Source: Dastarcus helophoroides (lineage: Eukaryota; Arthropoda; Insecta; Coleoptera; Bothrideridae). From it: a stretch of DNA of 64,000 nt. Where the stretch lies: positions 4,905,304 through 4,969,303 of the forward strand of contig CM053328.1 in the NCBI GenBank assembly GCA_028583605.1, in the 5' to 3' direction. This document shows positions 1 to 64,000 of the stretch, in pieces (position 1 is the stretch's first letter; every line of letters starts with the position of its first letter). The position numbers were made by a program, and so were the translations under genes. Under the pieces are notes generated by a model. It did not search any database and had not been told where the DNA came from. It saw only the letters and a program-made list of their open reading frames with translations.

Positions 1-636
1 CCTTTTGGTATTTAGCATAAGTTAAAGGTTAAAAAATAAATGTTTTGATTTGCAATCTAATAATGAACAAATCCATGGGGTTCTCCAAGGGTCATAAAAA
101 TAGAGGTGTTACGTTATTTCACTGTAAATGCAAAATATATGTCAAAATAATCATTAAAGAAATAAAATTGAAAACATATGTTGTGTTTTACTTTCCATAT
201 CACTGTACAGAAAAAAATTAACCCAAGGGGTAAATCACCCCTTTCAAAGATTTTTTTTGCAAAACCCCGAGACAGGTCAATTTTATTTTTTAGTTTTCTT
301 AATAAAATTATTAAATTTGATAAAATCCAGTTGTTTAAAAGTTGATATATAAGAAAAAAAATGAAACTCACCCCCATAAAAATTAGGGGTAGCAACTTTT
401 TAACATAACCCATATGTTTTTAGGAGCGCTTTTTTATGAGAAATAACAGAGCCTTTGTTTCATCAAAAATTCTAATTAACTTTTGAGTTATTAAAGAAAA
501 ACTGTTTTTTGGGGTTAACTTTAAGGGGTGGTTCACCACGTAAATCGCCGAGTTAGCATCTAAAAAAAAATATGTGTCCAATATTTTGTTATGTACTATA
601 ACATATCACAAAATGAAAAAAAATCGGTGGGGTACA
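1..636. other. AT-rich DNA, no gene seen
   Basis: AT-rich sequence with short A and T runs and no recognisable coding exon, RNA gene or repeat unit. Short open frames here have low-complexity compositions (I, F, L, K) and no family resemblance. The giant palindrome begins near 637. Confidence 0.6.
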
Positions 637-1555
637 CCTCGGGTACTTTCCTTGTTAGCCTCTTTCTCCCCTTTCTTTTCTTCTAAATCTTGCTGCTTTC
701 GGTTGTTAACTTTCCAACCCTCTGTTTATTTTTCGTATTATTCCACCTCTTTCTATGAAAGACGAAGATTCGTGATGTGACTCTAAGCTTCCTCGACTTT
801 TGGAATTTTATTTCATAGTCGTTTAAAGTCGAAATTTCTAGGCTAAAGTGGAACTCCTAGATAAAAAGTCGAAACTTCCACTTTCAAGTCTACATTTTGA
901 GATTGAAACTTTTTGGCAAAATTCGAAACTTTGGGATAATTCACAAAAATTCTATACAAGTAGAATACAACCTAGACTGCAAATGCATGCAACCCTCTAG
1001 GCGTGTGTAGTGAATCATAGGCAGCTGAACTACCAACAGTTGAAACACTGACACCTAGCAAAGCGGTTGCTTTCTATTAAAGTTCCCAGAAGACAAGGAT
1101 TCTAATGCACAGACCAATAGGTTTGAACTAGTCTCTGGTTTGAAAATTTATTGCATACGACATTGTTGGCGTTGGCCATAGTTTTCTCTATGAACCAATA
1201 GATGGCGGTAGTCTGAGAGTCACACATTTGACGTTCTTTGATTCTTTAGTAGTTACTTGTCGGGACATTTATGTTTCTTTTCAATTTATTTAACATTTCT
1301 TCGGAACAGTTTGGAAATATTTAAATTTTTATGGTTTGTAGACAATTTTCTAAACAGTTATTGAAATGCGACTACGTGACATTTAAATTTATTAAAAACG
1401 TCACTTCATGACAGTTCACAAATTAAGAGGTTATTTTATTTTACATAGAATAGGAAGAATGAAAAATAGGAGACCAAAAATTAGATGTGGAAAAAATAAA
1501 AATTTTGTTTTTTTGATAAATTAGGAAAATATAAAAAATACATAAAAAAGTTGTA

Positions 1556-1602
1556 GCACTGGACATCGATGTTTCGCTCTCATTTAAGCTCGTCAGCAGT
1601 GC
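1556..1602 (-). ncRNA. Type I hammerhead ribozyme
   Basis: On the minus strand the segment reads stem I GCACUG, core CUGACGA, stem II GCU/AGC closed by an 8-nt loop, core GAAA, a short stem III (ACAU/AUGU around CG), the cleavage triplet GUC, and the stem I partner CAGUGC. All six stem I pairs are Watson-Crick and every invariant core base is present (CUGANGA, GAAA, UH). The open ends lie in stem I, which makes it type I. Predicted self-cleavage is after the C complementary to position 1562. Very short stem III is typical of type I hammerheads in retroelements, which may act better as dimers. It lies about 215 nt downstream of the tRNA-like promoter on the same strand. Confidence 0.88.
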
Positions 1603-1814
1603 ATAACATGGAAAGGGAAAAATGAGGAAGAAATACCTAAAAATATTTTTTTTTTAAATATAAAAAAGGAAAATAAAGAAATTTTAACATGAATAGACGT
1701 TTTATCATCAATTTACTTTGTTAAAAATTTACTGTGTTAAAAATTTAAATATTTGAAGCCCGATCCACAAGAAACAACTACTCCGAGGGCTAATACCCCT
1801 TCCGGCATTGAACT

Positions 1815-1885
1815 ACACTTGTGGGTCGAACTTACATGCTCTTGGTGACTACTGTTCCTAACCGCTGAAATCTATTCAGCTTGGT
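1815..1885 (-). promoter_or_regulatory. tRNA-like head (internal pol III promoter)
   Basis: On the minus strand, tagatttcagcggttag resembles a tRNA A box (best match to the AGCGGTTA part of Leu/Ser tRNAs). Twenty-four bases later, aagttcgaccc matches the B-box consensus GGTTCGANNCC apart from its first two bases. The anticodon arm does not fold as in a functional tRNA, so this is a tRNA-derived element head and not a tRNA gene. Confidence 0.55.
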
Positions 1886-2927
1886 AGTTAGAAGCACTCA
1901 CCATTTGCGGAGTCCGTTCGTTCCGTTAGAGGAATAAGGGTCAATAAGGGTCTACCATGAAGAATCGGGACATTTGTTAGCATTCGAGTTGTATATACCA
2001 AACTGACGAGATCTAACAAGATCGAAACCGGTGTTTGGTTTCCAAACTTAGAATTTAATAGATGTTCAAATCTATTGTTCGGTGCATTAGAACAAAAATC
2101 CCAAATAAAAGATTTCAAAACGTAACATCGAAATTTCGAAAAAAAAATCTCAAAAATTCAGAACATTTCTTTTTGGAAATTTCGCAGTTTTAAGATGAAA
2201 TTTTAACTTAAAAATCGAACTTTTGTACGTAAATACTCCTAAAAAACTGAAATAACGATATTAAAATTTAAAATTGAGATTAAAATTCTTGATAATACTT
2301 AATTAAAATTCTTGGTAATACTTAGTTGAAATTCTGGGATAAAGTCAGAAATTTCTAAATGACATTTTTGACATTTACGACAATTACAACATTTAGAGTT
2401 TCAAATCGAAATTTTGCATGTGAACCTTTTTGAAAAAAATCGAAATATTGATTTTAGCGTTTAAATTTTGACATCAATATTTTTAATAAATGTAGAAATT
2501 TTGGAATAAAGCACGAAGTTTCTAAATAACATTATTTGGATATTTTAAGTTTATAATCGACATTTCATCTTAAGCTACAATTTTTCCTTAATAAACTCGA
2601 TTTTTAGGTCTTGCGTCCTATGTTGACATAAGTCTAACTGTGGATGAAGATTTGAAAATTATTTACTAAAAGATTGCTCAAAATTTCGCACATTTACCCT
2701 AAAATTATGAAATCAAAGTCGAAATTTCAAGCTGACATTTTGCATTCCATAATTTTTGAGATTTTAAAATTTTTCGTAATTTACGAATATGAAAATAGCA
2801 ATTTTACTTTTAAAATCAAAATCTTACAAAAATGTCAACATTTAAAAAAGTCATCATTTTAAGAAAAAATGCTAACCATTCTGAGACATGTTTCTAGAAT
2901 AAAGTCGAAATTTCGAAAAAACTTTGA

Positions 2928-4925
2928 GCACCAAGCCAGAGGCGAAACACTTCTAAAATGAAAAACGCCAATACTTTCATTTTTTGGTTTTTTTTCTAAC
3001 AATGTTCCAATCCTGTTCCGTTAAAGCGGCATTACTAACAACTTTTTATAAAACACCTGATTTACTGTCGCCGTAAGTGTTATATGATGTTGTAAATTAC
3101 ACAAGTCGAGAATAAACATTATGATTTATTAAGATAACATCCCATACGAACACGTAAAAAGCGGCTCGAATTTTACTAAATGAACGTTGCAAATTAATTG
3201 CTTAACAAATAGCGTCAATTTCCTGACGGATTTCATCCTGCTTAACACGTTACAAATCGAAAACAGCTCATTAACGAAAGCCTGTTATCGAAGCAAGTGT
3301 TAGAATTCAATAAAATTCTAGAAATAAATATAATTTACTCATATTAACCAAAAAAAGCACGTATGACTGGTGATTGGGTATTGAAACACTTGAAATCTTC
3401 CTGAACTTTTGGACTTGAGTCGATAGTTTGCGAAAAATTTTTAACGCGCTTATACTTCTCCAGATCTAGTTATCAAATTCCTTGACGATCTTACCAAAAA
3501 AAAAACAGTATTTCATCCGGTGCTTTTTGCCCAACCGTAACACTGAATTAATTATACCTAATGTGAAGATTTACATTTAGATTTTACATATTTACCGGTA
3601 ACGCCTTCGTCATTAAAATATTCATAACTAATCCGCTAAAGAAAAATAATGGTGACCGTTACTTAACGGTCACCTCGGTGACATAGGAAGAGTTGTCATT
3701 TTTAAATCCACTCTCAAAGGCCCGACTCTTGGAGAAACTGTATAAGAGAAGACACGACGACTTAGTATGGGAAAATGTGCCCGAGAGCCATGTAAACAAA
3801 TGAATGCATAGTTAAAGTTTATGACCCAAGAAGCAGCAACAACCACCACAATCAGCATGAGCATAAAATGCTCAAATTCACGACAGGAAGTGACCTCGGG
3901 GCGATGGTCGGTTATGTATCTAATCGAGTTTATGATATTTACCTGATTGCATAAACGATCCCTTATAAGCAATTACTACTTTGTATTGCTAATATCGCAA
4001 GTAATAAACCGTCAACTGATCACGATTTATTTATTGGTTCTAGAGACGGTATCTTGAACAGAAAATCAATTAAAGTGGAATAGAAACGACGAGTTATTAC
4101 TTAATTTCCTAAAATGTCTTGCAAAAAAAGTAGATTCGTACATTACACCGGATGACTGTTAAGTATCTCGACAAGAAAAGTAGGATTCAGAATCGAGAAA
4201 ACGACAACCTATAATTTAATGTCATAAAATATCCTTCAAAAAAACAGATTCCCACATTACATATGATGATCTGAAGTAGTTGCTTTGGATTTGAAATTTC
4301 TGGTTTCATTGATGGTATCTTAATCAGTATCTTGTATTTTGTACCACTTTTCATTTTAGAAGAGTTACATCTTTGGTATGGTGGACATAATGCAATAAAG
4401 TTTTGAGTTTGGTTTTTTGTTTCTTGTACATTTTTTCTTGCAGTTTAATTGTAATTTTAATTTATTTCTTTTGTTCATCAAGAAACGTCGAACACTTCAA
4501 TATGGTCCAAATCGGTGTATCTTTCACTAACTATGATCGTGAAAACCTTCCTTACCATATTAAAAATTATAAAATCAAAAATGTCTAGAAAACGTTTGAA
4601 ATTTCGAAAAGAAAATTGAAACTTCGATCAATAAATCATCATAATTAGGAGAAAAAATTAAAATTTGGGACAAAATCTATATTTTGGGAAAATGTGCTAT
4701 TTTAAAGAGTTCAAGGCTTTGAATTTAAACTGCAAATTTCTAAAAAATAACAATTGATATTGCAAGGAAAAATTTGAGTTTTTTTTCAGGAATTTATACT
4801 TTTGTTTTGAGTACTAAACGTATGATTTCAACTTTATTATTTTGTACTTTTTTTGACGTCAAAATCATATTGTTGGACTTTAAATTATAATGTTCCATTT
4901 TGTTTCTGAAATTCTTTATTGTATT
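2928..4925. other. Spacer of the giant palindrome, no gene recognised
   Basis: About 2 kb lies between the two arms. It looks like single-copy AT-rich DNA. The most complex part is 3640-3970, which has a 100-codon open frame on the minus strand; its translation is not recognisable and has no supporting splice sites. A perfect 24-bp palindrome sits at 3651-3674. No transposase, reverse transcriptase or integrase motif is visible, so if the palindrome is a transposon it is non-autonomous. Confidence 0.5.
3651..3674. repeat. Perfect short palindrome, 10-bp arms
   Basis: Arms ggtgaccgtt and aacggtcacc are separated by the four bases actt. The arms contain a GGTCA-type half-site like those bound by nuclear receptors, but one occurrence is no evidence of regulation. 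Confidence 0.5.
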
Positions 4926-5382
4926 TCAAAGTTTTTTCGAAATTTCGACTTAATTCTAGAAACATGTCTTAGAATGGTTAGGGTTTTTTTTCTTAAAATG
5001 ACGACTTTTTTTAATATTGAAATTTTTTTAAGATTTTGATTTTAAAAGTAAACTTGCTATTTTCAGTAAATCACGAAATATCTTATTATCTCAAAAATTA
5101 TGAAATGCAAAATATCAGCTTGAAATTTCGACTTTGGTCTCATAATTTAAGGACAAAAGTGCCAAATTTTGAGAAATCTTTTAGTAAATAATGTTCAAAT
5201 CTTCATCCATAATTAGACTTATGTCAACTTAGGACGCAAGGCCTAAAAATCGAGTTTTTTTTAAAGGAGAAATTGTAGCTTAACATGAAATGTCGATTAC
5301 AAACTTAAAATGTCGAAATAATGTTATTCAGAAACTTCGTGCTTTATTTCAAAATCTCTACTTTTATTAAAAATGTTGATAT

Positions 5383-5669
5383 ATATTCTCTGTAATTTAT
5401 TTGCGAAGTATTCATATTTGTATGCAGTTTTATTGGCCTTTTCTTCACCGGTCACTCCTTTCACAATCCTAAATTTCAGTACCTTCTATTAAGGAATGGC
5501 AATCTGTTTTAGATTGCCGCAAACAGCGATTGCGTTGGATCTTGGTTTGTCAATCGCTGTTTGCGGCAATCTAAAACAGATTGCCATTCCTTAATAGAAA
5601 TTACTAAAATTTAGGATTGTGAAAGGAGTGACCGGCGAAGAAAAAGCCAATAAAACTGCATACAAAAAA
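5383..5669. mobile_element. Foldback/MITE-like insertion in right palindrome arm
   Basis: A near-perfect hairpin spans 5417-5666: arms of about 116 bp around an 18-nt loop (5533-5550), the inner 45 bp matching exactly. The left palindrome arm lacks it. The 12-mer aaatgttgatat occurs on both sides (5371-5382 and 5670-5681), consistent with a target duplication, although 34 unpaired bases lie between the left duplicate and the hairpin. It has no coding capacity. A long hairpin like this would be transcribed into a dsRNA stem from either strand. Confidence 0.7.
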
Positions 5670-6061
5670 AAATGTTGATATCAAAATTTGAATGTTAAAA
5701 CCAATATTAAGATTTTTTTCAGAAAGGTTCACATGCAAAATTTCGATTTCAAACTCTAAATGTTGTAATCGTCGTAAATGTCGAAAATGTCATTTAGAAT
5801 TTAGAAATTTCTGACTATCCCAAAATTTCAACTAAGTATTACCAAGAATGTTAATCTCATTTTTGAATTGTTATCTCATTTTTGAATTTTAATACCGCTA
5901 TTTCTTTTGTCTAGGAGAGTTTACGTGCAAAAGTTTGATTTTTAAGTTAAAATTTCATCTTCAAACTCCGTAATTGCCAAAAACAAATGTTCTGAATGTT
6001 TGAGGTTTTCTTCGAAATTTCGACGTTACGTTTTGAAAATTTTTTATTTAGAATTTTTGTT

Positions 6062-6346
6062 CTAATGCAGAGAACAATGGGTTTGAACATTTATTAAATT
6101 CGAAGTTTGGAAACCAAAGACCGCTTTGCGATCTTGTTAGATCTCGTCAGTTTGGTATATCCAACTCGAATGCTAGCAAATGTCCCGACAAGTAAGTACT
6201 AAAGAATGAACGAACGGCAAGCGTGTGACTCTCAGACTACCGCCACCTATTGGTCCATAGAGAAAACTGTGGCCATCGCCAACAATGTCGTGTGCAACAA
6301 ATGTTCAAACCAGAGACTAGTTCAAACCTATTGCTCTGCGCATTAG
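6062..6346. mobile_element. 285-bp TIR element, right copy (intact)
   Basis: This uninterrupted copy begins ctaatgcagagaacaatggg and ends ttgctctgcgcattag. It contains the intact site tcgggacattt (on the minus strand, near 6178-6190) at which the left copy was invaded. The flanks gaatttttgtt and aattcttgtc are similar and may be an eroded target duplication. Confidence 0.6.
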
Positions 6347-6849
6347 AATTCTTGTCTTCTGGGAACTTTCCTAAAGAGCAACCGCTTCGCTAGGTGGCAG
6401 TGTTTTCAACTGTTGGTAGTTCAGCTGCCTATGATTCACTAAACGCGCCTAGAGGGCTGCATGCATTTGCAATTTAGGTTGTATTCTACTCGCACAGGAT
6501 TTTTGTGACCTATCCCAAAGTTTCGAATTTTGTCAAAAAAGTTTCAATCTCAAAATGTAGATATGAAAGTGGAAATTTCGATATTTTATCTAGGAGTTCC
6601 ACTTCAGCCTAGACATTTCGACTTTGAAACGACTATAAAATAAAATTCCAAATGTCGTGGAAGCTTAGAATCACATCAAGAAACGTCGCCTTTCAAAGAA
6701 AGAGGTGAGGTAACACCAACAATAAACAAATGGTTGGAAAGTCGACAGCCTAAAGCAGAAAGATTTAGAAGAAATGAAGGGCAAGAAAGAGGCTAAGTGA
6801 CTCAACGAAAAACATTACCGGAGGAAGGCGAGAAAGCGAGAAAGCGAGG

Positions 6850-6887
6850 GTGAATAGATAGAGAGAGAGAGAGAGAGGGAGAGAGAG

Positions 6888-6918
<31 letters not shown>

Positions 6919-7105
6919 GAGAGAGAAGAGAGAAAAGAGAGAGAAGAGAGAGAAGAGAGAGAACAGAGAGAGAGTGAAGAGAGAGAAGAGAGAGAAGAGA
7001 GAGAGAGAAGAAAAAAAGGGGGAGGGAAAGAGAGAGAGAGAGAGCAAGAAAAGAGAGAGAGGGGGAGGGAGCGAGAGAGAGAGAGAAAGATAGAAGATAG
7101 AGAGC
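6850..7105 (+). repeat. GA microsatellite tract
   Basis: About 250 bp of (GA)n and GAGAA variants with few interruptions. The S/L-rich open frames seen on the opposite strand are a consequence of the dinucleotide repeat. Confidence 0.95.
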
Positions 7106-9869
7106 AAGGGTAAAAAAAAAGAAAAATAAAAACAATAAAAAGGCTAAATACCAACCAAAAAGTAAATATTTAAAAAGCTACCTAAAGATCCAAAGGACGG
7201 TAAAGTCAAATGTCAAAACACCAAAGAGGAAAGGAGCAAAGGAGTTAACAAGCAAAAGCTGAAATGGTCAAAAAGCAAATAAGCAGAAAATAAAATACCT
7301 ATAAAAGCATTAAAGAGAAATTGATGGATGGGGCCAAAGAGGAACCAAAAATGCAAAAGCCAAAAAAGCAAAAAAGCGGGGGACAAAAGAATCAAGAATC
7401 GAAATACCCAAAGAATCAATGAGGGTGAAAATCCAGAAGCAGTAGGGCCACAGAACCAAAGAGCCAAAGACAGCCAAAAATCAAAGAGGCAAAAAACCAA
7501 AGAGCATAAAAAGAATCAAAGAGCAAGAAAGCCAAAGTGGAAAAAACCAAAAAAAAAGCAGAGGGTAAAAAGAGAAAAAGAACCAAAGAGCAAATACTTC
7601 AAAGCCAGAGGGTGGAAATTTAGAAGCAGAACCAAAGAAGCAAAGAGGCAAAAAAGCAAAGAGATAAGGATCAAAGAGGGAAATAATCAGCAGTCAAAGA
7701 TCTTAAGAGTAAAGGAACCAAAGACTAAAAGAGTCAAACAGCCAGAGGACCCAAAGAGGCAAAGAGTCAAAAAGCAGTATCAAAAAAGCAGAAGAAAAAA
7801 GAACCTAAGACTAAAAAATCAAAGACCAAAGGAAACAAATAGCAAAAGAACCATAGAAGCAAATATCCAAAGAGGCAGAGGGCAAAAGGGTAAAAATGAT
7901 GAAAGTAAACGAGCTAAAGAACAAAATAACCAAACAGTCGATAAGTAAAAGTACTGATGGAATACCAAAAACCCAAAAAGTCCAGAGTCAAAAATCCAAG
8001 CGCCAAAATAACAGAAAACCAAAGAGCAAAAGTATAACAAAGCAAAAAGGCATAATGTCAAAAGAGCCAAAAGAGAAATGGAACAAAAGAATAAGATGGC
8101 AAAAGAGTTAATATGCAAAAGAGCAAAAATGTAAAAGGACCAATGAAGAAATTGGCGAGCTAAAAAGCAAATGGGCAGAAGACTTAGTAACCATAAAAGA
8201 GAAACAGAGCCAATAATCTAAAGTCAAAGAAACAAAGCAGCAGAACACAAAAGGGCAAATGGATAAATGGGCCAATAAGCAAAAAAGGCTAACAAAGCAA
8301 ATAAGAAAAGAGCAAAAGAACAAAAGAGAGAAGAACTTTGAGCCAAAGAGTCGAAGAATCAAAAAACAAATGGGTCAAACAGCAAATAAGCAAAAAAAGG
8401 CCAACAGAGCAAATAATTTAAAGTTAGAAGATCAAAGGAGCAAATGACCAAATGAGCAAAAAAAGAAAAAGAGCAAAAGGGCAAAAACCATTGAGTTAAA
8501 AAGTCGAAGATTATGGACTATATTGATAGATGGGGTTAAAGAGGAACCAAAAATGTAAAAGCCACAAACGTAATAAGCAAAAGAGCAGAGGACAAAAGAG
8601 TCAAAAAACAAAACACCCAAAGAAACAACGAGGGTAAAAACCCAGAAGCGAAGAGCCACAGAACCAAAGAGCCAAAGACAGGCAAAAATCAAAGAGGCAA
8701 TGGACCAAACAACAAAAGAACAATCAAAGAGCAGGAGAGTCAAAGCGACAAAAACAAAAAAGCAGAAGGTAAAAGAGAGAAAAGGCAAAAGAACCAAAGA
8801 GCAAATACTCCTGAGCCGGAGGGTGAAAATCTAGAAGCAGAACCAAAGACACAAAGAGGCAAAAGATCAAAGAGATAAGGATCAAAGGGGCAAATAATCA
8901 ACAATCAAAGAGTTTAAGAGTAAAAGAACGAAAGACTAAAAGAGTCAAAGAGTCAGAGGACCCAAAAGACAAAGAGTCATAAAGCTAGTATCAAAAAAGG
9001 AGAAGAAATAAAAGCCTGAGACTAAAAAATCAAAGACCAAAGGAACCAAAATGCAAAAGAACCATAGAGGCAAATATCCAAAGAGGAACAGTACCAAAAG
9101 ATGAAATACTGAGAGTAAAAGAGCCGAAGAACAAAATATCCAAACAGACGATAAGTAAAAGTACTGATGGAATACTAAAAACCCAAAAAGTCCAGAGTCA
9201 AAAAGCCAAAAGCCAAAAAAACAGAAAACCAAAAAGCAAAGGTATAACAAAGCAAAACGGCAAAATGTTAAAAGAGCCAAAAGAGAAAAGGAACAAAAGA
9301 ATGAAATGGCAAAAGAGTTAATGTGTAAAACACCAAAAATCTAAAAGAACCATTGAAGAAGTTGGCGAATTAAAAAGCAAATGGGCAGAAGAGTAAGTTA
9401 GCATAAAAGAGCAACTGAGCCAATAATCTAAAATCAAAGAAACAAAGCAGCAGAAAGTAAAAGGGCAAATGGGTAAAAGGGCAAATGGACAAAAAGGGCC
9501 AACAGAGCAAATAGGCAAAAGAGCAAAAGACTTTGAGCCAAAGAGTCGAAGAATCAAAAAAGCAATAGGTCAAACAGCAAATAAGCAAAAAAGGCCAATA
9601 GAGCAAATAATTTAAAGTTAAAGGATCAAAGGAACAAATAACTAAATAAGCAAAAGAGCGAAAGGGCAAAAAACCACTAAGTTAAAAAGTCGAAGATTAT
9701 GCATCATATTGATGGACGGGACCAAAGAGGAACCAAAAATGCAGAAGCCACAAACGCAATAAGCAAAAAAGCATAGGGCAAAAGAGTCAAAAATCAAAAC
9801 ACCCAAAGAAACGACGAGGGTAAAAATTCAGAAGCAAAGGGCCACAGAACCAAAGAGCCAAAGGCAGCC

Positions 9870-10123
9870 TGTTGGCGCCAACTATGAAAAAGTACTTGTT
9901 GGTGTCAGCAAGTGTTTTATACGATAACGAAAGACAGAGATTATTGCGCGGTCACAAGAGAAGGCAGTGGTAAAATTTTCGGTCGGTTAATTAATTAGTG
10001 TTTTACAGGGGTTTTTTCCTATTTTTCCTTTCCCTTCCCTGGCAAACCCTAGGCAGAAAACACCGGACATTTAGGTGAGTCATTTATGTATTATTTTTTG
10101 ACATCATCTTTGTGGTACATACA
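9870..10123. mobile_element. Solo LTR (254 bp) inside the A-rich satellite
   Basis: A 254-bp island of non-satellite sequence begins tgttggcgccaac and ends gtacataca, giving the TG...CA ends of retroviral-type LTRs. It is flanked by the 5-bp direct repeat cagcc (9865-9869 and 10124-10128). Other copies of this satellite segment (for example near 7465) read cagcc once and continue straight into aaaatcaaagagg, so the empty site is documented. No internal region or second LTR is present, as expected after LTR-LTR recombination. Whether it is Gypsy, BEL or Copia type cannot be told. Confidence 0.75.
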
Positions 10124-12599
10124 CAGCCGAAAATCAAAGAGGCAAACGTCCAAACAGCAAAAGAAAAATCAAGCAGCAACAGCGACAAAAACATTAAAAA
10201 GCAGAGTGTAAAAGAGTGAAAAAGCAAAAGAACCAAAGAGCAAATATTCCAGATCCAGAGGGTGAAAATCTAGAAGCAGAACCAAAGAAGCAAAGAGGCA
10301 AAAAAGCAAAGAGATAAGGATAAAAGAGACGAATAATTAGCAATTAAATAGCTTAAGAGTAAAAGAACGAAAGACTAAAAAAGTCAAAGAGTCAGAGGCC
10401 CCAAAGAGGCAAATAGTCAGAAAGCAGTATCAAAAAAGCAGAAGAAAGAAGATCCAAAGACTAAAAAATCAAAGACCAAAGGAACCAAACAGCAAAAGAA
10501 ATATAGAAGCAAATATCCAAAAAAGCACAGTGCCAAAGGGTAAAAATGCTGAAGTAAAAGAGCTAAAGAACAAAATAACCAAACAGTCGATAAGTAAAAG
10601 TACTGATAGAATACTAAAAACCCAAAAAGTCCAGAGTCAAAAAGACAAGAGCCAAAAAAAACAGGAAACCAAAAAACAAAAGTATAACAAAACAAAAAGG
10701 CATAATGTCAAAAGAGCCAAAAGAGAAATGGAACAAAAGAATGAGATGACAAAAGAGTTAATGTGTAAAAGAGCAAAAACGTAAAAGGACCATTGAAGAA
10801 ATTTTCGAGCTAAAAAGCAAATGGGCAGAAAACTTAGTAAGCATAAAAGAGCAACAGAGCCAATAATCTAAAGTCAAAGAAACAAAGCAGCAGAACACAA
10901 AAGGGCAAATGGATAAATGGGCCAATAAGCAAAAAAGGCTAACAAAGCAAATAAGAAAAGAGCAAAAGAACAAAAGAGAGAAGAACTTTGAGCCTAAGAG
11001 TCGAAGAAATAAAAGACAAATGGGCCAAACAGCAAATAAGCAAAAAAGGCCAACAGAGCAAATAATTTAGAGTTAGAAGATCAAAGGAGCAAATGACCAA
11101 ATGAACAAAAAAGAAAAAGAGCAAAAGGGCAAAAAACCATTGAGTTAAAAAGTCAAAGATTATGGACCGTATTGATAGATGGGGATAGATAGTTAGGGAT
11201 AGATGGGGTTAAAGAGGAACCAAAAATGCAAAAGCCACAAACGTAATAAGCAAAAGAGCAGAGGACAAAAGAGTCAAAAAACAAAACACCCAAAGAAACA
11301 ACGAGGGTAAAAACCCAGAAGCGAAGAGCCACAGAACCAAAGAGCCAAAGACAGGCAAAAATCAAAGAGGCAATGGACCAAACAACAAAAGAACAATCAA
11401 AGAGCAGGAGAGTCAAAGCGACAAAAACAAAAAAGCAGAAGGTAAAAAAGAGAAAAGGCAAAAGAACCAAAGAGCAAATACTCCTGAGCCGGAAGGTGAA
11501 AATCTAGAAGCAGAACCAAAGAAACAAAGAGGCAAAAGAGCGAAGAGATAAGGATCAAAGAGGCAAATAATCAACAATCGAAGAGCTTAAGAGTAAAAGA
11601 ACGAAAGACTAAAAGAGTCAAAGAGTCAGAGGACCCAAAAGACAAAGAGTCATAAAGCTAGTATCAAAAAAGGAGAAGAAATAAAAGCCAGAGACTAAAA
11701 AATCAATAGACCAAAGGAATCAAAAAGCAAAAGAACCCTTTAGGTAAATATCCAAAGAGGCACAGTGCTAAAGGGTAAAAATACTGAGAGCTAAAGAACA
11801 AAATAACCAAACAGTCGATAAGTAAAAGTACTGATAAAATAAAAAAAAACCAAAAAGTCCAGAGTCAAAAAGCCAAGATTAAAAAAAAAACAGAAAACCA
11901 AAGAGCAAAAGTATAACAAAGCAAAAAGGCATAAGGTCAAAAGAGACAAAAGTGAAAAGGAACAAAAGAATGAAATGACAAAAGAGTTAATGTGTAAAAG
12001 AACCATTGAAGAAGTTGGCGAATTAAAAAGTAAATGGGCAAAAGAGTAAGTAAGCATAACAGAGCAACAGGAGCCAATAATCTAAAATCAAAGAAACAAA
12101 GCAGCAGAAAGTAAAAGGGCAAATGGGTAAAAGGGCAAATAAGCAAAAACGGCCAACAGAGCAAATAGGCAAAAGAGCAAAAAATACAAAAGAGCGAAAC
12201 ACTTTGAGCTAAAGAGTCCTAGAAAACAAATCGGCCAAACAGCAAATAAGCAAAAAAGGCCAACAGAGCAAATAATCTAAAATTAAAGGAGCAAATGACC
12301 AAATGAGCAAATTAGCAAAATATCAAAGGAACAAAAGGGCAATCAAAAGAGTAAACAAACGAAAGATTAAAAGAGTCAAAGAGTCAGAGGACCCAAAAGA
12401 GGCAAAGAATCAAAAAGCCAGTATGAAAAAAGCAGAATAAAGAAGATGCAAAGACTAAAAGTCAAAAACCAAAGGAACCAAATAGGAAAAGAACCATAGA
12501 AGCAAATATTCAAAGAGGCATAGTGCCAAGGAGTAAAAATGCTGAAAGTAAAAGAGCTAAAGAACAAAATAACCAAACAGTCGATAAGTAAAAATTACT

Positions 12600-14305
12600 G
12601 ATGGAATACTAAAAACTTAAAAAGTCCAGAGTCAAAATCAGCACTCAAACAGCTTAAGAGTAAAAGAATAAAACACTAAAAGAGTAAAAGTGTCTGAGGA
12701 TGCAAAGAGACAAAGAGTCAAAAAGCTGGTATCAAAAAAGTAGAGGAAAAAAGCCAAAGACTAAAAAATCAAAGACCAAAGGAATCAAAAAGAACCATAA
12801 AGGCAAATATCCAAAGAGGCAGAAAGGGTAAAAATTGCAAAAAAAAAGGAAAGTATTAATTTTTATTCCAAAAAAACTCACCCAAAGCGCCAAAAATCAA
12901 AAAAGTAATGGACCAAACAACAAAAGAAGAATCAAAGAGCAAGACAGTCAATGCGGCAAAAACAAAAAAAACAGAAGGTAAAAGAGAGAAAAGGCAAAAG
13001 AACCAAAGAGCAAATACTCCGGAGCCAGAGGGTGAAAATCTAGAAGCAGAACCAAAGAATCAAAGAGGCAAAAAAAGCAAAGAGGTAAGGATCAAAGAGG
13101 CAAATAATCAGAAATCAAGTCGCTTAAGAGTAAAAGAACGAAAGATTAAAAGAGTCAGAGGACCCAAAGAGGCAAAGAGTCAAAAAGCCAGTATCAAAAA
13201 AGCAGAAGAAAGAAGATCCAAAGACTAAAAAGTCAAAGACCAAAGGAACCAAATAGCAAAAGAACCATAGAAGCAAATATCCAAAGAGGCACGGGGCCAA
13301 AGAGTAAAAATGCTGAGAGTAAAACAGCTAAAGAACAAAATAACCAAACAGTCGATAAGTAAAAGCACTGATGGAGTACTAAAAACCCAAAAAGTCCAGA
13401 GTCAAAATCAGCACTTAAACAGCTTAAGAGTAAAAGAATAAAACACTAAAAGAGTAAAAGTATCTGAGGACGCAAAGAGGCAAAGAGTCGAAAAGCTGGT
13501 ATCAAAAAAGTAGAGGAAAAAAGCCAAAGACTAAAAAATCAAAGACCAAAGGAATCAAAAAGAACCATAAAGGCAAATATCCAAAGAGGCAGAAAGGGTA
13601 AAAATTGCAAAAAAAAGGAAAGTATTAATTTTTACTCCAAAAAAACCCACCCAAAGAGCCAAAAATCAAAAAGGCAATGGACCAAACAACAAAAGAAGAA
13701 TCAAAGAGCAACACAGTCAATGCGGCAAAAACAAAAAAAAGCAGAAGGTAAAAGAGAGAAAAGGCAAAAGAACCAAAGAGCAAATACTTCGGGGCCAGAG
13801 AGTGAAAATCTAGAAGCAGAAGCAAAGAAGCAAAGATGTAAAAAAAGCAAAGAGGTAAGGATCAAAGAGGCAAATAATCAGAAATCAAGTCGCTTAAGAG
13901 TAAAAGAATGAAAGATTAAAAGAGTCAGAGAACCCAAAGAGGCAAAGAGTCAAAAAGCCAGTATTAAAAAAGCAGAAGAAAGAAGATCCAAAGACTAAAA
14001 AGTCAAAGACCAAAGGAACCAAATAGCAAAAGAACCATAGAAGCAAATATCCAAAGAGGCACGGGGCCAAAGAGTAAAAATGCTGAGAGTAAAACAGCTA
14101 AAGAACAAAATAACCAAACAGTCGATAAGTAAAAGCACTGATGGAGTACTAAAAACCCAAAAAGTCCAGAGTCAAAATCAGCACTTAAACAGCTTAAGAG
14201 TAAAAGAATAAAACACTAAAAGAGTAAAAGTATCTGAGGACGCAAAGAGGCAAAGAGTCGAAAAGCTGGTATCAAAAAAGTAGAGGAAAAAAGCCAAAGA
14301 CTAGA
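12600..14305 (+). repeat. 770-bp tandem duplication within the satellite
   Basis: The landmark gtcaaaatcagcact occurs near 12634, 13404 and 14174, exactly 770 bp apart, and the sequence between is almost identical. Both full copies share the unusual T-containing segment ggaaagtattaattttta (about 12849 and 13618). A third copy stops near 14303. This is younger than the surrounding degenerate satellite. Confidence 0.85.
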
Positions 14306-15894
14306 GTAAAACAGCTAAAGCACAAAATAACCAAACAGTCGATAAGAAAAGTACTGATGGAATACTAAAAACCCAAAAAGTCCAGAGTCAAAAAGCCAAA
14401 AGTCAAAAAAATAAACAAAAAACCAAAGCGCAAAAGTATAACAAAGCAAAAAGGCATCATGTTAAAAGAGTCAAAAGAGGAAAGGAACAAAGAAATGAAA
14501 TGGCAAAAGAGTTAATGTATAAAACACCAAAAATGTAAAAGAACCATTGAAGAAGTTGGCGAATTAAAAAGCAAATGAACAGAAGACTAAGTAAGCATAA
14601 AAGAGCAACAGAGCCTAACCCAAAAAGTCGAGAGTCAAAAATCCAAGCGCCAAAAAAAAAAACAGAAAACCAAAGAGCAAAGGTATAACAAAGCAAAAAG
14701 GCATAATATCAAAAGAACCAAAGGAGGAAAGGAACAAAAGAATAAAATGACAAAAGAGTTAATGTGTAGAAGAGCAAAAAGATAAAAGAACCATTAAAAA
14801 AGTTTGCGAATTCAAAAGCAAATGAGCAGATGAGTAAGTAAGTAGAAGAGCAACAGAGTCAATAATCTAAAGTCAACGAAACAAAGGAGCAGAAAGCAAA
14901 AGGTAAATGGGTAAAAGGGCAAATAAGCAAAAAAGGCCAACAGAACAAATAGGCAAAGGAGCAAAAGAACAAAAGAGTAAAAAACTTTTAGGCAAAGCGT
15001 CGAAGAAGAATCAAATAGCAAATGAGCCAAATAGCTAATGAGCAAAAAAGGCAAACAGAGTAAATAATCTAAAATTAAAGGATCAAAGGAGCAAATGACC
15101 AAATGAGCAAACAAGCAAAAGAGTAAAAGGGCAAAAACCATCGAGTTAAAAAGTCGAAGATTATGGACCGTATTGATGGATGGGGTTAAAGAGGAATCAA
15201 AAATGCAAAAGCCACAAACGCAATAAGCAAAAAAGCAGAGAGGAAAAGCGTCAGAAATCAAAACACCAAAAGAATCAACGAGGGTAAAAATTCAGAAATA
15301 AAGAACAAAAGAGCGAAAAGTTTGAGCCAAAGAGTCAAAGAATCAAAAAACAAATGGACCAAACAGGAAATAAGCAAAAAAGGCCAACAGTTCAAATAAT
15401 TTAAAGTTAAAGGATCAAAGGAGCAAATAACTAAATGAGCAAACAAGCAGAAGAGCAAAAGGGCAAAAAACCATCGAGTTAAAAAGTCGAACGAAAGTTG
15501 GACCGTATTGATGGATGGGGCCAAAGAGGAACCAAAAATGCAGAAGCCAAAAACGCAATAAGCAAAAAAAACAAAGGGCAAAAAGTCAAAAATCAAAACA
15601 CCCAAAGAATCAACAAGAGTAAAAATCTAGACATAAAGGGCAACAGAACCAAAGAGCCAAAAACAGCCAAAAGTCAAAGAGGTAAAGAGCCAAAGAGCAA
15701 AAGAAGAATCAGAGAGCAAGAGAGCCAAAGCTACAAAAACAAAAAAAAAGCAGAGGGTAAAAGAGAGAAAAAGCAAAAGAACCAGAGAGGACGAGAGCCA
15801 AAGCGGTAAAAACAAAAGAAGTAGAAGGCAAAAAACCATTGAGGTAAAAAGTCGAAGATTATGGACGATATTGATGGAGGGGGAGAGTTAGATT

Positions 15895-16262
15895 TCTGTC
15901 AGAGACAACACATGGGGTCTTCATTTTGAGTTTAGAGTTTGGGTTTAGCCCCCGAATGTTACAGAATTGAATTTTGAATGAATAATTTGAAAGAAACTTG
16001 GCCCGTGACACATTAAAACCTTTCGTCGATTTTGGATTCCCTCGCACACTCTCCATCCGAAGATCCGAACGGGAGGGTTCGGAACTTTTTGCACGAAGAG
16101 AATCATCATGGTAACGAAGGTTTTCACGGCCAGAGTCAGTACAGGATATACTTCTTCCGGGATTGGATCGTGTCAAAGAACTACTTAAATTGTTCACACA
16201 TTTTATGTAGTTCTGTGACACGGTCCAATCCCGGAAGAAGTATATCCGGAATTCATCATCTT
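15895..16262 (-). pseudogene. Remnant of a non-LTR retrotransposon, start of endonuclease domain
   Basis: The minus-strand frame runs without a stop over about 145 codons. Near its end (about 15930-15990) it contains FKIQFCNIRGLNPN, which resembles the first beta strand of the apurinic-type endonuclease of arthropod non-LTR elements (a core N-x-RGL block). Conservation stops after that block, so the element is truncated and lacks the catalytic endonuclease residues and reverse transcriptase. The upstream, Ser/Arg-rich part encodes the inverted repeat at 16144-16247. The assignment rests on one motif from memory of the family. Confidence 0.45.
16144..16247. repeat. Hairpin with 41-bp arms
   Basis: Arms 16144-16184 and 16207-16247 are inverted copies with two mismatches around a 22-nt loop. 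The arm sequence begins ggatatacttcttccggg. It overlaps the retrotransposon remnant and abuts the 285-bp element fragment, so it may mark a rearrangement or the end of a small foldback element. Confidence 0.85.
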
Positions 16263-16267
16263 TACTT

Positions 16268-16405
16268 TTAATGCACAGACCAATAGGTTTGAACATTTAT
16301 TAGATTCGAAGTTTGGAAACCAAAGACCGGTTTCGATCTTATTAGATCTATACACGCCTGGAGGGCTGCATGAATTTGTAGTCTAGGTTGCATTCTACTT
16401 GCATA
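16268..16405 (+). mobile_element. Deleted third copy of the 285-bp TIR element
   Basis: It starts ttaatgcacagaccaatagg, matching the terminus of the elements at 1102 and 6062, and follows the right-arm copy through gatcttattagatct. It then jumps to sequence equivalent to 6442-6495 (gcctggagggctgcatg), outside the 285-bp unit. About 290 bp is therefore missing relative to the palindrome arm, so this copy derives from the arm itself or from its parent family. Confidence 0.65.
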
Positions 16406-18705
16406 CATCTTTGCTTTTAGTAATTACAAGAAAAAAAACAACAGTAGATGAAATCAGAAAATGAGATGAAGTCCAGGATGAGGAAAGAAGAATAACAGGA
16501 ATCGACTCACGTGTGTCAGAGACGGAAAGCATGATGTAAGCATCATTTCACCAACTCCTAGTGATACGTGGGGTGGTACAACTTCGGACGACTGAGACCT
16601 CCAGTCTACCCACCTCAAACTTTGAAAATAGTGGCAACTGAAGAAACGAATTTAAAAAAATCAAAATTGCGAGACGAAGTCGAAATTTTGAGAATACTAA
16701 TTTTGAAATAAAAGCTGAAATTTTGAAAAAAGTTCAAAATTCGCAGGTCATTAAAAAATTACTATTAAGATGGAAAATTTGGTGTCCTGAGTGTTAGATT
16801 ACGAGAAATACAACACCTCAGTGGCTTACACCCCTAAGTACGTGAACCTTTGACGATATTTTGTTATCCAAGCCAAAGCGAGCTACTTTTTTTTGTTCTA
16901 AATACTGTCCATCCCAAAATAAATTGATTTTGTGAATACAGATGACACCAGAGCAAAAAATTCAAAATGAGATGTTCCCCCACGGCCCACAATGTGAAAT
17001 GGTCGAATTTTCGGAACACCCAATCGGAGTAGATGCCAGACAAGTTCCTGGGCGATGCATGAATAAAACAGCGACTTCCACAAAAGCACACGAACAACTG
17101 AAAGAAGCTGTTGACCTTAAGCATTCGCAGGCAGTAAAACGGCCAAAGCACGCTCGTAAAGTTTGTATATAAGAGAAAACTTCCTTTTCAACAATAGGCG
17201 ACGTATTCATCCGTAATTTGAGACACACGAAGGGCTTTATTGCTGATCAATTACGTTGTTAAGGGTAACAGGTAGACTGCGGCCGATCGATGTAATAAAA
17301 TACCGGCAAATGTAGACTCTCTTGTGGGGAACTGCACACGTGTTCGTTTACGGCCAGAATGAAAAGTCACTCGCGAAAATTTTGCTTTCATTTTTCAAAG
17401 GTCGATATCGAATTGGTGCAGTTCAGAGACTACTAGTGCAGCAGAAAAGAGTGCAGTCTGTAAATCATCAAAGCAGGAGGTTCCACGAGCCAAGCTTTGG
17501 CATCACTCGTGGCACAAGCGACAATGCAATAAAAAAAGTTCATCGGATGCGCCAACGGCCATTATCTTTAAATGATTCATCTTAGGTGGCCAGGGTTTTT
17601 ACATGGGGCCACTTTTCTTAAATGATTCGACTGATACTCTTCAGGTTACTGCTCTCATTAGATAAAAATGTCGTCTGTAAACGGTTCCATTATACTCACA
17701 AATCTGGAATGTACCTAAATGATTCCGAGAAATTTAGATCATAAACCTCTGGGTCTGGATAGATTAATATTTAGTTTTTATTTGTCCATGTTTTTTATTT
17801 GAAGGCTCAACGCTGCAATGCTGTTTAGATAATGAGTTCATATATCGATCCATCCAATTAAAGCTGTAAAAAAGGTTGGGAATCCGTTTTAGTAAATTAT
17901 TTAACGCCAGTAGCTATGCAGTAAACAGTATATAAACCTCTGAGTTATTGGCTTAACTCTTAATACTTCGTTTATTGCAATTATCTATTTATTACTCAAC
18001 TTACTGTGAGGATTAGTACCTTTCATCTTTAGATTTAGCTGGTATATCATATTATTCATTTCGATACACCTTGATTCTCAGTTGCTACTTGGAGACATCT
18101 CATGGAACCATTACTCGAATTAAGTAATAGTATCAGGGAACATCTCGATCTTGAGTCATATAGTCTCCTCTTCGATACAGTCTCGGCCAAATTAATGACA
18201 CTGGACCCCAGAAAAATTAAGGTAGTTCACTTCATCGGCATTAACCATAGCGTTAGGTCTACGCTATGTATAGCAAGACGTAACCCCCGGACTACCATCA
18301 CCTAGTTGGTACTTGTGGATTCAAAATAAATAAAATCTCCAATCCGTCGACAACACTGCACTGTTTGTGTAAACTTCACTAAGCTAAAGGATCGAATTTG
18401 TCTTTTTCATTTTTCATTTAGATGAATATTTTCGGAGTTAGCACTAGTTCACGCAATGCAGTAATTGCTGTTGGGATTGAACATTTTATCGCTATCTGAG
18501 GCATTTTCATAAACGGTGTCCTATTACGAATTGCGAATGCGAATGAATCTGAGACATTATCAACACAGTTATCAATTCCATAAATAGTTGAATTGATTGT
18601 AGAAAAAAATGTGCATATCTGGAGGAAGACGATTTTTTTTTATTTTTCAATTATAACACAAGAAAATTTGAATAACATTTCAAATTCATACATAAGTAAC
18701 AATTG
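16406..18705. other. Single-copy-looking region, no gene recognised
   Basis: This 2.3-kb stretch lacks tandem or low-complexity structure. Three short plus-strand open frames stand out by composition: 16942-17172 (76 aa, preceded by tttgtgaatacag, which could be a splice acceptor), 17322-17585 (87 aa, basic) and 18102-18305 (67 aa). None resembles a known family and none has clear donor sites, so I do not annotate them as genes. Lineage-specific exons or conserved non-coding DNA are both possible. Confidence 0.4.
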
Positions 18706-18850
18706 AGAGAGATACTCTGAAGATGCTAGCTTGGCTATCGAAACGCGTTAGAGCAACCTTTGTTGTGTTTTTTAATCTTTCCTGGTTTCAGGGAACAAGA
18801 TTTGTATTTCAATTTTTGAAGATAACCAAGGACCAGTCCGTTTCTCCAAA
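18706..18850 (+). repeat. Dispersed hairpin repeat, copy 1
   Basis: A nearly full-length copy of the window's ~140-bp dispersed family. Order: ctctgaagatg, hairpin, cgaaacgcgttagagcaacc, tttgttgtgttttttaatc, ttggtttcagggaacaag, gaagataaccaaggaccag. Non-coding. Copies in both orientations occur throughout 18-59 kb. Confidence 0.85.
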
Positions 18851-19735
18851 AGAAAAAAATAAAAAGTAAAAATGATTTAATTTGGTCTACTAACTGTTCA
18901 CTGTGGTAATTGGTATAAAACCCTACTTATGCAAGCCCTACTCCCTCTTGGCTGAATTTTATTTAATAAAATTTGGAACTAATTTCGAGGAAAAAAGCCG
19001 AAATTTAAAAAAAAAGACATTTCGCGGAAAAAATTGTTCATCTTTCAAGATGACAGTCGCAGAAAAAGCCAGATTTTGAGAAAAGTAAATAAAAAGGACA
19101 AATTCGAAACCAGTCGAATGTTTTAGTAAAAGGCAAACATTTTCAATAACAGCTAGTTAGATTTTCCATTAAATTTTGGAAAAAAAAGAACGAATTTCAA
19201 GAATTAATTATAATTCTAAAAACTAAAGACTAAAGTCTAGTCTAAAGACGACTTAAAAAAAATTAAAAAAGTCAATTTTAAAAAACTCAATTTTAAAAAA
19301 GAAACTCAAAATTTCCATAAAAAGAACAAAACTTGAAAAAAAGACGAAATGTTTAAGGGAAAGTTAAATTGAAAATGAAATTGTCATACTGAAGATAAAA
19401 TCGTACTTAAAAAGAGGAATTGGGAAAAAATCGACTTTTCGATAAAAAGACGAATTTCGAGGCAAAAATCGTTTGCAGAAATATAAATTTTGTTTGAAAC
19501 GATTTTGAGATAAAAGTCCAAGTATTGGAAGAATGACAAAATTTAAGAAACAAAACGAAATTTTCAGAAATTTGGATTTAATAAAGTCGATTTTCAAAAA
19601 TGGCCGAATTTCTATACAATTTTGGAGAATTGGGTATTTTTGACAATGTTAAATTTAAAAATATCGATTTTTTAGAAAATTTCATTTTTTTGAAACTTCG
19701 TTTTCATTTCTCCAAAATGTTATCCTTTTTTTTTG
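18851..19735. other. Degenerate A-rich DNA (cgaaatttt type)
   Basis: Successions of imperfect 15-25-bp phrases such as gacgaaatttcgagaaaaa with no fixed period. No gene or RNA seen. Confidence 0.7.
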
Positions 19736-19872
19736 GTGGAACGGACTGGTCCTTGGTTATCTTCAAAAATTGAAATACAGAACTGGTCCCCTGAAACCAA
19801 GAAAGATTAAAAAGCAGAACAAAGGTTGCTCTAACGCGTTTTGACAGCCAAGCTGTCATCTTCAGAGGGACA
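19736..19872 (-). repeat. Dispersed hairpin repeat, copy 2 (inverted)
   Basis: A full-length minus-strand copy from ggtggaacggactggtcctt to gccaagctgtcatcttcagag. It faces copy 3 head to head: catcttcagag at 19857-19867 and ctctgaagatg at 19881-19891 form an 11-bp palindrome with a 13-nt loop. Confidence 0.85.
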
Positions 19873-19877
19873 CTATT

Positions 19878-20466
19878 TCTCTCTGAAGATGAGAAATTGG
19901 CTGCCGAAACGCTTTAGAGCAACCTTTGTTGTGTTTTTTAATCTAACTTGGTTTCAGAGGACAAGTTCTGTATTTCAATTCTTCAAATTTTACTTGTTAC
20001 GAAAATGTCTACATTTCAAAATTTCGAGTTGTTCTCAAAATTTTTACTTAGTTTGAAACTTTTCTCCTTTTTCAGATTTCTTTATGTTTTGAAAATTGTA
20101 TTTTTTTTTAAATTTCGACTTTTTTCTGGAAATTTTAACTTTATTTTTAAAAAATTCGAGAGAGAGAAACTGTTTCTCTCTGAAGATGACAGATTGGCTG
20201 TCGAAACGCTTTAGAGCAACCTTTATTGTGTTTTTCAATCTTACTTGGTTTCAGAGGACAAGTTCTGTATTTCAATTCTTCAAATTTTACTTGTTATGAA
20301 AATGCCTACATTTCAAAATTTCGAGTTGTTCTCAAAATTTTTTACTTAGTTTGAAAGTTTTCTCCTTTTTCAGATTTCTTTTTTTTTGAAAATTGTATTT
20401 TTTATTTTGAAAATTTCGACTCTTTCTGGAAATTTTAACTTAATTTTTAAAAAATTCGAGATGATT
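19878..20466 (+). repeat. Two tandem ~298-bp units each starting with the dispersed hairpin repeat
   Basis: The units start near 19878 and 20176. Each has the hairpin repeat (gaagatgagaaattggctgcc, then gaagatgacagattggctgtc) followed by the same ~180-bp AT-rich tail containing tcaaaatttcgagttgttct and ttaaaaaattcgaga. The close match over the tail shows one tandem duplication and not two independent insertions. Confidence 0.85.
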
Positions 20467-20492
20467 TCCAAAGTTACTTTTTCTCGAAATTT

Positions 20493-21563
20493 TGATTTTT
20501 GTATTTTGTATTTTGTATTTTGTATTTTGTATTTTGTATTTTGTATTTTGTATTTTGTATTTTGTATTTTGTATTTTGTATTTTGTATTTTGTATTTTGT
20601 ATTTTGTATTTTGTATTTTGTATTTTGTATTTTGTATTTTGTATTTTGTATTTGTATTTTGTATTTTGTATTTTGTATTTTGTATTTTGTATTTGTATTT
20701 TGTATTTTGTATTTTGTATTTGTATTTTGTATTTTGTATTTTGTATTTGTATTGTATTTTGTATTTTGTATTTTGTATTTTGTATTTTGTATTTTGTATT
20801 TTGTATTTTGTATTTTGTATTTTGTATTTTGTATTTTGTATTTTGTATTTTGTATTTTGTATTTTGTATTTTGTATTTTGTATTTTGTATTTTGTTTGTA
20901 TTTGTATTTTGTATTTTGTATTTTGTATTTTGTATTTTGTATTTTGTATTTGTATTTTGTATTTTGTATTTTGTATTTTGTATTTGTATTTTGTATTTTG
21001 TATTTTGTATTTTGTATTTTGTATTTTGTATTTTGTATTTTGTATTTTGTATTTTGTATTTTGTATTTTGTATTTTGTATTTTGTATTTTGTATTTTGTA
21101 TTTTGTATTTTGTATTTTGTATTTTGTATTTTGTATTTTGTATTTTGTATTTGTATTTTGTATTTTGTATTTTGTATTTTGTATTTTGTATTTTGTATTT
21201 TGTATTTTGTATTTTGTATTTTGTATTTTGTATTTTGTATTTTGTATTTTGTATTTTGTATTTTGTATTTTGTATTTTGTATTTTGTATTTGTATTTTGT
21301 ATTTGTATTTTGTATTTGTATTTGTATTTTGTATTTTGTATTTTGTATTTTGTATTTTGTATTTTGTATTTTGTATTTTGTATTTGTATTTTGTATTTGT
21401 ATTTTGTATTTTGTATTTTGTATTTTGTATTTTGTATTTTGTATTTTGTATTTTGTATTTTGTATTTTGTATTTTGTATTTTGTATTTTGTATTTTGTAT
21501 TTTGTATTTTGTATTTGTATTTTGTATATTTGTATTTTGTATTTTGTATATTTGTATTTTTTT
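20493..21563 (+). repeat. TATTTTG heptamer array (about 150 units)
   Basis: Over 1 kb of tandem TATTTTG, with occasional six-base units (tatttg) that shift phase. All three plus frames stay open and read as repeats of YFVFCIL, which explains the apparent 370-400-codon frames. The array decays at its right end into tatatttgtat. Confidence 0.97.
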
Positions 21564-21761
21564 ATATTTTTATCAAAATATACTTTGAATCTTCTGAAAT
21601 GTCATATTTTATTTTGAAAGTTTCGAGTTTTTGTTTTCAAAATTATTATTTTAAGAAAAAATGAAGGGATTTCAAAAAGAAAGAAGATTTTGAATTAAAA
21701 TACCAAAAAGTATAATTTTGAGAATAAAGCCGAATTTTCAAAAAAAAAACACTTTTGAATG

Positions 21762-21850
21762 TTGTACGTTGTATGTTGTATGTTGTATGTTGTATGTTGT
21801 ACGTTGTATTTTATACGTTGTAGCTTGTACTTTGTATTTTGTGTTTTGTA
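21762..21850 (+). repeat. TATGTTG/TACGTTG heptamer block
   Basis: Around a dozen heptamers of the form tatgttg or tacgttg. They start a second heptamer complex 200 bp after the TATTTTG array and share its unit length. Confidence 0.85.
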
Positions 21851-22243
21851 TTATATTTCGTATTTCGCATTTTGTATTTCCTACTTTGTATTTCGTATTT
21901 CGTATGTCCTATTTTCTATTTCCTATTTCCTATTTCCTATTTCCTATTTCCTATTTCCTATTTCCTATTTCCTATTTCCTATTTCCTATTTCCTATTTCC
22001 TATTTCCTATTTCCTATTTCCTATTTACTATTTCCTATTTCCTATTTCCTATTTCCTATTTCCTATTTCCTATTTCCTATTTCCTATTTCCTATTTCCTA
22101 TTTCCTATTTCCTATTTCCTATTTCCTATTTCCTATTTCCTATTTCCTATTTCCTATTTCCTATTTCCTATTTCCTATTTCCTATTTCCTATTCCCTATT
22201 CCCTATTCCCTATTTCCTATTCCCTATTCCCTATTCCCTATTC
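21851..22243 (+). repeat. TATTTCC heptamer array
   Basis: Mixed tatttcg and tatttcc heptamers give way to about 40 uniform TATTTCC units, then TATTCCC variants near 22190-22240. Confidence 0.95.
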
Positions 22244-23073
22244 CGTATTTCGGATTTCGTATATCGTGTTTCGTATTTCGTTATTCGTATTTCGTATTTC
22301 GTATTCCGTATTCCGTATTTCGTATTTCGTATTTCGTATTTCGTATTTCGTATTTCGTATTTCGTATTTCGTGTTTCGTATTTCGTATTTCGTATTTCGT
22401 ATTTCGTATTTCGTATTTCGTATTTCGTATTTCGTATTTCGTATTTCGTATTTCGTATTTCGTATTTCGTATTTCGTATTTCCGTAGTTCGTATTTCGTA
22501 TTTCGTATTTCGTATTTCGTATTTCGTATTTCGTGTTTCGTATTTCGTATTTCGTATTTCGTATTTCGTATTTCGTATTTCGTATTTCGTATTTCGTATT
22601 TCGTATTTCGTATTTCGTATTTCGTATTTCGTATTTCGTATTTCGTATTTCGTATTCCGTATTCCGTATTTCGTATTTCGTATTTCGTATTTCGTATTTC
22701 GTATTTCGTATTTCGTATTTCGTATTTCGTATTTCGTATTTCGTATTTCGTATTTCGTATTTCGTATTTCGTATTTCGTATTTCGTATTTCGTATTTCGT
22801 ATTTCGTATTTCGTATTTCGTATTTCGTATTTCGTATTTCGTATTTCGTATTTCGTATTTCGTATTTCGTATTTCGTATTTCGTATTTCGTATTTCGTAT
22901 TTCGTATTTCGTATTTCGTATTTCGTATTTCGTATTTCGTATTTCGTATTTCGTATTTCGTATTTCGTATTTCGTATTTCGTATTTCGTATTTCGTATTT
23001 CGTATTTCGTATTTCGTATTTCGTATTTCGTATTTCGTATTTCGTATTTCGTATTTCGTATTTCGTATTACGT
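22244..23073 (+). repeat. TATTTCG heptamer array (about 118 units)
   Basis: Very homogeneous TATTTCG units with rare tattccg and tgtttcg variants. Each unit holds a CpG, so the array is a run of over 100 CpGs in AT-rich DNA. Open frames (YFVFRIS repeats) are artefacts. Confidence 0.97.
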
Positions 23074-24358
23074 AAAAAAGTACATTTTGAATGAAAATAT
23101 CATTTTGAGAACAAAAGCCGAATTTTCAAAAAAAACCTTATTTCGAGAGAAAAGATAAAAATTTCAAGAAAAAACGAATTTAGGGAAAAAGTCTAAATTT
23201 TCAGAAACTTTAGGAATTTAGTAAAAATTTCTAAACATTTAGATTGTAAAAGATGGAAAATTAAAAAAAATCCTAAAATAACGGAGTTTCCAGAAAAAAA
23301 GATGACATTTCCAGAAAAAAAAGGTCGATGTTTCGACGGTCGAATATTAAGAAAAAAAATCGAAATTATTCAAAGAAAGTTTGACAGTCGATTTTTATGA
23401 AAAAGGAGAATTTTATAATAAAATGAAAATTTAAGAAAAAAAACGAATCCGAAATTCCGAAAAAGACGTACTTTGGCAAAAAGACCAAATTTCATGAAAA
23501 CAAAAGAAATTTACTACAGAAAGTCAAATTTTGAAAAAAATAGTCTTTTGAGAATAGTTGTCCATGAAAAAGACGAATTTTGAACAGAAAAATCGAAATT
23601 TTAAGAAAAAGGCGAAGTTGAGATTGTTAGAATTATAAAAGATTTCGAAAAGAAGCTTTCGAGAAAAATTTCAAAATAGAAATAAGCGAATGTCAAGCAA
23701 AAAATTTAAATCTACAAAAACAAATTTTGAACCAAAAAATACGAATTTCAAAACAAAAAATAGAAATTTCACAAAAAAAGAATCAACATTTCGAAAGAGA
23801 AGACCAATTTTGAAAAAGTCGTCATTTCCAGAAACACTAAATACCGAATTTCGAGATAAACATGAAAATTTCGAAAAAAAAAAACAATTAAATCTTAAGC
23901 AAAGTATCGGAAAGTTGTGATTTTAGCAAATATTTCAAAAAGTATCTAATGTTAACAACAATAACGAAATTTCGAGAAAAACAAAAAAAGAAAATTTTGA
24001 GAGAATGTCAAATTTTAAGAAAATGGTCGAATTTTGCTAATTAAAGCGAAATTAAAACAAGGATGAATTTTGAAAAACCAACAATTGAAAAAATAGACGA
24101 ATTCCGAGAAAAAATTGAAAATTCGCATAGAATATCACGTTTTGATAGATCTATGAAAAAAAAAAAGAATTTTGAAAACGTCAATAAAAAAGAGACGAAT
24201 TTCGAGGAATGAAATTAAAATTTCCAAGAACGGAAACGAATTATGAAAATAGATCGAGAAAAATATGAAAATTGCGAGAAAAATATCGACATTTCAAGAA
24301 AGAAGACGAAATCTAGTAGAAATCCAAAATATCTTGGAGAATTCAATTTTGTTAAATT
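23074..24358. other. Degenerate A-rich DNA (cgaaatttt type)
   Basis: Imperfect phrases such as aaaaagacgaattttgagaa. No coding or RNA feature seen; the 76-codon frame at 23690 is K/N/F-rich low complexity. Confidence 0.7.
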
Positions 24359-24640
24359 TTGGGTTTTGAAAAATTGAAATACAGAACTTGTCCCCTGAAA
24401 GAAGAAAGCTCTCTGAAGATGACAGCTTGGCTGTCGAAACACGTTAGAGCAACGTTTGTTGTGTCTTTTAATCTTTCTTGGTTTCAGGGGACAAATTCTG
24501 TATTTCAGTTTTTGAAGATAACCAAGGACCAGTCCGTTCCACCAAAAAAAAATTTTTGGGAATTGAAATACAAATCTTGTCCCCTGAAACCAAGAAAGTT
24601 TAACAAACCCAACAAAGGTTGCTCTTTTGCAACCTTTGTT
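24359..24640 (+). repeat. Cluster of dispersed hairpin repeats with inverted junctions
   Basis: A short minus fragment (24362-24400), a full plus copy (about 24404-24540) and a minus fragment (24556-24622). The plus copy pairs GCTCT before CTGAAGA with AGAGC after the hairpin. The last junction is a perfect hairpin: acaaaggttgc (24612-24622) and gcaacctttgt (24629-24639). Confidence 0.85.
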
Positions 24641-24893
24641 TTTGAAAATTCGAAATCGACATTTTTACAGAAGAATTAGAAAATATGAAAATTTTGACAT
24701 ACCGAAATTTTTAAAACAATCAAAATTTTCAAAAAGTCGAAGTTTCCAAAAAGTTTAAATTTTCATAAAGTGGGAGTTTTCAAAAATGAAGAATAAAAAC
24801 AGTTTTGAGAAAGGCATCATTTCGAGAAAATCTTGGAATAGTTAGTCAATTTTTTAAAATACAAATCTTGCCCCTAAATTCCTAAAAAAATGT

Positions 24894-26830
24894 TCAAAAT
24901 TAACAGAAATTGAAATACAAATCTTGTCCCCTGAAACCAAAAACGATTAAGAAACACAACAGAGGTTGTTCAAACGCGTTTCGGTAGCCAAGTTATCATC
25001 TTCAGAGAGATACTGAACTTTTTGAAAAAAGGTTGAAATTTTCATTAGAAATTCCTAAAAAAATGTTCAAAATTAACAGAAATTGAAATACAAATCTTGT
25101 CCCCTGAAACCAAAAACGATTCAGAAACACAACAGAGGTTGCTCTAACGCGTTTCGATAGCCAAGTTATCATCTTCAAAGAGATACTGAACTTTTTGAAA
25201 AAGGGTTGAAATTTTCATTAAAAATTCCTAAAAAAATGTTCAAAACTAACAGAAATTGAAATACAAATCTTGTCCCCTGAAACCAAAAAAGATTAAGAAA
25301 CATAACAGAGGTTGCTCTAACGCGTTTCGATAGGCAAGTTATCATCTTCAGAGAGATTCTGAACTTTTTGAAAAACGATTGAAATTTTCATTAAAAATTC
25401 CTAAAAAAATTTTCAAAATTAACAGAAATTGAAATACAAATCTTGTCCCCTGAAACCAAAAAAGATTAAGAAACACAACAGAGGTTGTTTTAACGCGTTT
25501 CGATAGCCAAGTTCTCATCTTCAGAGACACTGAACTTTTTGAAAAACGGTTGAAATTTTCATTAGAAATTCCTAAAAAAATGTTCAAAATTAACAGAAAT
25601 TGAAATACAAATCTTGTCCCCTGAAACCAAAAACGATTAAGAAACACAACAGAGGTTGTTCAAACGCGTTTCGGTAGCCAAGTTATCATCTTCAGAGAGA
25701 TACTGAACTTTTTGAAAAAAGGTTGAAATTTTCATTAGAAATTCCTAAAAAAATGTTCAAAATTAACAGAAATTGAAATACAAATCTTGTCCCCTGAAAC
25801 CAAAAACGATTCAGAAACACAACAGAGGTTGCTCTAACGCGTTTCGATAGCCAAGTTATCATCTTCAAAGAGATACTGAACTTTTTGAAAAAGGGTTGAA
25901 ATTTTCATTAAAAATTCCTAAAAAAATGTTCAAAATTAACAGAAATTGAAATACAAATCTTGTCCCCTGAAACCAAAAAAGATTAAGAAACATAACAGAG
26001 GTTGCTCTAACGCGTTTCGATAGGCAAGTTATCATCTTCAGAGAGATTCTGAACTTTTTGAAAAACGATTGAAATTTTCATTAAAAATTCCTAAAAAAAT
26101 TTTCAAAATTAACAGAAATTGAAATACAAATCTTGTCCCCTGAAACCAAAAAAGATTAAGAAACACAACAGAGGTTGTTTTAACGCGTTTCGATAGCCAA
26201 GTTCTCATCTTCAGAGACACTGAACTTTTTGAAAAACGGTTGAAATTTTCATTAGAAATTCCTAAAAAAATGTTCAAAATTAACAGAAATTGAAATACAA
26301 ATCTTGTCCCCTGAAACCAAAAACGATTAAGAAACACAACAGAGGTTGTTCAAACGCGTTTCGGTAGCCAAGTTATCATCTTCAGAGAGATACTGAACTT
26401 TTTGAAAAAAGGTTGAAATTTTCATTAGAAATTCCTAAAAAAATGTTCAAAATTAACAGAAATTGAAATACAAATCTTGTCCCCTGAAACCAAAAACGAT
26501 TCAGAAACACAACAGAGGTTGCTCTAACGCGTTTCGATAGCCAAGTTATCATCTTCAAAGAGATACTGAACTTTTTGAAAAAGGGTTGAAGATTCGTTAA
26601 AAATTCCTAAAAAAATGTTCAAAATTAACAGAAATTGAAATACAAATCTTGTCCCCTGAAACCAAAAAATCGTACTCTAACGCGTTTCGATAGCCAAGTT
26701 ATCATCTTCAGTGAGATACTAAACTTTTTGAAAAAGGGTTGAAATTTTCAGTAGAAATTCCTAAAAAAATGTTCAAAATTAACAGAAGTTAAAAAACAAA
26801 TCTTGGTTTCAGGGAACAAGATTTGTAATC
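24894..26830 (-). repeat. 172-bp satellite derived from the hairpin repeat, in 4-monomer higher-order units
   Basis: Eleven monomers start with aattgaaatacaaatcttgt near 24910, 25081, 25256, 25432, 25601, 25771, 25946, 26119, 26291, 26461 and 26634. Each is a minus-strand copy of the dispersed repeat plus a spacer (ttgaaattttcattagaaat). Every fourth monomer is the same subtype; subtype a has ggttgttcaaacgcgtttcg and subtype d gttctcatcttcagagacac. The 690-bp tetramer occurs twice in full and once in part, almost identical between copies; the last monomer is degraded. Confidence 0.92.
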
Positions 26831-27260
26831 CAAATTTTTGCAGATAACCAAGGACCAACAAAATTTTGGGGTAAAAAATGGGAAAATTTTAAGAAACGTC
26901 GAAATTTTTTGGTTGATTTATTTTTGCTTGACTGTTTAAGTCAAAGGAAGACAAGTGCTCCACCATGACGTGTCAGAAAATGTCCAATATTGGGATAAAT
27001 GTCAACATTTTGAGAAACAAGTTGGAATTTTTAGAAAATTGGATTTAAAAAAAAATCTCGAAAACTTTGAAATTTCCGAAGTAAATTTTCTAGTACTTTT
27101 ACCCTTTTACAAGAATTCAGAATTTCCATACTACTTTTTTATCAAAAGTTCGACCAAATTTTGAGGAAGTGGCAAATTTTAATAAACAATTCGAAATTTG
27201 CAGAAATTCGAATTTTAAAAAAGTGGAAATTTTCAAAAAAGGTCGAATTTTGAAAAATTA
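26831..27260. other. Degenerate AT-rich DNA
   Basis: cgaaatttt-type phrases follow a fragment of the hairpin repeat (gcagataaccaaggacca). No gene seen. Confidence 0.6.
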
Positions 27261-29212
27261 GGTTACATGGGATGAGTCAATTTACCAATTACAAATTATA
27301 AGCTAATGTTTTATTACATCAGACACTATTTGTTGACGAACTGCTTCTGGTTGCATGTTATGTTTCAGAGTAATCGCTGTAGTATATCAGATCCATTTTT
27401 CTCATAATTTCAGGTCGTAATATTTATGAGAAGATTAGTACATTATCCGATAGCTAGAAGCGAAATCCAGCATGATAAATTAGTTTTATCCATCATGCTC
27501 TACTGATCATCCAGAAGCAACACATTAGTCCGTTTAAACCCTTTTTGGAACAAGCCAGGATTTATATAGGTGATAATTTTTCACGAGTCCTGCCTCTGCT
27601 GCTGATTTATAAGTCCGTTCGAGAATTTTATTTAAAATCGATACACCTTCTAAAACCTCAGTTTAGAATCTACTGCTTGTTATATATACCAGGTGATTTG
27701 TTAGATTTCCCCTCGGCATTCGTCACATTAAAAACACCGTTACCGTATTTTACAATTTTTACGACTAAAAAATATTACAATTACATACTTAAGCAAGAAT
27801 CCTGTTTTAAAAATACCTAACTGTGTCAGTGTATTACTGGGTAATAAACAATTTGAGACACGCATGAAGTGTTAAATTAATGAAGCAGAAAACTTATTTA
27901 TTAGAGCTTGGTTGATTCGAAAATATCAATTGAGAGGAAAACTGACACATTTTAGCGAAACGAGCCAAGTATAGATGATGGCACGATGTGGTAGAAATAA
28001 TTTATGATGGAAGACTCCTAATTAACAGTGTAAACCGGTGTAAACGCATAATTTCTTCGCTCGATGATCAGTCAAGCAGCTCTTGATATAAAACTCAGAT
28101 ACGTTAATTGATATTTTATCCACGCCATCTTTAATTGTAAAAATTAAAATAATTTAACACCTCGGAAATTCAAAATTAAAATACTTAGAATTTATTGGAA
28201 TTCTAAATACTTGGAATTCTCGTAAATCTAGATTATACCCTTCAAAATCCTTTTCACTAGATTAGACTCTTAAAGGTTCCCTCTTCAGTAGATTAGACCC
28301 TTGAAGATCTAAACCATTCATAACTATTAAACTTTATTAAGAATTAAAAAGCAATAGATTTTAAAAATTCCACAATGTTTCGATAACAATTTGCTAACAC
28401 CGGACCAGGTTTCACGCCAAGGATCTAAACCATGTCCATCTCAGCTCACGTTACTACCCTTAGTTCTAGAAATCTTCCAACTCGACTCACCCTGTCATGA
28501 TGATGCTTCCTGGTACTACTCTAGATGGTCGGACGGAAGCGTCTTTTTCGTTTTCGAAAACGGACACCGCGTAAACATCAAGAGAAGAAATCGAAATTGT
28601 CTCACTAGGACGTGTTCAGCGCGAAATGCAGGCGCGATTCGGATTTCAGAGTTTGTGTACACTGCCAGACTCGACGGCTGTTCGAGAAAGAATGATCGTG
28701 AAGCTTTGAAAGCGTCCGGCTTTTAGCCTGCAAGGAAGAGCCACTTCTTTCAGTTCAGCAGGCGTATGAGTTTTGTATGTGTGCGTGTGATGCACTAAGG
28801 TCGTCCGAGTTTGCATTTTGTGTCAGAAGCTATCATCTAAGACGATGTGCATTTATTATGTCTGGCAATTATCGTAATTCGTGATTTAATAGTCAACTTA
28901 AATGATATGATGATTATGATTAATTATAAAAAGGGGAAATGTTTATTTAAACAAAAAAAAAACTTTTGTTCCCACATCGAAATCTACCATCAAATCAGAT
29001 CTGATTGATTTGTTCGCGTCGTAACAAGATAGATGCAACCCACACGTATAGGGTCCTACGAAATAACGTGAATAGTCTCCTTATTTTAGTCTACACTTTT
29101 GTGCACTGGACACAGTCCTGGCGGGATAAGGGGAGCAGGAGGTGGGTCCCCGCTTCGTTGAAGCCCGGTCCTGTTTAGGAATTCTTTAATTACCTCGTCT
29201 TTTGTTCGCGAT
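27261..29212. other. Single-copy-looking region, no gene recognised
   Basis: Normal-complexity DNA between repeat blocks. The interval 28390-28740 is less AT-rich and holds a 111-codon plus-strand frame (28391-28726). Its translation (Cys- and Arg-containing, with SRWSDGSVFFVFENGHRVN) matches nothing I know. The stretch near 29100-29180 is GC-rich (tcctggcgggataagggg). A lineage-specific exon or regulatory DNA is possible; I cannot support either. Confidence 0.4.
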
Positions 29213-29214
29213 TT

Positions 29215-31420
29215 GTGTTCTTTTCTCAAAATTCCACGTCTAGGTTTCAAACTGGAAAATTATTCGAAATTTCGACTTTTTTTGAAACTCTTTACTTGCC
29301 AGTTTTCAATTCGTAACTTAAAACGTCAGATTCTTCAAAATATTTCGAAATTTTCAGGAGGAGAATTATCAAAATGTGGAAATTACAAAAATTCGAAGAT
29401 TCGAGAAAAAGTCAAAATTTTAAAAAAGATCGAAATTTGATAAAACGTCGACGTTTTCAGGAAATTCTGAAAAAATAACGAAAATTTTAAAAACTTAGAA
29501 TTTTGAAAAATCTAACTTTCCAAACAATCAAATGTTGTAAAAAGATAGTGAAATGAAAAAAAGTTAAATTCTCTTTTACTGAAAATTCCACGTCTGAATT
29601 TCAAATTAAAAAAATTAATCGAAATTTCGACTTTTTTTGAAACTTTCACTTGCCAGATTTCAATTCGCAACTTAAAAGTCAGATTCTTCAAAATATTTCG
29701 AAATTTTCAGGAGGAGAATTATCAAAATGTGGAAATTACAAAATTCGAAGATTCGAGAAAAAGTCAAAATTTTAAAAAAGATCGAAATTTGATAAAACGT
29801 CCACGTTTTCAGGAAATTCTGAATAAAGATCGAAAATTTTAAAAATTTAGAATTTTGAAAAAATCTAACTTTCCAAACAATCAAATGTTGTAAAAAGATA
29901 GTGAAATGAAAAAAGTTAAATTCTCTTTTACTGAAAATTCCACATCTGGATTTCAAATTAAAAAAATTAATCGAAATTGCGACTTTTTTTGAAACTCTTC
30001 ACTTGCCAGCTTTCAATTCGCAACTTAAAACGTCAGATTCTTCAAAATATTTCGGAAATTTCAGGAGGAGAATTATCAAAATGTGGAAATTACAAATATT
30101 CGAAGATTCAAGAAAAAGTCAAAATTTTAAAAAAGGTCGAAATTTGATAAAAGGTCGGCGTTTTCAGGAAATTCTGAAAAAAGATCGAAGCTTTTAAAAA
30201 ACTTAGAATTTTGAAAAAATCCAACTTTCCAAAAATCAAATTTTGTAAACACAAAGTAAAATGAAAAAAAGTTAAATTCTCTATTTCTCAAAATTCCACG
30301 TCTAGATTTCAAACAAGAAAATTGTTCGAAATTTCGACTTTTTTTGAAATTCTTCACTCGCCAGGTTTAAATTGGCAACTTAAAACGTCAGATTCCTTAA
30401 AATATTTTGAAATTCTCAGAAGGAGAATTATCAAAATGTCGCAATTACGAAAATTTGAAGATTCGAGAAAAGGTCAAAATTTTAAAAAGGATCGAAATTT
30501 GATAAAAAGTCGACGATTTCAGGAAATTCTGAATAAAGATCGAAAATTTTAAAAACTTAGAATTTTGAAAAAATATTTCGAAATTTTTAGGAGGAGAATT
30601 ATTCAAAATGTCGAAATTACAAAAATTGGAAGATTCGAGAAAGAGTCAAAATTTTAAAAAAGATCGAAATTTGATAAAAGGTCGACGTTTTCAGGAAATT
30701 CTGAAAAAAAGGTTGAGAATTTTAAAAACCTTGGAATTTTGAACACATCTAACTTTCCAAACAATCAAATGTAAAAACAAAGTGAAATAAAAGAGAGTTA
30801 AATTCTCTTTCCTTCAAAATTCCACGTCGTCTAGATTTCAAACTAGAAAATTAATCGAAATTTCGACTCTTTTTGAAACTCTTCACTTGCCAGCTTTCAA
30901 TTCGGAACTTAAAACGTCAGATTCTTTGAAATATTTTGAAATGTTCAGGAGGAGAATTATCAAAATGTGGAAATTACAAAAATTCGAGAAAAAGTCAAAA
31001 TTTTAAAAGAGATCGAAATTTGATAAAAGGTCGACGTTTTCAGGAAATTCTGAAAAAAAACCGAAGATCTTAAAACACTTGGAATTTTGAAAAAATCCAA
31101 CTTTCAAAAAATTCAATTTTGTAAAAACAAAGTGAAATGAAAGAAAGTTAAATTCTCTTTTCCTCAAAATCCAACGTCTAGATTTCTAACTAGAAAATTA
31201 TTCGAAATTTCGACTTTTTTTGAAAATCTTTACTTGCCAGCTTTCAATTCGCAACTTAAAACGTCAGATTCTTCATAATATTTGGAAATTCTCAGGAAGA
31301 GAATTATTCAAAATGTCGAAATTACAAAAATTCGAAGATTTGAGAAAAAGTCAAAATTTTAAAAGAGATTGAAATTTTGATACACCGTTTCAGAAAAAAA
31401 AGAAATTCTGAAAAAAGATT
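29215..31420 (+). repeat. 355-bp tandem array, about six copies
   Basis: The landmark cttgccag followed by tttcaatt or a variant occurs near 29295, 29650, 30005, 30360, 30888 and 31237. The first four are spaced exactly 355 bp. The 30360-30888 interval holds an extra partial unit (about 173 bp, second half only, around 30570-30740). Each unit also carries aggaggagaattatcaaaat and gtcgacgttttcaggaaatt. Confidence 0.9.
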
Positions 31421-31650
31421 GAAAAATTCTAATTTTTAAAAAGAATTCTTCAGCAATTCTAATTTAATTTAAACTGGAATTTTGAAAAAAGGTCAAAAAT
31501 TTGAAAAAGGTTAAAATTTTTAAAAAATTCGAATTTCCTGACAGAAAATATTCAAAAAAATTTGAAATACTAAAAATGAAATTTTCAGAAATGTTGAAAT
31601 ACCTAAAAAAAAGTAAATTTTTAATGAAGACATTATTTAAAAAATCAAAA

Positions 31651-33190
31651 TACGTTCCAAAAGGACCTTAGCGTGGAGCACAATTAAAGTGTATCATGTG
31701 GCATATCAAATGAAAGAGCGTAACGCGTCGAACAAGTAGAAAATAACGAAAAGTGCCAAAAGGTCCTTAATAGTGGACATAATTCAAGTGTAGCATGCGA
31801 CATATCAAATGAAAGAGCGAAACGCGTCGAACAAGTAGAAAGTAACGAAAAGTGCCAAAAGGTCCTTAATAGTGTAGCATGTGACATATCAAATGAAAGA
31901 GGGTAACGCGTCGAACAAGCAGACAGTAACAAAAAATGCCAAATAGGCCTTAGTAGCGGACATAATTCAAGTGTAGCATGTGACGTGTCGAATAAAAGAG
32001 CGTCATGCGTCAAACAAGTAGAAAGTAACGAAAAATGCCAAAAGGGCCTTAGTAGCGGACATAGTTCAAGTGTAGCATGTGACATATCAAATGAAAGAGC
32101 GTAACGCGTCCAACAAGTAGAAAGTAACGAAAAGTGCCAAAAGGGCCTTAGTAGTTGACATAATTCAAGTGTAGCATGTGACATATCAAATGAAAGAGCG
32201 TAACGCGTCGAACAAGTAGAAAGTAACGAAAAGTGCCAAAAGGACCTTAGTAGTTGAGATAATTTAAGTGCAGCATGCGACATATCAAATGAAAGAGCGT
32301 AACGCGTCGAACAAGTAGAAAGTAACGAAAAGTTCCAAAAGGGCCTTAGTAGTTGACATAATTCAAGGGTAACATGTGACATCAAATGAAAGAGCGTAAC
32401 GCGTCGAACAATTAAATAGTGACGAAAAGTGCCAAAAGGGCCTTAGTAGCGAACATAATTCAAGTGTAGCATGTGACGTGTCAAATAAAAGAGCGTAATG
32501 CATCGAACAAGTAGAAAGTAACGAAAAATGCCAAAAGGGCCTTAGTAGCGGACATAGTTCAAGTGTAGCATGTGACACATCAAATGAAAGAGCGTAACGC
32601 GTCGAACAAGTAGAAAGTAACGAAAAGTGCCAAAAGGGCCTTAGTAGTTGACATAATTCATGTATAGCATGTGACATATCAAATAAAAGAGCGTAACGCA
32701 TTGAACAAGTAAAAAGTAATGAAAAGTGCCAAAAGGGCCTTAGTAGTTGAGATAATTTAAGTGCAGCATGTGACGTGTCAAATAAAAGAGCGTAATGCGT
32801 CGAACAAGTAGAAAGTAACGAAAAATGCCAAAAGGGCCTTAGTAGCGGACATAATTCAAGGGTAGCGTGTGACATATCAAATCAAAGAGCGTAACGCATT
32901 GAACAAGTAGAAAGTAACGAAAAGTGCCAAAAGGGCCTTAATAGTTGACATAATTCAAGGGTAGCATGTGACATATCAAATAAAAGAGCGTAACGCGTCG
33001 AACAAGTAGAAAGTAACGAAAAGTGCCAAAAGGGCCTTAGTAGTTGACATAATTCAAGTGTGGCATGTGACCTATCAAATGAAAGAGCTCATTGAGTAGT
33101 ACAATAAGGCGGTAACGAAAATCGCCCAAAGAGACACTTTTGAAGACCAGTATGTGACATATTAAATAAAAGGGCGTAACGCTCAGACAG
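31651..33190 (-). repeat. 99-bp tandem array, about 15 copies
   Basis: Units contain ccaaaagggccttagtag, gtagcatgtgacatatcaaa and gcgtaacgcgtcgaacaag. Consecutive units at 32041, 32140 and 32239 are 99 bp apart. Because 99 is divisible by three, the minus strand keeps frames of 233 and 170 codons open, each a repeat of 33 residues (LLRPFWHFSLLSTCSTRYAL is part of it). Some units are shorter and break frame. The flanks give no start context or splice sites, so I call it a satellite. Confidence 0.9.
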
Positions 33191-35688
33191 AGACATCAGC
33201 GTGATTTATGAAAATTAAACGTTTTTTTTTACATTTCATTATTTAATAAAAAATTTGTAAAATGTCGCTTGAAGTTGGATTTTCAAAAAGCCAAAATTTC
33301 GAAAACGGTCGAAATTTTCAAAATTAAGTCAAAATTTGGAGAAAGGGTTAAAATTTTAAGATTTGATCGAGATAATATCGATATTTTGATAACAGTGGAT
33401 GCTATTTTAAAATGGCGAAATTTTTAAAATAATTCGAAATTTTCAAAAATAACAGAATTCCGCAAAAAATTGGAATTTTCAAAAAGATAACCGAAAGAAT
33501 CGTTTATCTTCTTTCAGACATGCGAAAGCGCGGGTATCAAGCTAGTAACAAATAAAAGGATTAAGAAATAACAGGTGAAATGTTAATTTAAATTTTAAAA
33601 GATCTCCAATTTTGGAAAACCACGACGAATAAACAATTTGAAGGCAGTTAAAGTATTTTGTGTACGTTACAGATTATATTGCAATCTACTTTGATTTCAT
33701 TTATATGAGTGATTTTCGGAGAATATATTTTATACAGCAGCAACTTTTCTCGCAATTACCACTACTGGAATACGCACAAAGGAAAATTCCACTTCCTAAA
33801 TTCGAACGAAATTTATCATCTTGCAAAAACCCTTAAAAACATTATTCTGGGAAAATATAATATTTATCTATCACGCCAAATGTCCCATCGGAATGAAGAC
33901 GCAAGATTGTTTCTCAGTAAACCTAAATTTAAAATATTTTTAGTTAATATCAAAGAATATCAACTTTGACGATCACATACTAAAAAATTCTACGTCAAAT
34001 ACATCAGTGATTACGAAAGTCTACAGCTGATCACTTTTTTTTACAATGTACCCCATCTAGTGGAAAAACGTTTGAAAATAATTCAATTTATAATATCAAT
34101 TCGATCAGCATGGATGTGACTTTCTAATATTAATAATCCTAATAATCCCATAATATACTGAATATCCAATTTATTAAAATTTATCTTCTTTAGAAGCTAT
34201 AATATCTCCCCAAAGAAGCTACAGAACTAGTTAAGATGATTGTGGCTGAGATCATCAAAGATCTAATAATGTTCCCGCGCAGTTTGTTACCGGAATTAGT
34301 CCCAATGGACAATGATGTGGTTAAAAGTATGAAAAACGCTAGAAAGTATTAAAAATTCTTTGCAGTCAGGGGAAGATATTGTATGTTACAAGCTGGGTTT
34401 CGTGGCCCCAGTGGTAACCTACTTCACCAACTTACGCAACTTCCACTCAAAAAGGATCATGCGGTGCCAAACTAAACTCCTCTAAGCTTCGAGGACACCT
34501 GATATATGTATATCGCTTTCTTGTAGTAGAATAAACTAATTCCTAATCAAAAAGGTACGTAATCGTGACTTCATTTTATTAATCGTATCACAATATACGT
34601 GCAACAAGAGACCGAGTAAATCTGTATCTGTAATTACACAAAATAATCACTAAATACAACACTAATCTAGTGCACAAAGAAATTGGAAAGTATAAGATAA
34701 GAGCATTAATCGACCATTTAATTGCAATGTCTGGAAATATGCGTGAAGATTCATTAGAAGTATCGAAGAAGGTTAGTTGCACTTTAATTACTTATGCTTC
34801 CCAAGAACTAGATAAATATGTAGACAGTTCGGTTAGCGATCGAGTGTAAAATGAGAATTTCTAAACGAACTCGGCTGAAGGCAAACAATTCTGTTGACTT
34901 TGTGCCAGGTCAGGGTAAATAACTGTTGATTCTTTTAATTACTCAAACTACATTTTCTTGAAAGTCTGCATTTATTTTACAAGTTCACTCAGTCAGCAGC
35001 ATTTCGTAAGAACAAAAAGCTCACTTCTAATTGAGGCGTTCACTAAATTCTGATAACCATCGTCAGATATATATTTAAATTACAGTAATTTTCTTCTAAA
35101 GGCCCCCCTAATTTAAATAAAGTAAAATTACCGAATAAAGTAGCCCAAAGGGTTACTGGTTCCTATCATTACCATATCACTTGACTGTAAAATTATTTAG
35201 ACGTCACAAAATGAAGATCTTGGTGAGATAACCAATAATAAACTAATTCATGTATCTGCATTGGGGCCACGATTGTTGTTACGCATCTTATCTGCTTTTA
35301 ATCGTTTCGATTCCTTTTTTTTCTGTTATTCGAGCATGTGGGGCACTTTGGCGTACGTGTAAAGTGTAAATAATAATTAGGCCATTAATTGCATGTAATC
35401 TTCTCGATCTGGACGCGGCGTAAATCTCAGATCGTGCTAAGATCGAATTAGACGTATAATTTTGTATCAGCCGAGAACAGATGTTGTCCTCCATGCTTTT
35501 ACATGTATAACATTCGTTTTAATTTGTACATGAATACCATCCCATAATTTATGTATCGACATGGTGGAATATCGCGTTTAACTACCTCAAGGAAAACAAT
35601 TAAATCTAACAATCAACTGAGCTCTTCTATGATAATGTAACAAATTGAAGAAGGTGTTCACATCAAAGCTACAAATCTGACTGGGCGC
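33191..35688. other. AT-rich then single-copy-looking DNA, no gene recognised
   Basis: 33191-33500 is degenerate cgaaatttt-type DNA. From 33500 to 35688 the sequence is of normal complexity, with unremarkable open frames such as 33709-33969 (86 aa) and 34588-34782 (minus, 64 aa). A run of homeodomain-like TAAT sites lies around 35375-35400, which is uninformative in AT-rich DNA. No exon could be recognised. Confidence 0.4.
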
Positions 35689-36929
35689 CAGGTAGTTTCC
35701 TTGCCCCGCTGTCTACCTTCTCTTGACTGGAAACTACCAAAAACTTGGACTCGAATTAGTTATTCTAGTCATCAACTCGAAAATGTACACCGCCACGTCC
35801 CATCATACTTTATAAACTTACCACGAAAAAATCGACAGCTAAAGCTCACTAATGGTACTTACCGCAAAATATCCCATATTTCACCATTGGAAGTCTTCTT
35901 TGCTCAATTTCTAAACCACGTGGAAGAACTTATGTTGATGCAACAGTTGTTCCTTTACCGTCTCGTTCTTTTACCGTAAAATATACCATATTTCACAATT
36001 GGAACTCTTCTTTGCTTATTTTCTAAGCTAAGCTCACAAAGATGTACTTTCACCGTTGATATTTAAGATCTTGTGGTTGCACTGGCCAAATATTGATTTA
36101 TTGCGAATTTCAGCGGTGGAAATATTGATGTTTCTGCTGCAGTTGTCCGTAACCAATCTCCTTCATGTTTTGACACTAAATTATTGCATTTCACGGTTAA
36201 AAAGTTCAGTTTCACGGTGCAACCCCTGCTTAAAAACTTAAACGTAATCGTATAATTTTTTATTTCGTTATAAGTGTTGTGATCTGTGTTTGTGTTGTTC
36301 CACTGTGAAATTTTTAATATTTAGCGGTAAATTTTTAATATTTGTCCTATTCTGTCGTTCTTTTCTGTCGTTCTTTTACCGTAAAAAATACCAAATTTCA
36401 CAGGTTAGAACTCTTCTTTGCTTTTTTTTTAAGCAAAGCTCGCAAAATTGTACTTTCACCGTTGATATTTAAAATTTTGCGATTGCATCGACAAATATTG
36501 ATTTATTGCAAATTTTAGCGGTGGAAATATTAATGTTTCTGCTGCAGTTGTCTCTAACCCAATCTCTTTCACGTTTTCACGCTGAATTATTGCATTTCAC
36601 GGTTCAAAAGCTCGGTTTCACGGAGTAACTTTGCTTAAAAACGTAAACGTAATTGTATATTTTTATTTTGTTGTTTATAGGTATTGTGATCTATATTTGT
36701 GTTGTTTTACCATGAAATTTTCCATATTCTGCGGTTGATTTTCAATATTTGTCCTATTCTGTGGGTTTCCCCAGCAAAATTTTTCAATTCCCCTCTTTTA
36801 GATTTAAAACTACAAACTTTTTAAGCAAACAATGTCTAGGCGAAATTCTGTTTTCATTGAAATTTAGACCGTCATATTAAATTCTGCTGTGAAAGAAACT
36901 ATTCACAATTTTACCTTCTTCTACCGTGA

Positions 36930-37100
36930 AGTATCTCTAACGCGTTTCGACAAGCAAGCTATCATCTTCAGAGAGATACTAACTACTACCGTTAGTATCT
37001 CTCGTTTGTTGTGTTTAATCTTTCTTTCCTTCAGGGGACAAGTTGTGTATTTCAATTTTTGAAGATAAGCAAGGACCAGTCCGTTCCACTAAAAAAATTC
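36930..37100 (+). repeat. Dispersed hairpin repeat inserted in the 405-bp satellite
   Basis: A minus-strand 5' part (ctaacgcgtttcgacaagc to tcatcttcagag) is followed by a plus-strand remainder (tttgttgtgtttaatc to aaggaccagtccgttccac). The two meet at the perfect palindrome agagatactaac (36972-36983) and gttagtatctct (36991-37002). Confidence 0.8.
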
Positions 37101-40100
37101 ACCAAAAAGTGAAGTATCTTATATTTTACGATTAAAAATCTTTTCTGATCGATTTCTAAGCCACGGGTTCGCAGAATTGTACTTTTAGCGTTGGATATTT
37201 GAAAGTGTTCAATTGTATCTAAGCAATATTGGTTTACCGCAAATTGTAGCCGTGGAAGTACTTATGTTTCTACGGCAGTTGTTCCTAATCAATCTTTTTT
37301 TTACCGTCTCGTTTTTCAACCGACTCGTTCTTTAACCGTCTCGTTCTTACATCGTCTCGTTTGTTCACTGTAAAATATCTAAATATTTCACTGTTGCAAT
37401 TCTCCTGTGCTCAATTTCTAAGTTACTTGTCTACAGACTGGTTCCTACACCGACGATATTTAACTTCTTGCGATTGTACCGGCCAAATATTGATTTATTA
37501 CGAATTTCAGCGGTGAAAATATTGATGTTTCTGCTGCACTTGTCCCTAACCAATCTCTTTTATGTTTTGACATTAAATTATTGCATTTCACGGTTAAAAA
37601 GCTCAGTTTCACGGTGCAACCCGTGCTTAAAAACTTAAACGTAATCGTATATTTTTTATATTCCGCGGTAAATTTTTAATATCTGTCCTATTCTGTCGGT
37701 TCTTTTCTATCGTTCTTCTACCGTAAAATATACCATATTTCTCAGTTGGAACTCTTCTTTGCTTATTTACTAAGTAAATCTCGCAAAGTTGTAGTTTCAC
37801 CGTTGATATTTAAAATTTGGCGCTTGCACCGTCCAAATATCGATTTATTGCAAATTTCAGCGGTGGAAATATTATTGTTTTTGCTGCAGTTATCTCTAAC
37901 CAATCTTTTTTACGTTTTGACGCTAAATTATTGCATTTCACGGTTAAAAAGCTCAGTTTCACGGTGCAACCCCTGCTTAAAAACGTAAATGTAATTGTAT
38001 ATTTTTTATTTCGTTGTTTATAAGTGATGTGATCTAGATTTATGTTGTTTTACTGGAAAATTGTTGTGTATTCCTTGCTTAATTTTTAATATTTGTCCTA
38101 TTATTTCGGTTTTACCCGCAAAATCACGGTTTCAATTTTGCTGTGCTTAACTTCTAAGTTATTTGTCTACAGAGTTGTACCTACTCCGTCTATATTTAAC
38201 TTTTTGCGATTGCACCGGCCAAATATTGATTTATTGCAAATTTCAGTGGTGGAAATATTGATATTTCTGCTGCAGTTGTCCCTAACCAATCTCTTTCATG
38301 TTTTGACACTAAATTATTGCATTTTACGGTTAAAAAGTTCAGTTTTACGGTGAAACTTCTGCTTAAAAACGTAAACGTAATCGTTTATTTTTTATTTCGT
38401 TGCTTATAAGTGTTGTGATCTGTATTTGTGTTGTTCTACTGTAAAATTTTTAATATTCCGCGGTAAATTTTTAATATTTGTCCTATTCTGTCGATTCTTT
38501 TCTATCGTTCTTCTACCGTAAAATATACCATATTTCTTGGTTGAAACTCCTCTTTGCTCATTTATTAAGCTAAGCTCGCAAAGTTGTACCTTCACCGTTG
38601 ATATTTAAAATTTTGCGGTTGCACCGGCCAAATATCGATTTATTGCAAATTTCAGCGGTGGAAATATTAATGTTTCTGCTGCAGTTGTCTCTAACCAATC
38701 CCTTTCACGTTTTGACACTGAATTATTGCATTTCACGGTTAAAAAGCTCAGTTTCACGGTGCAACCTCTGCCTTAAAACCTAAACGTAATCATATATTTT
38801 TTATTTCGTTGCTTATAAGTATAGTGATCTATGTTTGTGTTGTTTTACCGTAAAATTTCTGATATTCCGCGGTTAATTTCAGATATTTATCCTATTTCGT
38901 TGGTTTTTTTATCTCGTTCTCTTACCCCAAAAAAATATACCAATTTCACGGTTAGAAATCTTCTTTGTTTATTTTCTAAGTAAAGCTTGCAAAGTTGTAC
39001 TTTTACCGTCGATATTTAAAATTTTGCGGTTGCACCGGCCAAATATCGATTTATTGCGAATTTCAGCGGTGGAAATATTAATGTTTCTGCTGCAGTTGTC
39101 TCTAACCAATTTCTTTCACGTTTTGACACTGAATTATTGCATTTCACGGTTAAAAAGCTCAGTTTCACGGTGCAACCTCTGCTTAAAAACTTAAACGTAA
39201 TCGTATATTTTTGATTTCGTTACTTATAAGTATTGTGATCTATGTTTGTGTTGTTTTACCGTGAAATTTCTGATATTCCGCGGTTAATTTCAGATATTTG
39301 TCCTACTCCATTGGTACTTTTCTCTCGTTCTTTTACCGTAAAATATACCATATTTCACGGTTGGAACTCTTATTTGTTTATTTTCTAAGTAAAGCTTGCA
39401 AAGTTGTACTTTTACCGTCGATATTTAAAATTTTGCGGTGACACCGGCCAAATATTGATTTATTGCGAATTTCAGCGGTGGAAATATTAATGTTTCTGCT
39501 TCAATTGTCCCTCATCAATCTCTTTATTGTTTTGACGCTGAATTATTACATTTCACGGTTAAAAAGCTCCGTTTCACGGTGCAACCCCTGCTTAAAAACG
39601 TAAATGTAATTGTATATGTTTTATTTCGTTGTTTATAAGTGCTGTGATCTATATTTGTGTTGTTTTACTGTAAAATTTTTGTATATTCCTTGCTTAATTT
39701 TTGATATTTGTCCTATTATTTCGGTTTTACTCGCAAAATCACGGTTTCAATTCTGCTGTGCTCAACTTCTAAGTTACTTGTCTACAGAGTTGTACCTACT
39801 CCGTCAATATTAAACTTTTTGCGATTGCACCGGCCAAATATTGATTTATTGCAAATTTCAGCGGTGGAAATATTGATGTTTCTGCTGCAGTTGTCCCTAA
39901 TCAATCTCTTTCATGTTTTGACATTAAATTATTGCATTTCACCGTTAAAAAGCTCAATTTCACGGTGCAACCCTTGCTTAAAAACTTAAACGTAGTCGTA
40001 TATTTTTTATTTTGTTGCTTATAAGTGTTGTGATCTGTGTTTGTGTTGTTTTACTGCAAAATTTTTTATATTTCACGGTTAATTTTTAATATTTGTTTTA

Positions 40101-43100
40101 TTCTGTCGGTTATTTTCTGTTATTTTTTACCGTAAAATATACCATATTTAACGGTTGGAACTCTTTTGCTTATTTACTAAGTAGAGCTCGCAAATTTGTA
40201 CTTTCACCGTTGGTGTTTAAAATTTTGCGGTTGCACCGGCCAAATATGAATTTATTGCGAATTTCAGCGGTGAAAATATTAATGTTTCCACTTCAGTTGT
40301 CTCTTACAAATCTCTTTTATTTTTTGACGCTGAATTATTGCATTTCACGATTAAAAAGCTCAGTTTCACGGTACAACTTCTGCTTAAAAACCTAAATTTA
40401 ATTGTGTATTTTTTATTTCGCTGTTAATAAGTATTGTGATCTATATTTGTGTTGTTTTACCGTAAAATTTTTGTATATTCCTTGCTTAATTTTTAATATT
40501 TGTCCTATTATTTTGGTTTCACCTGCAAGTTTTTTTAAATTTTGTCCTTTTAGATCTAAAACTTTAAATTTCTTAAACAATTTCTAAGCAAAATTCTGAT
40601 TTTATTAAAATTTTGGCCGTGATAATAAATTATCTGTGCAAGAAACTCCTTTTATTTACAAATTTAAATTCTTCTTTCGTAAAGTATCTTCTTTTTTAGG
40701 ATTAAAACTCTTCTCCGATCGATTTCTAAGCCACGTGTTCGCAGAGTCGTACTTTTACCGTTGGATATTTAAAAGGTTTCAATTGTATCTGCGCAATATT
40801 GATTTACGGCAAATTGTAGCCGTAGAAGTACTTATGTTTCCACGGCAGTTAATCCTTATCAACCTTTTTTTACCGTCTCATTTTTTAATCGACTCGTTCT
40901 TTAACCGTCTCGTTCTTTAACAGTCTCGTTCTTTAACCGTTTCGTCTGTTTACCGTGAAATATAAAATAATTCACGGCTGGAATTCTCCTGTGCTCAACT
41001 TCTACGTTCCGTGTCTACACAGTTGTACCTACACCGTCAATATATAACTTTTTGCGATTGCACCGGCCAAATATTGATTTATTGCAAATTTCAACGGTGG
41101 AAATAATAATGTTTCTGCTGCAGTTGTCCCTAACCAATCTTTTTCACGTTTTTACGCTGAATTATTGCATTTCACGGTTAAAAAGTTGAGTTTCACGGTG
41201 CAACTTTTGCTTAAAAACGTAAACTTAATTGCATATTTTTTATTTCGTTGTTCATAAGTGTTGTAATCTAGGTTTATATTGTTTTACCATAAAATTTTTG
41301 ATATTCTGTGGTTAATTTTTGATATTTGTCCTATTATGTCGGTTTCATTCGCAAAATTTTTCATTTCCCCCCTTTTAGATCTTAAACTTTAAACTTCTTA
41401 AACAATTTCTAAGCGAAATTCTGATTTTATTGAAATTTTGGCCGTGATATTAAATTTTCTGTGCAAGAAACTCCTTTTATTCACAATTTTAAATTCTTCT
41501 TCCGTAAAGTATCTTCTATTTTAGAATTAAAGCTCTTCTCCGATCGATTTCTAAGCCGCCTGTTCGCAGAGTTGTACTTTTACCGTTGGATATTTGAAAG
41601 CTTTTAATTGTATCTGCGCAGTATTGGTTTACGGAAAATTGTAGCAGTGGAAGTACTTACGTTTCTACGGTAGTTGTTTCTAGTCAATCTTTTTTTACCG
41701 CCACGTTTTTTAACCGACTAGTCCTTTAACCGTCTCGTTCTTCCACCGTCTCGTCTGTTTACCGTAAAATATCGAATATTTCACGGTTAGAATTCTTCTG
41801 TGCTCAGTTTCTTAGTTGCATGTCTACAGAGTTGTACCTGCACCGGCGGTATTGAAAATTTTGCGATTGCACAAGCCAAATATTGATTTATTGCGAATTT
41901 CAGCGGTGGAAATATTAATGTTTCTGCTTCAGTTGTCCCTAACCAATTTTCTTTCATGTGTTGACGCTAAATTATTGCATTTAACGGTTAAAAAACTCAG
42001 TTTCACGGTGCAACCTCTGCTTAAAAACGTAAATGTAATTGCATATTTTTTATTTCGTTGTTTATAAGTGTTATGATCTATGTTTGTGTTGTTTTACCGT
42101 GAAATTTTTGATATTTCGCGATTAATTTTTAATCTTTGTCCTATTCTGGCGGTTTCACCCTCAACATTTTTCTTCTTTAGATCTAAAACTCCAAACTTTT
42201 TAAACAAACAATGTCTAGGCGAAATTTTGATTTTATTGAAATTTCGACCTTCATATTAAATCCTCTGTGTAAGAAACTCCTTTTATTTACAATTTTACAT
42301 TCTTCTACCATGAAGTTTCTTATATTTTACGATTAAAACTCTTCTCCGATTGATTTCTAAGCCGCGTGTTCGCAGAGTTGTACTTTTACTGTTGGATATT
42401 TGAAAGTATTTAAATGTATCTACCCAATATTGGTTTACCGCAAATTGTAGCCGTGGAAGTACTTATGTTTCTACGGCAGTTGTTCCTAGTCAATCTTTCT
42501 TTACTGTTTCGTTTTTTAACCGACTCGTTCTTTAATCGTCTCGTTCTTTAACTGTCTCGTTCTTTAACCGTCTCGTCTTTTTACCGTGAAATATTTAATA
42601 TTTCACGGTTGGTATTCTTCTGTGCTTAACTTCCAAGTTACGTGTTTACAAAGTTGTACCTACACCATTGATATTTAAAATTTTGCAATTGGGCCTGCCA
42701 AATATTGATTTATTGCAAATTTTAGCGGTGGAAATATTAATGTTTCTGCTGCAGTTGTCCCTAACCAATCTCTTTCATGTTTTGACCCTAAATTATTGCA
42801 TTTCACGGTTAAAAAGCTTAGTTTCACGGTACAACCCCTGCTTAAAAACGTAAATGTAATTGTATATTTTTTATTTTGTTGCTTGTAAGTGTTGTGATCT
42901 AGGTTTGTGTTGTTTTAGTGCAAAATTTTCGATATTTCGCGGTTAAGTTTGATATTTGTCCTATTCTGTCGGTTCTTTTCTGTCGTTCTTTTACCGTAAA
43001 ATATACCATATTTTACGGTTGGAACCCTTCTATGCTTATTTTCTAAGTAAAGCTTGCAAAGTTGTACTTTCACCGTTGATATTTAAAATTTTGTGGTGGC

Positions 43101-43841
43101 ACCGGCCAAATATTGATTTATTGCAAATTTTAGCAGTGGAAATATTAATGTTTCTGCTTCAGTTGTCCCTAACCAATCTCTTTTATGTTTTGACGTTGAA
43201 TTAGTGCATTTCACGGTTAAAAAGCTCAGTTTCACGGTGGAACCCCTGCTTAAAAACGTAAATGTAATTGTATATGTTTTATTTCGTTGTTTATAAGTGC
43301 TGTGATCTATGTTTGTCTTGTTTTACCGTGATATTTTCGATATTTTGCGATTAATTTTTAATATTTGTCCTATTCTGTCGGTTTCACCAGCAAAATTTTT
43401 TAATCCCCCTCTTTTAGATCTAAAACTTCAAACTTTTTAAACAAACAATGTCTAGGCGAAATTCTAATTTTATTGAAATTTCCACAGTAATATAAAATTC
43501 TCTGTGCAAAAAACTCCTTTTATTAACAATTTTACATTCTTCTCTCGTGAAGTATCTTATAATTTACGATTAAAGCTCTTTTCTGATCGATTTCTAAGCC
43601 ACGTGTTTGCAGAGTTATACTTTTACCATTGGATATTTGAAAGCTTTCAATTGTATCTAAGCAATATTGGTTTAGCGCAAATTGTAGCCGTTGAAGTACT
43701 TATGTTTCTACGGCAGTTGTTCCCAATCAATCTTTTTTTTACCGTTTCGTTTTTTAACCGTCTTGTTCTTTAACCGTCTCGTTCTTTAACCGTCTCGTCT
43801 TTTTACCGTAAAATATCCAATATTTCACGGTTGGAATTCTT

Positions 43842-43907
43842 CTGCGCTCAACTTCTAAGTTGAGCGCAGTGCTACAACTGCAAACTACAACTACAAAGTT
43901 GTAGCAC
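43842..43907. repeat. Two abutting perfect hairpins within a satellite monomer
   Basis: Hairpin one has 12-bp arms (ctgcgctcaact, agttgagcgcag) with a 4-nt loop. Hairpin two, sharing one base, has 11-bp arms (gtgctacaact 43869-43879, agttgtagcac 43897-43907). Other monomers have a simple sequence here (aagttacttgtctacagagt), so the hairpins are new to this unit. Confidence 0.9.
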
Positions 43908-44560
43908 AGCGTCGATATTTAAATTTTGCGATTGCAGCGCCCAAATATTGATTTATTGCAAATTTCAACCGTGGAAATATTAATGTTTCTGCTGCAGTTG
44001 TCCCTAACCGATTTCTTTTATGTTTTGACGCTGAATTATTGCATTTCACGGTTAAGAAGCTCAGTTTCACGGTGCAACCCCTACTTAAAAACGTAAATGT
44101 AATTGTATATTTTTTATTTCGTTGTTTATTAGTGTTGTGATATATGTATTGTTTTACCGTGAAATGTTCCATATTCTGCCGTTGATTTTCGATATTTGTC
44201 CTATTCTGTCGGTTTCATCCGCAGAATTCTCCAGTTCCCCTCTTTTAGATATAGAACTTCACGAGTGCTTCTTAAACAAGCAATTTCTAGACCAAATTCT
44301 AATTTTATTAAAATTTCGGTTCTGATAATATTAAGTTCTTTTTGCGACAAACGCCTTTTATTCACAATTTTATATTCTTTTGTCGTGAAGTAGCCTATAT
44401 TTCACGATTAAAACTGTTCTGTGATGGATTTCTTAGCCACGGACCCGCAAAATTGTACTTTCACCGTTGATATTTGAAGTTTTGCGATTGTATTTGAAAA
44501 ATATTGAATTATTGCATATTCCAGCCGTGGAAACATTTATGTTTCTGCTGCCGGAAATGC

Positions 44561-45199
44561 GTAACGATATTTAAAAGTGGAATGCAAAAACAAGACTAAT
44601 TTAATGTGTATTGTAATAATAGTTGAATTTAGGTGTAATTTCTCTATTTGCGTTTACTGTTTCTAATAACAAATTGCAATTAACAAAATAACTAGGATAC
44701 GTCGACATACATCTATTAGGTGCAATCAGATTGAATAAAATAATGATTTAAATTTTATCCAGTAGATTACAGTGTTAGTGGGTAATTACTATATAGAATT
44801 TCAGGCAGAGATCTTTGTCTGAGTACCAGTAATTGTGCTAGCGAGCTCATTGCAATCACAATATGCACTTCAATTAAATAAATTGTCCACGCACTGTTGA
44901 TGCCATTTTTTGTTACTCTGACTTTTACAGTGTCATCTTTGTTAGCAATGTTGAGATATGAAAGACTCGCTTATAGTACTACTGAATTATTGATGTAATA
45001 ACAATAAATGTAAGTTTTGACATAGGACACTAAAAAATATATAAATAAATAAAATGAAAAAGAGACTTTCTAAACTCAAAATGAGGCATTTGGTGAAATA
45101 ATTCGAAAAAGACTGAATGCATTAAAACTCGGAACCAAACAAAAAATAGAATTCTGAGTATAGAATCAGGATTGATCCATCAAACCTCGTTTTATATCT
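44561..45199. other. AT-rich single-copy-looking DNA
   Basis: No repeat unit, gene or RNA recognised. Confidence 0.5.
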
Positions 45200-45342
45200 T
45201 TACTAATAACAATGAGAAAATGTCTTCGTTTGTTCGCTTTTCACCGCTCAATTACTAAAGCGTTTTTGACGAAAATTGGTTTCTTGGTTTCAGGGGACAG
45301 GATTTGTGGTTCGGTTTTTGAAGATAACCAAGGACCAGAATG
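45200..45342 (+). mobile_element. Transposon scrap joined to a hairpin-repeat fragment
   Basis: 45225-45284 (gtttgttcgcttttcaccgc, then gcgtttttgacgaaaattgg) has the composition of a widespread insect repeat end of the type 'TGTTTGT..CGCTTTTCACG..GATTTTTATGAAATTTGG', often attached to non-autonomous elements. That match is from memory. At 45285 it switches to the second half of the dispersed hairpin repeat (ttggtttcaggggacag, gaagataaccaaggaccag). Confidence 0.4.
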
Positions 45343-47026
45343 CACCGAAATCTACATTTAAAAAAATATATAGATTGAAAGTGTAAATTCGAAATATTTT
45401 GGAAAAAAGTCGCAATTTCTATAAATAATAATAAATTTTAGGAACATCTATAACTGTTAAGTGAACAAATTTCGAATTCTGAAAAAAAAATCCAAATTTA
45501 TTAAAAAAATAGAGCTCCAAACTGAAATTTTTGAAAAGGCTTAATTAAAAAAAACCAAAATTATCAGAAATGTAGAGCTTAAAATGACCTTAAAAAAAGA
45601 CGAAATATTGAAAAGTTTTAGACAGCTGAAATTGAGAAAAAGTGGAATATTTCTTTAAAAAAGTGGCAAGTTTTAAGTGAAAATTAAAATTTCGAAAAAT
45701 TATCAACATTTGCAAGAAAAATTTTCGACCAAAAGTTAAAAAAATTCGACAAATTTGCAAACAGTCGTAATTTTTAAAATAATTCTACAATTTAATAAAA
45801 TGAAGTTTTGAAAAAAATATTTGAAAAATAGTCATTCAAAATTTTCAAAGAGACTGAAAATTAAAAAATCGAATATTTGAAAAAATAGCAAAATTTTTGA
45901 AAAAAAGTTAATAGTTTCAAATATAGTCGATGATAATAGTCGACAATTTTAAAAAATGTAGAAATTAAAAACAACGGAATTTTAAAAAAATTTCAAAATC
46001 TACAAAAAATAAATTTGACAAAATACCGAGAATATGTAAAATGCTTAAAATTTTGAAAAATATCAAATTAAAAAAAAATTAAATGTAAGAAATTTGAAAA
46101 ATATCTGAAATCTTCAAAGGCGTTTAAATTTTCAAAAAAAAAAGGTGCAAAAGATAAAGTTTTGAAAACAGTCCAAAATTCCAAGATTCAAAATTTTGAA
46201 AAATCTAAATTTCACAAACGTCGACATTTTTAAAAATCACAGAAATTTTGAAAAAATGTTGCAATTTTCAAATAAGTCGAGATGTTTAAAAAAGTGGAAA
46301 TTATAAAAGAAATTTTGACAACTTATAATAAATCGACATTTTCGAAAAAATTAAAACATTTTTTAAAATGGCGAATTTTTAAAAATAATCAACGAAATAA
46401 GGTGAATAATTCAAAAAATAACCAGATTTTAAAAATCCAAACTTTCAAAAAAAGCGAAAATTTTGAGAAATTGGCAAATTTTTTAAAAAGTCAAAATTTA
46501 CATAAAGACGAAATTTTCGAAAAAAACTCTAATTTTTAAATCGCGATTTTTAAATAGGTACAAAATCTTTAATTAAAAAAAAAAACCTAGTCGAAGAAAA
46601 TTTCCAAAATATTTAGGATAAACTGCAATTTTCATAAAAGAATCAAAATTTCCAAAAAGTGCCAACAATTTAAAATATAGTGAAATTTCTATTAAAATGT
46701 TTGCAAATAGTGGACGAAGATATTCGAAATATTCAAAAAATGTCAAAATTTAAAACAGTTAACATTTTAAAAAGTTCGGATTTTACAAAAACTTGAAAAT
46801 TTGAAAAAAACGGCGAAATATTTGGAATCACCCAAATTTCGGAAGAAGGTCAAAAATTTCAAGAGTCAAAATTTTGAAAAAAAACCCTATTTTCAATAAT
46901 CTGTACCTTTCAAAAAAGGTAAGAATTTTTCAGAGTGAAAATTTTGAAAAAAAATTTTAATTTCGAATATAATCCATACGAAGTTATGAGAAAAATCTCG
47001 ACAATGTGCAAAAAGTCCGACAGTTT
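45343..47026 (+). other. Degenerate A-rich DNA (cgaaatttt type)
   Basis: Long succession of phrases such as aaaaagtcgaaattttgaaa in one strand polarity. Open frames are K/N/F low complexity. No gene seen. Confidence 0.7.
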
Positions 47027-47028
47027 TC

Positions 47029-47060
<32 letters not shown>

Positions 47061-49125
47061 AGGAAAGAAAGAAAGAAAGAAAGAAAGGAAAAGGAAAAGA
47101 AAGTAAGAAAATAGAAAGGAAGAAAGAAATAGAAGAAAGGAAGAAAGAAATGAAAGAAAGAAAGGAAGAAAGAAAGAAGAGAAGAAAGGAGGATAGAAAG
47201 AAGATAGAAAGGAAGAAAAAAAGGAAGAAAGAAAGGAAGCAAGAAGGAAAGGAAGAAAGAAAGGAAGAAAGAAAGGAAGAAAGAAAGGAAGGAAGGAAAG
47301 AAGGGAAAGAAGGGGAAAGAAGAAAGGAAGAAAGAAAGAAGGAAAGTAAAAGAAGGAAGAAAGAAAGAAATGAAGAAAGAAGGAAAGAAAGAAAAAAAAG
47401 CAGAAATAAAGGCAGAAAGAAAGGAAAAAGAAAGAAAGAAAGAAAGAAGGACGGACGAAAGAAAAAAATAAAAAAGGAGAAAAAAGGAAAGGAAGAAAAA
47501 AAGAAAGGAAGAAAGGAAAAGAAGGAAGAAAGGAAAAAAGAAAGAAAAGAAAAAGAAAGAAAGGAAGAAAAAAATAAAAGAAGAAAGGAAGAAAAAAGAA
47601 AGGAAGAAAGAAAAGAAAAGAAGAATGAAAGGAAGAAAGGGAGAATGAAAGGAAAAAGGGAGGAAGAAAGAAAGGCAGAAAGAAAGGAATAAAGAAAAAC
47701 AGAAATAAAGAAATAAAAAAGGAAGAAAGGAAGAAAGGAGGAAAGGAAGAAAGGAAGAAGAAAGGAAGAAAGGAAGAAAGGAAGAAAGGAAGAAAGAAGA
47801 AAGGAAGAAAGGAAGAAAGGAAGAAAGGAAGAAAGGAAGAAAGGAAAAGGAAAAGGAAGAAAGAAGAAAAAGAAGAAGAGAAGAAAAGAAAGAAAGAAAG
47901 AAAGGAAGAAAGAAAGAAAGGAAGAAAGGGAAAGAAAGAAAGAAAGAAAAGAAAGAAAGGAAAGAAAGAAAGAAAGAAAAAGAAGAAGAAAGGAGAAGAG
48001 AAAAGAAAAAAAGAAAGAAAAAGAAAGAAGAAAAGAAAAGAAAGAAGAAAAGAAGAAAGAAAGAAAGAAAGAAAGAAAAGAAAGAAAAGAAAGGAATAAA
48101 GAAAGGAAAGAGAAATAAAGAAAGGATAGAAGAAAGAAAGGCAGAAATAAAGAAAGGAAAAAAAGAAAGAAAAAAAGAACGGAAGAAAGAAATGACAAAA
48201 GCAAGAAAGAGAGGAAGAAAGAAAGCGTGGAAGGAAGAAAGAAAGAGAGGGAGGAAGGAAAAAAGAAAAAGAAAGGAAGAACGACAGAAAGAAAAGAAGA
48301 AATAAAGGAAGGAAGTACGAAAGAAAAAAAGAAAGAAAGAAAAGGAGAAAGGAAGAAAGAAAGGCAGAAAGAAAGAAAGCAAGTAAAAACGGCAGAAATA
48401 AAGAAACAAAAAAAGAAAGAAAGGAAGAAAGAAGGTGCAGAAGAAAGAAGGAATGGAAGAAAGAAAGGAAGAAAGAAGGAGCAGAAGAAAGAAAGAATGG
48501 AAGAAAGAAAGGACGAAAGAAAAAAGGAACGGAAGAAAGAAAGGAAGAAGCGAAAGAAAGAAGAATAAATAAAGAAAGAAAGAAAGAAAAGAAGAAAGGA
48601 AGGAAAAGAAAGAAAGAAAGGAAGAAAGAAAAGTAGAAAGAAAGAAAGAAAGAAGGAACGGAAGAAAGAAAGGACGAAAGAAGAAAAGGAACGGAAGAAA
48701 AAAGAGAGAAAAAAAAAGGAAAGAAAGAAGGGAAGAAATAAAGACAGAAAAAAGAAAGAAAGGAAGAAAGTAGGAACGGAAGAAAGAAGGAACGAAAGAA
48801 AGAAAGGACGAAAGAAAGAAAGGAACGAAAGAAAGGAAGAAAAAACGAAAGAAAGGAGAAATAAAGAAAGAAAGAAAGAAATAAAAGAAGAAAGGAAGGA
48901 AAAAGAAAGAAAGAAATAAAGAAAGAAAGGAAGAAAGAAAAGTAGAAAGAAAGAAAGAAAGAAAGAAAGGAAGGAAGAAAGAAAGAAAGAAATTAAGAAA
49001 GAAAGAAAGAAAAAGGAAGAAATAAATAAATAAAAAAGGAAAAAAGCAATAAAGAAAGAAAGAAATGAAAAAAGAAATAAAGAAATAAAGAAAGAAAGAA
49101 AGAGGGAAAGAAAGAAAGAAAGGAA
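47027..49125 (+). repeat. GAAA/GGAA polypurine tract, 2.1 kb
   Basis: Tetranucleotide gaaa with interspersed gga, rarely interrupted by c or t, giving an almost pure purine plus strand. Minus-strand frames of over 700 codons consisting of F, L and S are artefacts. The flanking phrases aatccatacgaa occur on both sides (46973 and 49130), so the tract expanded inside the surrounding degenerate repeat. Confidence 0.97.
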
Positions 49126-49920
49126 GTCTAAATCCATACGAAAAAATCCGAAATTTTGAAAAATAGTTCACGAATATAATCGAAAATTTAAAAAAAATAT
49201 CGAGATTTATAATGAAACTCGAAATTTTTAAAGAAAAATCAAAATTTTGAGCAAAATTGAAATTTAAAAAAAAATGCAAGTTTGTAAAAAGTAAAGACAA
49301 GAAGCAGGAGAAAGATATAATTAGAAAAATAAATCTAAAGTTTTAATAAAGTCGAAGTAAAAAAAAACAAATTTTCAAGAAACTCGATATTTTTTAAATA
49401 AGAATTTTCAAGGAATGGAAATTTTGATAAAATATCAACATTTTCAACGAAGTCAATACTTTAAAAAAAAACCGAAATTTTCCTAAAACCCCAAAATTTA
49501 GAGGGTCCAAATTTTTCATCGTAATTTAAAAAAAAAGCCGAAATTTTCGAAAAAGTCTTACTTACATTCAAGAGTCGAAATTCTTAGCAAAATAAACATT
49601 TTGAACAAAATAAACATTTTGAAAAAAAATCGAAATTTAAAGAAAAGGTTCCAAGTCTCAAAAAAGTTAAAAGTTAAAATTTTGAAAAAGGGTCCAAATT
49701 TTGAAATAAAATTAATATTTCCAATATTTCCAAAAAAAATTTAAACCTAGTCCGGTGTTAGCAAATATTTATCAAAAGCTTGTGAAATTTTTGAATATCT
49801 GTTCCTTTTTAATAGTTAATAAAGTTTAATAATTATGAAAAAACTTGATATCAAAAACAGTTGAAATGTTCAAGAAGAGCTGAAATTTGGGGAAAAAATC
49901 GAAATTTTCAGAAAATCTTG
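49126..49920 (+). other. Degenerate A-rich DNA (cgaaatttt type)
   Basis: A continuation of the 45.3-47.0 kb repeat beyond the polypurine tract. No gene seen. Confidence 0.7.
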
Positions 49921-51415
49921 TGTTTATGATCACAACTGGGGGTGCTGCAGTTTCATAATGTCTAAGGACGAGCCGCCACTATTCTTCAAGTTCGCTGACG
50001 AAGTTGGAGACAATAGCTACTTATGGATATGTGCCACAACAGATTTTCAGTCTTTTTTTGCTGTAAATGGATTAAAAATTATCAAATTTGTGAATTAAAA
50101 CAATAGGGTTGTATTTCGTAGAAAATATAGATCTCTATCTCTCTACACATGATTCATTGGTCGTGCTTTTAGAAAACCAATCAGCCGCTGACAGGACTAC
50201 AAATAAATTTGTTATCATCTGCTTGGGGTGACACGTTTAAATCAAGATGCACCCACACCGAATGGTTTACTTCTATGTGTGTACTCAACGAAGAGTAATC
50301 AAAACTGCTAACTATTGTACGAGTTTGTATTGATCATTGACAGATGTGTTGGTCGTGTCAGGAAAGATTACCATTGTACGAGCCGTTCCGTTGACATTCA
50401 GGGGTCAGGTCTAATTTATCTCCTATACCGCAACTCGGCTGCTGCATTGGATATACTAGAAAAGTGCACCTATGACCTGTTATCTTCTGCTATTAGTCGC
50501 CAATTTAAAAATCTAAACGCTTTGGGAAACGAGCTGTGGATTTATTTATGGGGCTATTGCTTCAACCTGCCCATTAACACGATCGTAAATTTAATTAATG
50601 GTTGTAGCAATATATTAATACTGTTAAAAAAAAATTAAGCAGCCTTGGGGGCTGCCGACAGAAGTGAAAACTTAAAACTAGGAAATAGCACTGTGTATGT
50701 TACATACACACGTCAACTTTTTGCTAAATATTTTTCAAAATCTTGACCTTTTTTCGAAACTTCGAATTTTTGTCTCGTCGATTTTCTAAAACACTCTTCT
50801 TGTTCCTGAAAATTTAAAACTTTTATGGGAATAGGTAAATTACGAATTTGAAAGTCTGGTATTCGTATTATACAAAAACGAATTCGAGACTCAACTAAAT
50901 TTCGATTTTTAAGCTAGCATTTTAAAAACGGATGTGGTTAAAATTTATACTGAAAGGTTTCAAAAAAATTCGAAATTCAGAAGAATTTTCGAGTTTAAAA
51001 TCTAAATAGAAGTTTTAAAAAAAGAGCACAAAGTAAAATGTTGGCTTTACAACTTTGAAGTTCTAAAAACTGTTTCTTGAAATGTTTAGTTTAAATTGGG
51101 AAATGGTGTCGAAATTTCTAGAAAAAACTTTAAAACGTATAAAAAAATGTTCAGCATTTCGATTCAATCGTTGGAATTGCCAAATTGAAGCCAAAATGTC
51201 TAGTATTAAACTTAGAAGTTTAGAAGTTTATATTAAAAAAATAGAACTAGTGAAAAGGCAACATATGCATTGATCACCTGCAAAAATTTGAATAAATTCC
51301 TGTGGAGACTGGAGACACATTCATCAACGACGTTAGCTTTTCGTGTCAGTTTTAAATACAATTTCATTATCTACATTTTAAGTGTGTTTAATGTTCATTT
51401 TTATCACCTAGTGCT
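49921..51415. other. Single-copy-looking DNA with unrecognised short frames
   Basis: Two plus-strand frames have gene-like composition: 49958-50098 (46 aa, starts MSKDEPPLFFKFADEVGD) and 50315-50638 (107 aa, contains LEKCTYDLLSSAISRQFK). Neither resembles a family I know and neither has convincing splice signals. From 50690 the sequence returns to degenerate AT-rich DNA. Confidence 0.35.
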
Positions 51416-51419
51416 CACC

Positions 51420-51515
51420 TACGTATTATGGGGAACATCAATCTGAAATTTCATGCTTCTAAACCCAACGGTTTCGTGTGTACGTAGAGAGGGTTTGAAC
51501 CTAGGACCTATCAGA
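51420..51515 (-). mobile_element. Possible tRNA-derived SINE fragment (B box only)
   Basis: On the minus strand, ctgataggtcctaggttcaa followed by accctct has a B-box match (GGTTCAAACCC) in the context usual for tRNA T arms. The A box is missing because the sequence upstream is replaced by a hairpin-repeat copy. A truncated SINE is the simplest reading. Confidence 0.35.
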
Positions 51516-51537
51516 TCTTTTGAAAATACTTGTCGAA

Positions 51538-51648
51538 GATGATAGCTTAACTATCGAAACGAGTTGTTGTGTTTGTTAATTTGTCTTGATTTCAGAGTAA
51601 AGATTTGTATAATAATTTTTAAAGATAACCGAGGGCCAGCCCGTCCCA
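51538..51648 (+). repeat. Dispersed hairpin repeat, diverged copy
   Basis: It has gaagatgatagcttaactatc, cgaaacgagttgttgtg, ttgatttcagagtaaagatt and gataaccgagggccagcccg. The hairpin arms gatag/ctatc still pair although both differ from the gacag/ctgtc form. Confidence 0.75.
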
Positions 51649-51649
51649 C

Positions 51650-52829
51650 AGAAAATAAACAATAAAATACAATGAAACGTTTTTTTTGCATATAGCAACC
51701 AAAAGCATGCTCCGAATTTCATAAAACTGTAAAAATTTTAAAATAAGTTCAGACTAAACAGTTAATAAAGTGTATTTATAAATTGAAGAGGAAAAGTTTA
51801 GAAAGTTTAGATATTCCCGTTAATCCACTAAGCAAAGTTAAAATAACTTCTCTAATTTACGAACACTTCAATCTCCGTCTTGCTTTTCCAGCCTTATAAA
51901 ATCTCAGTAACGTCCCCCCAATTTACCCGAGTAAGCGAAAGTAGATTTTGAGGTTGCAGCTTTTCCTCCCTTTTGCGGCAGTGTCAGGTCCCCGAAGACT
52001 CGACATTACGTCATAGAGCATCTCGCCCCTTATCCGAACGGCCAACCCTCTGAAACTCAACACATACAGATTAAGGCCACCCCATGCCATTCCCTTAATA
52101 ATTAACGCGAAAGCGGAGGTAATTGTTTTATTTTCAAAACATCATATCAGTTGATTATTTAATTTTCTTTGGGTTCGAGCGCCTGAGAGAAGTTTTTTCC
52201 GTCGAATAACGTCTTGGAATATTCATTAAGTTTCTTTCTTGAGGATTAAAGCGACAGGATTTTATACAGAGAGATTAATTTGTAACAGTCAGTGTATTTA
52301 AACTTAATGAATTTATAATAATCGATGATAAAAAAAACTTAGATTCCATACAAAGGATGAACTTGTATAGGTAATTTCTTTTAAAGGTTGCTCACGTAAG
52401 AACTTTTTTTATATTTGGACAAAACAGCAGATTACTGCTATTATGTTATTAAGTTATTAGATGTTTCGTTGAGTGATTTTCATTGTACACGTACAGTCTG
52501 CTCAACCGAAACACCTTTCAATTAGATCTTGTATCTAGTAATACATAAATCACTTTAAAAATTATTAACGAAAGTGTCATATTATCACTATATTTAAATA
52601 ATTGCACGTAATGGTCTTTTTTTCTTAATTCTAGTGGACTCATATGAAGTATCCAGAAAGAATCCAAAATTTGAGGTTAACTAAATTTTTTGGGGAATAA
52701 AATAAAATTTGAAAGTACGTACGCTAAATTTTTTAAACAGAGTAAAAATTTGGAAAGTACATCTCTAGTAATAACTACTCTGAAACTATAAGTGTGTCAC
52801 ACAGCAAAGGGCGTCGCCCCGCAAACTTT
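51650..52829. other. Single-copy-looking DNA, no gene recognised
   Basis: 51890-52110 is less AT-rich (cccccaatttacccgagtaa; gcggcagtgtcaggtccccg) but has no long open frame on either strand. It may be conserved non-coding or an old repeat. Confidence 0.4.
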
Positions 52830-55800
52830 TTCCATCATAATTTTATCTTCATGCTTGGAAAGTTGTACCTAATCGATTGAATATGCTGCAGATTCTAAGA
52901 ACTGACCAGACGCTTCGTCTGAAAAGTCGTAATCTTTTGCATTCAATCCAAATTGATCATTTTTAATAGTCACCGATGCTTTTGGTGGTCAAAATTTAAA
53001 TGAACAAGGAAAGTTCATCAGTAATATTTTCTTTTTCCACTATAATTTTGTCTTCATGTGGTACATTTTTCTAAGCTGTATTCTTATCGATCTTAGTTAA
53101 TTCTCGTTTGGTGGCAAAAGTTTCAATGAAAAACGAAAGTTCATCAGCAATATTTTCTTTTTCCATTATGATTTTGTCTTCATGTGGTACATTTTTCTGA
53201 GCTGTATTCTTATAGATCTTAGTTAATACTCGTTTGCTGGTCAAAATTGAAATGCAAAACGAAAGTTCATCAGTACTATTTTCATTTTCCATCATAATTT
53301 TGTCTTCGTGTGGTATATTTTTCTAACGTGTGGTATATTTTTCTTTGTTTTTAGTTATTACTCGTTTGGTTGCCAAAATTTCAATGAAAAACGAAAGTTC
53401 ATCAGTAATATTTTCTTTTTCCACTATAATTTTGTCTTCATGTGGTACGTTTTTCTAAGCTGTGTTCTTACGATCTTAGTTAATACCGTTTGGTGGTCAA
53501 ATTTTCAATGAAAACCGAAGGTTCATCAGTAATATTTGCTTTTTCCTCTATAATTTTGCCTTCATATTACACATTTTACCTTACCGAATGCTTATCGATC
53601 TTAGTTAATACTCGTTTGGTGGTCAAAATTTCAATGAAAAACGAAAGTTCATCACTAATATTTTCTTTTTCCACCATAACTTTGTCTTCATGTGGTACCA
53701 TTTTGCTAAGCTGTATCTTATCTATCTTACTTAATAATCATTTGGTGGTCAAAATTTCAACGAAAGACGAAGGTTTATCGCTTATATTTTCTTTTTCCAC
53801 TATAATTTTGTCTTCATATCATACATTTCACCTTGCCGAATGGTTATGTTAGAGACCCTGGAAACTATCAACCATTTGGTGGTCAAAATTTCAATGAGAA
53901 ACGAAAGTTCATCAGTAATATTTTCTTTTTCCACTATAATTTTGTCTTCATGTGGTACATTTTTCCTAAGTTGGATTCTTATCGATTTTAGTTAATACTC
54001 GTTTGGTGGTCAAAATTTCAATGAAAAACGAAAGTTCATCACTAATATTTTCTTTTTCCACTATAAATTTGTCTTCATGTGGTACCATTTTGCTAAGCTG
54101 TACCTTATCGATCCTACTTCATAATCTTTTGGTGTTCAAAATTTCAACGAAAGACGAAGGTTCATCACTAATATTTTCTTTTTCCACTATAATTTTGTCT
54201 TCATATCATACATTTTACCTTACCGAATGGTTATGCTAGAGACCCTGGAAACTATCAACCATTTGGTGGTCAAAATTTCAATGAAAAACGAAAGTTCATC
54301 AGTAATACATTTTCTTTTTCCACTATAATTTTGTCTTCATGTGGTACATTTTTTCTAAGCTGTACTTCTTATCGATCTTAGTTAATACTCGTTTGGTGGT
54401 CAAAATTTCAATGAAAAACGAAAGTTCATCAGTAATATTTTCTTTTTCCACTATAACTTTGTCTTCATGTGGTACCATTTTGCTAAGCTGTATCTTATCT
54501 ATCTTACTTAATAATCATTTGGTGGTCAAAATTTCAACGAAAGACGAAGGTTTATCACTAATATTTTCTTTTTCCACTATAATTTTGTCTTCATGTCATA
54601 CATTTTACCTTACCGAATGGTTATGCTAGAGACCCTGGAAACTATCAATCCATTTGGTGGTCAAAATTTCAATGAAAAAAGAAAGTTCATCAGTAATACT
54701 TTCTTTTTCCGCTATAATTTTGTCTTCATGTGGTACATTTTTCTAAGCTGGATTCTTATCGATTTTAGTTAATACTCGTTTGGTGGTCAAAATTTTAATG
54801 AAAAACGAAAGTTCATCAGTAATATTTTCTTTTTCCACTATAACTTTGTCTTCATAGGGTACCATTTTGCTAAGCTGTATCTTATCTATCTTACTTAATA
54901 ATCATTTGGTGGTCAAAATTTCAATGAAAGACGAAGGTTCATCACTAATATTTTCTTTTTCCACTATAATTTTGTCTTCATATCATACATTTTACCTTAC
55001 CGAATGGTTATGCTAGAGACCCTGGAAACTATCAATCATTTGGTGGTCAAAATTTCAATGAAAAACGAAAGTTCATCAGTAATATTTTCTTTTTCCACTA
55101 TAATTTTGTCTTCATGTGGTACATCTTTCTTAGCTGTATCCTTATCTATCTTAGTGAATACTGGTTTAGTGGTCAAAATTTCAATGAAAAACGAAAGTTC
55201 ATCAGTAATATTTTCTTTTTCCACTATAATTTTGTCTTCATGTGGTACATTTTTCTAAGCTGGATTTTTATCGATTTTAGTTAATACTGGTTTGGTTTCA
55301 AAATTTCAATAAAAAACGAAAGTTCATCAGTAATATTTTCTTTTTCCACTGTAACTTTGTCTTGATGTGGTACTATTTTGCTCAGCTGTTTCTTATCTAT
55401 CTTACTTAATAAGCATTTGGTGGTCAAAATTTCAATGAAAAACGAAGGTTCATCACCAATATTTTCTTTTTCCACTATAATTTTGTCTTCATGTCATGCC
55501 TTTTACCTTTCCGAATGGTTATGCTAGAGACCCTGGAAACTATCAATAATTTGGTGGTCAAAATGTCAATGAAAAACGAAAGTTCATCAACAATACTTTC
55601 TTTTTTCGCTATAATTTTGTCTTCATGCGGTACATTTTCCCAAGTTGTATTCTTATCGATCTTAGTTGATACTCGTTTGGTGGTCAAAATTTTAATGAAA
55701 AAAGAAAGTTCACCAGTAATACTTTCTTTTTCCGCTATAATTTTATCTTCATGTGGTACATTTTTCTAAACTGTACCTTATCGATGGGTTATATTAGAGA

Positions 55801-55990
55801 TTCTAAAAACTAATCAGAAATTTCATCTGAAACAAATCAGCATATCGCCATCATAATTTCATGTGTAAAATCGATCCATCTGGTGATCTCATGATGAAAA
55901 TCATTTGGTGATCAAAATATCAATGAAAATCGAAATTTCATCAGTAACATTTTCTTTTTCCCATATAATTTTATCTTCATATTGTATACA
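52830..55990 (+). repeat. ~125-bp satellite with trimeric higher-order structure
   Basis: About 22 monomers carry ggtggtcaaaatttcaatga, acgaaagttcatcagtaat, ttctttttccactataattt and tgtcttcatgtggtac. Every third monomer ends in ccgaatggttatgctagaga and ctggaaactatcaa. That variant occurs near 53861, 54248, 54638, 55025 and 55536, spacing 387, 390, 387 and 511 bp, so trimers with one tetramer. Both ends fade into diverged monomers. Open frames up to 120 codons are repeat artefacts. Confidence 0.92.
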
Positions 55991-56230
55991 ATTTTTCAAG
56001 TAGTACATCATCACTTGAGAATGTCAGAAGGACCAAAGAGTTGAACAGAACTTCGTTTGAAGTAAAACGCTTTCATATTTTGTGTCATGGGGCGGACCTT
56101 ACCCATTGCGAGGCTCCGGGCGGGTAGATCTTTGCAAGGCCCTCGTCTTTGTGAAATTAGTTTTAACATAGACGTAGTCAGAATAGGGCAGGGTAGGGCG
56201 TTTGCCCCCCCCCCCCACAGCTCGTGTGGT
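55991..56230. mobile_element. GC-rich transposon-like fragment with C12 run
   Basis: gcgaggctccgggcgggta, caaggccctcgtctttgtga and gggcagggtagggcgtttg precede a run of 12 C at 56205-56216. This composition stands out from the AT-rich surroundings. Similar words recur at 59390-59455 (gcgaggccccgggaggttgc) and 56745-56775 (gggtagggcagaacagggcg). I infer one repeat family of unknown class. Confidence 0.4.
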
Positions 56231-58905
56231 TAACGAAAATTTGTATTGAACTGAGGAGACTTTCTCTATAAAATTTCCATCCGAATCGTCCTTCTTTAAG
56301 CTATTGATATTTTCTCGAAATTTTCACTTATTTCACGAAATTCGTCTTTTTTCATAAATTTCTTTGGAAATTTCAAATGTATTCCTAAAATTCGATTTAT
56401 TTTAATCCAACTTAACTAAAAATTTTGAATTTTTATCTGAAAATTCATCGTTTTATTTTTCGAAATTCTATCATTTCTCAAAATTAGTTTTTTCCGGAAA
56501 CTTCGACTTCTCTTTAAACTTTGATTTTCTGAAAATTTCGACTTTTTTTATCAAGATTTACCCTTTTGCTTAAAATTTGATCGATTTTTTTGATACCAAT
56601 ATTTATTTGGAAATTTTTATAATGACTTTTTTAGAAATTTTGTAAAAAGACAAAAATTCCGAGAAAATTTCCCCTGGAATGGGGAAATACAACTTGTTTC
56701 TCAAAATTTCGACGATTATTTCAATATTGGACATTTTCTGACTCAGGGTAGGGCAGAACAGGGCGCATGTCTGCCTCTGATTCAAGCGCTCAAGAGAAAA
56801 ATCTAGAAACTTACATTTTTCTCAAAATTTGTCCTTTTTCCAAAATTTCGACAAAATTTGACTCTCTCTGAAGAATTTCGAGTGTTTACTAAATTTTGAC
56901 TTTTTTCTCAAAATTTCGATCTTTTTTTTGTTTTTCAAGGGAAAAAAAATCGAAATTTCAAAAAAAAACAAATTTAGAAAAATCGAAACTTTGATATTTT
57001 TTTTCTCAAAATCCGCCTTTTTCCGCAAATATAAAATTATCCTTACATCCCATCCTGTATGTTCCCGGAAAACTGAATATTTTTCCTGGAAATTCGTATC
57101 TTTCTTAAAATGTTGACTTTTTTTCTAAGACTCGTTTTTTCCACAAACGGACGGCTATTCTCAAAGTTGCACTTTTTCTTTAAGTTTGAATTTTTTCTGG
57201 AAAATTTCGATCTTTGATGCTCCATTTGGTAGTTTTTCTAGAAATGTCGACTGCTTTTCAGAGATTTCGTTTTTTTTAATTTCTTTATTTTTATTAACAT
57301 CGGATTTTTCTGAAGATTTTGATCATTTGGAATTTGATTTTTCAGAACTTTTAACGGGTTTCTTAAAATTTGCCTTTTTCCCAATATTTTTATATCAAAA
57401 TTCGATATTCAACTTTACAAAAAATTTTGAATTTCTTGTTTTAATTTGGTCTTTTCAGAAATTTCGACTTTATTCTCAAAATTCCACTTTTTGGGCTCTT
57501 CTTTCGAAAATCATTTTTTCTATCAAAATTAGGCCACTTTTCTGAATATTTGTCTTTTCTTTAAATTTTGACTTTTTTAAATTTGACTAGAAATTTCATG
57601 TTGATATTTCGCCTTATTTTCGAAATATTGACTTTAATTTCAAAATGCCACGTTTTAGTTTCTGGAACTTTCTGGACTTTTTCCTCGAAATTGGCTTTTC
57701 CTTTAAATTTCAGTTTTCTCGAAATACGTCTGTTTTCTCTAAATTAGGTCGGCATATTATCAAAAATTAAAAATGTTGCCAAAAATATTTTTGGGTAATT
57801 TCGAGAAAAAGATTTCTTGTACATTCAATTTCTTTATTGAAATTTAAATATTATGTCAAAATTAGAATAAAAAAGTAAACATTTCGAGAAAAGCGTTTTT
57901 GGAAATTGCAAATTTTTTCATAACATTTGATCTTTGGAAATATTTTGACATATTTAGAAATTTCGAGTTCTTCTGAAAGGTTGGGTTTTTATTCAATTTC
58001 GGTTTTCTAAAAAATCCTTTCCCAAAATAGGTTTTTTTCAAAAAAATTGATCGCTTTGTAAATTACGACTTTATTCTACATTTTTCTCTCAAAATTGAAC
58101 TTTCATTTTTTAATATTCGTTTTTTTCTGATTCTTTTTCAAATTTAAATTTTCGAAAATTTCATGTTTCTCAAAAGTTGTCTTATTCTGAAAATTTTGAC
58201 TCGTACTAGAAATAGGGATGTTTTATGCTTCTGAAAATTTCCGTTTACAGTGAAAAATTTTTCTCAAAGTTCCAACTTTTTTTGAAAATTACATCTTTTT
58301 TTCACAAAATTCCACCTTTAAAAACATAATTTTTTCGAATTTTCAACAATTTTTGAGATTTTTCGAAAGATTAGAATTTTATTTTAAACACGAATTTCTA
58401 AACATTCCAACTTTTTCCCAAAATTCGTTTTTCCTCGTCTCTTTCAAAATTAAAATTTCTCTTGAAAATGTTCACTTTTCTTTAAGAGATTTCAACCTTT
58501 TTCTCGACATTTCGACGGTATTTTTTAAAATCGTTATTTTTTGAAATCTTCGAAATTTGGATAGTTTTTAAAGTTTTCCGAAAGGATCGGTTTTTATTTT
58601 AGATTCAATTTTCTGACTGTTTTCGCAAAGTTCGACTCTATTTTCAAATTTCTAAGTTAATCTGGAAATTCGATCACTCAGTTCATGTAGTTAAATGAAA
58701 ATATACATATACTCGGAACGTTTTCCGGTTTTCTTTTTTTATCAATTTTTCAAAATGATTCTTGCCCCTCCCTGAACTAAATCCTGCTTACACTTATGAA
58801 TTTCAACGATGATGCTTGACTAGAAATGCAAAGTCATAAATAAATATATTTGGACTTTTAAAATTGTTTATTGGAAACTAAGAAAAATTAATAAACACAA
58901 AGATT
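56231..58905 (-). other. Degenerate T-rich DNA (cgaaatttt type, minus polarity)
   Basis: Phrases such as ttttctcaaaatttcgactttt are the reverse-polarity equivalent of the A-rich stretches at 45-50 kb. Open frames are F/S/L low complexity. A small GC-rich piece at 56745-56775 repeats part of the fragment at 56180-56205. No gene seen. Confidence 0.7.
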
Positions 58906-58909
58906 TTCT

Positions 58910-58990
58910 TTGGTGGAACGGATCGGTCCTTGGGTATCTTCAAAAAAATCCTTCTTGGCTTCAGGGGACAAGTTTTGTCCTTCAATTTTT
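58910..58990. repeat. Dispersed hairpin repeat, two inverted fragments
   Basis: A minus fragment (ggtggaacggatcggtcctt to gtatcttcaaaa) is followed at once by a plus fragment (ttcttggcttcaggggacaa to ccttcaattttt). The hairpin core itself is absent. Confidence 0.7.
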
Positions 58991-59475
58991 AAACACAAAG
59001 ATAACAAACTATTAATCATGATAAATAAGGTGCATTAATGTCTTAAAAGGATCAGGGATTTAGAAATGATGACGACTGCTCTAATATAAAAGCATAATCT
59101 GACGACAGTTGACAGCTGAAATGAAACACGGGAATTCCCCGAATCGGTAAACACGAAGAAAATGGGGTACTATCAGATTTGGTTTAGCTCTTTAGCAGTT
59201 GGCAGCACTTGTGGCACTGGTACGAAATTTCGTCAATGTGAAAGAGAAGGAAAGGAACATTCTTTGGAGCGAATGAGACAGATAACAGCGCGATAACTAC
59301 CACGCAAGGGAGCAGTGAGTCCAGTTTTATAATGCGCGGTTAAGGCTCGAAATTCAAATGAACATTAGAATTCGTGTTATTGCGCAGTGCGCGAGGCCCC
59401 CTACAAGAGCGAGGCCCCGGGAGGTTGCCCTGCTTGCCACCCCCGAAGGCCGCCCCTGTTTTGTGTATTCCGTTA
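58991..59475. other. Mixed-complexity DNA ending in a GC-rich transposon-like fragment
   Basis: 59060-59390 is normal-complexity DNA with no recognised exon. 59390-59460 (gcgaggccccgggaggttgc, ccacccccgaaggccgcccc) is GC-rich and related to 56100-56160. Confidence 0.4.
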
Positions 59476-59770
59476 AAACTCATTGGTGGTCATCATTTTG
59501 GTAATAAACTAGAGTTCATCTAATATATTCTTTTTCCACCAAAATTTTATCTTTATAAAGTGGAAGTTTCCAAGTTATACCATATTCATTGGATATTCTA
59601 GAGACTCTAAGAGCTGATTATAAACTTCGTTTTGAACAAAACATTATCCGGTTCATCATTATTTGTTAAGTTAAAAATTAATCCATTTTAAAACTCGAAG
59701 ATGTTTTTGATGGTCAAAATTTCGATAAACCAAAGCTCACCACTGTGGCAAATTATCCATAAAGCAAACC
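59476..59770 (+). repeat. Outlying diverged monomers of the 125-bp satellite
   Basis: Two eroded units (ttggtggtcatcattttgg, ttctttttccaccaaaattt; then gatggtcaaaatttcgataa) match the array at 52.8-56.0 kb. Its former extent, or a separate seeding, therefore reached close to the 4E-BP 3' end. Confidence 0.65.
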
Positions 59771-60039
59771 AAGCAGGCGCCTAGGGGCCTGAGAGACAAC
59801 TATATTTGGGGATGAGATTTAATTGTTAAAAAAAATCTGAGGCGCGTTATACAATATTTGTCTAGGTTGCTACCAACATTTAATCACCACTGGTATCATG
59901 CTTTTTAAAAATCATACTCCTTAGAGTTACAATAAGAAACGATTGGTGATTGGTAACCTTCTAAAAAACTATGGCATCGTTAAAAACATAGAACAAAATT
60001 TATAAAAAATAATTCTTTTCGATAAATAAATAAACCGAT

Positions 60040-60253
60040 TATGGTCTACAAAAATGTAGAATTTATTGAAATATATACAATATATAATTGTCAAAAGTTA
60101 CAAAACTTTTCAAGATACAAATCAGTATTGAACTGTTAAAAAATTCGTCTATTCCTTAAAAAACGAATCCACTAAATAAACACTTCTTTGTACAAACGTC
60201 GTCATAATTCCAAATATAAAAATTCCTAAAAATCAAAAACCAGTGTTCCTAAT
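60040..60253 (-). other. 4E-BP: 3' UTR of 4E-BP with AATAAA signal
   Basis: About 215 bp follows the stop codon on the minus strand. It contains AATAAA at 60067-60062, with T/G-rich sequence (catttttgtag) just after it. Cleavage is expected 15-25 nt downstream, near 60040. The exact site is inferred. Confidence 0.6.
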
Positions 60254-60465
60254 TTATAAGTCTATGTGGAATTGGTCCTCGGAGTCGTCTTTCTTATTTG
60301 CGTTATTCTTGGCCACTGGTGGCGGCTTCTTGGGGCTGCTCTGCGGCTTCCTATTGGGGGATCCCCTGCAAATGCTGTCGGGAATGTTGAAAGTCGGCGG
60401 TGTTTTTGAAATGGGGGAATTCCTAAGATTCATGAGATGTGACTTTTCGTAGACGATTTTCGTGC
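60254..60465 (-). CDS. 4E-BP: eIF4E-binding protein (4E-BP/Thor), last coding exon
   Basis: 4E-BP is a small cytoplasmic translational repressor. Unphosphorylated, it binds the cap-binding protein eIF4E and blocks eIF4G; TOR phosphorylation releases it. The exon follows a 3' splice site (ctgtttcag, AG complementary to 60467-60466) and begins in phase 1. With a G from the previous exon it encodes about 70 residues starting GTKIVYEKSHLMNLRNSP, then the stop TAA at 60256-60254. YEKSHLM (residues 6-12) is the eIF4E-binding YXXXXL-hydrophobic motif. S17 and T22 align without gaps to human S65 and T70 (RNSP...KTPP). The C-terminal FHIDL is the TOS motif (human FEMDI). The phase-1 G|GT boundary just before the binding motif fits known 4E-BP genes as I recall them. 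The middle is Pro/Lys-rich and variable. The N-terminal exon, with the first TOR sites, is not in the window. The plus-strand frame over the same bases is a shadow. Confidence 0.95.
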
Positions 60466-62029
60466 CTGAAACAGAATTTTATTTTTAGTTAACTCGACCA
60501 ATCAAAGATAAACATTTTTTTTCCACCACGGTTGCTTATGTTGAGAGCAAATTTGATTTTCTCTGAAAAATTTGGTGTTTTTAGAGATTCACAATTTTTT
60601 TGAAGTTTCGGGTTTTTTGTTTAGGATATTTTATTAGGTATTATTTTTGTTCTAACATTCTATCTTTTTCTTCAGTTTTACCTAAAAAATTTGCTAAATC
60701 CCTCCCCCTATTTTGTGGAAATTTAGATTTCTTATCAAAATTCTAGTTTTAAATTAGCAACTTCGAAATTTTGATTTTATATTCGATTATCCATCTGGGG
60801 AGATTTTTACTTTATTTTCGAAATATTATGAAAATTTGACGTTTTTTTCAAAAGCCTCAATTTACGTTTTCAATTTTTCTTTACTTAAACTAAATTTTCA
60901 ACAAAATTTCGATTTTTCTCTAATATTTAAAGTTTATTGTTTCCCCAACATCAATTTCGAAATTTCTATATTTTTTCGAAATTTCAATTCTATAATTTTG
61001 TTTTTTTTAGAAATTCAAGATTTTCCGTTTTTAACTTTTTAGCACTCTTTCTAACATTTCCCTTTAAACTGTAAATTTCTTGGAAATGATTTTATAAATT
61101 TCAATTTTTCCTCAAAATTTTGCTTCATTTCTAAAAATTTTCGGTTTAACCTTTTTTTTTAATTTCAGGGATTAAGCTTGAATTCTTTTTTAAATTTCGA
61201 AATGTCCGTTTAAAATTTGAAAGTTCTTCAAATTCTTCATTTTTAGAGTTTTCCTTCCTCTGGACCTTTCTTGTTATAACCTCAAAACTTGGTGGTTTTG
61301 ATTTTATTTTCTAAAATTTCCCTTAAATCACTTAAATTTTAACATTTTTGAAATTCTAAGTTTAAAGTCTATTTTGTTTAAATTCTTCATTTAAACCAAA
61401 CATCCATTTTCCTTTAAAATTGCTACGCAATTTCCCAATTTTGTCATTTTCTTGAAATTGTTTATAAAATCTGGATTATTTTTCAAATTTCGACTTTTTT
61501 CACATAATTCGAAGTTTACATATTCAGTTGCTGCCTTTTTTGCAACTCCACTCAGAAATTGAACTTTCATTAGAAATTTCGATTCTTATTTGAAAAGTTC
61601 GACTTTTTCTGAAACTTTCAGGTTTGCAGAAGAATTTTTTTGTTAATTTCCAATATCATAATATCGCCTGTAAATTTAACGTTTTTACTCAAAATTCTAA
61701 GTTTAAACAGTCAATTTCTACTTTGTTCGGGAAAATTACACCTTCAAACTGATATTCAGTTCTTTTTCAAAATTTTCTCTTTTAATAACAAAATTTTCAT
61801 CTTTTTCTCAAAATTCAAAGTTTACACTTCAATATTTATTTTTGTGTTTTATTTTTAATTTTACATTTGAAATTCAGAATTGTGACCTAGATATTTTAGT
61901 TTTCCTTTTGAAATTTTGAATTCAAATAACTCCGTGGGGAAGATTTCATGGGAAAAGAACTGCAATACTAATGACCTAACATTTTAACATAATATTATTT
62001 TATCTGTGGACTTGTGGACTTGTGAATTG

Positions 62030-63480
62030 TAGAGAAGTTTTCGTGACTTAAATACTGATGATCTACTAAACGTTCAACGTTTTAACTGAAAATTATTTGG
62101 ATCAGGATCTTCCATGAGAACATTCGCGAATTTTAGATATTTTTTATGATGCACCACCACCAAATACACAACTTTTAACCTAACATTATTTTGCCTAAGA
62201 TTCTCCGATCTGCAAGAAAGGAATGTTTCGTGGCAAAATAATTAAAATACTACCAAATGTCCAAAGTTTTAGCTTGAAGTTATTTTGATCTGGATCCTCC
62301 ATGAGAGCAGTTGCGAATTTTAGGGAAGATTTCATGGGAAAATGACTTCAATACTAATGAACAATCAAATACTCAACTGTTTAACATAATACCATTTTGC
62401 CTTTGGGCCTCCAAGAGCACATTCAGGATCCTTCCTGAGAACATTCGCGAATTTTAGAAAAAATGTCATGGGAAAATGATTGTCCTACTGATGAACCACC
62501 AGATACTGAGCTTTTTAACACCATATCACTTTGCCTGTGGGTCTCCAAGAGCACATACAGGATCTTCCATGAGAACATCGCGAATTTTAGAGAAGATATC
62601 ATAGGAAAATGGTTGCCCCACTGATGAACCATCAAATACTCTTATTTTTAACATAATATCATTTTGCCTGTGGGTCTCCAAGAGCACATTCAGGATCCTC
62701 CATGAGAACATCGCGAATTTTAGAGAAGATTTCATGGGAAAATGGTTGACCTACTGATGAACCATCAAATAGTCATATTTTTAACATAATATCATTTTGC
62801 CTGTGGGCCTCCAAGAGCACTTTCAGGATCATCTTCCATGAGAACATTTGCAAATTTTAGAGAAGAGTTCCTGGGAAAATGGTTGCCCTACTGATAAATC
62901 ACCAAATACTCAACTTTTTAACATCATATCATTTTGCCTGTGGGCCTCCAAGAGCACATTCAAAATCCTCCATGAGAACACTCGCGAATTTTAGAGAAGA
63001 TTTCATGAGAAAGTGGTTGCCCTACTGATGAACCACCAAATACTCAACTTTTTACCATAATATCATTTTGCTTGTGGGCCTCCAAGAGCACATTCAGGAT
63101 CCTCCATGAGAACCTTCACGAATTTTAGAGAAGATTTTATAGAAAAATGGTTGCCCTACTGATGAATCACCAAATACTCAATTTTTTAACATCATATCAT
63201 TTTGCCTATGGGCCTCCGAGAGCACATACAAGATTCTCCATGAGAACATTCGCAAATTTTAAAGATTTCATGGGAAAATGGTTGCCCTACTGATGAACCA
63301 CCAAATACTCAACGTTTTAACATCAAATCATTTTGCCTGTGGACCTCCAAGAATTTTAGAGATTTCGCGGGAAAATTATTGCAATACTGATAAACCACCA
63401 AAATATCCAACTTTTTAGGATTAAATTATTGTATATTTAATGGTCCAACAGGCATTTGTAAATTTTGGAGAATATTTCAT
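62030..63480 (+). repeat. ~135-bp tandem array in the 4E-BP intron
   Basis: About ten units contain gcctgtgggcctccaagagc, atcctccatgagaacattcg, cgaattttagagaagatttc and ctactgatgaaccaccaaat. Unit length is about 132-138 bp; the outer units are diverged or truncated. Short minus-strand frames are artefacts. Confidence 0.9.
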
Positions 63481-63734
63481 GACAAAACGATTGAAATATC
63501 TCAGTTTTTTTTAATCTTGGACTTAAATTCCAAATTTTGAAAGTTTCAAAGATTTGGATTGAAGATTTTAGTTGTTTTCTCGTAATTTCGATCTCCATTT
63601 CGAAAATTTGCTAAGAATTAGAAAATTTTTAGTTTAAATATTTCACATTTTTCCACCAAAATATTCGAAATTCGTCATTTTCGAGGTTTACCAATTTTAA
63701 TTTTTAATTTTTTGGCAAAACTCCAAACTTTTAA

Positions 63735-63990
63735 TTACACAGGCCCACAAAAAAAAAGTGGTGTGTGCTGGGTGTCGGACCCACATAGTCCGGCGTATTT
63801 TTTCCCGCTGAACACGAATCTGTAGTCTAAATTGGGGGTCAAACTGCTAAAAGTAGAGAAAAACCAAAAAAACCGATAAAAATCACGATCTCGTATTTTT
63901 TTCTGTTTGATATTATCATTCTTATAATTTTCGTCTTTTCCTGACCCTTTTTTCTTCAAATGACCTGTGAAGTGGATTTCTGCTACATTT
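63735..63990. other. Normal-complexity segment of unknown nature in the intron
   Basis: It stands out from the AT-rich intron (ggtgtgtgctgggtgtcgg, cccacatagtccggcgtatt). The minus frame of 74 codons has no recognisable domain and does not resemble the 4E-BP N-terminus. An old transposon fragment is the likeliest explanation. Confidence 0.3.
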
Positions 63991-64000
63991 TGTTCCTTTT

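Follow-up and report, generated by a model that had tools for sequence, protein, structure and literature searches.

The 64,000-nucleotide stretch of the Dastarcus helophoroides genome analysed here, referred to as the window at its full length, raises the question of whether a hammerhead-like sequence on its minus strand is a genuine ribozyme and, if so, what kind of element carries it. An earlier note on this DNA had described a complete type I hammerhead inside a retroelement-like insertion. We consider it probable, at roughly 70%, that the sequence is a genuine type I ribozyme, that its carrier is a short, non-coding mobile element of retrozyme or SINE-like character, and that the ribozyme would cut itself with the aid of dimer formation.

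A type I hammerhead motif on the minus strand

The ribozyme motif, called hammerhead 1 to distinguish it from an older one close by, comprises the following features.

1556–1602, minus strand: hammerhead 1, a type I hammerhead ribozyme motif, identified from the sequence and the Rfam HH9 model, and the only strict descriptor match
1563–1572, minus strand: stem III of hammerhead 1 with its loop, a 10-nt palindrome ACAUCGAUGU, identified from the sequence and the double-hammerhead co-fold, with C17 next to it at 1562

Read directly off the minus strand from 1602 to 1556, the stem I strand GCACUG is followed by CUGACGA, by stem II (GCUU and GAGC enclosing loop 2, AAAUGA), by GAA, by stem III (ACA and UGU enclosing the loop UCGA), by the C17 that completes the GUC triplet and by the second stem I strand, CAGUGC. 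Stem I is paired at 6/6 positions and is the open stem, as expected of a type I hammerhead; stem II has four pairs, the last of them U-G, and stem III has three. The core is complete (C3 U4 G5 A6 N7 G8 A9, G12 A13 A14, the A15.1-U16.1 pair and H17), and both sequence and descriptor place intact pairs next to it in stems I, II and III (G-C, G-C and A-U, respectively). Cleavage is predicted between 1562 and 1561. The type I assignment of the earlier note, its ordered minus-strand elements from CUGACGA to GUC with an intact core, and its six perfect stem I pairs are all borne out; the stem II that it gave as GCU/AGC is likewise present, with four pairs in place of the three it had counted. Core and core-adjacent pairs are also what Perreault et al. 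(2011; PMC3088659) use to accept a hammerhead, in the part of that paper available to us, and on its sequence hammerhead 1 possesses all of them.

The motif stands out against chance. A strict descriptor (stem I of at least six pairs, stem II of at least four, stem III of at least two, H17 and an intact core) matched the window once, at hammerhead 1, and matched none of 40 simulated windows, which were generated by a second-order Markov model, each 128 kb long and equivalent to both strands of one window. When stem I was relaxed to at least four pairs and stem II to at least three, with one additional base permitted before stem II, five loci were found, against a simulated mean of 0.125; the four loci other than hammerhead 1 are copies of an 18-copy satellite motif considered below. 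Infernal aligned the HH9 model (RF02275) to 1539–1612 of the minus strand with 35.8 bits, corresponding to an E-value of 2.3e-6 over 6 kb and 2.5e-5 over the 64-kb window. HH9, which we take to be a vertebrate intronic hammerhead, shares with hammerhead 1 the core, a four-pair stem II and a six-base loop, and the internal loop in stem I (UUAU/UAC, where the model has UUAC/UAC) is also similar, a resemblance of loops that is one of sequence only. The Rfam covariance search proposed in the earlier note has given a significant match by E-value, while nowhere in the window does any family attain its gathering score, the cut-off for HH9 being 52 bits. This is not decisive, as HH9 is a narrow family.

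It could still be argued that hammerhead 1 is a chance resemblance, or a dead motif lying in an unrelated insertion and incapable of self-cleavage. Such an explanation would be consistent with the sub-gathering score, with the absence of any further copy within the window at up to three mismatches, and with a folding energy that is unremarkable (z −0.90 for 1556–1602 and −0.59 for 1550–1610). It is difficult to reconcile with the empty result from the simulated windows, with the E-value over the window and with a second, independent hammerhead element close by, and we regard it as the least probable of the explanations considered here. At the level of sequence, hammerhead 1 is confirmed as a real, canonical type I hammerhead motif that exceeds chance expectation.

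The insertion and its older neighbour

The surroundings of hammerhead 1 are organized by a large palindrome, within which one insertion is nested in another.

655–6796, no strand: large palindrome with arms at 655–2927 and 4926–6796, found by self-comparison and serving as the reference frame for the insertion
1260–1270, no strand: first copy of the 11-bp target-site duplication, from comparison with the right arm
1271–1964, minus strand: 694-bp non-coding insertion containing hammerhead 1, missing from the right arm, with a longest stop-free stretch of 70 aa
1965–1975, no strand: second copy of the 11-bp target-site duplication, identical to the first, from the same comparison
1823–1831, minus strand: box-B-like motif GTTCGACCC, a putative pol III promoter element by motif position
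1857–1867, minus strand: CAGCGGTTAGG, which accompanies the box-B-like motif, by motif position
953–2091, plus strand: older hammerhead element with a length of about 434 bp when the 1271–1964 insertion and one copy of the 11-bp duplication are discounted, from a three-copy alignment and its flanks
1997–2039, plus strand: left-arm copy of hammerhead 2 with G at the cleavage position, from the HH9 match and copy comparison
6113–6156, minus strand: right-arm copy of hammerhead 2 with a disrupted GAAA element, from copy comparison
16266–16405, minus strand: third copy of the older element, lacking the 5' half of the hammerhead, from self-comparison and copy alignment

The arms of the palindrome are 87–89% identical within their matched pieces. 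A spacer of about 2 kb lies between them, and later insertions differ from one arm to the other. Between 1270 and 1965 the left arm is broken, while the right arm runs through without interruption and so displays the empty site, with a single copy of the 11-bp repeat at the corresponding place. The comparison suggests that the 694-bp insertion is younger than the duplication of the arms. A hammerhead-bearing insertion can hence be delimited exactly, with the empty site, the duplication and the relative age all provided by one palindrome.

Within the insertion no stop-free frame exceeds 70 aa, and the descriptor scan detects no second intact hammerhead. When the insertion was compared with the window using a word size of 7, terminal inverted repeats were not seen, and the 40 best matches included no other copy of it. 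Internally there is a 17-bp inverted repeat (1315–1331 and 1738–1754), and GC content ranges from 0.21 to 0.49 per 100-bp block. The ribozyme strand folds somewhat better than shuffled sequences (z −3.4 against 20 shuffles, −2.3 against 60), the opposite strand more weakly (z −1.4). Of the retroelement-like insertion proposed in the earlier note, the insertion itself is upheld by the duplication and the empty site, and the assignment to a retroelement class is not, as there is neither a long frame nor another copy in the window.

The Sm-alpha repeats of schistosomes offer a promoter comparison for a hammerhead-bearing SINE, and the 694-bp insertion might by analogy be a SINE of tRNA origin, transcribed by pol III, with a hammerhead included by chance in its body. 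On the ribozyme strand it does contain the motif that we take to be box-B-like, with half of what we take to be a box-A-like motif 36 bases upstream, and its 3' end on that strand is A-rich, as is the entire region. Against this, ARAGORN found no tRNA, both box motifs lie inside long predicted hairpins, and five T runs of at least five bases each are situated between box B and the ribozyme, so that a pol III transcript would probably end before hammerhead 1 was reached. These features make such a SINE unlikely.

Our preferred reading, a short non-coding element of retrozyme or SINE-like character, draws further support from the element into which the insertion is nested. The older element lies on the opposite strand, and its hammerhead 2 is about 400 bp from hammerhead 1. 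The left-arm copy is matched by HH9 with 33.4 bits over 1984–2057 (E-value 0.00014 over the window) and is predicted to be inactive because of the G at its cleavage position. All three copies of the older element in the window are broken, each at a different place. In each palindrome arm it is flanked by 10-bp repeats that are 9/10 identical, and the third copy by 13-bp repeats that are 12/13 identical; it folds better than shuffled sequences, with z −3.6 in the left arm and −2.0 in the right. At this single locus a younger, intact ribozyme therefore adjoins an older, decayed one.

Two observations concern the neighbourhood of the third copy. A hairpin of about 100 bp at 16144–16247, which adjoins it, matches MIR821 on both strands far below the gathering score, and a 145-aa frame at 15862–16296 on the minus strand gave six candidates and no homologue at an E-value of 1e-5 or below.

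Folding as monomer and dimer, and the proposed mechanism

Nearest-neighbour modelling gives stems I and II of hammerhead 1 high pairing probabilities in a short context (0.99 and 0.91), the value for stem I being 0.53 with 80-nt flanks and 0.90 with 150-nt flanks. The probability of stem III in the monomer is only 0.01–0.06 over the contexts tried, and the best fold of an isolated monomer is an alternative that retains stems I and II, at −10.8 kcal/mol compared with −8.3 kcal/mol for the hammerhead. Stem III and its loop nevertheless form a perfect palindrome of ten bases. For two copies, the co-fold of lowest energy, on which the dimer reading rests, is a double hammerhead in which a 10-bp helix III joins the two; its energy is −32.9 kcal/mol, compared with −10.8 kcal/mol for the best fold of a single copy. 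In a survey of all tetraloops, 25/256 gave such a dimer helix and the natural one ranked sixth, which renders the palindrome suggestive rather than proof.

Comparable behaviour has been described elsewhere. The available part of PMC3088659 reports Aedes hammerheads whose palindromic stem III can form 10 bp of pairing on dimerization, including one that did not cleave and for which the authors propose a possible dimer requirement. According to the parts of PMC7229834 at hand, axolotl hammerheads cleave far better as dimers, and the invertebrate hammerheads assayed cleave well as monomers, which by analogy speaks against a dimer requirement for hammerhead 1. Because its stem III is both weak and palindromic, two copies are probably required for efficient cutting, and a lone copy would then be slow unless paired with another transcript; we expect slow cutting by a lone hammerhead 1 and better cutting by dimers.

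From the motif, insertion, duplication and empty site we infer the following course of events. A non-coding element of retrozyme or SINE-like character would have been inserted at 1271–1964 by retrotransposition, generating the 11-bp target-site duplication. Its minus strand may be transcribed, either by read-through or from a promoter of the element, and the RNA would fold as a hammerhead and be cleaved 3' of the GUC triplet to give a 2',3'-cyclic phosphate end and a 5'-OH end, with two copies pairing via the 10-bp helix III for efficient cutting. Tandem copies elsewhere could supply unit-length RNAs for circularisation and for reverse transcription by a partner element. The 1271–1964 locus alone would give no unit-length product, since the window contains the element only once and the insertion has just the one hammerhead. 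If expressed, hammerhead 1 would be an additional animal source of ribozyme-made RNA ends.

This reading is favoured by the complete core with its adjacent pairs, the descriptor and Infernal significance, the exact duplication with its empty site, the co-fold energies together with the 10-bp palindromic stem III described for Aedes, and the second hammerhead-bearing element with flanking repeats of its own in the same arm. Duplications longer than 4 bp and a GC content below 50%, reported for animal retrozymes in the portion of PMC7229834 consulted, point the same way. Several features count against it: the lone copy with its one hammerhead, the Rfam score below gathering, the weak stem III of the monomer, the stem I probability obtained with 80-nt flanks, a palindromic loop that is only mildly special, and a length exceeding the 170–400 nt that the same source gives for animal retrozymes.

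Comparison with known hammerhead elements, and the remaining repeats

The closest parallel is with the animal non-LTR retrozymes, which the available text of PMC7229834 describes as usually tandem. Hammerhead 1 shares with them a canonical type I fold with a short stem III on a non-coding, low-GC element in which no LTR is seen, and its 11-bp duplication is longer than 4 bp. The insertion differs in that it consists of just one unit, 694 bp long, with a lone hammerhead. Small circular RNAs are a further feature of retrozymes. We prefer to say that the insertion may work like a retrozyme without calling it one, because neither the unit size nor the tandem arrangement is found at this locus.

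Type I hammerheads are also reported, in the parts of PMC7761336 and PMC6155905 available, from Penelope-like elements and Terminons, and the insertion might be a fragment of a Penelope-like element that retained the hammerhead of a pseudo-LTR and lost its coding part. Like hammerhead 1, those ribozymes are of type I, and they too are retroelement-borne. As described there, they are minimal, lacking helix III or loop-loop contacts, and reside in the pseudo-LTRs of coding elements, whereas hammerhead 1 has three pairs in stem III, an HH9-like internal loop and a six-base loop 2, and is the one hammerhead of its insertion. A Penelope reverse transcriptase frame is missing from the 694 bp, where no stop-free frame is longer than 70 aa. 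The link that the earlier note drew to Penelope-like elements through a tiny stem III is consequently weak, and descent from such an element seems very unlikely.

The repeat-type hammerhead of Aedes aegypti (PMC3088659, in the part consulted) is likewise repeat-associated, with 10-bp dimer pairing of stem III and loop, a likeness by description and not by sequence. The pDo500 hammerhead of Dolichopoda, as far as PMC2837043 was available, is of type I and of similar size (49 bp) and occurs in repetitive DNA; it belongs to a satellite of about 500 bp, while hammerhead 1 lies in a single insertion. Hammerheads borne by elements of this kind are on record from many animal genomes, and the present one leaves existing knowledge of hammerheads unchanged.

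A second hammerhead-like sequence, the satellite motif found by the looser descriptor, was considered separately.

24876–26668, minus strand: 173-bp tandem array with 10 copies of the satellite motif CTGAAGAT-hairpin-CGAAAC..GTTAGAG, from tandem-repeat and fuzzy scans
18717, 19865, 19883, 20180, 24413, 26711, 36971 and 51533: copies of the satellite motif outside the array, from the fuzzy scan

These 18 copies were recognized among 26 fuzzy-scan matches, the remaining eight being judged unrelated. The motif has its elements in hammerhead order, but an additional base separates A9 from stem II in 12/12 aligned copies. In the copy at 36930–36980 on the minus strand, stem I has nine pairs. Pairs were counted in 12 of the 18 copies, omitting six from the array whose variants were already represented, and 80.6% of cells were paired compared with 27.8–34.8% for slid structures. 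Covariation did not rise above shuffles, 330/500 of which reached its score, the hammerhead models reported nothing for the motif at an E-value of 5 or below in the 64-kb window, and a text search of the literature found no match to its exact sequence. As the additional base breaks the consensus, the models are silent and covariation is no better than in shuffles, the satellite motif was not accepted as a hammerhead. Scans of viral contigs with the core patterns of hammerheads 1 and 2 and with the 173-bp satellite motif returned 0 stretches each, and are little informative because that collection is not one of animal genomes. The idea that the window records successive hammerhead generations (the intact hammerhead 1, the older, decayed hammerhead 2, and the satellite motif as a hammerhead variant in which stem II is preceded by one additional U and the cleavage site is GUU, amplified as a retrozyme-like array) is very unlikely.

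Other repeats are abundant in the window. At 5417–5666 a self-complementary stretch of 250 bp, inserted only in the right palindrome arm, matches Rfam MIR7533 below gathering (119.7/230 bits) and looks like a MITE-type hairpin rather than a microRNA gene. Very long simple-repeat arrays occupy 20497–23074 and 47029–49126, with units of 7 bp and 4 bp. Further tandem arrays at 31657–33088, 38173–40509, 52981–55785 and 62292–63352 have periods of 99, 409, 126 (387) and 134 bp, respectively, and were covered by the window-wide ribozyme scans.
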